NCBI GenBank assembly: GCA_900095095.1 | Contig: FMBT01000304.1 | Span: forward strand, 186,001-250,000 | Direction: 5' to 3' | DNA: 64,000 nt | From: Fragilariopsis cylindrus CCMP1102 | Lineage: Eukaryota > Bacillariophyta > Bacillariophyceae > Bacillariales > Bacillariaceae | Part shown: one piece after another, positions 1 to 64,000 of the stretch | How positions within the stretch are numbered: the first letter of the stretch is position 1 | Layout of the letters: every line of letters begins with the position of its first letter | Program-made: the position numbers and the translations under genes | Notes under the pieces: model-generated | What the model saw: only the letters and a program-made list of their open reading frames with translations | The model's database searches: none | Told to the model about the DNA's origin: nothing

Positions 1-351
1 TGATTCGTCTTCGTCCATTCGGTTCCTTTCAATTCGTTCGTTCCGTTCCATTCCATTCCATTCCATTTGTTCGATCCGTTTGTTGACTCATTATCATGTG
101 TATTGTTGTGTTTGTATTTCAGTTATTAATAGATCGGGTACTGTATCGAATCACATCAGATCAGATCCGTTCCGAAACGATTATCATGTGTATTGTTGTG
201 TTTGTATTTCAGTTATTAATGGATCGGTACTGTATCGAATCACATCAGATCAGATCCGTTCCGAAACGATCGTTGAAATCGTTGATTCATCCACCTATTC
301 CTCCCCGTTCATGTGTGTATTGTTGTGTGCGTATTGATTGTATATCAGTCA
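1..351. repeat. Pentamer repeat and 90-bp tandem duplication beside a transposase gene
   Basis: No gene is visible. A TTCCA-type pentamer run lies near 45-66. A 90-bp unit starting ATTATCATGTG occurs twice in direct tandem (90-179 and 180-269) with few differences. A third, degenerate partial copy (about 309-352) overlaps the 3' end of the neighbouring transposase gene. The unit therefore seems to derive from the transposon's 3' flank. I found no convincing terminal inverted repeat here. Confidence 0.7.
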
Positions 352-2909
352 TTAATCCAAGTCCCAGTACCATTCCTCAAATGATAACTCCTCAACGATA
401 TCATCATCGTAATCAAATTCCTCATCATCCCGACTAGCAACAGAGAAGACCTCCCAATCTTCATCCTCCACCATAGTATTAAATGCATCCTCGTAATAAT
501 CATAATCAAATTCATTACCATCCATCTCCTGTACAAACATTTCAAGTAGATTATATGAAAGATGATCACCTGGATTGTAGAGATGATCATCTTGATGTAG
601 ATTTAGTGCATCCTGATATTCCTTTGTCACAACTGGCTTCTTATATCGGAGTTTCGCTTCCACATCAATTGCTGTAAGACACTCACGGATTTCCACACCA
701 CATGGGACAGTTGCTTGTTCGTTCTCATATACAGGATGTACCACACTTCGAACACCACAATGAAGAGATCTTGATGCTGTCACAAATTCATCACCACCTT
801 CACACTCAATAATAGCATTAGCAATTTGAGCATGATGCATGTATGCCCGAGAAAGAGTATCAAGTGGATAATTGTTGTAGACATGTTGAATGCCCTTCCA
901 AAGTTCTTCTCCCTGTAGATAATGGGACCGATTGTGCAGTCCTTGATACGCTGTCAGCATCTTTGCCATGGAAGGAAACATAGCAGAATCCTTAGTATTG
1001 GTAATGGGTGAATTAGGTGGTTGATTTCGAAGTTCCCAACCCCGTTGATTGAATTCCTTCTTCATCCATTTCTTCAGATCCTTACACATGTGTGGTGTTG
1101 CATTATCCCAGTGCTTCACCATTACAATCCTCTTTCCTGTACGGACTGTCAATTGTTGTGCCAATGCATCCATAGCAGGCAAACCTTCCTCCTTGAACAA
1201 CTTCAATAGGGAAAACTTAGGTTCTTTATCAGTACCTTCATTGGATCCAGTGATTTCCATACTCTTGAAGTACAGCTGGCCTGCTGATCGAAGAAGGTTA
1301 TCAGGGAGTTGAGGGTAATGATAAGTCCCGTCATCCCTGTAGACGCGCTTGTATGAATCTCTTGTAGCTTCCACCATAGCACCAGCTCGTGTACACAACA
1401 ACTTGAAAGATTGTCCACCTGTTTCGAAATCATTATCTGTTGGCATGAAGGCAGTCATAACAAACACCAACACCTTATAATATAAAAGAGACAAACAGAA
1501 CATAGTGTGAGTAGGATAAACACAATACAAAGATCAACATAACAAAACATAAAACAAATCAAAAACAATAAAAGATTTACCTTCCCAATATGGTTCTTGT
1601 GATGAACACCATGTACTACTGGATGACAGCCAAAGAACGGAATACATTTCAAAAACTGACGAACTACCAAACTATAGAACCACTTCTCATCGGACTGAAC
1701 AAGCACCACTTGTACTGTTGCTGCTACTAATTTTGCACCATACCATAGAATATTGAACCCCCGAGCCCAATCCAACCTCTTTGTTTTTGTCTGACTTGTA
1801 AGCATAGGAAGAATCTTCGTGCTTTGATAGACTGATTGAGGTAATGACATTACATACTTTCGGAATGTATCCTTACACGCAATAGATACACCACCATCTC
1901 GAACTTTCTCTGAAAGCGCGTTCCATGAGATTGAACCGTTAGTCATCCTAAGATACTTTCCAATATCATCAGGAGCATTTGCTGCTCTCATTTGAAGAGA
2001 TACTGCAGCGTGACCATATGGGACCTTCTCCTCCATAGTTAGCAGTTCGAATGCTGCTCTTAGATCCACATCATTGTACGGTTCACCTGGATTGTTGTGT
2101 CGGATCCACCTCTTGTAGGAATCAAGTGAAGTGTACACTTGCTTTCTTTTTATTTCACAAGTGAAAACACATTTACCAACATCAGTCCGTTCCTTTCTAG
2201 ATGCTGTCAGTAAAGGATTGGCCAAGGTATCACAGCGTTGGATTGTAGATTTAGATTTACCCCATGCATGGGCATGATTTGATAGCATATTGAATCCCTT
2301 TGTCTTGCTAGGAGTAAGAGCAGAACTAGTATCTTTAATTTTAGAAAGCAGTCTTCTTTCTGGAGATTTCAACTGACCATCCGGCGTGGATGGTAGTTGC
2401 AATGCTTTCTTCACGTCCCGTCGTAGCCATCCTGGTTCCTTGTTCTCCATGCCTTCCTGTAGATGTTGCAGTACTGGATGTGGTCCTGAAGACGATAACC
2501 ACGAATGTGAATCAGCAATGGTATCATAAATATTCTTTGGTTTTGGTCGTTTTCTTTTTCGGACTGCTCTTGGTGGTGGTGGTGGTGTTACTACTGCAGC
2601 TCCTCGACGACGCCCACTTACTACTGCTGATCCTCGATGACGACCACTTCGCGTACCAGTATCATCAGATGGAGCATAGACATGAGGATGTAATCTTCCC
2701 TCATCAATGAAAGGAGAGGAATTAGTAATGCCAATTGAATTTTCATTATAATTGACACTTACTTTTCTTTCTTCTGGATGAACTGCAGAAACAAAACCAA
2801 CACCACCCTTGCTTGTAGTGGATGCGTCAACTCTAACACATGCTCCCATAGAGAAGATATCTCTACTAATAGGAGGAGGAGGAGGCATGGTGTTGGGGCG
2901 GCGAAACAT
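352..2909 (-). CDS. Tc1/mariner-like DDD transposase, two exons
   Basis: Cut-and-paste DNA transposase of the Tc1/mariner superfamily, closest in style to plant mariner-like enzymes. Exon 1 is 2909-1581 (443 codons). A 107-nt intron (1580-1474) opens GTAAAT and closes TATAAG. Exon 2 is 1473-352, and the splice is in phase 0, giving about 816 aa. Visible catalytic blocks are VQSDEKWFY (first Asp) at the end of exon 1, KHWDNATPH (second Asp) and QPPNSPITNTKD (third Asp). The last two Asp are about 39 residues apart, as in the DD39D group. The N-terminal 100 residues are Pro/Arg-rich with a small beta-like segment (RVDASTTSKGGVGFVSAV). Residues about 240-400 carry the helix-turn-helix-like part. 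The C-terminus is unusually acidic (Asp/Glu/Tyr). Joining the exons gives an unbroken frame, so the gene may be intact. I could not define the transposon ends. Confidence 0.85.
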
Positions 2910-3623
2910 CTTGTTGTTCTTGTTATTGTCTTGAAAAGAAGCAATACGTATTTATTTTTTTCTTGAAGAAAAAATGGAGTTAGAAGGTCCCGCTTCTTGG
3001 TGTACCTTGTACTATTAATATAGAAGAGAGTGCACCTAATTCGTTTTGTGATTAGATCAATAGAAGATTTGATACAGTCAGTACAATGAAAATTTCTACT
3101 TTCTTGATGTGTCAACAGACCCAGTTTTAGAAGAATTGATATCTTGGCTTAAAAAATAGGACTTGGGAACTGGAGAGGAAAGCAGTTGTAGTAGTTGAGT
3201 TGCTTGTGATGGGAGGTATGATTTTGTGTATTTTCATTCATAGGAAGTAGTCTAAAATGAGCCACCATTGTCAAATCCAATTGGATCGTAATTAAAATAA
3301 TATAATAAAGCTTACGATTGAAAAAGAAAAAAATCTTCAATTGAATTTTCAATCATGGGATTTGGATTGACCGTTGAACGTGTTAATAACTCGTGCTAAT
3401 TTTTTACTAGATAGCGCGCGGTCAATAAGCGCTCGCTGGAGGAAGTACAAGAACAATGCGCACATTGAACATGATTGACTCGATACTCACTCACGATTGA
3501 TTCACCTTCAACTCCGTCTTGGTATGCACGACTCGACAATTTATTGAGAAAAATGCACGTGCAAAAAAATAGCACGACACAAAAAGCAGGGCAAAAACTG
3601 TCGTTTTTCTTTCGTGATTCGGT

Positions 3624-3657
<34 letters not shown>

Positions 3658-4593
3658 TGTAATAGGTTTGTCTTGTACAATGCATGTAACTAACAAAGTA
3701 ACGCAGTACAATATGCATGTATGTACTGTAGCAAACACAACACAAAAAGAAAAAAACAGCAAACAAGCTAACAGCTCAAACACACAGATTTTTTGTTTTC
3801 TTTCAGCTAGCGGGGCCTGCTGCTATGCCAGAATATAATATGATTGTGGATGACGATGGTACTTGTTTGTGATCGACGTGACGTTCTTCCGTTGTTATAG
3901 TTAGTACTACACCTTGCTGCTATGCCATCAGAGGCACAATAAATAGTGTCAGTTATTGTGGTGGAAGTTTTTGTTCCCACATGGAGGTAATGACGACTAT
4001 GAAAGAAGTGATAATGATAGTATTGATAACGGAGTAATTGAAAAAAATGTGAAAGCAGGAGAGACAAGAGACAAGAGACGGAGTGACATTTTTGATTCAT
4101 TTATATTTTGATTCATTTATTTTGAAGATTATTTCTACAGTATTTAATATTCCAAACAGGAACATATACATCGATACATACATCGGGGGGTATGTTAGGA
4201 CTATATCATATACTGTGCTAGTATGTCATGTCATGCCACTTCGCTTCGCTTCGGGGGGTGGGGAGGGGGTCAGTTGCTTAGGTATCACACTTGTAGACGT
4301 TATGTTACGTTGCACATATTGAAGGACCATCACGAAAAAAGAAGAAGAGATAAAGTTGGTGGTTTCGTTTCGTTTCGTTTGATTCATTTAAAATCCATTC
4401 TGATCCGATTTCGATTGTTCGGCAACGGACTGAAGCAAGTCGAATTGAATTGAATTGAATTGAATTGAATCAATCTTCCTCTTGTCGTTCATATACCCAC
4501 GTGTACACCACGCACGACAACGTGATATAATGACGATGTTGTTATGATTGTACTGTACTGTACTGTACTGTATTGTTCATATTCATACTACAT
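2910..4593. other. Intergenic region with simple repeats
   Basis: I see no supported gene. It holds a TG dinucleotide tract (about 3626-3654), a CGTTT pentamer run near 4363-4380, a TTGAA pentamer run (about 4440-4468) and a TACTG pentamer run (about 4550-4572). Short open frames here are low-complexity or lack any recognisable domain. Confidence 0.6.
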
Positions 4594-5889
4594 CTAAAAT
4601 CGTTGACCAATATTGTCTGGTTGCGGTGTTGCCGGTTGTTGTTGGGGTTGTTGTAGAGAAGGAGAATGGCGATAATGACCTACTGCTTCTGACGGTGTAC
4701 CTGGTATTGAAACGATTTGTTGTTGAGGAGGATGGCCACCTGATACACCTGGTGTTGGAATTTGATGTTGTATAGGATATGTTGACGATGATGGATCATG
4801 ATGCTGTTGAACGTACGTTATCGTTTGTGTTGGTAGTGGTCCCGTCGTCGGTTTTTGTACTGACAAAGCTAGTGTTGCAGTTGCAGTTGGATATTGATAC
4901 TGATAATTTTGTTGATATTGTTGTGCTGGCAACGGTGGTAGTGGGAATTGTGATGGAGCTTGTTGCTGTTGTGCAACATGCTGCTGCTGCTGCTGCTGCT
5001 GCTGCTGAAGGTGATGTTGTTGGTAGTTATCGTGAGGTTGAGAAGCAGGAGCAGCAACGTCAGCAATAGCAGATTGTTGAGAAGGAGGAGGTGTTGTTGA
5101 TGGATTATTATTCCTCCATACTTTCCATTCACCATCTTCCCAATAATATCCCAAATTTTCTTGATGGGATGATGCAGATTGATTTGGTGGTGGTGGTGGT
5201 AATGGTATCGGTAACAACGATGAAACTTCTGTTGCCGTTGCCGTTGTCGGCGGTGTGTTAGTATTATTATGGTCGCGTAATTGATGGTTTTGTTGTTGTC
5301 GTTCTGATTCCTGTTGTTGCTTGTCCTGTTCCTCACTAATTGTCAAAGTTGTTGACGCTGTCGTTGACGCTGTCGTTGGGTACTCTTGTTGCTGCTGCTG
5401 CTGCTGTATTTGTACGGGGTATGCTAATTCCTGTTGATTAATATCTTTGTACAGGGGTACTATACCGGTAGGTATATGTGATGGTATTACCATCATCCGT
5501 GGTGAAAATAATGGCGTTTTTGATGATATATATTCTGTTGCCTTTTCTAATGTCATTACATAAGGTTTATATCGTACAGTATATTGTCTATTATCTATTA
5601 TAACTTTCATACCAGGTCGTAATGGTGTGTTGTTGCTATTTGTGTCGTCTACTGCCTGATGATCTACTACCTGTTGCTGTTGAATTATCGGGTTATTGTT
5701 TTGTACAATTGTCATCGTTGGATGCTGTTGCTGTCCTTGTCCTTGTTGTTGTTTTCGTTGCTGTACATATCCACTAATATCATAAGTAATGACAGCCGGT
5801 ACCGCTGGATCTGCTAATACTACCGACATACCGTAATAAATAACACAATTATTTCTAGAAGAAAGAAATAAAGAGTGAACTTTGCTCAC
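4594..5889 (-). CDS. Gln/Pro-rich hypothetical protein
   Basis: A 431-codon open frame with strong low-complexity bias (poly-Gln, Pro, Thr/Ser), which I do not recognise. Two ordered islands stand out. One, around residues 92-140, begins RPGMKVIIDNRQYTVRY and continues into a Tyr/Lys/Pro stretch. The other, around residue 245, is YYWEDGEWKVW, a Trp/acidic motif reminiscent of a protein-binding patch. The upstream ATG at 5889 gives 20 extra residues with no obvious role. The ATG at 5829 (MSVVLADP) is an equally good start. A CTG/CAG tract (about 4979-5006) encodes one poly-Gln block. Such Gln-rich islands suggest a regulatory or RNA-associated scaffold, but that is inference only. Confidence 0.55.
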   Translation of the reverse strand: MSKVHSLFLSSRNNCVIYYGMSVVLADPAVPAVITYDISGYVQQRKQQQGQGQQQHPTMTIVQNNNPIIQQQQVVDHQAVDDTNSNNTPLRPGMKVIIDNRQYTVRYKPYVMTLEKATEYISSKTPLFSPRMMVIPSHIPTGIVPLYKDINQQELAYPVQIQQQQQQQEYPTTASTTASTTLTISEEQDKQQQESERQQQNHQLRDHNNTNTPPTTATATEVSSLLPIPLPPPPPNQSASSHQENLGYYWEDGEWKVWRNNNPSTTPPPSQQSAIADVAAPASQPHDNYQQHHLQQQQQQQQQHVAQQQQAPSQFPLPPLPAQQYQQNYQYQYPTATATLALSVQKPTTGPLPTQTITYVQQHHDPSSSTYPIQHQIPTPGVSGGHPPQQQIVSIPGTPSEAVGHYRHSPSLQQPQQQPATPQPDNIGQRF

Positions 5890-7944
5890 AGATTACAGTA
5901 CGGTACTTTGAAGAGGGGAATACACACAAATTCTTAATTAGTAATGTAATGCATGCGACCTGCCTGCTTCTTTGTCGTTAATGAAGATTTGAAAGTGAGT
6001 CGAGTCGAGTCGAGTCGAGTGGATCGTATACAGTAGGCAATAGTTGTTTCCCGTTATACATACATACCATACTTCAAAAAACCCAATCTCTGATCGATAA
6101 TCCTCCGGTTGTCTGATGCATGGAAAGAAAAGGCACCGTACACAATGTATCTGTTCTCGCTCTCGCTCTCGTTTTCGTAGTTGATTTGATTTGATTTGAT
6201 TTGATTTGGAAATCTCGCTCAGTGATAGAAAAGATATTGATATCCTTCCAATATGCTATCGTTACGTATGAATGGCATGCATGCTTCGAAATTCGGCATT
6301 ACTCTCAATCAATAATACATAGATATAGGAAAGATTCCCTTTTTTCAAATTATGAGGCATATATAAATATTTTTTCGAGGCATGGCACATACAAAATGAT
6401 TATTGTAAAAATAAATAGATCTCATTTATGTAGGATCACGACTCAACCTAATTATTCAGGCTTATTCGGCGGGTACAGTAGTAGTATGCTTTTTGTCAGA
6501 GTTCAGTACGTACAGTCAGTTTGATCCATCATTATTTTTCATAACTCTCACATCACACAGCATAATAGTGTATGCACCACATACTAATGCACCACATACT
6601 AAAACAGCAACAACTTGTAATGCATCCATCCATGCAATAGTCCTACATCTATCCAGGTATGTATCGTACCATATGCTTTTTGTCAGAGTTCAGTACGTAC
6701 AGTAAGTTTGATCCATCATTATTTTTCATAACTCTCACATCACACAGCATAGTATAGTGCATGTACCACATACTAATGCACCACATACTAAAACAACAAC
6801 AACTTGTAATGCATCCATCCATGCAATAGTCCTACATCTATCCAGGTATGTATCATACCACTATATTATGATACTGTAGAACTAAGATAGCTAGCTAGCT
6901 AGCCAGTAAGTAACAGCACAGGGGTACTGTACTGCAACAATTAATAGAAGTGAGTCAGAAGGGGGCATGTTCAATGAACGAACAATTAATAGTTATTGCA
7001 CACACAATGCATTCATGGCGTTTGCTATTCCTGGCGTTCTCTGATAATATTATTATACTAGTATTATCATTGAAAATTTCAATCAAAAACCGTATTACAT
7101 CTAACTTCAATAGCGCTTTCAATTAGGAAAATAATACTCGTTGTTAACAAAAAGATTATTCCGTAAAAATTAGGCGTAATTATTTCTTTTCACGTTCATT
7201 CGCTCTTCCAATTTATTTAAAGTTTTATTTAAAATCCTTTAATTCTATTTTAGGGTCCGAGTCAGTGGCATGTATTTATTTACCTGACGAAAATTAGTAC
7301 AGAAACAGGAGAACAAAAGAGCCGGAAGAGTATAAAAGTTGAGTGACGTCGCCATATTTATCCAGTAATCGCGTCATGATAGTCGTAAAGGTAAATCCAA
7401 TTTACCGTATACAAAAAAAAAATTAATCTTACTTACTTAATCAACTTTTACCTTGAACATAGAATAATTATATTAGATGAAATATCATAATTTACTCATT
7501 ATTATTTAATTAAATTCTACCGTATTTTAACTGGGAGCAGTAGGCTTAAAAACATTAATATTCTCAATATTCTAACTTCTTACGTAATATTATTTGAATT
7601 TGTTATATAACGAGCGATATGTAACGCACGTGTGATAAATATTTGTCTTCTTTAGCTCGCGAAGTTTGGAGAATTTTATCAACGATTACGGTATACACTG
7701 TATACATTATGTGATAGTCGTAACGGTAGGATAAACTATCCTCGTGTGATGAGTGTTTTAATTCTTTTGTTTTTTTTAATTACCGTAACGGTAACGTTAC
7801 ATCCATACGTTAGTTAATCGTACATTACATTTTGCAATTGTTTCATCGTTTCATCCATAATTTATCGTACGGCAGGAAAAACATTATACTATTAAACATA
7901 CTTACTTTATATTCCAGATAAAGTCTAAAAACTTTTCGCCTGCT
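5890..7944. other. Intergenic region, no gene seen
   Basis: AT-rich and without a supported reading frame. It holds GAGTC (about 5997-6020) and TTGAT (about 6181-6207) pentamer runs and the 187-bp duplication annotated separately. The stretch 7000-7940 is very AT-rich, with scattered CCGTA/TACGG words and no clear gene. Confidence 0.6.
6485..6862. repeat. 187-bp direct tandem duplication
   Basis: A unit beginning TATGCTTTTTGTCAGAGTTC at 6485 is repeated from 6672 (offset 187) with only a few substitutions and a short insertion. The copies include an internal doubling of ACCACATACTAATGC-like words. It is non-coding and looks like a recent local duplication. Confidence 0.85.
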
Positions 7945-9012
7945 ATGAAGAACTATCCTACCTCGTCATCAATGTTTTCGTTATCATCTTCTTCGTTATT
8001 TCACACGTCTGGTACTATAACTGCTACTACTGCTACGCCTGCTACTGCTGCTGTTGCTACTTTTGATTCTTCACCATCAACATTAAACAACGCATCATCA
8101 CTGTCGATGATGAGCAAGAAGAACTATGCTATACCTTCTTCATCATCAATGATATTGCCATTATCATTATCTTCTCCAATATTTCCTACTTCCAAAAATA
8201 CAATTGCTATTTCTAATTGTACTGCTATTGCTACTGCTATTGCTATTGCTACTGAAACTACTGCCACTGATGATAGTGATAGTGATACTGCCACCGATGA
8301 TAGTAATACTGACACTGATAACGATGATTCACCAGCATTACCAGAACCATCGTTACTGCATCAACAACAACAACATCGAGATCAACATCAAGATCAACAT
8401 CAAGATCAACAACGAAAAAAAAGTAGATCAGTACACTTTTTATCAATGGTTGCTGTTAGGAAAACAATATCACGTCATGAGATGACACAGGAAGAAAAAT
8501 ATAATTGTTGGTTCCAAGCAAATGAATATTTAATGATTAAACAAAATAATTATGATACGATAATAACTAATGATCAACAACAACTACTACTGCTTGCTGC
8601 TGCTGATGCTGCTGGTCAAGGTAGTAGTCAACAACAACAACAACAACAACATTCCAATATACTACACAATAGCAATAATAACGATAATATGGATAGCGAA
8701 TCAGAATCATCATCATCATTACAATCATCATCATCATCATCATCATTAGAATCATCATTATGTATGCGTGGATTAGAATGGGGTATCGAATCAGAATCAA
8801 TACGTAAAAAGACCTATAGATTGGGTGCATTAGAAGAAGTTTTTATTGAACAAGAAGAACAATATTTAGGTGATTATTATAATGATGAAGCAATATCATA
8901 TGCCTATTATAGTGTATCAAATGAATGTCAATTACATGCCGAACGTATTGCAATACAAGATAGAAAAGATATTGAAGAATATATCTATGAAGGATTATAT
9001 GAAACAATTTAG
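7945..9012 (+). CDS. Diatom-type hypothetical protein with conserved C-terminal half
   Basis: 355 codons. The first about 150 residues are Ser/Thr/Ala/Asp-rich and poorly ordered. From about residue 160 the protein becomes ordered: SRSVHFLSMVAVRKTISR, then TQEEKYNCWFQANEY. A Gln/Ser spacer follows, then MRGLEWG and a Tyr/Glu-rich helical end. The order 'SVxFxxxVxV ... EExxxCWxxxxEY ... RGLE' is a pattern I associate with a large, functionally unknown protein family in diatoms. That is recognition by pattern, not by search. The start at 7945 follows an AT-rich leader; a later Met (about 8107) is possible. Gln and Ser codon runs (CAA, TCA) account for the repeats. Confidence 0.65.
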   Translation: MKNYPTSSSMFSLSSSSLFHTSGTITATTATPATAAVATFDSSPSTLNNASSLSMMSKKNYAIPSSSSMILPLSLSSPIFPTSKNTIAISNCTAIATAIAIATETTATDDSDSDTATDDSNTDTDNDDSPALPEPSLLHQQQQHRDQHQDQHQDQQRKKSRSVHFLSMVAVRKTISRHEMTQEEKYNCWFQANEYLMIKQNNYDTIITNDQQQLLLLAAADAAGQGSSQQQQQQQHSNILHNSNNNDNMDSESESSSSLQSSSSSSSLESSLCMRGLEWGIESESIRKKTYRLGALEEVFIEQEEQYLGDYYNDEAISYAYYSVSNECQLHAERIAIQDRKDIEEYIYEGLYETI

Positions 9013-11141
9013 ATGTACAACGAAGCACAACGAAGCACAACGCAATGCACGCATGTACTTAGTAGACAACTAACTACTGAGAACAATAGGAACCACACAC
9101 ACACACACGGAAGGTCTATTAGAATGAATGCATGAATCAATCAATCGAAATTGCACTACCCTCCACCCTACGCACAAACACAAACCGGCTACACTACTAA
9201 TGAACGTCGGTTCATTCAGTAACTGAATTCAATTCAGTTCAATTCAATTCCAACTCTTTCATTATATTCTTCACAAAAAACATTTTTGTTCACATCACAT
9301 CATATCATCAAGTACAATATAGCACTAACTGTAATAGCTAGCTAGCATACACGCATACGTACACCTATAATCACTTATAACTACTACTGTATACTTAATA
9401 TCAATACTAGACTATAATAAAACGCATCCTACTATAGTAAAATCTTACTCATTCATGTACGACGATATCCATTGTAGTACTATTACAAGCAAACTTTTGT
9501 TTCTACGGTATATTTTATTATAGTTACATCATCAAATACAGCACTGCTGTAAAGCTAGCATACGCACACGCACACGCACACGCACACTCATAGTTGCTAT
9601 TTAATCACTAGCTACTTTTCGAAACCAATTAACTTTTCAACCGAAAAGAGATCTTCAACCGTAAAGAGATTCTGGCGATAGTTCAAAAAATTGTGGAATC
9701 CTCTTTCCTTCACAATTTAAAATCGACGAAAATATCTACTCATACCGAAACTGCAATTAGTGATTGACTATTTTTATCAATTAATGAATGAATCGTATTG
9801 ACAATACCGTAATTTTACCCTACGAAACATCTACGTACAATTGTAGTACCGTAATCATTTATTAAAACAAATTCTTTTTAACTTCAACATTCCTTTAAAC
9901 TCGTACGATGTTATGCTGTTCGTTGTTCTTCATTCCATACAAATTAAGTCAAGTAGCGATGTTCTTCATTTTATACAAAAAAAGTCAAATAGCGAAGATT
10001 GAAGATTCAAAGAAGTAAGTGACGACTTCAAAAAATAAATTACTTATCAGTCACATAACAGAAAAATAAACACTTATGGTAAAATCTCGTACGGTGCTGC
10101 TAGGTAGGTCGTACGGTAGTCGTCGTCGTCTTCGTTGTAAAAGTAGCGGATGAATTAAAAAAGTTACGACTTCAAAAAATAAACTACGGTAAGTTACTAC
10201 TCAGATTGACATCACCATAAAATTGGTTGTACGGATGCTGAACGCGTGCAGTCGTAGAATCAAATACCGTACTTTTAGCTTCAACAAAAAGAATCATCGG
10301 TATGAAAAACGACGACCACTTCGTATTTCGAGAAAAAAGAACGCATACTGTAGAGAAGATGAAAAATCTATCAGCTTCATACAACATTGTTGTTTAAGCG
10401 TCGTAGTCGTACCTAGTCGTGTTATTCAGCGTCGTTGTCATCATCGAAACTATCAGTCAAATACTGTACCATACTTTTTAGCTTAAACATGCCGCGTCCA
10501 AAACGAAGTAATTAAAGCAAAGTACGGTGCATGCCATATTGTGAGATTGTTTTTATTACTGTAAGCCTGCAGTTCTATGTGAAACATGTATGTAGATTAA
10601 TTATACCGTATCTTGCATGCCATATTATAACTGTAAGCTACGATTCCGTATGGAATGGAGAAAGAACAAAGAATCAAGACAGGGACGAATAAACAAACTT
10701 TGACTAAGAAGTATTTATCAAAACACAAAAACTGCAACTTGAGCTTAGTCACATTTGGAGGTAAATGAATTAAAATATATATAAAACGCCGACCACTTTT
10801 AACAGAAAAAGTTACCCACACATTTACGGACTATTTCTGAATTCTAATCGCGGCAACGTGTTCATCGCGTGGAATAAACATATATATTTATGTAAAGAAG
10901 AATATTCATTTGTATGTCAGTGACAATGAAACAAAACAAAACACAAATCAATATCACATGGTAACCACGTACAGCTTTTTGATGTAGATGCATGGTTGCT
11001 GTATTTAATTTGTTTGCTCATCAGTCATAAAAAAAATCTAAGTCAGATCAATCTTATCTCGGCTATAGCTTGCCAGTACAATTGAAGCGCATCCTTTTCT
11101 TTTGCCTTGCTTTTAATAAACAAAACAATAAGAATACTATT
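9013..11141. other. Intergenic region, no gene seen
   Basis: AT-rich DNA with short simple repeats: an AC run near 9093-9107, AATTC-type pentamers about 9227-9251 and CACACG about 9565-9590. It also has many TACGGTA/ACCGTAA words. Open frames are short and show no domain. The last 100 bases are the leader of the next gene. Confidence 0.55.
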
Positions 11142-13256
11142 ATGACACAAATGGCAACGGTAACGGCAACGGCAACGGAAATGCTGCTAACAAAGATCCC
11201 TGTAGACGAACACGGCAAAGATTTAATAACAACAGAATTGAATCAACTAAGTTTTAAAGATCGAAATGATTATCACGGTAAGTGATGATCCTCAGTAATT
11301 AAAGATACTACTGTATCCTCTCTATCGTATTGAACTTGTATTATTCATACATAGTATACTTACATATTCGTTGGGGCTTTAACGTTGATCATTTGTTTAT
11401 CACCATTCTCTTTTTGAAATCTCCTACCGCACCATAACACAATAACAAACACAACAGATGAAATACATGGCGTGAGATGTCTAGCAATTGATGAAACAGC
11501 TATTTTAATTGAACAATCAATCCATGAATTACAAATTGAAATTGATGATAAGATCCCAAACATTGGAAAGTATGCATACCTGCATAGCCAACTTACCGCA
11601 AAAAGACGTTCATTTGTTAATTCAAAAGAATTTAGACTGCGTTTTTTAAGATTTGAGTTATTTGATATAAAAAAGACTGCAATTCGAATGTTAAAATGGT
11701 TAGATTTAGCACTGAGCTTATTTGGTTCTATTGCATTGGAGAGACCGATTTGTATATCAACAAATTTTTCATCAGATGAACTAAGATTTTTCCGTAAAGG
11801 GTATATACAATTATTACCTGTTAGAGCATCAGGTACTGGCAGACGGATTATCTGTTTTATCCCATACGATGAAGATTGGTATGCGTTATCTTCTAAACAA
11901 GTTATACTTAAAATTATGATGTATATATTTTGGACTGTAGGAAACGATATTGATGCGCAACGTAAAGGAGTTGCTACAGTATTTTTGTTTGATCCATCCT
12001 TTCCGCAAATACCGCATCACAAGGGTGCAGGAGTAATATCTCCATCTGATCAATGGATGCTTTCTGTCCGAATGAGTGCTATTCATGTATGTACACCTGA
12101 TACACCCTTTTTTAGACTAACAAGAAGATTTATTGCAATGGCAATTGGACCACATAATCGTTTAAGATTGCGATTACATCTTGGTACATCCGTTGAATTC
12201 CATTATTCACTACAAGTCTATGGGATCCCGATAGAGTTAATTCCAATGACATACACTGGGAAAATAAAATTACTGTTCACAAGACAATGGCTAAGATTAC
12301 GTAGGATGATTGAAGATAAGGTAAAATTGCCTGCTAATGTTGTTGTTGAAGCTCCATATCTCAATGATGTTCTCTTTAAACAAGGTAATTCATTTCCAAA
12401 TCATCCTGGTAATAACATGTTACGGAATTTGGTTGAAGCTAAAGCGAAACAGCTTCTTGAAGTAAGGAATAATAAGCCATCTAAGAAAAAAGAATTCTTA
12501 CTAGAAATATTGGATGCAATTGAAACAGTACATCGTGGTCGTTTTCTCTACTGGCATAAGCGGGATGATATGACTGATTACTGGTGGGTATTACTTTACT
12601 CCAGTGATACAAATGACGAGCAAGTATTGTTAAGTAAAATTGAACCTTTATTTCGTAAAACGTACACAAAGATGCAACAACAACAACAACAACAACAAGG
12701 ACAAGGACAACAGCACAAATTGATGTATACAACACATAATATGATGCAGCAAAGATTAATACATCGAAGAATGCACACTGGTCCGAATAATAGCAACCGT
12801 AATGAGAGGACAAGAATTGAATCTATTATTAATGAAGGTTTGACTATTGCTGATCCACCTATCATGCCTACCATGCCTATCAGTACTACTTCTGCTACTA
12901 TAAATCAAACTGGTGGAACATTTCCATTCCATTCTCTTGATGGCAACAAACGAAACAACACCCATAGACGGGTTAGTCTTGAACACAACGACAACAGCAG
13001 CAGCAGCAGCAGCGGTGATGATAACAATGATATACCATCATCAGAATTTTTTGGTATGAAATTTATCCCTTCATTCCATTCTCTTGATGTCAACAAACGA
13101 AACAACATCCATAGTAGACGGATTAGTCTTGAACACAACGACAACAGCAGCAGCAGCAGCAGCAGCGGTGATGATAGCAATGGTTTACCATCATCGGAAT
13201 GTTTTGGTATGCAGTTTTTCCCATGCTCTGATTACAATGAAACAAATCCACATTAA
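11142..13256 (+). CDS. CRAL-TRIO-like / DUF6824-like protein, two exons (paralogue 1)
   Basis: Exon 1 is 11142-11277. A 180-nt GT-AG intron (11278-11457) follows, then exon 2 at 11458-13256, joined in phase 1 (YH-D-EIHGV), giving 644 aa. Residues about 100-135 (NSKEFRLRFLRFELF and a helical run ending LALSLFG) resemble the helical start of CRAL-TRIO lipid-binding proteins. Residues about 155-310 fit the following alpha/beta part and end near VYGIPIEL. Residues about 347-445 (NDVLFKQG, HPGN, HRGRFLYWH) resemble DUF6824, a domain common in diatoms. The tail has a Gln run and two copies of a roughly 48-residue Ser-rich repeat (FHSLD..NKRNN..SLEHNDN). The role is unknown; binding of a lipid-like ligand is inference. 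The same architecture and intron position recur at 37.8-39.6 kb. Confidence 0.8.
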
Positions 13257-13787
13257 TAATTATAACCACATACCACATCATACTATAATTTGATCTAGAA
13301 TAGCTACGTAAAAACATCACTATTATTTGACTTCGTTTTGTGTCTTGTCTTGTTTCGTTTGCTCGTTCTTCGCTCGTTCGTTGCTTTGTTCAAGTGCGAT
13401 TATTTCGCGTGACGGTCTGTACTGCATTGATATTATGTATCCCCTGATAATGAATAATAACCCCCTCCCCCCAAAGGAAACTTCAGTCGTGCAAAAAGAT
13501 GGTATCGAGCAAATCAAAAGATTGTTCTTTGTGCAATCTTCTTCGCAAAAAAGCACACTCAATCATCACATTCATCACATATCACATACCGTACTATTAC
13601 CGTACACAGTACATACAATTGTATCACAATAACGAGGACAACGACAACAAAACAACATCATCGATTATCCCACCATCAACGAAGGCAATTCAGCTAGCTA
13701 GCTACTACTACTGCTACTGCTACTACTACTACTACTACTACTAGATCCACGTTAAGTACTGTAGAAGGACATTATTAGATTTAAATT
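13257..13787. other. Intergenic region
   Basis: No gene is supported. It contains a CTA trinucleotide run (about 13707-13743) just before the next gene and several CGTT/CGTTC words. The DNA is otherwise unremarkable. Confidence 0.5.
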
Positions 13788-14003
13788 ATGAGTAGACAAT
13801 ATTCGAATACACAAGGCCAACAAGATCAACCACCGATTAATTGGTCAAGAAAGTTTAAGGGTGCAGTTACAGGATTTGCTGGTGGATCTATGATTGGTGG
13901 CGTCGGAAGTGTATTACATTCTAGAAGAATTACACCCCAAACATTACCAGCTGCAATGTTTTTAGGTACTGTTCTAGCTGTTGGTTATGCTATCCGTTCA
14001 TAA
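13788..14003 (+). CDS. Small Romo1/Mgr2-like membrane protein
   Basis: 71 codons, complete, no intron. After a polar 20-residue start, the protein has a Gly-rich first membrane segment (FKGAVTGFAGGSMIGGVGSV), a short basic loop (HSRR) and a second segment ending FLGTVLAVGYAIRS. Spaced glycines in helix 1, a basic loop and a closing 'GT-hydrophobic-G-x-IR' are the layout of Romo1/Mgr2 proteins of the mitochondrial inner membrane. Those are associated with protein import (TIM23 complex) and reactive-oxygen signalling. Family length (about 70-110 aa) also fits. The loop is shorter than in animal Romo1 and the cysteines are missing, so this is a tentative match. Another small two-helix mitochondrial protein is possible. 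Confidence 0.55.
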   Translation: MSRQYSNTQGQQDQPPINWSRKFKGAVTGFAGGSMIGGVGSVLHSRRITPQTLPAAMFLGTVLAVGYAIRS

Positions 14004-14822
14004 GAATAAAATAAACTAATATAAAAATAGTAATGATAGTAGATTGAAATTGAATGCATGGTAACCCTTAACGAAATTGAATAGAATGACGGATTGGAGT
14101 AAAAATTAATCGATCGATGTATTTACCGGATCGGGTCGAGGAAAATGTTAAGGAGGACAAGTAATAACTATTAGTAAAAAAATAATTGGGATATATAAAA
14201 TAATAATAATTTGGATATAGTACTGTACGTGTACGAGAATCAATCCAAATCATTTATTTATTTGATCAGTTCTATTGTATCCCCCCCCCCCCCCCCGCGC
14301 GCCTCATTTAAACAAACTATATGATAAACGTTTTTACTTGGCGTGGTATGATTTCTTGATACAAACTAGAATGAATGATGCGATGCGATGCGAGTCAGTC
14401 CACCTACTGCACCAATCAGTCTGGTCTGCTTTTCGTTGTAGCACTCTACTATTGTTTACTCCAACAAACCAGACGATATGCATCTCTCTATCTCTTTATG
14501 ATCTATTATATTTATTCGCGTGTCCATCTAGCCGTCTCCCCCGTTATCCAGATCTGAAAGAGTGTACGACTTTACATTGAAATGAGATCCGTTGGCGCCC
14601 AGAACGGTCATCGCGCGAGTGTAACGCCCAAGGCTGGTCCAGAATGTACTGTTCTTTATTATATTTTGCGCGCCTCTTACAAACAAATCTTCGTCACGAA
14701 CCAAAAAAAAACACAACATCACATCTTTTGACAATAATTTCGCACTACTATCACACACACACCTTTCCGTACAGTACTTGTACCATCCCGATAAGAAAAA
14801 GACTTACAACAAGTGAGCGACA
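14004..14822. other. Intergenic region with a 16-base C run
   Basis: No gene is supported. A homopolymer of 16 C lies at 14281-14296. A short CGATG run lies near 14377-14390. The final 100 bases, including an AC-rich stretch, form the leader of the next gene. Confidence 0.55.
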
Positions 14823-15962
14823 ATGGAATCTAATACGACTCAACAAGTCAAGCGGCAGAAGGTTGAGCAGCTGGAAGATAGTAACGACTGCCGTCCCTCC
14901 CTACCATCTGGTAGAGATATATCGGTGGCTTTAAGTCAAATCGAAATAACAGAAACTTATCCCAACGATAAAACAATCAAAGCCATAGACAATCTTTTGA
15001 CGTGGTTAGATTCTCACGATGACAATGAAGTTCGTCGAGTTATTAAAGAATTCATAGACATTGGCGGAATTCTCCGTCTATTGATGTTCATCGAGAAACA
15101 TATTGGCAAGCAGACGGAATTGGTGAGATTTTCTTCTGACTTTCTTTCTACGATTCTTGATCCTGGTAATAATGATCAATATCGTGACTTGAATATCCAA
15201 GCTGCAAAGATCTTTATTGAACGTAGAGGTGTACAGATTATGATCGTTGCTAATGAAAAATACGTCAACAATGATGATATAACTTCTTTCAGTGTGTTAG
15301 TTTGTATCTGGAAAGTATTGAGTAACACATGTTACCATAAAAACTCGGTAGATATTATAGGCAAGGATCAAATTATATCTATAGTTTCTTCTGGTTCCTA
15401 CACTATTAACGCACCCCACCTTACTGTTGGGTACGACATAAGTATTTTACAGAAATGTGTATTGAAGGCAATGGGAAATTTGATAGCGAATTATTCTGAC
15501 GACAATAATGATACTACAATTCAATTGGATGACTTAAGAGGGCCCTTCCGAGAGAAGAAGATCTTTCAACAATGTATACGTGCCCTGAGAAATGATAACG
15601 CCACTACTGCTAGTAATAACAGCAATAACTCATGGAAGAACGACGTTGATCTTTGGTCCCACACTTCACGCTTCTTCTACCACTGTTGGGCAAGAAATAA
15701 TAATTTTCTGTCAAGGAAAGTTGATTTTAAACTTATTATACCATTTTTAATTCATTACATAAAAAAAGACCCAAGCGATGCTCGTGAATGGTATGCATTC
15801 GATCTTCTTCATGCAGCAAGCGATGTTATCGGGAAGGACACGATGATGAAAAATAGCAGAGGTCTTCTTACAGTATTGGGTGCTATCGCTGATTGTGATA
15901 ATGATGACAAAGATGCAAACGATGCAGCATATGAATTGTTGGAATATCTCTTCAAACGATAA
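14823..15962 (+). CDS. ARM-like helical repeat protein
   Basis: 379 codons, complete, no intron needed. A basic patch near the N-terminus (VKRQKVEQ) could be a nuclear signal. The rest is almost wholly helical with hydrophobic pairs typical of ARM/HEAT-type solenoids, for example VIKEFIDIGGILRLLMFIEK (residues about 73-92), the pair around GVQIMIVANEKY, and LLTVLGAIADC near the end. Diatoms carry expanded families with this arrangement, with a GG-hydrophobic turn opening each helical pair. They are presumed protein-interaction scaffolds. The specific partner is unknown. The start at 14823 (CAATGG) has a usable context and follows a stop-rich leader. Confidence 0.65.
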   Translation: MESNTTQQVKRQKVEQLEDSNDCRPSLPSGRDISVALSQIEITETYPNDKTIKAIDNLLTWLDSHDDNEVRRVIKEFIDIGGILRLLMFIEKHIGKQTELVRFSSDFLSTILDPGNNDQYRDLNIQAAKIFIERRGVQIMIVANEKYVNNDDITSFSVLVCIWKVLSNTCYHKNSVDIIGKDQIISIVSSGSYTINAPHLTVGYDISILQKCVLKAMGNLIANYSDDNNDTTIQLDDLRGPFREKKIFQQCIRALRNDNATTASNNSNNSWKNDVDLWSHTSRFFYHCWARNNNFLSRKVDFKLIIPFLIHYIKKDPSDAREWYAFDLLHAASDVIGKDTMMKNSRGLLTVLGAIADCDNDDKDANDAAYELLEYLFKR

Positions 15963-16332
15963 GGTCCTAACTATATAATCAATATACGACAAGGTTTACG
16001 ACGATACGATGTGCTAGCATCTAGTATGGTTAGAAAAGAATGGTTTGAAAATAATAGGATACGTTTACAAATTGTATCTTATTATTTTTACACATTTATA
16101 TTTTTTAATAATAGTGTACAATGGATTGGGGGTACAGTGTTACTGTAGACGACATGAGGCGAGGGTGACAGATCATGATCCTCCGTTTTTTCATGCATTC
16201 ATTTCTAAAATTAGTAGTACGATCGAGTGAGTCGATTCATTCGAGTTGAGTCGTCACACGCACTTCCGTAGACAACATGTTAAATTGTTTTACTATTTAT
16301 TATATTTTTATTATTATTATTATTGTTATGCT
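15963..16332. other. Convergent intergenic spacer
   Basis: AT-rich spacer between two genes facing each other. It ends in an ATT trinucleotide run (about 16306-16323). It presumably holds both polyadenylation sites. No gene is seen. Confidence 0.5.
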
Positions 16333-18072
16333 TTATGCTTTATCTAATTTATTCCATGACAAACCATAATTATCATCAATAGCACATTCTAAATTTCTAC
16401 AATATGATTTCCCTTTTCGAGCAAATTTTTTAGGTAATCGATTACATAAAAATGATACAATCGATGGTGAAAATGGAATTGCAAAAAAAATACGTGGTAT
16501 ATATGGTATACGTAATGTCCAACCAAACCAATATAATAAGACATCAATATTAGCAGAGGCTGTTAATCGTGTTTCATACCCTCTGGCAAATAATTTGTCA
16601 ATGTGTGGTGATACTTTAGCAATTCGATCATATTTTAAGAGTAGTGGAATATGTGGACGTAACAATACTAAATGTGGACCAATAACATCTAATTTGGAGA
16701 TATAATATTCTAAATATGGTAATAATTGATCCGCTAACGAGTATGCTGATTTTGTAGTGGATTCGTCACAACAATTTACAACATCACTAGTACCATCACC
16801 TTTTTGTTTATTTTGTTGTTTATTTTGTTCTAAATCATTTAGATCATCACAATTTGCAAAAAGTAGTAAAGCATCGACATGTTTTAATAATAGTCCAGTA
16901 TAGGGTGCTAAGGCATCAATATTATTTAAGATCCATTCTAAATGTGGTTCAATATCATCAAATCGTTCTAATATTTCATCTAAATATGGTTCAATCGATG
17001 CTAAATGTTGATTATTATTGAGGACACGTTCTAATATTGGTGAGATATGTATTTCTAATTTATCTAATCGTGATACAATCGATGGTAAATGTGCTACTAA
17101 TGTAGAGGATTGTGGATCAATGACAATTTGTTGTATTTGTGTGGGTGATTTAATTAATGTAGTTGCTATACGTAATCCAGCTTGTATTTCATGAATTGCA
17201 TATTCACCAACATTATTCCATTTTTGATTATTTTTACCTATCTTTTTTTGAACACGATTAATTTTACGTAATAAGACATTCGACGATGCCTTGAATGTTC
17301 CAATTAATTTTGATGCTACATTCATGGGTGATAATTCTTTTAATATCAGTATACTTAAATTATTGTCATCGTCTTCATCAGCATTACTATTACAACAACA
17401 TTGAATTTGTCGTTCTAATGTCATTAATTCATCTTGTTGTCGTACAATGGATTGACGTAATTTTGCAGCATGGGATATCATGACATCACGTTGACTTGTG
17501 ACAGTACGTGTTCCTGATGTTTGTACAGTTTGTGTTCCTGATGTTTGTGTAGCCACTTGCTGAGTAGCAGAATTGACAGATGCATTTTTAGTAGGACGCC
17601 ATACACCCATTGTTGCACTTCCTGTGGATGAAGGTGGAGAAGGCGGTTGTGTTGTCGGTGGTGTTGTTTTTGTCGGTGATGGTGAAATATCATCTGCTGT
17701 CTTCTGGTCATCATTATTGTCGATGATTTTTAAAGCATTTCTTTGTATTATATTATTTGTGCTACTTCTACTTCTACTACTACTACTAGTAGAATAATGA
17801 TAACAGGAATAATGACGTGTTGTTGGTTGCAGCAAAGGTAATAGTCCTTGAACTGCTGGATACGACGATGACGACAACGACGCTGAAAACAATAATAGTA
17901 CGATGAAACAGCAATAGAGAAGTGATTTCGATGACATTGACAAAGACGATGACGATGACGGCACCATTGATGGTAGTGAATCCATCATCATTGCTGTCGT
18001 TCTTTTTCTTCGTTGTTGTTGATGTTGTCTGTTGTGATTATTATTATGATTATTATTATTTGAAACCGCCAT
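16333..18072 (-). CDS. Large N-terminally anchored hypothetical protein
   Basis: 579 codons. Residues 1-45 are Asn/Gln/Arg/Ser-rich. Residues about 50-70 form a hydrophobic segment (LLYCCFIVLLLFSASL), followed by a Ser/Thr-rich region. If translation starts at Met46 (17937) this segment becomes an N-terminal signal peptide, as needed for ER or diatom plastid import; with the first Met it would be a signal anchor. From about residue 200 there is a coiled-coil-like segment (RQQDELMTLERQIQ). Then comes a long series of degenerate helical repeats of the form 'LPxxLxxLDxxxxHLxxIL' (residues about 320-490). Two more hydrophobic stretches (WFGWTLRIPYIPRIFFAIPF) lie near the C-terminus. I do not recognise a named family. 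A membrane-bound organelle protein is a reasonable inference. Confidence 0.6.
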   Translation of the reverse strand: MAVSNNNNHNNNHNRQHQQQRRKRTTAMMMDSLPSMVPSSSSSLSMSSKSLLYCCFIVLLLFSASLSSSSYPAVQGLLPLLQPTTRHYSCYHYSTSSSSRSRSSTNNIIQRNALKIIDNNDDQKTADDISPSPTKTTPPTTQPPSPPSSTGSATMGVWRPTKNASVNSATQQVATQTSGTQTVQTSGTRTVTSQRDVMISHAAKLRQSIVRQQDELMTLERQIQCCCNSNADEDDDNNLSILILKELSPMNVASKLIGTFKASSNVLLRKINRVQKKIGKNNQKWNNVGEYAIHEIQAGLRIATTLIKSPTQIQQIVIDPQSSTLVAHLPSIVSRLDKLEIHISPILERVLNNNQHLASIEPYLDEILERFDDIEPHLEWILNNIDALAPYTGLLLKHVDALLLFANCDDLNDLEQNKQQNKQKGDGTSDVVNCCDESTTKSAYSLADQLLPYLEYYISKLDVIGPHLVLLRPHIPLLLKYDRIAKVSPHIDKLFARGYETRLTASANIDVLLYWFGWTLRIPYIPRIFFAIPFSPSIVSFLCNRLPKKFARKGKSYCRNLECAIDDNYGLSWNKLDKA

Positions 18073-18118
18073 TCCTGTACTGTACTGTCACGTTCTGTAC
18101 TGCACAGTATTCAAAAGT

Positions 18119-18153
<35 letters not shown>

Positions 18154-19030
18154 CTGATATACAAGATATGCGCGACTTTCTACAGTAGTTCCTTGAAGTG
18201 AAGAAACCGAAACCCCTCTCCCTCTCAAGTTGTTTTCTGAAAGTGAAGAAACCGAAACCCCTCTCTTTTCTCCTACTCTGTTAGCTTTCTTCTCTGCCTG
18301 CCACTACTTTTCTCCTGTTTTTGCTAGTTACGATCGATCGTTTTATCTATCTGTTTGTCGTTGTGCTTTGCTTTGCTTTGCTTTGCTTTACGAGGTGGAC
18401 TGTGTTGTGTATGGACTGTTTGTTGCATGGATTATCTCTGATGATGTGATTTTTAGTTCTTTTATTTTAAATGTTTGTTTGTTTTTGCTGTATGTGATAA
18501 ATACCGTTGTTGCTTTCGATGTGAAATAATTACGCCGTACTACTAACGTTAGTACATCACCACGTCGATCATTATTATTGTTTATAATTTCTTCTTCTTC
18601 GTGCGTCTTCTTCGTTTGTTCTTTTTTTGATTTCAACGTGCGGTACATTATTTGGATCTTCGACACTTTATTCATTCATTCTTTTTGATTGGAGATTGAA
18701 TCGTGCATAAACGTGACGTGTGCGGTGCGTGCGTACAGTAGGAAGAAATAAGAAGAAAGAAATCTTTCATATCACAAAATGTGTATTTTTAAGTCAGTCG
18801 CGTTCTTGAACCCACAGCAATTCGTTTGTTCATTGTTGTTCGTTGTTGTTCATTGTCCCGACTCGTTGGGGTTGAATGGTATCTTCTTTACCGTCTCATG
18901 AAAGAAGTATTCAGGATTCAGGCGTAGGTATACAATACACGTACCGGGTAGTCCTACCCATACATCGTACCAGGTATATCGTATCCGAAACACCTATACA
19001 CCAGTCAGCAACCTATTCAACAAACCAGTC
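18073..19030. other. Divergent intergenic region
   Basis: It lies between a minus-strand and a plus-strand gene, so it likely holds both promoters. It contains a GATT tetramer run (about 18120-18153), a 25-bp direct repeat (AAGTGAAGAAACCGAAACCC at about 18198 and 18240) and a CTTTG pentamer run (about 18366-18389). No gene is supported. Confidence 0.55.
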
Positions 19031-19612
19031 ATGATGAGCAAGTATATCAAGTTGTTGCGTTTCCTGCCTCTCTCGGGAATTATTTCCTGTTACTCTGCAA
19101 TTGCTGCACTTGTCATTGTCGGTTTCAATCACGGCACTTCACAGTACGAAGGCCCCGCAAAGTTTACAAGCGACTATACTCCAACATTATTTGTCACGGG
19201 TGCCGTCTTGTCTCTGCTCTTTTCCGTCCTCTGGATCCAAAGTTTTACAGTCTTATCCGAATTCCTCCGGGGCAGGAAAGAATACAAAGCTAAAAAGCTG
19301 GATACTGCACCATCATCACTAGATGACTTGAAATATGGCAAGATCCCCAATAGAGCCATTCTCTGCGCCGACCGATGTGCTGGAAATCTACTCGAGCAAC
19401 TAATTCCGTTCTTTGTGAGCATGTATGCATACGCTACCTTTGTAGACGCTGGAGGAGCAGCTCGCATTGGATGGGCTTGGTTCTTCTTTCGATCCTATTA
19501 TTCGTTTGTCTGGAAGCAAGGAATACCATTGCTACTTGCGTCAACAGTACCGGCATATACTTGCGTATGGTATATGATGGGAGTTACTATTTATTCAGCA
19601 GCGACAGCATAG
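19031..19612 (+). CDS. MAPEG-like four-helix membrane protein
   Basis: 193 codons, complete. The layout is that of MAPEG-type proteins (membrane-associated eicosanoid/glutathione metabolism). An N-terminal helix (LSGIISCYSAIAALVIVGF) is followed by a second (TLFVTGAVLSLLFSVLWIQ), a basic loop, the signature-like ADRCAGNLLEQLIPFF, then helices around YAYATFVDAGG, a GWAWFFFRSYY segment and a final helix. The Arg..Gly-Asn-x-x-Glu-Gln element at the start of helix 3 corresponds to the glutathione-contact region of the family. A role in glutathione-dependent lipid or xenobiotic metabolism in the ER is therefore plausible. The exact reaction cannot be inferred. Two ATGs open the frame (19031, 19034). 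Confidence 0.6.
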   Translation: MMSKYIKLLRFLPLSGIISCYSAIAALVIVGFNHGTSQYEGPAKFTSDYTPTLFVTGAVLSLLFSVLWIQSFTVLSEFLRGRKEYKAKKLDTAPSSLDDLKYGKIPNRAILCADRCAGNLLEQLIPFFVSMYAYATFVDAGGAARIGWAWFFFRSYYSFVWKQGIPLLLASTVPAYTCVWYMMGVTIYSAATA

Positions 19613-20540
19613 GAGGACACAATTTTAATTTCTTACCTCACTAAGTATATTGATATTGGTCTTTCAGATTCTACTGTAATAGTCTGACCGATGGCATTGT
19701 TGATTTCATTGTTGATTTGATGATTATTTTGGGGGGTTCGACTGTTGGATTTGTTTTTCAACCATGTAGTCTAAATCTTAGCACTAACTTACCGTAGTAT
19801 TAGAAGTACAAGTACAGTACCACACAAAATATGCATTTCAAAATCTGATCAATTTTGACCGTACAGTCTACTCGCGTAGTACCACTTGCATTATTTTGAA
19901 TTTTCGCGCCGGGGGATCTATCGAAACCATTGAATAAATCTCCGCGTGGAACTAGTCATTAATATAAAAACTAAATCATGCCCAAATGTTACTAGTATTT
20001 GTTAGTGTAGTATAATATCAACTTTAGCATCAAGTATATACACCTTAAAAATCATATTTTTGGAAAATTAAACTATGAAGTTTACAATTGATCTATTAGA
20101 TGGAGAATTATTATATTTTTTGTCTCCTAAGCCTACTGGTATCTCACAATGTAGGCTCACACATGGCACACATTTAAGGGATTTAAAATAAATGTATGTG
20201 TACACACAACAAAATATCTCATTTGAAAGTGTTGCAGAGGACAACATCTTCTGGGTTGGGTGCACTAGCATCCGCATAGTATACTAGAATATTGTAGTTG
20301 CCTCCTACCACTTTTTTGTTCCCTTGGTTGTTGAATAAATTACAATCTGCTGTTGTGGAAGGCACACAAACAAAATGATTTTTGATCAAAATGAACAACA
20401 CAATATCTTCTGTGAAAGGGTTGCAGAGGACAACACCTGCTGGGCTGGGTGTACTAGCATCCATTTTATCTATATCTACAAGAACCTCATAATGCATAGG
20501 TTTCTATGGAGGTTATTTTTATGAAGCTGTAAGGCAGCAT
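19613..20540. other. Intergenic DNA with two reverse-oriented copies of a short tandem repeat
   Basis: No gene is seen. Two related units of about 190 bp (around 20220-20290 and 20400-20470) carry words such as GTTGCAGAGGACAACA and GGGTGCACTAGCATC. Read on the minus strand they match the tandem repeat on the other side of the transposon nest (about 28420-28900). A block near 20120-20175 is likewise the reverse of 28203-28252. Confidence 0.6.
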
Positions 20541-20544
20541 TAAC

Positions 20545-21513
20545 GGCGCGTTCCGGCTGAAGGTGGGTTCATTTTTCGCCCTGTGTGACAATCTGCGGAC
20601 AGACGAGTTTTTACAACATGCGCTATGCAGTAAAGTACCATCAATCGGGGGGATTTTTAACTGTATGGTAACTCCTCAAACCTTCTCCAGTACCTATCCA
20701 TAGGCATTCTACACATTCCAAATTGTGCCCAGGTCTAGATAGTGTAGTCAATGACCTGGTACTTATCCAAGGAGAATTTCCCCCATATGGGCCTCGTCCT
20801 GATATTATTTATCGCGTCGCGGGATTAAGATACCACGCACCTACGCAGTGAAAGTAGGAATTTTCCTTATTAACACATTGACAATAGGTATGTATTGAAT
20901 CGGACCTCCATGGATATCGATCTATTTAACATACGCTTATAAGAGGAAATATAGATATTTGTACTCATAACAAGGACGAAGAGGTGCCGTTTAATTTGGT
21001 TGAATTTTGACTACTTAATCTCTCCTGTAACAAGAGGCACATGATTTTCGTATTTTCGAAAAAACAGGTCCTACATACCTGGTGATAATGGGTAACAATA
21101 AAAATTATCGCATTGACTAATATAACAGTAATAGAGACATCTGTATTAGCACTTTATCTATTGGTCCATTATTAAATTTTTAATCTTCCTCTCTTATGCA
21201 CCTCTTCCTGGCAATTCGAAATTTGCCTGCCAGTCATATACGACCCTATAGAATTTTCCCCAGATGACCAAATTCAACCGAAATTTTTCTCCCTTGTTAA
21301 GAGTAGAGATATCTATATTTCGTCTCCTAATCTTTTGTTATATAGAGCAATATCGGTGGAGGTTCGATTCAATACATTCCCATTTTCATGTTGATGTGAT
21401 AATTTTCCATTTCAACTCTTGATAATTTAAAAGAATTGTCATGTCGCGAGCCTATTGCGCATTAAAAAAATTGAGTCCCGTTGTCCCAAAAAATGCAGGG
21501 TTGAGCTGGAACA
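20545..21513. mobile_element. Non-autonomous fold-back element, copy 1 (outermost layer of the nest)
   Basis: It starts GGCGCGTTCCGGCTGAAG at 20545, preceded by TAAC (20541-20544). Its last four bases (CGCC) now lie at 28014-28017, followed by a second TAAC (28018-28021), because the larger element at 21514-28013 inserted just before its right terminus. The interior is a long imperfect palindrome. The arm around 20880-21010 (containing GGACCTCCATGGATATCGAT) pairs with the arm around 21240-21400. It has no coding capacity and is homologous to copy 2 (22466-23460) along most of its length, with clear divergence. Confidence 0.85.
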
Positions 21514-21585
21514 GGCGCGTTCCCGCTCGATGTGGTATTTTTGGAGACACTCGCGACTGAATTTTTTTTTTCCGCGTGGAGGTAT

Positions 21586-21731
21586 TTTTTGTTTGCTTTC
21601 TAGAGAATTTTGTTTTGTTGTCGTGTCGTTCTTGACAATAACGACGAAGTAACATAGTACCTGTGTTCGATGATGTACTTGTCAAGAACGACACAACACG
21701 ATACAAAATTCTCAAGAAAGCAAACAAAATT
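21586..21731. repeat. Inverted repeat in the transposon leader
   Basis: The stretch with TTTGTTTGCTTTC and GTGTCGTTCTTGACAA (21586-21640) is repeated in reverse as TTGTCAAGAACGACAC and GAAAGCAAACAAA (21677-21731). It forms a hairpin upstream of the transposase gene. It could serve as a subterminal binding site or simply be a fold-back duplication. Confidence 0.7.
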
Positions 21732-21938
21732 CTCAAGAAAGCAATCAAACAATCAACCAACCAACCAACCACATACAAGGTAGGGGTAGCATAAGAGACT
21801 AGCCATTTCGAACTGGCTCTAATTACACTAGACATCACATACAAGTTGACGGACGCATCCTCGGAGTGACGCATCGGAGACACCGTCGAGAGGTGCAAGA
21901 TACAAGCGAAACGCGTTCTTCTCTTAATCTAATACAAG

Positions 21939-24900
21939 ATGCATAGTGGAATTACTACCAAAAAAAAAGGACGCAGAAAAGCGGCCAAGGTTAAAGCAGC
22001 GGCTACTGCTGCAGTGGGGGTGACGGCGACTGCATCTCTTCAACAGAGTGAAGGTAAAAAAAGAGGACGCACACGGCCTCCAAGGATTATCGTGTTAGAG
22101 CGTTGTTCAAAAGTGCAGGACTTGCAGACGTTGAAGATCTAGAAGCCATGCGATTTCATCATGAACAGATGCACAGAATGTTGAAAACAACCAACGCTTC
22201 AAAGAAAAGGAGTAGCGGGACCGACGATGTAAGATCCTATGAACAGACCCTGTACTCTGCCCTGGCGGAATCGCCAGTTTCATCTAATCGCGGTATCAAA
22301 GTTCCATCCCTTGCATGTCGGATGAGATTATTCCCCGATATTCCTGATATGACATTGTACAACAGTATGACCCGAGGGAAAATTCATCGCAAGAAGATGA
22401 GGGAGAATACTGGTACGATTTTTGGACGCGTACTAAAACGTCTGGGGCGTACCAAGGTTACAGCTGGCGTGTTCCGGCTCGATGTGATACGGATATCGGC
22501 ACTGTGTGACAATCTGCGGACAGACGCCTGCTACACGGGATTGGTTAACACGCGCTATGCAGTGAAGTACCAACAATCGGGGGGATTTTTAGCTTCTACA
22601 GAAGCTCTTCTTTCCTAAAACTGACCAATCATAATCCATGCATTGAATCAAGACGCATCGCCAGGTGTAGGTGGTGTCAGCAAAGCTCCGGTACTTCTCT
22701 CTGTAGAATTTGCCCCATATTGGGTACACGTCGTCAAAGTTGAAAATAATAATTAACCCGCACCTACGCAGTAAATAGAAGGAATTTTCCTTATTAACAC
22801 ATGACAATGGGAATGTACTTAATCGGACCTCCATGGATATCGATCTATTTAATACAAACTTTATAGACGAAAAATAGATGTCTGTACTCTTAACAAGGAC
22901 AAAAAAATTCGGTTGAATTGGATCAATTTTTAGTACTTAAACTCTCTCCTAGAAAAAGATGCACATGATCGGATTTTTCGAAAAAAACACGTCCTACATA
23001 CCTGTTGATAATGGGTCCTCTCTTAATGTACCAATAACAATAAAAATTATCGCATTAACTAATATAACAGTAATAGAGACATCTGTACTAGCACTTTATC
23101 TATTAATCCATTATTAAATTTTTAATCTTCCTCTCTTATGCACCTCTTGTGGCGATTCGAAATCTGCCTGCCACCCATATAAATCTTTATAGAATTTTCC
23201 CCAGATGACCAAATCACACCTAAACTTTTTTCATCTCTTAACAGCATAGATACCTTGATTTCGTCTCATAAGCGTTTGTTAAATAGATCGATATCCATGG
23301 AGGTTCGATTCAATACATTCCCATTGTCATGATGATAGGATAATTTTCCATCCAATACTTAATAATTTTCAAAAGAATTTTCCTTGTCGCGAGGTATCGC
23401 GCATTAAAAACATTTAGTCGCGAGTGTCTCCAAAAATACCACATCGAGCGGGAACGCGCCAGCTGAGTTACATGCCGAGTTTCTGTCGTGGTTAGATAAT
23501 CATAATATGGTAATACAAAGTCCCCTCGCATCAGATACTTTATTGGTACCCGACAATAACAATCCTGGTATAAAAAAAAGGATTAATAAAATACTACTAC
23601 AAATACCAGTTCGTGAGCTACATAACGACTTATTAGATGCTGATCCCTTGATAGGTTTAGCAAGTGTGCGTGATTGTGCTGGTAATATTTTAATATCCGA
23701 TACGAAGCTAAGAGCAATGTTGCCACCACATTTAAGAATGATGAGTGATCGATATAAGATTATGTGTGGATGCGAAACTTGTATACAAATGTATAATTTA
23801 CAACAGAGTTACAATCGTTTCATTGGTTATAGAATTAAAGAGTTGAAAGACCTGCGCAATAGCTACAATCCACGTACACGAAGAGGAATGGCAGCGGAAT
23901 CAGCCCTGTCGAATTATCAGGACAAAGTTCTAGTGGGAGGAGAGCCAAGATTTAAAACTGCAAAACAAGCTATGGTATGTTCTTTGTGTGCACCCCCCGA
24001 TGACAGATTTTTGTCGTTGCACAAAGTCGAATGCATTTTGGGTAAATGCGTGTCCTGCCCAGGTTTTGACCGGCCCATCGAAGAACTGACGATGGAGAAC
24101 GATATTTCCTTTCATTGGTACGACACGCTACCGTCTTGTTCTATACACAATATGTTACCTAAATATCCCGTGGCAGATGATGGTGTTCGTCGAGTCCAAA
24201 CTAAATCCTGTGTTGAATGCAACGTTGAACAAATTCGTGATCCAAACTATGTCCGTGGGGGATTTTATAAGCGGAAATATCTTAGCCAGAAGAAGTGCGG
24301 GTTTCAGGAGTTCTTTTCCCATTATTATATCCTGTACTTGAAAAGGTACACTTATCATCGCTTCCTGAAGATTATACTCAGCAAATCTAACATCGAAGAC
24401 GTCCGTTTGAGTCGACTACAACCGGGTGAGGTAATTGGTTCGCGAGACTACGCGGAACGATTATTAATGAAATTCCACATGGAAATTCAGAGTGAGCATT
24501 TTGGGCAGGGACGAGATCTATCAATTGAGGGTAACGACATCAAATTTTACCCTTTAGGAGAAACAGAAACTACCTCACATTTCTATTCCTTCCTGAAAGA
24601 TTCAAAAATACAAAATGCTGCCACGACGGATAAACACATGGACCGGTTGATAAAAATATTGAAGAATAAGAATGTACTAAAGGATCGTTTGTATGAAACC
24701 ACTGATGGATGCGCGGGCCAATATCGATCGGCTACAGCACTCTGGTTTTTATCAGCGTTATCGGCCAAGCATAATATCATTATTGATCGAACATTTGGTG
24801 CTCCAGGTCATGGTAAGTTAATCGTATATTGTACTACTACTTTTGGTGGTAAAATTGTTTATGCTAATTTATATTATTGCTTAATTTATATGTGTACAGG

Positions 24901-26092
24901 AAAGGGCATTGTCGACGGAGTGAATGGAACGGATAAGAACTTATTGATACGATATTTGGCGAGGGAATTAAAACAAGCGATGGACAGTATTGCGGCCAAA
25001 GAAGGTGATGGTATTAAGGATGACGAGAAACGGTTTGCAGCTCATAGCGTGAACGAAAAAGGGAAGGAATTTTCCTTGGCAGAAGAATGTGCTCGACTGT
25101 TGCGCATTGGACGGTCAGACGGCGTCAAATCCTTCCGCAAGTCAGCAAAAAAAGAAAATGCAAGGGGAATAAAACACCGAGAATGGCTGGTTTGGAAAAA
25201 AGAAGATGAAGTCTCCGAGTTAAAATACAGTACCGTAGATTTCAAGCCTGAATCCATAGTAGCGGGTGGTACCTTCAAGAAAAGATATCATGTCTACTGT
25301 TGCCCTGAGTTAGGAGCGGGGCGTGTCGCTCTACGTAGAATTCCCTGTGCCTGCGTAGCATGCGATAGTACTATACGATTGCCGTGGATAGTTGGGATAC
25401 CATCATCTGAACAACAGAGATTCAGTACGGTAGCCGACTGTCGATATCATAAAATACTGGGAGCACGAAATGAATGGGACGTTGTTAAATTAGCAGTCGA
25501 TCACAGTAAAGCAAACCTGGATGATGTGGATGCGGCACGAGATGATATTCTGGTATCGCTAAGCTCTAACATAGCAGCGAATATTGAAATTGGTGGTTAC
25601 GGTGCTGTTGTAACAAGTGATCCTGAAGCTAGGGATGGATATTGGATGGTTGAATGGACAAGTGAATCATATACCTGTCAAGAAACAGGTAAGCTTGTAT
25701 GTGATGGTTTCTACTTGAATGAAGTGAAACGAGGTCCAAAATGGTGGACACCCAGTGGCCAAGCAGTAACTATTCCCTTATTAAATATTGTTATGTCGGA
25801 TGTAAAGATGGATCCAATTGACGTGGGAAGGAATATGCCCTCATCATCTCATGTTAATGAGGTACAATGCCTGGAAAAAGAAGCTCTGCGAGTAGAAGAA
25901 GAGAGCCATAGCTATATATTTGACGAGATATTTAGAAGGGAAACTTTAGAGTATGAAACAAGACCAGAAGAAGAGGAAGATGAAGAGTCAGAGGAAGAAG
26001 CAGAAGCAGAATCAGTTGCAGTAGACCGTACGTACCATTATTCATTTCTCGATTCGGACCGAACAGTACTCGGTGTCTCGAACTGGAAATAG
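21939..26092 (+). CDS. DDE-type transposase interrupted by a nested element
   Basis: This is a very large transposase of roughly 1,020 aa. The N-terminus is basic (KKKGRRKAAK, GKKRGRTRPP). The frame then shifts by one base near 22081-22086, after which it continues DYRVRALFKSAGLADVEDLEAM. At codon GCT (ending 22465) it is split by copy 2; it resumes at 23465 in the same frame (TKVTA / ELHAEFLSW). An 87-nt GT-AG intron (24813-24899), itself in frame and without stops, splits the GHGKGIVDG motif. Candidate catalytic acids are Asp in SRDYAER, Asp in TTDGCAGQYRS, and Asp in GHGKGIVDG. Cys pairs (CGCETC, CSLCAPP, CVECN, CACVACD) suggest zinc binding. The C-terminus is a Glu-rich acidic run. The insertion and the one-base shift make this copy non-functional. 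Confidence 0.75.
22466..23460. mobile_element. Non-autonomous fold-back element, copy 2 (innermost layer)
   Basis: 995 bp, opening GGCGTGTTCCGGCTCGAT and closing ATCGAGCGGGAACGCGCC. It is flanked by a perfect AGCT duplication (22462-22465 and 23461-23464). It lies inside the transposase exon; removing it with one AGCT restores the exon's frame exactly. Its left roughly 280 bp match the right end of the surrounding element in reverse, and its right 45 bp match that element's left end. The same transposase could therefore have moved it. The core is an imperfect palindrome with arms of about 150-250 bp (about 22800-22960 against 23210-23350). Confidence 0.9.
24813..24899 (+). other. In-frame 87-nt intron inside the transposase gene
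   Basis: It opens GTAAGTTAATC and closes TGTGTACAG. Removing it joins CAT-G to GA-AAG, giving GHGKGIVDG, a motif that makes sense in this transposase family. Its length is divisible by three and it has no stop, so unspliced mRNA would also be read through with 29 extra residues. Confidence 0.8.
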
Positions 26093-26880
26093 ATGGTTCG
26101 TTTTGATGGTAATAGGGAGTACGGCGGTAATGAGAAGTAGCAGAGGGAGCGGTTGTAGGAAGTAACTGCGCACTGTCATGGTCAAGGTGATACAGAGTAT
26201 TGTGGCGCAATTCTGGGGCGGTCGAATCCGAAGTAGGTATCCCCTTCAAAGAAGGAGTGGTACTTTGACGTTGACGACCCAGAGATTGGCGCCGAGATCT
26301 TGACTTAGCAATTCTGGGGCGGTCGAATCCGAAGTAGGCATCCCCTTCAAAGAAGGAGCGGTACTTCGACGTTGACGACCCAGAGATTGGTGCCGAGATC
26401 TCGATCTTGACTTAGGGTGCTTGGGTTGTTTCCTTAACATTGTGTTGAATGTACAGTAAATGTAAATTATGAGAGTGTGAAACAGAACCCAAAAGGAAAA
26501 TCAATCGGTGTGTTTTGCGTGTAAATGAAAGGAATAGTATAATGGGTGTTCACTTCACTTCAAACGATGTAAAATGGGTGCACCAACTGATGGATTCGTT
26601 AGAATCAAATGAATTTACAGTAAAACAGCGAAAAAGCGATGGAATTTACAGAAAAAGGGCGAGTTGAAGCACACGCACGGCGTTCAACTGATTGAACAGC
26701 AAAAAAGCTTGGGAATTTACAGAAAAAGAGCGAGTTGAAGCGCATGCACGGCGTTCAACTGATTGATTTGTTAGAATCAGGTGAATTTCCACTCCTCTTT
26801 TGGATTTTCGCGTACACGGATTGGAATAGCGCACAGTCGCTTAATCACTGTTTACAGTAAAAAGCGAGGAAGCGCTTACA
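26093..26880. repeat. Short tandem duplications downstream of the transposase
   Basis: A 101-bp unit starting GCAATTCTGGGGCGGTCGAA is repeated at 26207 and 26308. A second duplication with GAATTTACAGAAAAAG and GCACGGCGTTCAACTGATTGA occurs around 26642 and 26713. No gene is seen. These lie within the middle transposon, between its gene and its right end. Confidence 0.75.
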
Positions 26881-26889
26881 GTATTTAAG

Positions 26890-27680
26890 TACTGATCGAT
26901 CAAGAAATGAAGCTCGATTTCGAAGTAGTTATCAAAAATGTCAAGAAATAACTAGTAGTTTGCTAGTACAAACATAATTGAATGCTGTCAATCAAACGAG
27001 CAACACTTACTCGCATCTCGTACTGATGTCTCGTACTGATCGATTGCAAGAAATGAAGCTCGATTTCGAAGTAGTTATCAAAGATGTCGAGAAATAACTA
27101 GTAGTTTGCTAGTACAAACATAATTGCATGCTGTCAATCAAACGAGCAACACTTACTCGCGTCTCGTACTGATCGATCAAGAAATGAAGCTTGATTTCGA
27201 AGTAGTTATCAAAGATGTCGAGAAATAACTAGTAGTTTGCTAGTACAAACATAATTGAATGCTGTCAATCAAACGAGCAACACTTACACGCGTCTCGTAC
27301 TGATGTCTCTCTCTGAAGCTCGATTTCGAAGTAGTTATCAAAAATGTCAAGAAATAACTAGTAGTTTGCTAGTACAAACATAATTGATCGCTGTCAATTA
27401 ACGTAGCATCACCGTACACGCGTCTCGTACTGATCGATTGCAAGTGTAGCAAGAAATGAAGCTCGATTTCGAAGTAGTTATCAAAAATGTCGAGAAATAA
27501 CTAGTAGTTTGCTAGTACAAACATAATTGATCGCTGTCAATTAACGTAGCATCACCGTACTCGCGTCTCGTACTGATCGATTGCCAGAATAGACGCTCGA
27601 TTTCGAAGTAGTTATCAAAAATGTCGCGAAATAACTAGTAGTTTGCTAGTACAAACATAATTGAATCTGTCAATTAACAG
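26890..27680. repeat. Six-copy subterminal repeat (130-145 bp units)
   Basis: The word GATTTCGAAGTAGTTATCAAA begins six degenerate units near 26916, 27062, 27191, 27321, 27465 and 27599. Each is followed by AAATAACTAGTAGTTTGCTAGTACAAACATAATTG (quoted here by its parts: AAATAACTAGTAG, TTTGCTAGTAC). The array sits just inside the right terminal region of the transposon. Subterminal repeats in transposons often bind the transposase; that role here is inference. Confidence 0.8.
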
Positions 27681-28021
27681 AGCAAAATTTACCGCGTAAG
27701 GAATTTTTTTGATCAATCCCGTGATGCGCTGTTTTCAGCTTTTTGATGACGACGCTTGTACACCATATGGGGCAAATTCTACAGAGAGAAGTACGGGAGC
27801 TTTTCCGACACCACGTACACCTGTCGATGCGTCTTGATTCAATGCATGGATTATGATTGGTCAGTTATATGAAAGAAGAGCTTCTGTAGAAGCTAAAAAT
27901 GACCCCAATTGATAGTACTTCACTGCATAGCGCGTATTGTAGTAGAAGCGTCTGTTCGCAGATTGTCACCCAGGGCACAAAACCACTCTGGATCGAGCGG
28001 GAACGCGCCAACACGCCTAAC

Positions 28022-30760
28022 CACAAAATGGGCCATTCTGGCCTCAAAACAGGTTTCTCCACTTTTGTGCATACCTAAGCTGGATCATCAACACAAAGCA
28101 CAAAGAATTAGTTCCCTTTGAAATTTTCGGATGATTCACCTTTTTGAGTGTACTTTATGTCCACAAAACACTGCAAATGGGCCATTTTGGGGGGTTATTT
28201 GATGTGTGCCGTGTGAAAGCCTACATTATGAGACACCAGTAGGATTAGGAGACTAAGCATTATTTGGACCTTGTAGGTATAGGTATAATGGTAAGTTCCA
28301 TATAATTTTTTTCTCCACTAAGTCCATATTGATGATGCATCATGACCTTGATTGCACACAGTTTTGTTATTTTTAGGGATTTCAGTGTGCTGTTGGGTTT
28401 TGACCCAATGTATTTTATTCAGCAACCACAGGAAGATAGAAGTAGTGGGAGGAGTTCACAATATTCTAGCACACTATATGAGTGCTAGTGCACCCAACCC
28501 ATCATCTGGTGTTATCCCCTGCAACTTTTTTATATATTCACTTGTTCACCCCTATGTTCAAAAATCATATTGTTTGTGTGCCTGGCATAACAGCAAAATG
28601 CATTCTTTTCCGCAACCACAGGAAGATAGAAGTAGTGGGAGGCTTACACAATATTCTAGCACACTATGTGAGTGCTAGTGCACCCAACCCATCTGGTGTT
28701 ATCCTCTGCAACCCTTTTATACGAGATATTAGTTTGTGTCTGGCATAACAGCAAAATGCATTCTATTCCGCAACCACAGGGAGATAAAAGTAGTAGGAGC
28801 CACACACAATGTTCTAGTACACTATGTGGATGCTTGTGCACCTGACCCGGCAGCTGTTGTCCTCTGCAACCCTTTTATTATATGAGATATTATTTTGTTG
28901 TTCATCTCTGTGATCGAAAATCATATGCTGCGCTATACATTGTCCAACAACCAAGATTCTAGGAAAGGTAGGATAATGATGTGTATGTACAGTGCGTGTA
29001 TTCAACTTGTTGTTTCACATGATGCTGATGCGTGGTGTGTACATTGCACATTTTGATAGTAATAATGTTTAGTTCGTGCATTGAGCCTGATGTTGATATA
29101 TTGTTTTCTTAAATACCTACAACACACACATCAATTACAACAACATATACACAAACTGCAGAGAGTTTGTCAAATTCCTGTTCTTTGTTTCTACAATTAG
29201 TTATTTGTTTGATATGAGCTGGTAAGAGGAACATAACACATAATGGCATGTACACACTACTGGTGCTGCTATGTGTATTCAGAAGGTCAAACAATGCAAC
29301 AAAGATTTCACCAAGGTAGGCAATAATAGTGGGTGCATTCCCACTAGATCTGCGCACATATTTAATACTGTGTTTACACCCTACAACGCAAGCAAGCTAG
29401 TAGAGTACACTCTTTTGGTGGAATTGATAACTCGAAGAGGAGCTCATGGTCCAATAGCCAACTAATCCCTTGTGATAGTCATATGAGCTCTCCATTGAGT
29501 TTTTTGCTCAAAAAATCAACAGTATAATAATGATACAATGCGTGCGTGCACATGTTGGTACAAACAGACGTCTCATTCAAATCACATAGCCGGGCCAACT
29601 GTTCTGATGCTAGAAATAGAATGAACCAATCTGTGAATACCACATGCATGGAGTTGATCTAGTTTACATTCTACATAGCTTTGTTACGCCAGGTATAGTG
29701 CATAGAGTAACTAGCGCATAGAGTAACTAATAGCCCCTAAAGCGGGAGGGAACATGCCAGGGACTGCTGTGTGAGAATTTGCTGTGTCAGTGCTTCCATT
29801 ATATTCTTTTGCATGTAAAGGTTATTGTATTGATTGACAAGTTGATCCATCCTGGCTCATGATGTTTCATTATTCTTACTTGCCGTCAAGTAACAATATA
29901 AGATAACAACACAAACACTGTGTCCTGTATGAGCATTTAATCACTGGAGGATCCACTCCTGGCTGATGACGTATCTATTCCTATTCCTGCCAACCAAACA
30001 ATATGAAACAACAATTACAAGAATTGCTTCTGTGTGAGAATTTGCTGTGCACTTAATATCGAATATTACATGCAGTGAAGGTTGAAATAATATCAGTATA
30101 TCACCAGAGGGTCCAACACTACTAGCACATGCGTAAGAACTGATGGGGTGTGACAATTTGTTGTGTCAGAACTTCTTGTAACTTTTTGCATGCTAAGGTT
30201 GTGTACAATAATAATATTGGTACTTAGTTGTATGTGGTATGGTGGCAGGCAAATAAATACCTGTGTAAGTTCATGGGATATGCATAAACTTTAGATACAT
30301 TATGTCTTCCAGGTGAAACACTAGATCTATGAACTCCATAACAGATAATAATAGGGCCTGTATCATTTCAAATACATCAATAGAGCAATGCATGTTGTAG
30401 TAAACTAGGTAGGATATTGTACTCGTATTTGCGTTTTGTATTTAACAGTACTGTCAACTACTTGAATAATTCATAATTCCTAAGCTTCTTATGACAACTC
30501 AGAAGAGAAACAAGGACATGTTGGTATAGAGGATGCCTACGTCCTACCTTTAATGCATTAGCCTAGCTAGTTATAGCCCTTCTATTCCAGTAAGATAGTA
30601 GTTTTTAAAAATAGATCTGCACATTATATTTTACAAGTCTTCTATTTAAATAAGATATGAACTAACGGAAAGGTAAAGGAATATTCATCTTTTCTTTTAA
30701 TGCGCCATCCTATCCTTCATCGTATCCGTCATTTGTCATGTTTTGTTTCTTCTCCTTTTT
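28022..30760. repeat. Tandem repeats then apparently gene-free DNA
   Basis: At about 28420-28900 a unit of roughly 150-190 bp with GCAACCACAGGAAGATAGAAG and CTAGTGCACCCAACCC recurs three to four times. Related copies in reverse lie at 20220-20490, left of the transposon nest. From 28900 to 30760 I see no supported gene. Degenerate words such as TGTGAGAATTTGCTGTG recur near 29771, 30032 and 30147, suggesting an old decayed repeat. Confidence 0.55.
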
Positions 30761-31579
30761 TTAACGAGGTACTGATCCGCCTAGTAGATCATCGAGTATT
30801 TTCATCTTGTTATGTCCCATCGTAGCCTCATCATTGGTGGCATGGACCTTTCCGGATAGTAAATCATCTAATAGTTTCATTTTATCACGTCCCAATGTAA
30901 TTTCATCGGCTGTATCATGAACTTTAGCGGTTAGTAAATCATTTAATAGTTTCATTTTTTCATGTCCCATCGTAGCCTCATCATTCGTGGCATGTACCTT
31001 TCCGGATAATAAATCATCTAATAGTTTCATTTTATCCCGACCCATCGTAATAGTTTCAGTTGACGCACCTGGTTGAACTTTAGCGGTTAGTAAATCATTC
31101 AGTAATTTCATTTTATCACGGCCCATCGTAATACTTTCAGTTGACGCACCTGGTTGAACTTTAGCGGTTAGCAAGTCATTTAGTAATTTCATTTTATTAC
31201 GGCCCATCGTAATAGTTTCGGTTGACGCACCTGGTTGAACCTTAGCGGTTAGTAAATCATCTAATAATTTCATCTTATTATGTCCCATCGTAACACCCGC
31301 GTCGTCTCGTTGAATAGATGGTGGGGTTTTCCCTAATGCTGGATGACCACCATGACGATTATTTTGATGATCTTCACCGTAAAATTCAATAGCAGAACCA
31401 CCTGATGCCTGTTGCTGTTGAGGTTGCGAAGGACGAGCAATTTGAGGTTGAGCTGGATGTGAATAATGCTGCTGTACACCCTGGAGTTGTGACATGTAAT
31501 CATTGCCTTGAAGACCGTTAACAGTCGTCGTCGACGTGATTGACGCGACAGCGAAAAGAGCGATTGATAATTTGTTCAT
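30761..31579 (-). CDS. Secreted protein with seven tandem 20-27-residue repeats
   Basis: 272 aa from the ATG at 31579. I chose this start because MNKLSIALFAVASITSTTTVNG is a clear signal peptide; the frame is open 40 codons further upstream without one. After a Gln/His/Pro-rich region (residues about 25-95) come seven repeats, each built on MGxxKMKLLxDLL. Linkers come in two classes: a QPGAST linker in the first three repeats, and an HATNDE or HDTADE linker in the next three. The last repeat is shorter and ends SVPR. Each core would form a short amphipathic helix preceded by a Gly-Arg/His-Asn/Asp-Lys stretch. It is a secreted or cell-wall repeat protein, or possibly a precursor cut into several similar peptides. 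No family is recognised. Confidence 0.75.
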   Translation of the reverse strand: MNKLSIALFAVASITSTTTVNGLQGNDYMSQLQGVQQHYSHPAQPQIARPSQPQQQQASGGSAIEFYGEDHQNNRHGGHPALGKTPPSIQRDDAGVTMGHNKMKLLDDLLTAKVQPGASTETITMGRNKMKLLNDLLTAKVQPGASTESITMGRDKMKLLNDLLTAKVQPGASTETITMGRDKMKLLDDLLSGKVHATNDEATMGHEKMKLLNDLLTAKVHDTADEITLGRDKMKLLDDLLSGKVHATNDEATMGHNKMKILDDLLGGSVPR

Positions 31580-32357
31580 CTTGCTATTGCTATTCGAGAT
31601 ATGGACGGTATGTGTTAGTTGCCGACTATTAGGTTGGACGAAGACGATGATTTGGATTTGTTGTCGTGTTTTGATGTGAAATAAGCACGTCGATGTCATG
31701 AGAGGAATCTTGTGGGAAGTCGTTACAGCAGTTGGCGATGATTTCTCACAATCCTTTATCGAATATTTTTCTTCACATCAACGACTTACGTCATCCGTTA
31801 TCGTAGAAAGCGATTATGAATGCGCGCCACGAGTGGATTGAATCGAATGAATCGAATCATAACGATTGACGAGTCGCGTACAGACCTCCTGCACAAAAAT
31901 TCTTGCTAAAAAAAAACGAAACTCAAAAATAAAATAAAATAAAATCGATTACGTTAACTTACAGTCGTTATCAATTTCGCAAACGCGTCGAGTCGATCAA
32001 AAATAGAACAACGACTTTTCGTGATAAAATAACGACGACGAACATATTCATAATTCTTCAGCACAGCAAGTTTTGATGGAACATAATACTGCACTATCCC
32101 TACTTTTACCAAGTCAAGTTGTATCTTTTGACTCTTTCTCTTTTCATCGTCGACGACTTTTACTGTAAGTGAGTGTGCTTTCTGTATATTCCATTCTACT
32201 TGTATGATCGATTACATTCGAAGTGACATATTTCTTCCTCTTATTTCGTACTCAAAGAAAACGTCCTGTTTTCCTTTTCTATTTGTCGTCCCAAATTTGA
32301 ATTCAAACACATCGTACGAATCAAAACGTAACAATTGAAAAATCTAAAGAACAAACT
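31580..32357. promoter_or_regulatory. Divergent promoter region
   Basis: A 778-bp spacer between two genes transcribed away from each other. It should therefore hold both promoters. It contains AAAAT pentamers (31926-31945), GAATC words and many CGACGA motifs. I cannot point to a defined core promoter element. Confidence 0.4.
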
Positions 32358-32999
32358 ATGAAGGTTACCGCAGAAGCATTTAATACTTTCCTGGCGAAGG
32401 TCGGTCTCATCTTACCCGATACCGTGAATTACACAAACGCCACCGCCACCGCCACCGCCACCGTCACCGCCACCGCCACCGCCATCGCCATCGCCACCGC
32501 CACCGCCACCGCCACCGCCACCACCAATGATCTTGAACCACGACGTGTCGCATCCGAGTTGATTATTTTCTATCAAACTCAACAAATCGAACATCTTCGA
32601 GACGAACGCAATAATCTCGTAGTACAAGGTGTCGTCCTTGAAACGATGTTGGAGGTACTTGCTGAAAAATTACTCGATCAACAGGGTACGAATCAGACGC
32701 AACGTGCAACCATCGGTGATCAACAAAGAGACATTCAGTTGCAGCGTAATATGATTGATAGACAATCTGCAATCACTAACGGTTATCGAAAGATTATCAA
32801 CAAACAAGAACAGATAATCAAAATTGGTGAAAAAATCATCAACAAACAAGATCATTTTATCGAACGTGATCAACTCATTATTAACAACCAAGAACAGTTA
32901 ATAATCGAACTCTACAAAAATAGATCTCAAACTCTATGGAAATTCACCGGGATTTTATTTCTTGTCATTGGTTTTGAAAAGTTTCTACTCGGAGAATAA
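32358..32999 (+). CDS. Coiled-coil protein with Ala-Thr run and C-terminal membrane anchor
   Basis: 213 codons, complete. Residues about 27-56 are an alternating Ala-Thr run encoded by a GCCACC hexamer repeat (about 32438-32521). Residues 60-195 are helical and charged. They include near-repeats of INKQEQIIKIGEKIINKQ and NNQEQLIIE, which should form a coiled coil. The C-terminus (LWKFTGILFLVIGFEKFLLGE) is a single membrane span near the end, as in tail-anchored proteins. No family is recognised. Membership of a membrane tether or SNARE-like group is conceivable but unproven. Confidence 0.6.
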   Translation: MKVTAEAFNTFLAKVGLILPDTVNYTNATATATATVTATATAIAIATATATATATTNDLEPRRVASELIIFYQTQQIEHLRDERNNLVVQGVVLETMLEVLAEKLLDQQGTNQTQRATIGDQQRDIQLQRNMIDRQSAITNGYRKIINKQEQIIKIGEKIINKQDHFIERDQLIINNQEQLIIELYKNRSQTLWKFTGILFLVIGFEKFLLGE

Positions 33000-33536
33000 T
33001 TTCTAAACACTATCGTTGTCATTATATGAACGGTCACCAATTCAAATAAGAGGACGAGACTGACGAATTGAACATAAATATAAATACAGGATAAATAAAT
33101 TAATAATGGTGATCCTTTTCTATTATCTTGCCTTCTCTAGTAAAAGTACGAGTGTATTATTTATCTATATTGGAAGTACCCGACCATGCGTATGACGCGA
33201 TTTTTTTTCACGAGCAGCTGATGATATTTCCACGATACTTATTTGTACGAGTGGAATCGTAATATCCTGTTCTATATCAAGTATCACACGAGGAAACATT
33301 ACTCGACTAGACTAGTAACTCCTACCTAGGCTCAGTACTTCTTTTCTTTATAGACATGAAGATAGTTAACCTGTAGACTTAGTTTTTCGTGCTCTTTTTT
33401 TCTACGATGCTACTACTATGCCCGGTTTCTGTACGAACAGTTGTAATAGAAAATTAATGTTGCCTAAAACTGCATCTAATTATTCTATTCTATTTTATCT
33501 TATTATACTTGTCGTAAGTATACTACTGTATTCATT
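33000..33536. other. Convergent intergenic spacer
   Basis: AT-rich DNA between two converging genes. No gene or repeat of note is seen. Confidence 0.5.
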
Positions 33537-34088
33537 CTAGTCACCACTATGCTTGAGAAGATGAATTACTTCGCGGTTCATCTTTTTGTTGGAATGAGTA
33601 GCGCCAAGATTACATTCAATTTTAGCATGGTGCCCGTGTTCGTGTATGTTTACGGTATGGTGAACCAATCCTCTGGTATGGTTTTTGATTTTAGCTTCGT
33701 AACGATCAAATTCAAATAAAACACGACTTGGACCCCTTCCCTTATCATGATTTCCGTCCCAGTCTAAGAGATAGACCTTGCCTTTGGTGACGGCACATAT
33801 CATAACTGGTGTTAGCCCATGTTTCTTTGCGTCACGGATATACATCATGTGCTTTGTTGCAGCGGCTCCACCGACTCCGACTGCTAAGGCACCGATTTTA
33901 CTACCAAATCCGTCGTGTCCCATTTTCTTTTCAACATGCTTAGTAAGTACACCAGCTGCAAGCCCTGCTGCAGCAGGTGCAGCGACTCTTTCTCCGAAGT
34001 TAAGTGATACATCAAATAATCCGACTGCCAACACTTCTTTTTTGAGAAATGCAGAAGTTTCCTTGTTTAAGTGATGAGATTGAACCAT
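33537..34088 (-). CDS. Conserved-looking small protein with Gly/Ala-rich membrane segments
   Basis: 183 aa from the ATG at 34088 (MVQSHHLNKETS). The frame is open upstream to 34343, but those residues look like leader read-through. Residues about 18-80 contain two Gly/Ala-rich stretches (VAAPAAAGLAAGVLTKHVE and GSKIGALAVGVGGAAATKHM). These could insert in a membrane. Residues about 95-180 form a compact beta-rich domain: VMICAVTKGKVYLLDWDGNH, then GPSRVLFEFDRYEAKI, a His-rich strand and KIECNLGATHSNKKMNREVI. The second part looks like a PH-like or phage-shock-type beta barrel with a closing helix, but I do not recognise a named family. Clean domain boundaries argue that it is real. Confidence 0.6.
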   Translation of the reverse strand: MVQSHHLNKETSAFLKKEVLAVGLFDVSLNFGERVAAPAAAGLAAGVLTKHVEKKMGHDGFGSKIGALAVGVGGAAATKHMMYIRDAKKHGLTPVMICAVTKGKVYLLDWDGNHDKGRGPSRVLFEFDRYEAKIKNHTRGLVHHTVNIHEHGHHAKIECNLGATHSNKKMNREVIHLLKHSGD

Positions 34089-34769
34089 TATGTTTTTTTC
34101 CTTTTCTTTTCGTCTGTAAATTAGCTTTTGTTTGTTGATGATTGCGTTTTTTTGTGAGAAGATTAAGGTCAACCCCCAAAATGATTTTAATTCCACACGA
34201 AGTACGTAACCAGTGAAGAAAGCACGAGTTGATTTAGTCTTGGATCCAGAGTACGCTCGAAGAATATTGTTTCCTTCATGGCTCACGGCGTCATGAAGTA
34301 CTGCTACTAGTAGATCTAAGTCGCGTTGATTCTCATGGCGCATGCATACTGGTTAACTTCAAAAATGCTTACGCGATCGAATTTCCAGCCGCGCACTTTT
34401 CATAGCAAACTATGATTTTTTTAATTTGCTAAAACTTGAAAATTATAGCACGTAAAAGCGTGAGAGGGAGGTCGTAGATCATGACAGTTTCGCGCCGAGA
34501 ACAGAGTACAGTACAACTAAGTAATAGTACTGTAAGAGCGAAAGATCGATTACGAAGCCACGAATGAATGAATTTTGTTCCCGTTGCGTTCAAAAACAAA
34601 ATTGTGACCAGTGTAGAAGTATTGATCACGAATACTTGAGTTGACCATTGAGAAGATCATGCGAGAATTAACATGCTGATAAAACATCCTTTTCCAATCA
34701 TCTCACAAAATCAAATTTAGAAAACTATCAAATCAATCAATCAACCGAACAAACAAACAAAAACTAAAG
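34089..34769. promoter_or_regulatory. Divergent promoter region
   Basis: Spacer between two genes transcribed apart. It includes the leader of the secreted Cys-rich gene, with CAAT-type repeats (AATCAATCAATC, AACAAACAAACAAA) immediately before its start. No defined promoter motif can be claimed. Confidence 0.4.
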
Positions 34770-35420
34770 ATGAAATTCACTACCACATTCCTCGCTTTAT
34801 TTGCTGCTGTTACAGCATCTACCTTTTCGAGCCAAGTCGATGCTCGTGTTGGGGGAGATCGCGATCTTGTTGGGAGGAACGAGAAGTATACCGTATACTT
34901 TGCCAACAGTTGTAATAAAAAAGTTGATGTTACGGCCAATAGTCACTCGGAGGTCATTCCACCAAACAACTGCCATGTTTTCAATGGTGGGAAACAATAC
35001 TACGATACTTTCAGCTACAAAGAAAGTGGTAGCGGTGAAAGGGGAGGTCAAGTTTCCTGCAAAAATGTTGGTAGTTCTAACAACGACAAATGTAATTTGA
35101 TGGGAATGCCAGAAAATGCTTGTGTTATTCCTATTGATCGATGTGGTGGACCTGCCCCGACCGAACCCCCTACTTCTGCTCCAATTCCTGAGCCTAAGTG
35201 CAAGCATCATTGTAGCAAGGGAAAGCCATGTGGAAATTCGTGTATTCCAGAAAATACATCTTGTGTTAAAAAGACCCGTGGAAGTGCTTGCTGGGTGAAA
35301 GAAAAGTGTACCAAATTCTGTGACGCAGGACAGGCATGTGGTAATTCTTGTATCTCCAAAAATGATACTTGTAGCAAAACACCCGATGAAGGGTTTGCCT
35401 GCAACAAGGAAGATTACTAG
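34770..35420 (+). CDS. Secreted Cys-rich protein
   Basis: 216 codons. It begins with a signal peptide (MKFTTTFLALFAAVTAS, cut near residue 20-25). Residues about 40-120 form a beta-rich domain starting KYTVYFANSCNKKVDV, with Cys pairs. A Pro/Thr linker (PAPTEPPTSAPIPEP) follows. The C-terminus has two copies of a Cys module of the form CxxxCxxGxxCGNSCIxxxxxC (around CSKGKPCGNSCIPENTSC and CDAGQACGNSCISKNDTC). The 'KPCGNSCI' motif is also seen in small bacterial Cys-rich domains. It is likely extracellular or cell-wall located, stabilised by disulphides. The binding partner is unknown. Confidence 0.75.
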   Translation: MKFTTTFLALFAAVTASTFSSQVDARVGGDRDLVGRNEKYTVYFANSCNKKVDVTANSHSEVIPPNNCHVFNGGKQYYDTFSYKESGSGERGGQVSCKNVGSSNNDKCNLMGMPENACVIPIDRCGGPAPTEPPTSAPIPEPKCKHHCSKGKPCGNSCIPENTSCVKKTRGSACWVKEKCTKFCDAGQACGNSCISKNDTCSKTPDEGFACNKEDY

Positions 35421-35544
35421 AAAATTCAACGAATAAAATAGAAAGAAAAATAAAGCAATACTATGAATAAAAACCAGCATAATATAATAGAAGCAATCAT
35501 ATCACATATAAATACACACACAAAACGTTCATAGGAAGATAAAA

Positions 35545-36490
35545 CATGGCAAGACACTATAGTACATCTTTAGATCTTCTTCAACTTTTTCAATCTTGTA
35601 CTACCGTGTATTGCCCTATGAAAGATCCTACTATCGAATCGAAACTTCGGCATTAAAATTATACCGATGCTAAATCTGACGGTACGCTAAAGTTCTTTAA
35701 TGCTGATTTGCTGAAAGATGGCTCATGCCTTTCTTCGTTGAAAGATTGTTCGAATGTATTCCATACGAAATCGCTGTTCGCAAAAGGAGATAAAGAGATC
35801 CCATTAGATCCGGTAATCAAAGGAACAAAGAATGTTCTTCAAAGTGCAAAGGAAAGTTCAACGGCAAAGCGTGTTGTATTAATCTCAAGCTGTTATGCAA
35901 TTGCTGCTGATGGTAATAGGTGACAGAGGCGAAGTTTTCCATAAGACTGGTAAACTTTGTAATGAAGATACTTGGAACGAAACTGCAAGCATAGATAATA
36001 ACCTCTACGGGAATTCGTTAAGGACTGCAGCTATGAATAAGTTGATATTAATCCGGGTTTTGTTATAGGTCCAGGTCTTAAAGTCCATCCTTTATCTGAT
36101 TTATACGAAACCGTCCAATGACTAGGTAATGTTGTGATGAAACATGGCTGTTCAAATATTGGACTTTGGGTTGTGGATGTTCGTGATGCAGCAAAAGCAC
36201 ATATCACTGCTAGTTTTACCAATAATGTAAAGGGTAGGTACATTTTTCTGGTCATAATACTGATTTGATACAAATTGCAGCTACATTAAGTGTAAAAGTT
36301 CCTGGATATCCTTATATCAAGTATGCATTACCGAAGTGGATAATTTGGTTGCTAGCACTGTTCGGTAAACTGACATGGATAATTCCAAAAGCATGAAATA
36401 CACACCCTTCAACGTAACTATGCAAGAGATGTTCATTTAAATGATCAATGAGGGTTTCGTGAATACTCGTACTATCTTCTTTGGTGGTGG
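35545..36490 (+). pseudogene. Broken NAD-dependent epimerase / dihydroflavonol-reductase-like gene
   Basis: Several pieces in different frames and separated by stops match, in order, a short-chain reductase of the extended (epimerase/cinnamoyl-CoA-reductase-like) type. They are a KDPTIESKLRH segment and DGTLKFFNADLLKDGS near 35690. Next come FHTKSLF, a DPVIKGTKNVLQSAKESS helix, and AKRVVLISSCYAI (about 35870). Downstream are VGPGLKVHPLSD (about 36075) and VVDVRDAAKAHI (about 36170). The N-terminal Rossmann glycine motif and the YxxxK active site are not clearly visible. Multiple stops and shifts show it is dead. It is a host metabolic gene relic of uncertain substrate. Confidence 0.65.
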
Positions 36491-37760
36491 TACGTTGCCA
36501 TCGTTTGTAATAATCATCTTTGATGTCGTCGTCTGTATTATGAGCTCAGGGTGAAGTCCTTTTACTGTAAGAAGTCTAGGCTATTCTATTTTGTTACATT
36601 GTATCAGTAAGTTACGGAATTGTATTGGGGAGCAGCAGGATCTTCAATACATACGGATAGTATTATTTAGCATTTGTAGAGACGGCGCGTATCAATGTTT
36701 TGTTGTAATAAAATGAATTGAACAGTACAGTACTGTGCGCCGAGAAAGAAGATGTGAGGTGTGAAATTGTAAAAGGTGCATGTTCTATCCTTTTTTTGTT
36801 TTGCACAATAATTGAAAGATAAATGTCAAAACGCCTTGGCTAAAATTGTTATCATAAGAAATTTGTTTTTTATATCGGAGAGCTTCAACATATACTATAA
36901 TACAAGTAAGTGATTATCCTAAGCTTTTATTTTTTAAGTTGGAGAGAGGATGTTCCTGTAAAAGACCCTAATTTATTGTACACGCACTTCAACATATCCT
37001 ATTATTACAAGTCATATATGATATACATATATACTGAACAATAATATTTAAAAACTTTTGAGAACACATTCCAGTCTAATTGTGAAAATGCCATGTGACG
37101 ACGCGTTACTAAATCCAATGAAAATACTCTTGATTATCATAAGCATTTAAAAAAAAATGTTCCTGTCAGTTCCTGTAAAAGAACCTACATTTATTGTACA
37201 CGCACTTCAACATATATATATTATAATACAAGTCACATATAATTTAAGTATATATTGAAAAATGATATCTCAAAACTGTGAGAACACATTCCACCCTAAT
37301 TGTGAAGATGCAATGTGACGACGCGTTACTAAATCCAATGAAAAAATACTCTTGATTATCATAAACATTTTTTTTAAGTCGGGGAGAAAATGTTCTTTGG
37401 TAAAAGAACCTTAATTTAAACACCAATTCACCTACGCGTGGGAATACAATGTGACGACGCGTCGCCTCAACGCAGCGCATAATTAATGGTTCACTTATGG
37501 TAAAAGGGTAAAAATTGGTTTCTCCAAAGAAATTGATCGCCGTGAATAGAATAGGCTCCGTCCTCGTTTTGCGAATAATATGCTACTACCGTATTCGTTG
37601 CCGGTCGTGGTGCTGTCGTGGTGAGCACCGTTTTTATTTGCTTGTGAATATTAACATGAGAGTCGACGGATTGTCAATCTTACATTCTTATTACTCAACC
37701 ATATCATAGAACTTTCAATAGAACAATGGTAATAATAGTAACAACAGTAATAAAGTTATC
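36491..37760. other. Intergenic region with a 221-bp repeat
   Basis: No gene is supported. A unit of about 221 bp occurs about twice (roughly 36945-37165 and 37166-37390), followed by a shorter remnant to about 37460. Shared words include TGTGACGACGCG (about 37094, 37315 and 37449) and GAGAACACATTCCA (about 37060 and 37281). The region immediately before 37761 is the leader of the next gene. Confidence 0.6.
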
Positions 37761-39626
37761 ATGACACTAATGTTAACCGAAACGGAAACGGAAATGCTAA
37801 AGCCAACGGGAGATGAACACGGCGAGGATTTGCTAACAAAAGAATTAAATCAATTAAGTTTTAAAGATCGTAGTGATTATCACGGTAAGTGATGATTCTA
37901 CTGCATTCATTCATGCATAATATACTGTCGTTTTTGTTGTGGCTCTAACGTTTATCATCTATCTATAACTATAACTATTGTACCCAATACCACAACAGAT
38001 GAGATACACGGTGTGAAATGTTTAGCAATTGATGAAACACCTGTATTGATTGATCAATCACTACGTGAATTACAAATTGAAATTGATAGTGAAATTCCAG
38101 AGATTGACAAGAAAGCATACATGCATAGTCAACTTAATTCAAGAGGACGATCATTTGTTAATTCAAAAGAATTTAGGCTGCGTTTTCTAAGACTTGAATT
38201 ATTTGATATAAACAAAACTGCAATCCGAATGTTGAAATGGTTAGATTTAGCATTGAGTTTATTTGGTCCTGTCGCATTGGAAAGACCTATATGTTTATCA
38301 ACGGATTTTTCAAAAAGTGAAAAGACAGTATTTCATAAAGGATGTATACAATTACTACCTGCTAGAGCATCCGGTACTGGTCGCCGTATTATATGCTTTA
38401 TCCCATATGATGAAGAGTGGTACACAATATCTGAAACTATACGTCAGAAAATTATGATGTACATGTTTTGGATTGTAGGAAATGACATTGATGCACAATG
38501 CAAAGGAGTTGCTGTTGTAATTTTGTTTGATTCATCCTTTCCTCAACTATCTCATCATCACAAGGGTGCAGGAATGGTACTTCCATCCAAGCAATGGATA
38601 CTTTCTGTCCGAATGAGTGCTATTCATATATGTACACCTGATACACCCTATTTTAGACGAAGACGAAGTTTAATTGCAATGGCAATTGGACCAAAAAATC
38701 GTTCAAGATTACGATTACATCTTGGTACCTCCACATCCATTGAACTACGATGTAAATTACAAGTCTACGGGATCCCGATAGAGTTCCCTCCAATGACATG
38801 CACTGGAAAGATAAAATTAATATACATAAGACAATGGCTTAGATTACGTAGGATGATTGAAGATAAGGAAGAAATATCTCTTAGAGATTATAATTCCAAT
38901 ACCAGTACCAATAGTACTAATAATGATCATAATATTATTGTTGAGGCTCCATATCTCGGTGATGTTCTTTTTAAACGGGGCAGTTCATTTACAGGTCACC
39001 CGATGAATAACACATTACGGAATGTAATTGAATCTAAAGTGAAGCAACTTCTTGAAATAGAGAATAGTAATCCACAACAACCAATTCTAATTAAACAATC
39101 TAAGAAAAAAGATTTACTACACGAAATATTGGATGAAATTGAAACAATACATCGTGGTCGCTTTCTCTATTGGCATAAGCGTGATGATATGGATGATTAT
39201 TGGTGGGTGTTACTTCACAACAACAACAATACAAACGATGTGAAAATATTGGTAAATAAAATCAAACCTTTATTTCGTAAAACGTACATAAAGATGCAGC
39301 AGCAACAACAACTACAACAAAAGTTAAGGCATATAAAATGTATTATGCAGCAAGCTATTACTACTTCTGCTACTTCTCTTGGTGTTGAACATATCAACAA
39401 CCATGTTAAAACAAACAACAAGAACGGAATGAATGATAATGATAGTATTAGATCAATAGTATCGACAGCATCATTAACGTTATCAGCATCATCATCATCG
39501 TTATCATCGTTATCATCGTCATCATCCGTACCATTCATACCATCATTTATGTTATCATCATCGTCAGAATGCTTTGGTATGAAATTTATGCCATGTGATG
39601 ACGATAATGATCAAATGATAGTCTAA
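37761..39626 (+). CDS. CRAL-TRIO-like / DUF6824-like protein, two exons (paralogue 2)
   Basis: Exon 1 is 37761-37884, the intron is 37885-37998 (114 nt, opening GTAAGTGATGA and closing CACAACAG), and exon 2 is 37999-39626, giving 583 aa. The splice falls at the same codon and phase as in the paralogue at 11.1-13.3 kb, and even the first 11 intron bases match. Shared blocks are NSKEFRLRFLRLELFDINKT, FGPVALERPI, QLLPARASGTGRR, SVRMSAIHICTPDTP and VYGIPIEF. The DUF6824-like part (GDVLFKRGSSFTGHPMNN, HRGRFLYWHKRDDM) carries HPMN where the paralogue has HPGN. It also has an extra Asn/Thr-rich loop before this domain. The C-terminus is Ser-rich but lacks the paralogue's 48-residue duplication. Confidence 0.8.
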
Positions 39627-40011
39627 TTTAATCTATATTCCTACATACAATCCTTACGTACTGATGCCAGTATAATCTATCCCATCCATAGTATTTATCT
39701 TAAAAATATAGAGGACATAAAAAATCAAAATTAATTCTAGTAAAATGACTACAGTATGTTGATATATATATTATTAATATAATATCATGGTATATTCATT
39801 TTATTTATATAGGATGATTACTACTTTTTACAGTTATTACGGTATATATTACGATGGTGCGTTTTATGCGCGAAATTGGGCATAGGATGGTAATCAACAG
39901 CTATTCTTGGGTTGCTGTTGGATGAGTAAAGATCAGAAGCGTTATTTTGATATGTACCCAATAACTGCGCATCAAAATAAAAATTGCATATTGAATATAA
40001 ATTATATTACT
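39627..40011. other. Convergent intergenic spacer
   Basis: AT-rich spacer with a TA-rich stretch near 39760-39790. No gene is seen. Confidence 0.5.
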
Positions 40012-41044
40012 TTATTTTAACTTCAAGCTTTCAAATAAATGAAATATAATATAATGTGAGTGAAAAATACTATTTAATGTACCACCTCTACATAATGGAA
40101 TACGGTAACAAAAATGACAAGAAGTGTCATTGCCATTGCCATTATTATCATTATCATTTAAATTAGGTGTATAAATTTCTGTTGAACACCAGGTATTTGC
40201 CTTTGCATCCCATGTTTTGTATGTGAATAATATTCTATTACTGTCCTTTTTAATGTTATTGTTATTGCTGGTATCAGCTTGATACTGCTGCTGTCTTCGT
40301 ATGGGTACTCGGTATACCTTTCCAGGTCGTAACTTGTTACTTATCTGATGCTGGTTCTGCTTATTGCTGCAGTCCTCGTTCATCACTGACGTATTCAATG
40401 GACTAATCCTGCGGAGACAACTTGGTGATGGAGGAACAGAAAAAATATTATTCTGCTGATGCTGCTGTTGCTGTTGGCGGTTATAGTTTCGTCCTTCTAT
40501 TGCTGCCAGTAATAACATGCTGCTGGTGTTGCTGGTGTTGCTGGTGTTGCTGGTGTTGCTGGTGTTGCTGGTGTTGCTGCTGCTACTGCTGATGTTGCTG
40601 GTGTTGCTGATGTTGCTGGTGTTGCTGATCAAAGAAGACAGCATCGTTAATACATTGCGGATGCTGTTGCTGCTGATGAAAGTGGTTAGTAGTAATAATA
40701 CACTGCTGTGAAAATGGAGATACAGTAGTTGGAATTGTTGTTGTCGTCTTCTTCTTCAAGAAGGAGGTAGGCCATAATAATTGAGTCTTCATTGAGGTAT
40801 CTTTATTGCTGCTGTTATTGGCTGCGTCGTTGTCGTTGTCGTCGTCGTCGTGAGTTGTTATTGTTTTTGTTGTTGTAGTACTGCAATTTTTTGTAAGAAT
40901 GTTGTGGTCAACATTCCTACTACCAATAACGTTTCCAACGCCGTTCCTGTTGTTATTACTGTCGTTGCCTTTGCCGTTGCCGCTGCCACTGCCACTGCAA
41001 GTACTATATTCTTCACTACTAGAAATATAAGTACTAATATTCAT
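40012..41044 (-). CDS. Gln/Asn/Ser-rich hypothetical protein, reading frame uncertain
   Basis: Two overlapping minus-strand frames fill this region. One (41044-40583) is Asn/Thr/Gln-rich and ends in a His-Gln repeat. The other (40644-40012) begins in the same repeat as Asn-Thr-Ser runs and ends with an ordered part: RPGKVYRVPIRR, ILFTYKTWDAKANTWCSTEIYTP and CHFCYRIPLCRGG. The overlap is a 9-bp minisatellite (TTGCTGGTG type, about 40515-40625) that stays open in several frames. The ordered C-terminal part is the best evidence of a real gene. A small intron or a base error near the minisatellite could connect the frames. Function unknown. Confidence 0.35.
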
Positions 41045-41437
41045 TCTTGTTCTTCTCGAACAGGGTATGGAGGAAAGTCGTACTATATTAACGGGGAAGG
41101 AATCTCTCTACACAAAAATTCCAGATATTACACAGTCTGCTATTAGTCTAATACTCTCTTAAAAATGATGTGTTGTCGTAGCCTTTCCACTTTAAAAGAT
41201 TTGCGATTGCTTTTCTGACTTCTGTTACCCTTCCATCCGATACAAATCATGACATGATTGTGAAATACTGTAAACACACTCTCTATTTTTTAGTGTCAAG
41301 ATGTCAAGAGATACTATTACAATCAATTAATTGAGGTGACAGTAAACGCGCCATTTCCCATGAAGCAGCTGAGAGTTAACGTCGAACGAGTCGAATGTAG
41401 AAAAGCGCGCGTGCAGTCGTGCAACGAAAACCATACT
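41045..41437. other. Intergenic region left of the recombinase array
   Basis: No gene is seen. The stretch ends at the first 10-bp core (41438). It was the left half of the original target site. Confidence 0.5.
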
Positions 41438-41447
41438 ACTGTACTGT
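41438..41447. other. Attachment-like 10-bp core, left border
   Basis: ACTGTACTGT, followed by GAC and the left inverted arm. The same core is at 45276-45285, 49116-49125, 52957-52966 and 56798-56807. Confidence 0.75.
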
Positions 41448-41747
41448 GACCGTGAAAAGTATACTAAAAGTATACCACCGCGCACAACAGTCGTATTCTT
41501 AATACAGTGCAAAATACAGTGGTAATATCAGACATGCACCAAGTGAAAAACCACTGTAAAATAACTAAGAGAATTTAACAAGTAGAAACACTAGTACAGT
41601 GCAAAAAGTAAAAGTTACTAGTGATTATTGACCTAATTTTTTTAGAATTTAACAGGCAGAAACACTAGTAAAACAACTGTGAACCGAAATTAATTTTTAC
41701 TAGTAATTACAGTGCAAAAAGTAAAAGTTACTACTAATTATTGACCT

Positions 41748-42110
41748 TTACGATCCTTTTTGATGTGGGTTTATCTTGAACAGTTCTCTGCAATTTTCAC
41801 TGCAAAATACGTACTGTTCATTGTCTGGATCAAATAAGTTGTTGGTCATACCGCAAGGTAGATGATGTACGTACTTCTTGCAGTTGTTGTTATTATTGCG
41901 GCATTTGTAAAGTCTATTAGTACAACCGCAGCCTGGTATATCACATCTTGCATTTTCTCCTCTACGATCAGTAGTATTGCCAGCATCTGCATTAGCTAAA
42001 GATTCTAAAGCTGCAGTAGCAACATCAGTAGGAGGCACGCTATTACCATTATTATTTGCAGTAGTAGTAGTAGCAGTAGTAGTAGTACGACCTCTTAGTA
42101 GAAGTTGTTA
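41748..42110 (-). CDS. Cys-rich tail frame of unit 1, separated by one TAA from the recombinase frame
   Basis: The TAA at 42110-42108 ends the recombinase frame. The same frame then stays open for 119 codons to 41748. It contains a Thr run and a probable zinc-binding module: CDIPGCGC, NRLYKC, CKKYVHHLPCG and YVFCSENC. The equivalent segments are 45585-45947, 49426-49788 and 53267-53629. A natural start is lacking: the first in-frame ATG is inside the module. It is therefore more likely reached by read-through or splicing than translated alone. Confidence 0.55.
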
Positions 42111-44776
42111 CTGGTGGGAAGCTTCTGCTTGTGCTTGGAGTTGTCGTCTCATGTTATCATTATTAATACGGCCAAATTCAGCTTGTTGAGAACGACGCTG
42201 CGTGCCACGATTATTATTATTTGTATTAATACAGCGTTGGTTTTGATGATTACTACTATTATTTTTACGGCTGGTGGTGGTGGTGGTAGTGGTGGTAGTG
42301 TTGTTGTTATTACTATTAGTAGTAGTACTAGTAGCAGCAGCAGCAGTAGTAGCAGCAGCAGTAGCAGTAGTAGTAGTAGTAGTGGTAGTAGTAGTGGTAT
42401 TTCTGCGTTGTTGGCGGATTCGATGACGCACAGTAGTGGATGGGGTTCTTTTTCTTTTCTTCTGTTTCTTGACTAGGATTGTTACGATTAGTAAGAGAAG
42501 GTAACAACAATTCTTTATCACAATCATTGCCATTTTTTCTTACGAATGAGGGAAGAATATGTTTTGACCATGTTGATACTACCCAATTCAGTGCTTTATT
42601 CTTTCCATTTTTAAAACAAAAAGAAACCCTCTCTCTAAGTACTTTAATACATTCATCATGATATATTTTAAGATCATTATTTGTTATTAAATCAAAATCT
42701 TCTGGTAATGATAATGATACATGCTTTTCTAAGTATCTAAATATTGGACACCAATGTAGTTTGAACGTTGTTCTTAATGTAGTTGTTGGTAGTGATTTCG
42801 GCTTCAAATTTCTAAAGGGACGAATGCGTTTCCCAGTTGTTGATGCATCCATACCACAGAACCAAAAAACAATACCAGCTTTTAGAGTAGCTGCTGTAGG
42901 AAAAGAGAAATGTTCGGGGACAAAATAAAAATGTCCACCATATGTAAATAGCATATCTGCTGCTACACCTGCAGTTTGTACCTGAGATGTTGCTGCTGCT
43001 GATGCAGATACATTATTGGCACTACCACTACCACCTAGGCGTTCAACAAGGTTTTCAATTCGCTCATCAAGATTTTCATTGTATCTTCGTTCAACCTCAG
43101 TAAACATCATTTGAATACGTTCATTTGTAGGATGGCCTGATTCTAAAGCACGGTCCTCAAACTCATCATGAATAGCTGCTCTAAGTTCAGCTGTTTGTGA
43201 TTGTTGATTATCTCTAAACTCTTTAACAATACCAAGAACTTCCTGGATTGATCGTGCGTGATTAATGTGCGGGGGAATACCAGTTGTAACTGTCATTACA
43301 CCATTGGTTGGATCAAGAGTAACAAGAGTTTTTAATCTGTCTAATAATTGACGGTTTAGATGATGAAGAATACTAATATTATTGAAATGATGACCAGGTA
43401 TCTTCGTCATTTGTTCTCGTAATGAGTTTGAATGATAGACAAAACAAGCAAAAGATCGTACCAAGATAGGTACAAAACATTGATGTTCTTCAAGAATACC
43501 CCCAAACATAATGTCCATACCACTTTTAATGTCATCATTTTTCATTGGATTAGTCATATTCCAATGTGGGGGCAACGTATCAAATTGATCTGAGTTGGCA
43601 TCTAATCCGCTCAAAACTCGACCAAGATATTGATCTCCCACACTCCCAAAGTGCCAATAACAGTCTAATACCTTTCCTATACTCCATTCACCTCTTCTAG
43701 CAATTGAATTGAGTGACGGTGGGACTGTTGTACCAGCAACAGCATAAGTAGATGATCCTTTGCGAAAGCTATAAGCATTGAGTCGTTTTTCTTCCATGTG
43801 ATTTTCAACTTCTTCTTTATGAGGTGCTACAACTGAAATAAGTTCTTCACAGTAATTAGCAGAAGCTGTACCATCCTTAACACCTTTGTTTAGGAATAAT
43901 TTGCTGTTTCCCTTCAACTTTTCTTCTCCCCGTAATGAAATCCAAATGCATAACCCTGTCCAAAAGCATAAACGCCAATCATAAGGATTAGCAAATATAT
44001 TCTTTTCTGATAAGCGTTCAGCATTTTTATCTGCTTTTGAGTCATCATATTTCACAACAATAGAATCAACACCACGGCTAAAATTGCCAAAATGAAGTGG
44101 ATCTATTGACGCTGATCTTGCCATACAGTTCCACTGAGACAACGTCCAGAACCAACCATGATATTGTTTGTATCTAATGCCCATTGTAAAACCAGAACAT
44201 ATAGTGTCATTGGAATTGGATCACTAGTGTTATCTTCCGTATTTCCTTTCTTCTTTGCATTTGTAAACTCTTTTTTATATCCTTTAGGGAATTTTTCAAT
44301 CTTTCTATAAAAGGATATAGGAAGTGGTTTGTCCGCAGTCTTAGATCCCCACATAATAGCATCCTTGTACTTTCTAAGATCATCCCAACTCTTCAATTTT
44401 TTATCGGGTTTCGTCTTGGTCTTCGTCAAGAAGTACAGAAAATATTCAGCATTCAGTCCATCATAGACAAGATCTTTCTTGTATTTACCTTTAAAGAAAT
44501 ACTTTGTTTTGTCATGCTGATCAGCTGTGCTTACATCATCTACACCAATTGCATAATATTCAGGGAGATGTTCCTTCCAATATTTCATGATTGCATTAAG
44601 TCTGTTACGATAATTGGTCCTACACTTGTCATCCATATCATACTTTGCTGTTTCGTTACACATTTCCTTATGGTCGTCGGGTAGAGCTAAACTTGCTCCA
44701 ATAATAGGACACTATCATTAGTGTTTCTATCATGAGCATAGTAGCGACCTGTTTGTGTTCCATTTGGCATGTTGAG
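42108..44776 (-). pseudogene. Crypton-like tyrosine recombinase, unit 1 copy (frame split)
   Basis: It is the same gene as at 45945-48608, but the frame is broken into overlapping pieces (42328-44184 and 44103-44663 are the largest) by three one-base length differences. All protein blocks are otherwise present and identical. It is either a recently inactivated copy or one with sequencing errors. Confidence 0.75.
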
Positions 44777-45092
44777 ATGATAACAATACGATGATTGATA
44801 TTCTATGAATGAATGACAGTAAATAGTATTTTATGAATGGATGAACCTACAGTAGCTACAGCAGCTAGCTAGTGCAAAGCAAATTAAGCGGTGAAAATTC
44901 TGAATTTTGTGCGCTGATGGACATTTTTTCTCTAATTTTGGTGGGTAAAACTGTCCCTCTAAGTAATTAATTGTACGCAGTAAATTAACACTGTGAAAAT
45001 TCCAAATTTTGTGCGCTGATGGACATTTTTCTTTAGTTTTGGTCAGTACCCTCTAAGTAATTAATAGTACTATAGATTAAGCAGTATGTGTC

Positions 45093-45132
45093 TGAAAAGT
45101 ATACGAGGGCTGTTCAATTTTGTATACTTTTC
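45093..45132. repeat. Palindromic GTATAC arm pair upstream of the recombinase gene
   Basis: GAAAAGTATAC (45094-45104) and GTATACTTTTC (45122-45132) face each other across a 17-bp loop. It recurs in each unit. It repeats the sequence of the terminal arms, so it is a likely extra binding site for the recombinase, perhaps for control of its own gene. Confidence 0.7.
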
Positions 45133-45584
45133 ACTGAGTACAACCGAGTACTAATAAATTACAGTAGAACTAGTATAAGAAAGTACACATCAGTACACAC
45201 TGGTACTTTTGAAAAGTATTCGTATTTGGTATACTTTCTCTAAAAACAAGTGAATCCCGTATACTTTTACGTAAGACTGTACTGTGACCGTGAAAAGTAT
45301 ACTAAAAGTATACCACCGCGCACAACAGTCGTATTCTTAATACAGTGCAAAATACAGTGGTAATATCAGACATGCACCAAGTGAAAAACCACTGTAAAAT
45401 AACTAGAGAATTTAACAAGTAGAAACACTAGTACAGTGCAAAAAGTAAAAGTTACTAGTGATTATTGACCTAATTTTTTTAGAATTTAACAGGCAGAAAC
45501 ACTAGTAAAACAACTGTGAACCGAAATTAATTTTTACTAGTAATTACAGTGCAAAAAGTAAAAGTTACTACTAATTATTGACCT

Positions 45585-45947
45585 TTACGATCCTTTTTGA
45601 TGTGGGTTTATCTTGAACAGTTCTCTGCAATTTTCACTGCAAAATACGTACTGTTCATTGTCTGGATCAAATAAGTTGTTGGTCATACCGCAAGGTAGAT
45701 GATGTACGTACTTCTTGCAGTTGTTGTTATTATTGCGGCATTTGTAAAGTCTATTAGTACAACCGCAGCCTGGTATATCACATCTTGCATTTTCTCCTCT
45801 ACGATCAGTAGTATTGCCAGCATCTGCATTAGCTAAAGATTCTAAAGCTGCAGTAGCAACATCAGTAGGAGGCACGCTATTACCATTATTATTTGCAGTA
45901 GTAGTAGTAGCAGTAGTAGTAGTACGACCTCTTAGTAGAAGTTGTTA
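45585..45947 (-). CDS. Cys-rich tail frame of unit 2
   Basis: Identical to the tail of unit 1. It is in the recombinase frame, directly after the stop codon. Confidence 0.55.
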
Positions 45948-48608
45948 CTGGTGGGAAGCTTCTGCTTGTGCTTGGAGTTGTCGTCTCATGTTATCATTAT
46001 TAATACGGCCAAATTCAGCTTGTTGAGAACGACGCTGCGTGCCACGATTATTATTATTTGTATTAATACAGCGTTGGTTTTGATGATTACTACTATTATT
46101 TTTACGGCTGGTGGTGGTGGTGGTAGTGGTGGTAGTGTTGTTGTTATTACTATTAGTAGTAGTACTAGTAGCAGCAGCAGCAGTAGTAGCAGCAGCAGTA
46201 GCAGTAGTAGTAGTAGTAGTGGTAGTAGTAGTGGTATTTCTGCGTTGTTGGCGGATTCGATGACGCACAGTAGTGGATGGGGTTCTTTTTCTTTTCTTCT
46301 GTTCTTGACTAGGATTGTTACGATTAGTAAGAGAAGGTAACAACAATTCTTTATCACAATCATTGCCATTTTTTCTTACGAATGAGGGAAGAATATGTTT
46401 TGACCATGTTGATACTACCCAATTCAGTGCTTTATTCTTTCCATTTTTAAAACAAAAAGAAACCCTCTCTCTAAGTACTTTAATACATTCATCATGATAT
46501 ATTTTAAGATCATTATTTGTTATTAAATCAAAATCTTCTGGTAATGATAATGATACATGCTTTTCTAAGTATCTAAATATTGGACACCAATGTAGTTTGA
46601 ACGTTGTTCTTAATGTAGTTGTTGGTAGTGATTTCGGCTTCAAATTTCTAAAGGGACGAATGCGTTTCCCAGTTGTTGATGCATCCATACCACAGAACCA
46701 AAAAACAATACCAGCTTTTAGAGTAGCTGCTGTAGGAAAAGAGAAATGTTCGGGGACAAAATAAAAATGTCCACCATATGTAAATAGCATATCTGCTGCT
46801 ACACCTGCAGTTTGTACCTGAGATGTTGCTGCTGCTGATGCAGATACATTATTGGCACTACCACTACCACCTAGGCGTTCAACAAGGTTTTCAATTCGCT
46901 CATCAAGATTTTCATTGTATCTTCGTTCAACCTCAGTAAACATCATTTGAATACGTTCATTTGTAGGATGGCCTGATTCTAAAGCACGGTCCTCAAACTC
47001 ATCATGAATAGCTGCTCTAAGTTCAGCTGTTTGTGATTGTTGATTATCTCTAAACTCTTTAACAATACCAAGAACTTCCTGGATTGATCGTGCGTGATTA
47101 ATGTGCGGGGGAATACCAGTTGTAACTGTCATTACACCATTGGTTGGATCAAGAGTAACAAGAGTTTTTAATCTGTCTAATAATTGACGGTTTAGATGAT
47201 GAAGAATACTAATATTATTGAAATGATGACCAGGTATCTTCGTCATTTGTTCTCGTAATGAGTTTGAATGATAGACAAAACAAGCAAAAGATCGTACCAA
47301 GATAGGTACAAAACATTGATGTTCTTCAAGAATACCCCCAAACATAATGTCCATACCACTTTTAATGTCATCATTTTTCATTGGATTAGTCATATTCCAA
47401 TGTGGGGGCAACGTATCAAATTGATCTGAGTTGGCATCTAATCCGCTCAAAACTCGACCAAGATATTGATCTCCCACACTCCCAAAGTGCCAATAACAGT
47501 CTAATACCTTTCCTATACTCCATTCACCTCTTCTAGCAATTGAATTGAGTGACGGTGGGACTGTTGTACCAGCAACAGCATAAGTAGATGATCCTTTGCG
47601 AAAGCTATAAGCATTGAGTCGTTTTTCTTCCATGTGATTTTCAACTTCTTCTTTATGAGGTGCTACAACTGAAATAAGTTCTTCACAGTAATTAGCAGAA
47701 GCTGTACCATCCTTAACACCTTTGTTTAGGAATAATTTGCTGTTTCCCTTCAACTTTTCTTCTCCCCGTAATGAAATCCAAATGCATAACCCTGTCCAAA
47801 AGCATAAACGCCAATCATAAGGATTAGCAAATATATTCTTTTCTGATAAGCGTTCAGCATTTTTATCTGCTTTTGAGTCATCATATTTCACAACAATAGA
47901 ATCAACACCACGGCTAAAATTGCCAAAATGAAGTGGATCTATTGACGCTGATCTTGCCATACAGTTCCACTGAGACAACGTCCAGAACCAAACCATGATA
48001 TTGTTTGTATCTAATGCCCATTGTAAAACCAGAACATATAGTGTCATTGGAATTGGATCACTAGTGTTATCTTCCGTATTTCCTTTCTTCTTTGCATTTG
48101 TAAACTCTTTTTTATATCCTTTAGGGAATTTTTCAATCTTTCTATAAAAGGATATAGGAAGTGGTTTGTCCGCAGTCTTAGATCCCCACATAATAGCATC
48201 CTTGTACTTTCTAAGATCATCCCAACTCTTCAATTTTTTATCGGGTTTCGTCTTGGTCTTCGTCAAGAAGTACAGAAAATATTCAGCATTCAGTCCATCA
48301 TAGACAAGATCTTTCTTGTATTTACCTTTAAAGAAATACTTTGTTTTGTCATGCTGATCAGCTGTGCTTACATCATCTACACCAATTGCATAATATTCAG
48401 GGAGATGTTCCTTCCAATATTTCATGATTGCATTAAGTCTGTTACGATAATTGGTCCTACACTTGTCATCCATATCATACTTTGCTGTTTCGTTACACAT
48501 TTCCTTATGGTCGTCGGGTAGAGCTAAACTTGCTCCAATAATAGGAGCACTATCATTAGTGTTTCTATCATGAGCATAGTAGCGACCTGTTTGTGTTCCA
48601 TTTGGCAT
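45945..48608 (-). CDS. Crypton-like tyrosine recombinase
   Basis: 887 codons, intact. Residues 40-200 are an N-terminal helical DNA-contact part (NRLNAIMKYWKEHLPEYY). The catalytic domain runs about 205-395. Arg219 is in WNCMARSAS and Lys246 in DDSKADK. The IFANP block near 259-263 is typical of Crypton and DIRS recombinases. The box-II segment is YSFRKG (Arg337), then GEWS (Trp363) and DCYWHF with the candidate nucleophile Tyr372. Box II has Tyr334 where most relatives have His. Residues about 540-580 are a coiled coil. Residues about 605-690 (VFWFCGMDAS, IRPFRNLKP, FKLHWCPIFRYLEK) resemble the GCR1-type DNA-binding domain often present in Cryptons. The tail is Thr/Asn/Arg-rich. No reverse transcriptase is present, so this is a DNA element that should move as a circle. 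Confidence 0.85.
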   Translation of the reverse strand: MPNGTQTGRYYAHDRNTNDSAPIIGASLALPDDHKEMCNETAKYDMDDKCRTNYRNRLNAIMKYWKEHLPEYYAIGVDDVSTADQHDKTKYFFKGKYKKDLVYDGLNAEYFLYFLTKTKTKPDKKLKSWDDLRKYKDAIMWGSKTADKPLPISFYRKIEKFPKGYKKEFTNAKKKGNTEDNTSDPIPMTLYVLVLQWALDTNNIMVWFWTLSQWNCMARSASIDPLHFGNFSRGVDSIVVKYDDSKADKNAERLSEKNIFANPYDWRLCFWTGLCIWISLRGEEKLKGNSKLFLNKGVKDGTASANYCEELISVVAPHKEEVENHMEEKRLNAYSFRKGSSTYAVAGTTVPPSLNSIARRGEWSIGKVLDCYWHFGSVGDQYLGRVLSGLDANSDQFDTLPPHWNMTNPMKNDDIKSGMDIMFGGILEEHQCFVPILVRSFACFVYHSNSLREQMTKIPGHHFNNISILHHLNRQLLDRLKTLVTLDPTNGVMTVTTGIPPHINHARSIQEVLGIVKEFRDNQQSQTAELRAAIHDEFEDRALESGHPTNERIQMMFTEVERRYNENLDERIENLVERLGGSGSANNVSASAAATSQVQTAGVAADMLFTYGGHFYFVPEHFSFPTAATLKAGIVFWFCGMDASTTGKRIRPFRNLKPKSLPTTTLRTTFKLHWCPIFRYLEKHVSLSLPEDFDLITNNDLKIYHDECIKVLRERVSFCFKNGKNKALNWVVSTWSKHILPSFVRKNGNDCDKELLLPSLTNRNNPSQEQKKRKRTPSTTVRHRIRQQRRNTTTTTTTTTTTATAAATTAAAATSTTTNSNNNNTTTTTTTTTSRKNNSSNHQNQRCINTNNNNRGTQRRSQQAEFGRINNDNMRRQLQAQAEASHQ

Positions 48609-49425
48609 GTTGAGATGATAACAATACGATGATTGATATTCTATGAATGAATGACAGTAAATAGTATTTTATGAATGGATGAACCTACAGTAGCTACAGC
48701 AGCTAGCTAGTGCAAAGCAAATTAAAGCGGTGAAAATTCTGAATTTTGTGCGCTGATGGACATTTTTTCTCTAATTTTGGTGGGTAAAACTGTCCCTCTA
48801 AGTAATTAATTGTACGCAGTAAATTAACACTGTGAAAATTCCAAATTTTGTGCGCTGATGGACATTTTTCTTTAGTTTTGGTCAGTACCCTCTAAGTAAT
48901 TAATAGTACTATAGATTAAGCAGTATGTGTCTGAAAAGTATACGAGGGGCTGTTCAATTTTGTATACTTTTCACTGAGTACAACCGAGTACTAATAAATT
49001 ACAGTAGAACTAGTATAAGAAAGTACACATCAGTACACACTGGTACTTTTGAAAAGTATTCGTATTTGGTATACTTTCTCTAAAAACAAGTGAATCCCGT
49101 ATACTTTTACGTAAGACTGTACTGTGACCGTGAAAAGTATACTAAAAGTATACCACCGCGCACAACAGTCGTATTCTTAATACAGTGCAAAATACAGTGG
49201 TAATATCAGACATGCACCAAGTGAAAAACCACTGTAAAATAACTAAGAGAATTTAACAAGTAGAAACACTAGTACAGTGCAAAAAGTAAAAGTTACTAGT
49301 GATTATTGACCTAATTTTTTTAGAATTTAACAGGCAGAAACACTAGTAAAACAACTGTGAACCGAAATTAATTTTTACTAGTAATTACAGTGCAAAAAGT
49401 AAAAGTTACTACTAATTATTGACCT

Positions 49426-49788
49426 TTACGATCCTTTTTGATGTGGGTTTATCTTGAACAGTTCTCTGCAATTTTCACTGCAAAATACGTACTGTTCATT
49501 GTCTGGATCAAATAAGTTGTTGGTCATACCGCAAGGTAGATGATGTACGTACTTCTTGCAGTTGTTGTTATTATTGCGGCATTTGTAAAGTCTATTAGTA
49601 CAACCGCAGCCTGGTATATCACATCTTGCATTTTCTCCTCTACGATCAGTAGTATTGCCAGCATCTGCATTAGCTAAAGATTCTAAAGCTGCAGTAGCAA
49701 CATCAGTAGGAGGCACGCTATTACCATTATTATTTGCAGTAGTAGTAGTAGCAGTAGTAGTAGTACGACCTCTTAGTAGAAGTTGTTA
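49426..49788 (-). CDS. Cys-rich tail frame of unit 3
   Basis: Identical in sequence to the tails of the other units and again separated from the recombinase frame by one TAA. Confidence 0.55.
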
Positions 49789-52449
49789 CTGGTGGGAAGC
49801 TTCTGCTTGTGCTTGGAGTTGTCGTCTCATGTTATCATTATTAATACGGCCAAATTCAGCTTGTTGAGAACGACGCTGCGTGCCACGATTATTATTATTT
49901 GTATTAATACAGCGTTGGTTTTGATGATTACTACTATTATTTTTACGGCTGGTGGTGGTGGTGGTAGTGGTGGTAGTGTTGTTGTTATTACTATTAGTAG
50001 TAGTACTAGTAGCAGCAGCAGCAGTAGTAGCAGCAGCAGTAGCAGTAGTAGTAGTAGTAGTGGTAGTAGTAGTGGTATTTCTGCGTTGTTGGCGGATTCG
50101 ATGACGCACAGTAGTGGATGGGGTTCTTTTTCTTTTCTTCTGTTCTTGACTAGGATTGTTACGATTAGTAAGAGAAGGTAACAACAATTCTTTATCACAA
50201 TCATTGCCATTTTTTCTTACGAATGAGGGAAGAATATGTTTTGACCATGTTGATACTACCCAATTCAGTGCTTTATTCTTTCCATTTTTAAAACAAAAAG
50301 AAACCCTCTCTCTAAGTACTTTAATACATTCATCATGATATATTTTAAGATCATTATTTGTTATTAAATCAAAATCTTCTGGTAATGATAATGATACATG
50401 CTTTTCTAAGTATCTAAATATTGGACACCAATGTAGTTTGAACGTTGTTCTTAATGTAGTTGTTGGTAGTGATTTCGGCTTCAAATTTCTAAAGGGACGA
50501 ATGCGTTTCCCAGTTGTTGATGCATCCATACCACAGAACCAAAAAACAATACCAGCTTTTAGAGTAGCTGCTGTAGGAAAAGAGAAATGTTCGGGGACAA
50601 AATAAAAATGTCCACCATATGTAAATAGCATATCTGCTGCTACACCTGCAGTTTGTACCTGAGATGTTGCTGCTGCTGATGCAGATACATTATTGGCACT
50701 ACCACTACCACCTAGGCGTTCAACAAGGTTTTCAATTCGCTCATCAAGATTTTCATTGTATCTTCGTTCAACCTCAGTAAACATCATTTGAATACGTTCA
50801 TTTGTAGGATGGCCTGATTCTAAAGCACGGTCCTCAAACTCATCATGAATAGCTGCTCTAAGTTCAGCTGTTTGTGATTGTTGATTATCTCTAAACTCTT
50901 TAACAATACCAAGAACTTCCTGGATTGATCGTGCGTGATTAATGTGCGGGGGAATACCAGTTGTAACTGTCATTACACCATTGGTTGGATCAAGAGTAAC
51001 AAGAGTTTTTAATCTGTCTAATAATTGACGGTTTAGATGATGAAGAATACTAATATTATTGAAATGATGACCAGGTATCTTCGTCATTTGTTCTCGTAAT
51101 GAGTTTGAATGATAGACAAAACAAGCAAAAGATCGTACCAAGATAGGTACAAAACATTGATGTTCTTCAAGAATACCCCCAAACATAATGTCCATACCAC
51201 TTTTAATGTCATCATTTTTCATTGGATTAGTCATATTCCAATGTGGGGGCAACGTATCAAATTGATCTGAGTTGGCATCTAATCCGCTCAAAACTCGACC
51301 AAGATATTGATCTCCCACACTCCCAAAGTGCCAATAACAGTCTAATACCTTTCCTATACTCCATTCACCTCTTCTAGCAATTGAATTGAGTGACGGTGGG
51401 ACTGTTGTACCAGCAACAGCATAAGTAGATGATCCTTTGCGAAAGCTATAAGCATTGAGTCGTTTTTCTTCCATGTGATTTTCAACTTCTTCTTTATGAG
51501 GTGCTACAACTGAAATAAGTTCTTCACAGTAATTAGCAGAAGCTGTACCATCCTTAACACCTTTGTTTAGGAATAATTTGCTGTTTCCCTTCAACTTTTC
51601 TTCTCCCCGTAATGAAATCCAAATGCATAACCCTGTCCAAAAGCATAAACGCCAATCATAAGGATTAGCAAATATATTCTTTTCTGATAAGCGTTCAGCA
51701 TTTTTATCTGCTTTTGAGTCATCATATTTCACAACAATAGAATCAACACCACGGCTAAAATTGCCAAAATGAAGTGGATCTATTGACGCTGATCTTGCCA
51801 TACAGTTCCACTGAGACAACGTCCAGAACCAAACCATGATATTGTTTGTATCTAATGCCCATTGTAAAACCAGAACATATAGTGTCATTGGAATTGGATC
51901 ACTAGTGTTATCTTCCGTATTTCCTTTCTTCTTTGCATTTGTAAACTCTTTTTTATATCCTTTAGGGAATTTTTCAATCTTTCTATAAAAGGATATAGGA
52001 AGTGGTTTGTCCGCAGTCTTAGATCCCCACATAATAGCATCCTTGTACTTTCTAAGATCATCCCAACTCTTCAATTTTTTATCGGGTTTCGTCTTGGTCT
52101 TCGTCAAGAAGTACAGAAAATATTCAGCATTCAGTCCATCATAGACAAGATCTTTCTTGTATTTACCTTTAAAGAAATACTTTGTTTTGTCATGCTGATC
52201 AGCTGTGCTTACATCATCTACACCAATTGCATAATATTCAGGGAGATGTTCCTTCCAATATTTCATGATTGCATTAAGTCTGTTACGATAATTGGTCCTA
52301 CACTTGTCATCCATATCATACTTTGCTGTTTCGTTACACATTTCCTTATGGTCGTCGGGTAGAGCTAAACTTGCTCCAATAATAGGAGCACTATCATTAG
52401 TGTTTCTATCATGAGCATAGTAGCGACCTGTTTGTGTTCCATTTGGCAT
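49786..52449 (-). CDS. Crypton-like tyrosine recombinase, unit 3
   Basis: 887 codons, identical in translation to the unit 2 protein, with all catalytic candidates (Arg219, Lys246, Arg337, Trp363, Tyr372). Upstream lie the 110-bp direct repeat and the palindromic GTATAC arms, which probably contain its promoter. Confidence 0.85.
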   Translation of the reverse strand: MPNGTQTGRYYAHDRNTNDSAPIIGASLALPDDHKEMCNETAKYDMDDKCRTNYRNRLNAIMKYWKEHLPEYYAIGVDDVSTADQHDKTKYFFKGKYKKDLVYDGLNAEYFLYFLTKTKTKPDKKLKSWDDLRKYKDAIMWGSKTADKPLPISFYRKIEKFPKGYKKEFTNAKKKGNTEDNTSDPIPMTLYVLVLQWALDTNNIMVWFWTLSQWNCMARSASIDPLHFGNFSRGVDSIVVKYDDSKADKNAERLSEKNIFANPYDWRLCFWTGLCIWISLRGEEKLKGNSKLFLNKGVKDGTASANYCEELISVVAPHKEEVENHMEEKRLNAYSFRKGSSTYAVAGTTVPPSLNSIARRGEWSIGKVLDCYWHFGSVGDQYLGRVLSGLDANSDQFDTLPPHWNMTNPMKNDDIKSGMDIMFGGILEEHQCFVPILVRSFACFVYHSNSLREQMTKIPGHHFNNISILHHLNRQLLDRLKTLVTLDPTNGVMTVTTGIPPHINHARSIQEVLGIVKEFRDNQQSQTAELRAAIHDEFEDRALESGHPTNERIQMMFTEVERRYNENLDERIENLVERLGGSGSANNVSASAAATSQVQTAGVAADMLFTYGGHFYFVPEHFSFPTAATLKAGIVFWFCGMDASTTGKRIRPFRNLKPKSLPTTTLRTTFKLHWCPIFRYLEKHVSLSLPEDFDLITNNDLKIYHDECIKVLRERVSFCFKNGKNKALNWVVSTWSKHILPSFVRKNGNDCDKELLLPSLTNRNNPSQEQKKRKRTPSTTVRHRIRQQRRNTTTTTTTTTTTATAAATTAAAATSTTTNSNNNNTTTTTTTTTSRKNNSSNHQNQRCINTNNNNRGTQRRSQQAEFGRINNDNMRRQLQAQAEASHQ

Positions 52450-53266
52450 GTTGAGATGATAACAATACGATGATTGATATTCTATGAATGAATGACAGTA
52501 AATAGTATTTTATGAATGGATGAACCTACAGTAGCTACAGCAGCTAGCTAGTGCAAAGCAAATTAAAGCGGTGAAAATTCTGAATTTTGTGCGCTGATGG
52601 ACATTTTTTCTCTAATTTTGGTGGGTAAAACTGTCCCTCTAAGTAATTAATTGTACGCAGTAAATTAACACTGTGAAAATTCCAAATTTTGTGCGCTGAT
52701 GGACATTTTTCTTTAGTTTTGGTCAGTACCCTCTAAGTAATTAATAGTACTATAGATTAAGCAGTATGTGTCTGAAAAGTATACGAGGGGCTGTTCAATT
52801 TTGTATACTTTTCACTGAGTACAACCGAGTACTAATAAATTACAGTAGAACTAGTATAAGAAAGTACACATCAGTACACACTGGTACTTTTGAAAAGTAT
52901 TCGTATTTGGTATACTTTCTCTAAAAACAAGTGAATCCCGTATACTTTTACGTAAGACTGTACTGTGACCGTGAAAAGTATACTAAAAGTATACCACCGC
53001 GCACAACAGTCGTATTCTTAATACAGTGCAAAATACAGTGGTAATATCAGACATGCACCAAGTGAAAAACCACTGTAAAATAACTAAGAGAATTTAACAA
53101 GTAGAAACACTAGTACAGTGCAAAAAGTAAAAGTTACTAGTGATTATTGACCTAATTTTTTTAGAATTTAACAGGCAGAAACACTAGTAAAACAACTGTG
53201 AACCGAAATTAATTTTTACTAGTAATTACAGTGCAAAAAGTAAAAGTTACTACTAATTATTGACCT

Positions 53267-53629
53267 TTACGATCCTTTTTGATGTGGGTTTATCTTGAAC
53301 AGTTCTCTGCAATTTTCACTGCAAAATACGTACTGTTCATTGTCTGGATCAAATAAGTTGTTGGTCATACCGCAAGGTAGATGATGTACGTACTTCTTGC
53401 AGTTGTTGTTATTATTGCGGCATTTGTAAAGTCTATTAGTACAACCGCAGCCTGGTATATCACATCTTGCATTTTCTCCTCTACGATCAGTAGTATTGCC
53501 AGCATCTGCATTAGCTAAAGATTCTAAAGCTGCAGTAGCAACATCAGTAGGAGGCACGCTATTACCATTATTATTTGCAGTAGTAGTAGTAGCAGTAGTA
53601 GTAGTACGACCTCTTAGTAGAAGTTGTTA
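53267..53629 (-). CDS. Cys-rich tail frame of unit 4
   Basis: Same as the other tails. Conservation of frame and cysteines in all units is expected from their near-identity and so is not independent evidence of function. Confidence 0.55.
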
Positions 53630-56290
53630 CTGGTGGGAAGCTTCTGCTTGTGCTTGGAGTTGTCGTCTCATGTTATCATTATTAATACGGCCAAATTCAG
53701 CTTGTTGAGAACGACGCTGCGTGCCACGATTATTATTATTTGTATTAATACAGCGTTGGTTTTGATGATTACTACTATTATTTTTACGGCTGGTGGTGGT
53801 GGTGGTAGTGGTGGTAGTGTTGTTGTTATTACTATTAGTAGTAGTACTAGTAGCAGCAGCAGCAGTAGTAGCAGCAGCAGTAGCAGTAGTAGTAGTAGTA
53901 GTGGTAGTAGTAGTGGTATTTCTGCGTTGTTGGCGGATTCGATGACGCACAGTAGTGGATGGGGTTCTTTTTCTTTTCTTCTGTTCTTGACTAGGATTGT
54001 TACGATTAGTAAGAGAAGGTAACAACAATTCTTTATCACAATCATTGCCATTTTTTCTTACGAATGAGGGAAGAATATGTTTTGACCATGTTGATACTAC
54101 CCAATTCAGTGCTTTATTCTTTCCATTTTTAAAACAAAAAGAAACCCTCTCTCTAAGTACTTTAATACATTCATCATGATATATTTTAAGATCATTATTT
54201 GTTATTAAATCAAAATCTTCTGGTAATGATAATGATACATGCTTTTCTAAGTATCTAAATATTGGACACCAATGTAGTTTGAACGTTGTTCTTAATGTAG
54301 TTGTTGGTAGTGATTTCGGCTTCAAATTTCTAAAGGGACGAATGCGTTTCCCAGTTGTTGATGCATCCATACCACAGAACCAAAAAACAATACCAGCTTT
54401 TAGAGTAGCTGCTGTAGGAAAAGAGAAATGTTCGGGGACAAAATAAAAATGTCCACCATATGTAAATAGCATATCTGCTGCTACACCTGCAGTTTGTACC
54501 TGAGATGTTGCTGCTGCTGATGCAGATACATTATTGGCACTACCACTACCACCTAGGCGTTCAACAAGGTTTTCAATTCGCTCATCAAGATTTTCATTGT
54601 ATCTTCGTTCAACCTCAGTAAACATCATTTGAATACGTTCATTTGTAGGATGGCCTGATTCTAAAGCACGGTCCTCAAACTCATCATGAATAGCTGCTCT
54701 AAGTTCAGCTGTTTGTGATTGTTGATTATCTCTAAACTCTTTAACAATACCAAGAACTTCCTGGATTGATCGTGCGTGATTAATGTGCGGGGGAATACCA
54801 GTTGTAACTGTCATTACACCATTGGTTGGATCAAGAGTAACAAGAGTTTTTAATCTGTCTAATAATTGACGGTTTAGATGATGAAGAATACTAATATTAT
54901 TGAAATGATGACCAGGTATCTTCGTCATTTGTTCTCGTAATGAGTTTGAATGATAGACAAAACAAGCAAAAGATCGTACCAAGATAGGTACAAAACATTG
55001 ATGTTCTTCAAGAATACCCCCAAACATAATGTCCATACCACTTTTAATGTCATCATTTTTCATTGGATTAGTCATATTCCAATGTGGGGGCAACGTATCA
55101 AATTGATCTGAGTTGGCATCTAATCCGCTCAAAACTCGACCAAGATATTGATCTCCCACACTCCCAAAGTGCCAATAACAGTCTAATACCTTTCCTATAC
55201 TCCATTCACCTCTTCTAGCAATTGAATTGAGTGACGGTGGGACTGTTGTACCAGCAACAGCATAAGTAGATGATCCTTTGCGAAAGCTATAAGCATTGAG
55301 TCGTTTTTCTTCCATGTGATTTTCAACTTCTTCTTTATGAGGTGCTACAACTGAAATAAGTTCTTCACAGTAATTAGCAGAAGCTGTACCATCCTTAACA
55401 CCTTTGTTTAGGAATAATTTGCTGTTTCCCTTCAACTTTTCTTCTCCCCGTAATGAAATCCAAATGCATAACCCTGTCCAAAAGCATAAACGCCAATCAT
55501 AAGGATTAGCAAATATATTCTTTTCTGATAAGCGTTCAGCATTTTTATCTGCTTTTGAGTCATCATATTTCACAACAATAGAATCAACACCACGGCTAAA
55601 ATTGCCAAAATGAAGTGGATCTATTGACGCTGATCTTGCCATACAGTTCCACTGAGACAACGTCCAGAACCAAACCATGATATTGTTTGTATCTAATGCC
55701 CATTGTAAAACCAGAACATATAGTGTCATTGGAATTGGATCACTAGTGTTATCTTCCGTATTTCCTTTCTTCTTTGCATTTGTAAACTCTTTTTTATATC
55801 CTTTAGGGAATTTTTCAATCTTTCTATAAAAGGATATAGGAAGTGGTTTGTCCGCAGTCTTAGATCCCCACATAATAGCATCCTTGTACTTTCTAAGATC
55901 ATCCCAACTCTTCAATTTTTTATCGGGTTTCGTCTTGGTCTTCGTCAAGAAGTACAGAAAATATTCAGCATTCAGTCCATCATAGACAAGATCTTTCTTG
56001 TATTTACCTTTAAAGAAATACTTTGTTTTGTCATGCTGATCAGCTGTGCTTACATCATCTACACCAATTGCATAATATTCAGGGAGATGTTCCTTCCAAT
56101 ATTTCATGATTGCATTAAGTCTGTTACGATAATTGGTCCTACACTTGTCATCCATATCATACTTTGCTGTTTCGTTACACATTTCCTTATGGTCGTCGGG
56201 TAGAGCTAAACTTGCTCCAATAATAGGAGCACTATCATTAGTGTTTCTATCATGAGCATAGTAGCGACCTGTTTGTGTTCCATTTGGCAT
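53627..56290 (-). CDS. Crypton-like tyrosine recombinase, unit 4
   Basis: 887 codons, identical in translation to units 2 and 3. As the outermost unit on the 5' side, its upstream region ends in unique host DNA. Any transcript specific to this copy could be recognised by that junction. Confidence 0.85.
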   Translation of the reverse strand: MPNGTQTGRYYAHDRNTNDSAPIIGASLALPDDHKEMCNETAKYDMDDKCRTNYRNRLNAIMKYWKEHLPEYYAIGVDDVSTADQHDKTKYFFKGKYKKDLVYDGLNAEYFLYFLTKTKTKPDKKLKSWDDLRKYKDAIMWGSKTADKPLPISFYRKIEKFPKGYKKEFTNAKKKGNTEDNTSDPIPMTLYVLVLQWALDTNNIMVWFWTLSQWNCMARSASIDPLHFGNFSRGVDSIVVKYDDSKADKNAERLSEKNIFANPYDWRLCFWTGLCIWISLRGEEKLKGNSKLFLNKGVKDGTASANYCEELISVVAPHKEEVENHMEEKRLNAYSFRKGSSTYAVAGTTVPPSLNSIARRGEWSIGKVLDCYWHFGSVGDQYLGRVLSGLDANSDQFDTLPPHWNMTNPMKNDDIKSGMDIMFGGILEEHQCFVPILVRSFACFVYHSNSLREQMTKIPGHHFNNISILHHLNRQLLDRLKTLVTLDPTNGVMTVTTGIPPHINHARSIQEVLGIVKEFRDNQQSQTAELRAAIHDEFEDRALESGHPTNERIQMMFTEVERRYNENLDERIENLVERLGGSGSANNVSASAAATSQVQTAGVAADMLFTYGGHFYFVPEHFSFPTAATLKAGIVFWFCGMDASTTGKRIRPFRNLKPKSLPTTTLRTTFKLHWCPIFRYLEKHVSLSLPEDFDLITNNDLKIYHDECIKVLRERVSFCFKNGKNKALNWVVSTWSKHILPSFVRKNGNDCDKELLLPSLTNRNNPSQEQKKRKRTPSTTVRHRIRQQRRNTTTTTTTTTTTATAAATTAAAATSTTTNSNNNNTTTTTTTTTSRKNNSSNHQNQRCINTNNNNRGTQRRSQQAEFGRINNDNMRRQLQAQAEASHQ

Positions 56291-56797
56291 GTTGAGATGA
56301 TAACAATACGATGATTGATATTCTATGAATGAATGACAGTAAATAGTATTTTATGAATGGATGAACCTACAGTAGCTACAGCAGCTAGCTAGTGCAAAGC
56401 AAATTAAAGCGGTGAAAATTCTGAATTTTGTGCGCTGATGGACATTTTTTCTCTAATTTTGGTGGGTAAAACTGTCCCTCTAAGTAATTAATTGTACGCA
56501 GTAAATTAACACTGTGAAAATTCCAAATTTTGTGCGCTGATGGACATTTTTCTTTAGTTTTGGTCAGTACCCTCTAAGTAATTAATAGTACTATAGATTA
56601 AGCAGTATGTGTCTGAAAAGTATACGAGGGGCTGTTCAATTTTGTATACTTTTCACTGAGTACAACCGAGTACTAATAAATTACAGTAGAACTAGTATAA
56701 GAAAGTACACATCAGTACACACTGGTACTTTTGAAAAGTATTCGTATTTGGTATACTTTCTCTAAAAACAAGTGAATCCCGTATACTTTTACGTAAG

Positions 56798-56807
56798 ACT
56801 GTACTGT
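56798..56807. other. Attachment-like 10-bp core, right border
   Basis: ACTGTACTGT after the right inverted arm and TAAG. It is identical to the left-border core at 41438-41447. Confidence 0.75.
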
Positions 56808-57206
56808 AGTAATGCATGTTTACTACTACAACAAAAACTAATAGCAATTACAACCATTCTTAATAAAGAACCAGTAGCGGTATATAGTACAGGAGCAACG
56901 AAGACAATGTACAAGTTTACTATCGAAAATACTTTTGATGTGCTCATAGTATTTTTTTTTTGACATCAAGTAAAGTCAACAATACTAATTCTCTTCAACA
57001 TGTGAACACTTTCACCTTTGTTCTTGCAATCCTTGCCGGTTCCACCGCAGTGAAACCCGCGGCGGTCGTCATAATCACCATGCAAGGTGTTACTAGAAGA
57101 CAATACGGAATGCGTCCTGTACGAAGATGGACGCGGCGAAGAATCTTGGTCTTGTAGGTGTACACACTAACAGTTCCTTGAATGGTTTGGTGATCAATAT
57201 GACATT
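56808..57206. other. Spacer right of the recombinase array
   Basis: No gene is supported. A few coding-like words near 57000-57150 may belong to the start of the following relic. Confidence 0.45.
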
Positions 57207-57820
57207 ATGGATATTGATGGTGTTTCTACAGAAGAACATGAATCAACGGGTGTAATCTTAGGCGAAAGTATTATGAGAGTATCGAAAGGTGGATTCGTGG
57301 AGGAGAATAATGAAGAAGGTAAAGAAGAAATGAGAATGGTTGTACCAACAGATGCGCAACTATTGCCTAAAACTGATGTCCGTCACGCAAGAGCAAGACG
57401 TCGGAACCTTGCAGGTTCTCAACCTGGTACTACTCTCAGAACGTACGTCGTTAGAATTATTGACAAACCTGGTGTCCAGATTGATGCTGACAGTACACAA
57501 TTAATATCTTTGAGGATGATGTATAGCTTTGGTCCCAATATTCTGCCTGCTCAAAGGAGCAAATTATAATTGAACCTGCATACGAGTATGGTGATGGTGG
57601 CATCGTTGATGTTAAAATCGACATCGATTTCGTACAAGGTAACAAATAGGAATAGAAAAAGCAGCTGCTGCAAAGGCAAAAGTATTATTGGTTGGTACCG
57701 AAGGATTAGCGGAACGTTTTGACCTTGTACTTTTCTGAATACATCCAAATACGGGAAACTCAACAATTGGGGTAGTTACTAAATATCAAGCAAAGAGCAC
57801 ATCTCGTTGCTATATTTACA
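57207..57820 (+). pseudogene. M11 (gametolysin-like) peptidase relic
   Basis: The first 110 codons are open (MDIDGVSTEEHE onward) and include RARRRNLAGSQPGTTLRTYVVRI, split here as RARRRNLAG and TYVVRIIDKPGV. This is the 'RRLA ... LVVRVTDxxGV' start of diatom M11 metallopeptidases. Downstream pieces in other frames continue it: EYGDGGIVDVKIDID, a KAAAAKAKVLLVGTEGLAERFDL helix (given as KAKVLLVGTEGLAERF), and a GNSTIG..VTKYQ block that precedes the zinc site in intact members. The HExxH zinc motif is not seen. Stops and frame changes show it is dead. Intact relatives are secreted or cell-wall metalloproteases. Confidence 0.55.
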
Positions 57821-59290
57821 ATAAGAGAGGACTGCTGTCCTAGTACCATTGGTGATCATTTGTCTTTATTAACCACCTTTGCTAGAACAAAGAAGGAAAC
57901 TGCCGAAGAGGTTGATGTCATCGAATGCAATGACACTGTCCCGGACGGTTCTGAATCCATCCCCAATTGACCGGATGGTACAATTGACCATTATGACAAC
58001 ACCACTGGAACAGATACCAACGATGAGGTCAATTCAATAGACAATCACGTCTCTTTCAGCGAACATGTAATGTCTATAGTCATTGCTGAAGTAACGGTTT
58101 TGCACAATTATAAGGAATGGAAGACGTCTATGATGATGATGAACCCAATTTGGTGTGTTGTGCTCATGTTGTTGACCTTGAAGATGACAAGTGTGCCAAT
58201 GTCCCTGACTTCGTCACTGATGCAAACAACATTGCAGAGAAGCAAAGGTTAGATCACGTACTGGGACCATCACTTAGCATTCAGATTTCCCTAACGATTT
58301 TGAACTGATGTTGTATCACACTGCACAAAGAGTCATGCACAATAGCTCTCAAACTGCGTGTATATTTCACTATGTACCTGGCTGTCCTGAGCTTATCAGT
58401 CATACATATGGTCCAAATGGTCCAGAGTCAATCATTGGTTACTCTGATGTATCATGATATAAGTTCAAGATGGCTGGTATCCATGATACCACTACGCTAT
58501 GTCTATTATATCCAATCGTACTGATACCGATGCAATGGTAGCATTGAAACTTTAATTTAATGCTGTGGGATTAAAAGAAATTAACACTTCCACTGTTAAG
58601 ATTCTCAGGGAGGAAAAATAACAGAAATCTTAAACATTGGGAATTCAACTGTCTGAGATACCATATAATGAAAATGGAAATCGGAGCTGACTCCATGATG
58701 ATGACATTCCCTACTAATAACACGCTACTACATCATGTGGTATCATGTGTTGCTATCAACCAAGACTGGCAAAAGCCTAACAGATGGGTCAACAAGATCA
58801 CTAAGAAACTGATTGATACTGACATCACATCTATTGAGATACTCAAATCTATTATTGATAATGGTAATTTGAACGAATGTCTAGATGATTATGACGTTCC
58901 TTGATTACATGCTATTACCATCAGTGGGGTACACCCACATCATGGGCATGCAGGATTTTCATCAGGGTCGATCACAGTAAAATGCCCTATTAACCACATA
59001 CTATATTGATCAAACCCGTCTACGGAGTACGTTGCTTTGTATGGTACCTCACAATAAGTGAACAAGTGGAATGTTCAACACTTGACATCGGTAACATGTT
59101 GCAACAACTTACGCATACCTTTCATTGGATTGTACTTGGCATCGTTATTGTAGCATTTGGCAGTGGTATTCAACACTTCAATAATACATACCCCGCACAG
59201 GTCATTACCATTTCGATTACCATCGTCGCCTGGAAGAATGAAACCCTCCGATCATATTATACTCATGAAAACCCAAATTGATACATTTGA
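57821..59290 (+). other. Unidentified decayed coding region
   Basis: Several coding-like fragments lie on the plus strand in changing frames, for example around 58117-58308, 58668-58904 and 59006-59281. Codon use is non-random, but no domain is recognised. It could be more of the M11 relic, an unrelated dead gene, or an old retroelement. I leave it unassigned. Confidence 0.35.
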
Positions 59291-60205
59291 ATCAATTTTC
59301 GTGTGATTTTACTTTGATTCATGATTGAGTAAAGTACGATTGAGAAACCAACAAATCAATTGGAAGTTACTTGATGTAAAACCTTCTCCGGAACCACAGG
59401 TTGGGTTTTCTTTGAATAACAAATACAAGACAAACCCTGTTATATCTCCAACCATCGACAAATGACGATCATGTGAATGTTTCTTCATCTCAATGCCGTT
59501 TTCACTCCATCGAAAACTATTTTCTTGAGTAACCTGATTGGCTAAGAAATGGTGCGACATCACTGATAAAGTGCTAATACATATGATAACTAGATTCTCT
59601 ATTATTTGATATTAAGGTTGTGATAAGAAATTATGAGTGTTTCATATTCCATTTGCTATCTCCTTCCTTTGATAGGAAAGATGTGATGTAGTTGTTGTAG
59701 TGTGTGTACTACGCTGTAATCATGGTATTCGTGATATATGATGTATACATATGCTATTGGGTCATTTGGGTCATTCAGGTCATACACTTCATTCGCTCTA
59801 GTCCTAGTTCTCTAAGTACTTGTGCTAATATTCGCCCTGAATCAGGCCCAGACTTGGCATATTTCAACGAACAGTTAATTTTGAAATACGCTCTGCTCAA
59901 ACATGATATTAACTCAGAAATGTGTACATTTATGCTCATTTTTTGACATGCGCAAACAACTTTCACAATTACCTGAATGGACACTACATGCTTGAGCAAC
60001 TATCACCGCCCGAAAACGATTGTTCTTGGCACCAAGTCGCAGTGCACATTAATTCCCATGGTACTTATTCTACCAACAGGGGAGCTAGCTGCAGTACCAA
60101 TTTCATCCATAGGGAGCTACCAATTCAAATTGATAGGGGAGGTTGAACCATGTTTTTTAATCTTTAAATAACGATTGTGATGATCCAGATTCAACCACGA
60201 TTATG
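59291..60205. other. Intergenic region, nothing recognised
   Basis: No gene, repeat or motif that I can support. Confidence 0.45.
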
Positions 60206-61505
60206 CGTCAAAATTATGCGTTTCACCCACTTTTGCCCCCAGTCTCGAACCTAGCTTTGACCTGAGTGCTTCTTCTCGTTTTTAACCGAGTAGTGTACCG
60301 ACTTCAGAATTTAGGAATCAAGCTCGGAACCCAGCTCTAGTTCTATATACCGAGTATTGTCCCCACTAAGTACAGTTCCAAGTGGTGGTCCTGGTTCTGC
60401 CTGATTTTTGCTCCTAGTTTAGAGCTAGTTTGGAACCAAGTTCTGTACCCAGTTGTTACCAAATTTGGAACCTGCTTATATCTTCAAGAGGGATCTATTG
60501 ATGAACCAACTGGCGCACTGAGTTCTGTTCCAGTATTCGAACCAAGTTCTTTGCTCAGTTTGGAACCAAGTATACCACCGAGTAATGCACCCAGTTCCAT
60601 CCCAAAATCTTGCTCCGAGCGCTGCCCTAGCCTTTCTCCCAGTGAGGTTCCTATTTCGGATCCTCTTTCGGATCCTAGTTCAAATATAAGCGCAGCACCG
60701 AGTGTTAATCTTCTAGCTATGTGCCTAGTCTGGATCCGAGATGCGCATTGAGTTATGTCAATGCTACCACAATTGCAGGTCCATTCCTGAGTTATACTTG
60801 GACCAAGATTTGATCCAGCTGATGCACCAAGTCCTGTCCCTAGTTTGGAACCGAGAACTGTACCAAGATTTCCCCTACTTTTTACCCGAGAGACGATTCA
60901 AGTACTATCCGTAGTTCAGAACGGGTTCCGAGTGATGAGCCAGGTACTTTACTCGCTTGGAAGCCAGATAGGAACTCAGATCGGAACCCAGCTCAGAACC
61001 CAGTTCTCCTCTAAATGATGGTCCTAGTTCTGAACCAAGTACTTCCCCCAGTTCTATTCCTTGCGAGTATGGATTCCAGTTTGTTTCCAATGCTTCTTCT
61101 AGTTCTGTTCTAGTATCTAGGGGAGCTACCAAATATCTTGATAGGGGAGCTTTCAGAATATAGTATCTATCCGAATTTCGACGGAAGGATTGATCCGAAT
61201 GTCGATCTAAGCAGTATTGATCTAGGAGCTTCTCCTAGTTCTTATCCAAGTGGCGGTCCTAGTTGAGAACCTAGTTGAGAACCTAGTTTAATCCCAACTC
61301 TATGATCCAAGCTGCTCCTAATCTAGCTCTCCGTGTGGTTCCTAGCGCAGAAATGAGAGCTCGGTTCCAAGTTCCATTCCGAGATCTACTCCTAGTCATG
61401 CATTGAGTTATGTTCCCGGTTTGGAACTCAGTTCCATTCTGAGTGCTAATCCAAGTTCCATTCTGAATGAAAATCTGAGAGGTGAGCGCATTTAACAGAG
61501 GAGGC
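60206..61505 (+). pseudogene. Decayed Ser-Pro repeat gene relic
   Basis: Words of the form CCNAGTT(C/T)N recur every 12 bases or so across this stretch. They encode, in drifting frames, Pro-Ser-x-x-Pro-Ser runs such as SLEPSIPPSNAPSS and PSLSPSEVPISDPLSDPSS (60551-60700). Stops are frequent. It resembles the linker of the intact gene at 61825-64000 but lies on the opposite strand. It is therefore a dead relative or inverted duplicate of a Ser-Pro surface-protein gene. The DUF285 part is not visible here. Confidence 0.65.
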
Positions 61506-61824
61506 AAAACAATTTATTGTATACATATAATTCTTTGTATTAACACTACAGTATTAAGATTGACAACTACTGTTTCGTTTAAATGATTGCTTTATCTTTA
61601 TTTCATTTTATTTTGCGTCACAATGGACGGGCTGGGCGACACAGCCGATGTATCTTTTTGGTCCCTTTTGTATGTGTGTGTATGTGCGTTTTACTGTATT
61701 TTGATATATAATTAGAACTGATTGATATTGTAGTTTATTGAAGGATTGAATGTGGATGCGAGTGTTGATGTGTTGATGTTCTTAGTGTGTGTGTGCGGTT
61801 GTGCTGTTTTGAATGTCACAGATC
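61506..61824. other. 3' flank of the BspA-like gene
   Basis: AT-rich, with TG-rich words near 61671-61690. It presumably carries the polyadenylation site of the minus-strand gene. No gene is seen. Confidence 0.45.
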
Positions 61825-64000
61825 TTATAAAGTCTTGCATTTCTTTCTGCATGTAGCGGGACAAAAGAATTTTACTTTCTTTAATTTACCAGTGACTTTA
61901 TTCTTTTTACCTTCTACATCCTTTTTACATCTCTTGACAGGTTTTAAAGCAACGTATGAATCACATGCATTTTTATTGCCTTGGAATCGGAATGTCTTTA
62001 AATCTTCACACTTACCACGTGGAGTCTTGCATTTCTTCTTGCATGTACCAGGACAGTAGAATCTAACTTTTTTCCCAGTGCCAGGTTGCTTCCTTTTACA
62101 TCTCTTGATGGGTTTGAAAGCAACGTATGATTCACAAGTTCTTGAAGAATCCCCTTCAAAGTTGAAGTCAAGATCATTTGAGCAGCCACTGGTAGGTACA
62201 GCGCTAGGTATTGAACTTGAACTTGGCTCCAAACTTGGTTCTAAACTTGGAACTGTGCTGGGAATGCTACTTGGATCAGCACTAGGAGCAGAAGTGGGTA
62301 CATCACTTGGTGAGAGACTAGGCGTGAGGCTTGGACTAGAACTTGGACCGGCACTGGGTACAGCACTAGGTGTTGAACTTGGAACATCACTTGGAATGGT
62401 GCTGGGTTTGCTACTAGGATCAGCACTAGGAGCAAAACTAGGTACATCACTTGGTACCAAACTTGGGACAGTGCTGGGAATGCTACTTGGATCAGCACTA
62501 GGAGCAGAAGTGGGTACATCACTTGGCGAAAGACTAGGCGTCAGGCTTGGACTGGAACTGGGACCGGCACTGGGTACAGCACTAGGTGTTGAACTTGGAA
62601 CATCACTTGGAATGGTGCTGGGTTTGCTACTAGGATCAGCACTAGGAGAAAAACTAGGTACATCACTTGGTATGAAACTTGGGACAGTGCTTGGATTGCT
62701 ACTGGGATCAACACTAGGAGCAGAACTAGGTACATCACTTGGTGAAAGACTAGGCGTCAGGCTTGGACTGGAACTGGGACCAGCAGTCGGTACAGAACTA
62801 GGTAGTGAACTTGGTGCTAAACTTGGGACAGTACTTGGACTGCTACTGGGATCAACACTAGGAGCAGAACTAGGTACATCACTTGGTGAAAGACTAGGCG
62901 TCAGGCTTGGACTGGAACTGGGACCAGCACTTGGTACAGAACTAGGTAGTGAACTTGGTGCTAAACTTGGGACAGTACTTGGACTGCTACTTTGGGCAGC
63001 ACTAGGAGCAGAACTTGGTACATTACTTGGTGAAAGACTAGGCTTCAGGCTTGGACTGGAACTTGGACCAGCACTTGGACCAGCACTAGGTAGTAAACTT
63101 ACAGTTGCTGTAACACTTGGAGCAGAACTAGGCTCAAATCCCGGAGCAAAGCAGCCTTGTACAAAATTTTGGCACCATGGACCAACTGTTGGACCTAGGT
63201 TTTCATCTGGACACTCACTTCCACTCAACATTCTATCAGTTGAAACATCATCAGGAGTCTTTTCAGCCCATGTGGAAAGACATTGATTGAAGTAACTTAC
63301 ACGAAACATACTACCCATATCCTTTACACTTGACGTGTCCCATCCATCAATAGGTCTATCGAAATAAAAATTACCATAAAACATACTGTTCATTGAAGTT
63401 ACAGCCGATGTATTCCAATCACCAATAAATTGGTTGAAGCCATATCCTTGTACTGGACTAGAAAACATTTTTACCATTGACTTGACACTTGACGTGTCCC
63501 ATTTGCCAATAGGTTCGTTGAAATAAGTATAATAAAACATGTTCTCCATTGTTGTTACAGCTGATGTATTCCAATCATCAATAGATTGCTGGAATTTTCC
63601 TCCATAAAACATACCAGCCATTGTGTTGACACTTGACGTGTCCCATAGACCAATAGGTTTGTTGAAAGCACAGCTATCATAACCCGTATCCGTACCAAAC
63701 ATTTCTTTCATTGTTGTTACAGCCGATGTATTCCAACCACCAATAGCTTGATCAAAATCAAGAGCATAGGAAAACATTTTTTCCATACTTGTCACTTGAG
63801 AAGTATCCCAACACTCTATGGGATCATTAAATGACTCTTTTTCATAAAAAGCCATATTCATATCAGTAACACTACCCGTATTCCAGCAATTAATATCAAC
63901 ACTCAGGTATTCTGAGTTTACCTGGTTCATATCCTCATCAATAAATTCACTGATCAATGTTGCAAAATCTGTGCCACTCTTATTAATAATAGGACGTCCA
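61825..64000 (-). CDS. BspA-like (DUF285) repeat surface protein with Ser-Pro linker, 5' end outside the window
   Basis: The frame is open to the window edge; no ATG within it is convincing (GRPIINKSGTDFATLISEF continues upstream), so at least 724 aa are present. Eight DUF285-type repeats come first. They alternate WNTSAVTxM and WDTSSVxxM, each with an MF turn and an F-N/D-x-x-I-x-x-W strand. This is the BspA-like leucine-rich type of repeat, made for adhesion or recognition. A linker of about 300 residues with the pattern PSxxPSxxPS follows and contains internal duplications of about 70-80 residues. It would be extended and probably glycosylated or cell-wall crossing. The C-terminus has two copies of a Cys module (SYVAFKPIKRCK...FYCPGTCKKKCK). 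It is likely secreted and cell-surface located. Confidence 0.85.
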   Translation of the reverse strand, partial: GRPIINKSGTDFATLISEFIDEDMNQVNSEYLSVDINCWNTGSVTDMNMAFYEKESFNDPIECWDTSQVTSMEKMFSYALDFDQAIGGWNTSAVTTMKEMFGTDTGYDSCAFNKPIGLWDTSSVNTMAGMFYGGKFQQSIDDWNTSAVTTMENMFYYTYFNEPIGKWDTSSVKSMVKMFSSPVQGYGFNQFIGDWNTSAVTSMNSMFYGNFYFDRPIDGWDTSSVKDMGSMFRVSYFNQCLSTWAEKTPDDVSTDRMLSGSECPDENLGPTVGPWCQNFVQGCFAPGFEPSSAPSVTATVSLLPSAGPSAGPSSSPSLKPSLSPSNVPSSAPSAAQSSSPSTVPSLAPSSLPSSVPSAGPSSSPSLTPSLSPSDVPSSAPSVDPSSSPSTVPSLAPSSLPSSVPTAGPSSSPSLTPSLSPSDVPSSAPSVDPSSNPSTVPSFIPSDVPSFSPSADPSSKPSTIPSDVPSSTPSAVPSAGPSSSPSLTPSLSPSDVPTSAPSADPSSIPSTVPSLVPSDVPSFAPSADPSSKPSTIPSDVPSSTPSAVPSAGPSSSPSLTPSLSPSDVPTSAPSADPSSIPSTVPSLEPSLEPSSSSIPSAVPTSGCSNDLDFNFEGDSSRTCESYVAFKPIKRCKRKQPGTGKKVRFYCPGTCKKKCKTPRGKCEDLKTFRFQGNKNACDSYVALKPVKRCKKDVEGKKNKVTGKLKKVKFFCPATCRKKCKTL

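Follow-up and report, generated by a model that had tools for sequence, protein, structure and literature searches.

The stretch of DNA analysed here, referred to as the window, comprises 64,000 nucleotides (C464:186001-250000) of the 580-kb contig C464 from the diatom Fragilariopsis cylindrus, whose genome was searched as 67.9 Mb in 818 contigs. At 41438..56807 it carries four Crypton-like units, which are arranged head-to-tail in the same orientation with lengths of 3838, 3840, 3841 and 3841 bp. The features are as follows.

41438..45275, unit 1, 3838 bp; recombinase ORF broken by single-base indels, five private
41438..41447, plus strand, left-border core and left end of the element, ACTGTA + CTGT(GACC...)
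45276..49115, unit 2, 3840 bp; carries a single-base indel of its own
45945..48608, minus strand, tyrosine recombinase ORF of unit 2, 887 aa from the first ATG, recognised by residues and fold
49116..52956, unit 3, 3841 bp, same sequence as unit 4
49129..49142, plus strand, left subterminal inverted-repeat arm of unit 3, 14 bp
49144-49153, plus strand, second AAAAGTATAC after the left arm of unit 3
49426..49785, minus strand, in-frame continuation past the premature stop of unit 3, C-terminal zinc-finger-like region
49786..52449, minus strand, tyrosine recombinase ORF of unit 3, recognised by its catalytic columns
52775..52812, plus strand, further copies of the arm motif towards the right end of unit 3 (AAAAGTATAC at 52775, GTATACTTTT at 52803)
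52940..52952, plus strand, right subterminal inverted-repeat arm of unit 3, 13 bp, 4 bp before the core
52957..56797, unit 4, 3841 bp, identical to unit 3
53627..56290, minus strand, tyrosine recombinase ORF of unit 4
56798..56803, right-border core ACTGTA, followed by CTGT (56804-56807), which is target DNA by comparison with contig C582 and with single copies

An earlier note on this DNA had described five copies of ACTGTACTGT at the unit borders, and these were indeed found at 41438, 45276, 49116, 52957 and 56798; the unit borders likewise bear out its statement that each junction holds a single core and that a core is present at both outer ends. Comparison of the four units revealed six single-base indels and no substitutions, five of the indels being private to unit 1 and one to unit 2. 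As they are scattered, single-base and without accompanying substitutions, these indels resemble uncorrected read errors and are probably residual errors of the assembly or of the reads. The recombinase of unit 1 is recovered by tblastn in pieces spanning 42111-44830. Four dispersed full-length copies differ from unit 3 by 38, 30, 52 and 83 substitutions and by 3, 18, 33 and 103 indel columns, respectively. That the DNA outside the array is unique proved correct close to the array, with the allele-like contig C582 as the one exception, but not farther out, where multi-copy sequences occur. Upstream of the array, a host protein (33540-34343) has one relative at 96%, and F. cylindrus proteins at 56-60% identity. 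By eye, two overlapping ORFs at 352-2909 (minus strand) resemble a mariner/IS630-type transposase gene, and an ORF at 61825-63957 (minus strand) contains BspA/DUF285-like WDTSxVxxMxxMF repeats and a long PS-rich repeat.

The tyrosine recombinase (YR) is the only recognised gene of the element, and its identification is carried by the catalytic residues and the fold and not by Pfam or PDB sequence matches. In an alignment of 50 proteins, R239, K266, K277, R357 and W383 were present in all 50 and Y392 in 49, whereas position 354 was Y in 34 and H in 16, in agreement with the superfamily pattern R..K..[H/Y]xxR..[H/W]..Y; the catalytic roles of R239 to Y392 are those which we assume from the spacing in Cre and XerD. 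The best fold matches of the unit's protein were Ndc10, Flp and Cre, with which it has the YR fold in common at sequence identities of approximately 7-14% among the YR matches listed. Ndc10, a centromere protein, is no recombinase, in which respect it differs from the YR of the element. No recombinase family of Pfam was matched above the curated cut-off by the ORFs of unit 3 or among the 25 families listed for the 50 aligned proteins, and PDB sequence searches yielded nothing bearing on the recombinase (E 0.37; best E 0.002, Huntingtin and a designed protein). Its relatives include proteins of Thalassiosira profunda (36%) and Seminavis robusta (48% over half of the query). Searches with the four ORFs of unit 3 gave no Pfam match to a reverse transcriptase up to E 1; GCR1_C was matched neither by the element ORFs nor among the 25 families mentioned above, and DUF3435 was not matched by the element ORFs. 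The zinc-finger-like region showed a weak zf-FCS/MYM match (PF06467, E 0.0011, 19.2 bits compared to a cut-off of 22.4). The in-frame stop that precedes it (49786-49788, with equivalents in units 2 and 4) is absent from the four dispersed full-length copies, and loss of the zinc-finger-like region from the array units might alter targeting.

The right arm of unit 3 matches the left arm with one 1-base gap, and at a unit joint CGTGAAAAGTATAC and GTATACTTTTACG form an inverted repeat around a 17-bp spacer with 13 matches and a one-base gap. The motif GTATACTTTT/AAAAGTATAC occurs in five exact copies in unit 3, all approximately 190 bp or less from an end, and copies with one mismatch lie near the right end at 52893 and 52910. 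The rest of the window contained no exact copy of the motif and seven with at most one mismatch. The arm motif may be the binding place of the recombinase. The last 20-30 bp before the core at the right end (GCGAATCCCGTATACTTTTACGTAAG) are common to elements and fragments with mostly unlike bodies.

Across the genome, right ends of the family read TAAG-ACTGTA-target and left ends target-ACTGTA-CTGTGA, with the core varying at some ends (AAGTTACTGTGA among left ends and ACTGAA among right ends, for example). The 10-bp core proposed earlier was read too long: independent insertions have in common ACTGTA and at most ACTGTAC (6-7 bp). We dropped ACTGTACTGT as the core, since the CTGT after ACTGTA belongs to the left end of the element inside the array and to the target at the right border, where C582 reads ACTGTACCGT and CTGT of the array haplotype (56804-56807) corresponds to CCGT. 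The target itself is biased, as CWGT follows the core at 12 of 18 insertion sites compared to 5 of the 64 ACTGTA sites that the window has beyond the array (p 9e-7, Fisher test); when six solo right ends and C324:49224 are included, CWGT is present at 15 of 25 (p 7e-7). The left end of the element, ACTGTACTGTGA, fits this preferred target, ACTGTACWGT. Elsewhere in the window ACTGTACTGT occurs at 4552, 4557, 4562, 18079 and 36722 (minus strand), compared to a mean of 0.24 expected from shuffles, and sites of the pattern ACTGTACWGT include 4552-4571, 18079 and 36722. Genome-wide, ACTGTACWGT was counted 1618 times on the forward and 1645 times on the reverse strand, the palindromic form ACTGTACAGT being counted on both, and the pattern read backwards 409 and 376 times. 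This approximately fourfold excess is far more than the elements found can explain.

The earlier note had proposed looking for an empty site with one core, and contig C582 contains it. Both flanks of the array align to C582, the left with 92% over the adjoining 1.37 kb and as far as 52030, the right with 98% from 52041 onwards, and between them lies a single ACTGTA without duplication. Further matches continue upstream in the same order, to C582:28141 and with C582:19248 corresponding to window 3443, so that C582, judged by this alignment, is most likely the other haplotype of the array locus; alternatively, it may be a duplicated segment. C582 also holds a non-autonomous relative (C582:17724-19230), the right flank of which matches the window near 3443; its left 250 bp flank has no match in the window, and no empty site is shown there.

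Besides the array, 16 loci have both ends, and element-free counterparts of 13 of them were sought with 100 bp of left and 110 bp of right flank joined (C582, C609 and C324:48635, three of the 17 in total, were left out). A counterpart contig was obtained for nine of 14 loci including the array, or eight of 13 without it, and was not found for C324, C420, C411, C651 and C88. Three of the nine showed the exact single-core junction (C464, C648, C120) and three were 5 bp shorter than predicted for one core (C486, C632 and C640, the latter by the right flank only); one was diverged (C299, 83%), and in two the site was missing (C158, 87%; C54, 79%). The 5-bp shortfalls may come from a slipped register within the ACTGT repeat or from coupling sequence that the joint brought along. 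Coupling sequences of the Tn916 type are carried over in the joint and provide a possible parallel to these differences between filled and empty sites. The apparently allelic contigs C173 and C221 differ in ACTGT repeats and in bases beside an element end. Cryptons are marked by a short terminal direct repeat (4-6 bp) that is single in the empty site, and ACTGTA is such a repeat. Together with the catalytic residues and the fold matches, the repeat and the single-core empty site support the earlier assignment to Crypton-like tyrosine-recombinase elements and the conclusion that each unit is a 3.84-kb Crypton-type DNA transposon with a YR as its only recognised gene.

Further tandems exist in the genome, where DNA searches score the best candidates and copy counts are lower bounds. 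Out of at least 42 right ends, five are immediately followed by one of the family's left ends (three in the array, one in C158 and one in C609); for six of the 42 (C360, C351, C447, C462, C86 and C651:214031) the downstream sequence was left out of this count, and none of these lies beside a left end listed with up to 3 mismatches. C158 carries a second core-sharing tandem pair, of non-autonomous units of 1598 and 1626 bp that differ by no substitutions and by 28 bp of indels. A reading of this pair as unlike units proving independent insertion was ruled out by the absence of substitutions. Non-autonomous relatives of 1.1-1.66 kb have both ends in common with the element, and 12 units entered the comparison. 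At the C609 joint, only approximately 60 bp of the upstream neighbour's end are alike and one extra ACTGT is present. The last 176 bp of the element there (C609:27600-30200, 1680-2240 of that stretch) occur in three tandem copies joined CTG|AAAAGTAT, which looks like the outcome of recombination between the terminal core and a site inside the element that bears an arm.

The core-joined, near-identical units and the empty counterpart site suggest that the recombinase built the array. The probable origin is a duplication at the core mediated by the recombinase, in trans or via re-integration of a circle beside its donor, and possibly expanded by ordinary unequal exchange. In a circle the ends would meet as right arm, TAAG, ACTGTA, CTGTGAC and left arm, and the YR would recombine this joint with an ACTGTA of the genome, mostly one that lies within ACTGTACWGT. 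A single element would first have entered an ACTGTA site on one haplotype, and the right core of one copy would later have been joined to the left core of another by the same recombination, either in trans, with sister chromatids or homologues as partners, or by an excised circle re-integrating at the resident core. The outcome would be a head-to-tail duplication whose junction holds a single core. Growth to four units could have come from repeated rounds or from ordinary unequal exchange, the units being identical. Since neighbours differ by no substitutions, compared to 30-83 in the dispersed copies, the duplication appears local and the array to have grown from its own resident; judged by sequence, neighbouring units are local copies and not random visitors. 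Trans exchange at the cores and circle integration would be indistinguishable by the structure left behind, and integration of a circle beside a resident copy is possible. Either of the two would account for the junctions in both C464 and C158. We infer that the recombinase is active and made the junctions by one of these routes. Viral contigs, the sole collection scanned for circles, yielded neither the circle joint nor the recombinase protein.

A duplication made by the host, through slippage, microhomology-mediated repair or rare unequal crossing-over at 10-bp repeats and followed by unequal homologous crossing-over, is rather unlikely. It would account for the identical 10-mers at the borders, identical units fit a recent duplication, and the increase from two to four units requires nothing further. 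Nevertheless, its first step would have to rely on 10-bp repeats separated by 3.84 kb, and a junction at precisely the same point is found at the unrelated C158, in a family that inserts at exactly that core. It is improbable that the real unit number is lower and the array in part an artefact of assembly. Unit numbers in such arrays are easily misjudged, and the single-base indels without substitutions of units 1 and 2 resemble uncorrected read errors; these private indels, however, differ by unit, so that the units are not exact copies of one path, the array lies with its flanks inside one 580-kb contig, and C158 provides a second tandem. Least probable are independent integrations of circles from elsewhere into the left end of a resident element, which are disfavoured for the array: this end (ACTGTACTGTGA) does match the preferred target and C609 does have an unlike neighbour with a 5 bp offset, but neighbours in C464 and C158 show no substitutions while dispersed full-length copies are 30-83 away from the array, and random choice among ACTGTACWGT sites, with 17 insertions and 30 resident ends assumed, predicts in a rough model 0.16-0.32 tandems and P(>=2) of 0.01-0.04.

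Extending core duplication by the recombinase from this locus to Crypton-type elements in general, we tentatively suggest that they amplify locally when the recombinase joins a right core to a left core on the sister or the homologue, a failed excision in trans that gains copies. If true, a cut-and-paste element without replication of its own would become copy-gaining, and core-to-core joints in arrays would represent ready-made circle joints. Having a core-to-core array, an element-free counterpart and short non-autonomous relatives in one diatom genome provides a directly testable system with respect to site, joint and route.

Several groups of elements invite comparison. DIRS and Ngaro elements carry RT/RNase H alongside the YR, whereas the diatom element has no RT match, and Starships combine a DUF3435 YR with giant cargo, in contrast to 3.84 kb and no DUF3435 match here. 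According to the accessible part of Kojima and Jurka 2011 (PMC3212892), Cryptons encode a YR, end in short direct repeats and are believed to transpose as circles, and CryptonS are those of stramenopiles. The diatom element resembles the CryptonS described in that part in its stramenopile host, a YR without GCR1_C match, terminal direct repeats of 5-6 bp and a proposed circle intermediate; a C48 peptidase, present in some CryptonS (PMC3212892), was weakly matched by one of our 50 aligned proteins. It differs in its core, ACTGTA compared to the TATGG termini of most CryptonS, a majority and thus compatible with membership (PMC3212892), and in its C-terminal zinc-finger-like region, arm motifs clustered at both ends and head-to-tail arrays. 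CryptonS comes closest when host, repeat length and the missing GCR1_C are considered. In the accessible text, the word 'tandem' is found a single time, within the title of a reference, and 'head-to-tail' nowhere, and Crypton transposition is stated in 2011 as not yet studied (PMC3212892). Our search for tandem or head-to-tail arrays of Cryptons or YR elements, in a literature mostly outside subscription papers, found no report of Crypton arrays. The array bears on the question of how Cryptons, thought to move as cut-and-paste circles without a replication gene, gain copies. Tandem arrays are formed by bacterial integrative elements, with up to 6 copies of SGI1 and accretion of ICEs and CIMEs, as far as described in the accessible part of PMC5704250. 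The likeness lies in site-specific recombination at a resident att site that yields head-to-tail units, while the bacterial elements are conjugative or mobilizable (PMC5704250) and the unit described here is a 3.84-kb eukaryotic transposon.
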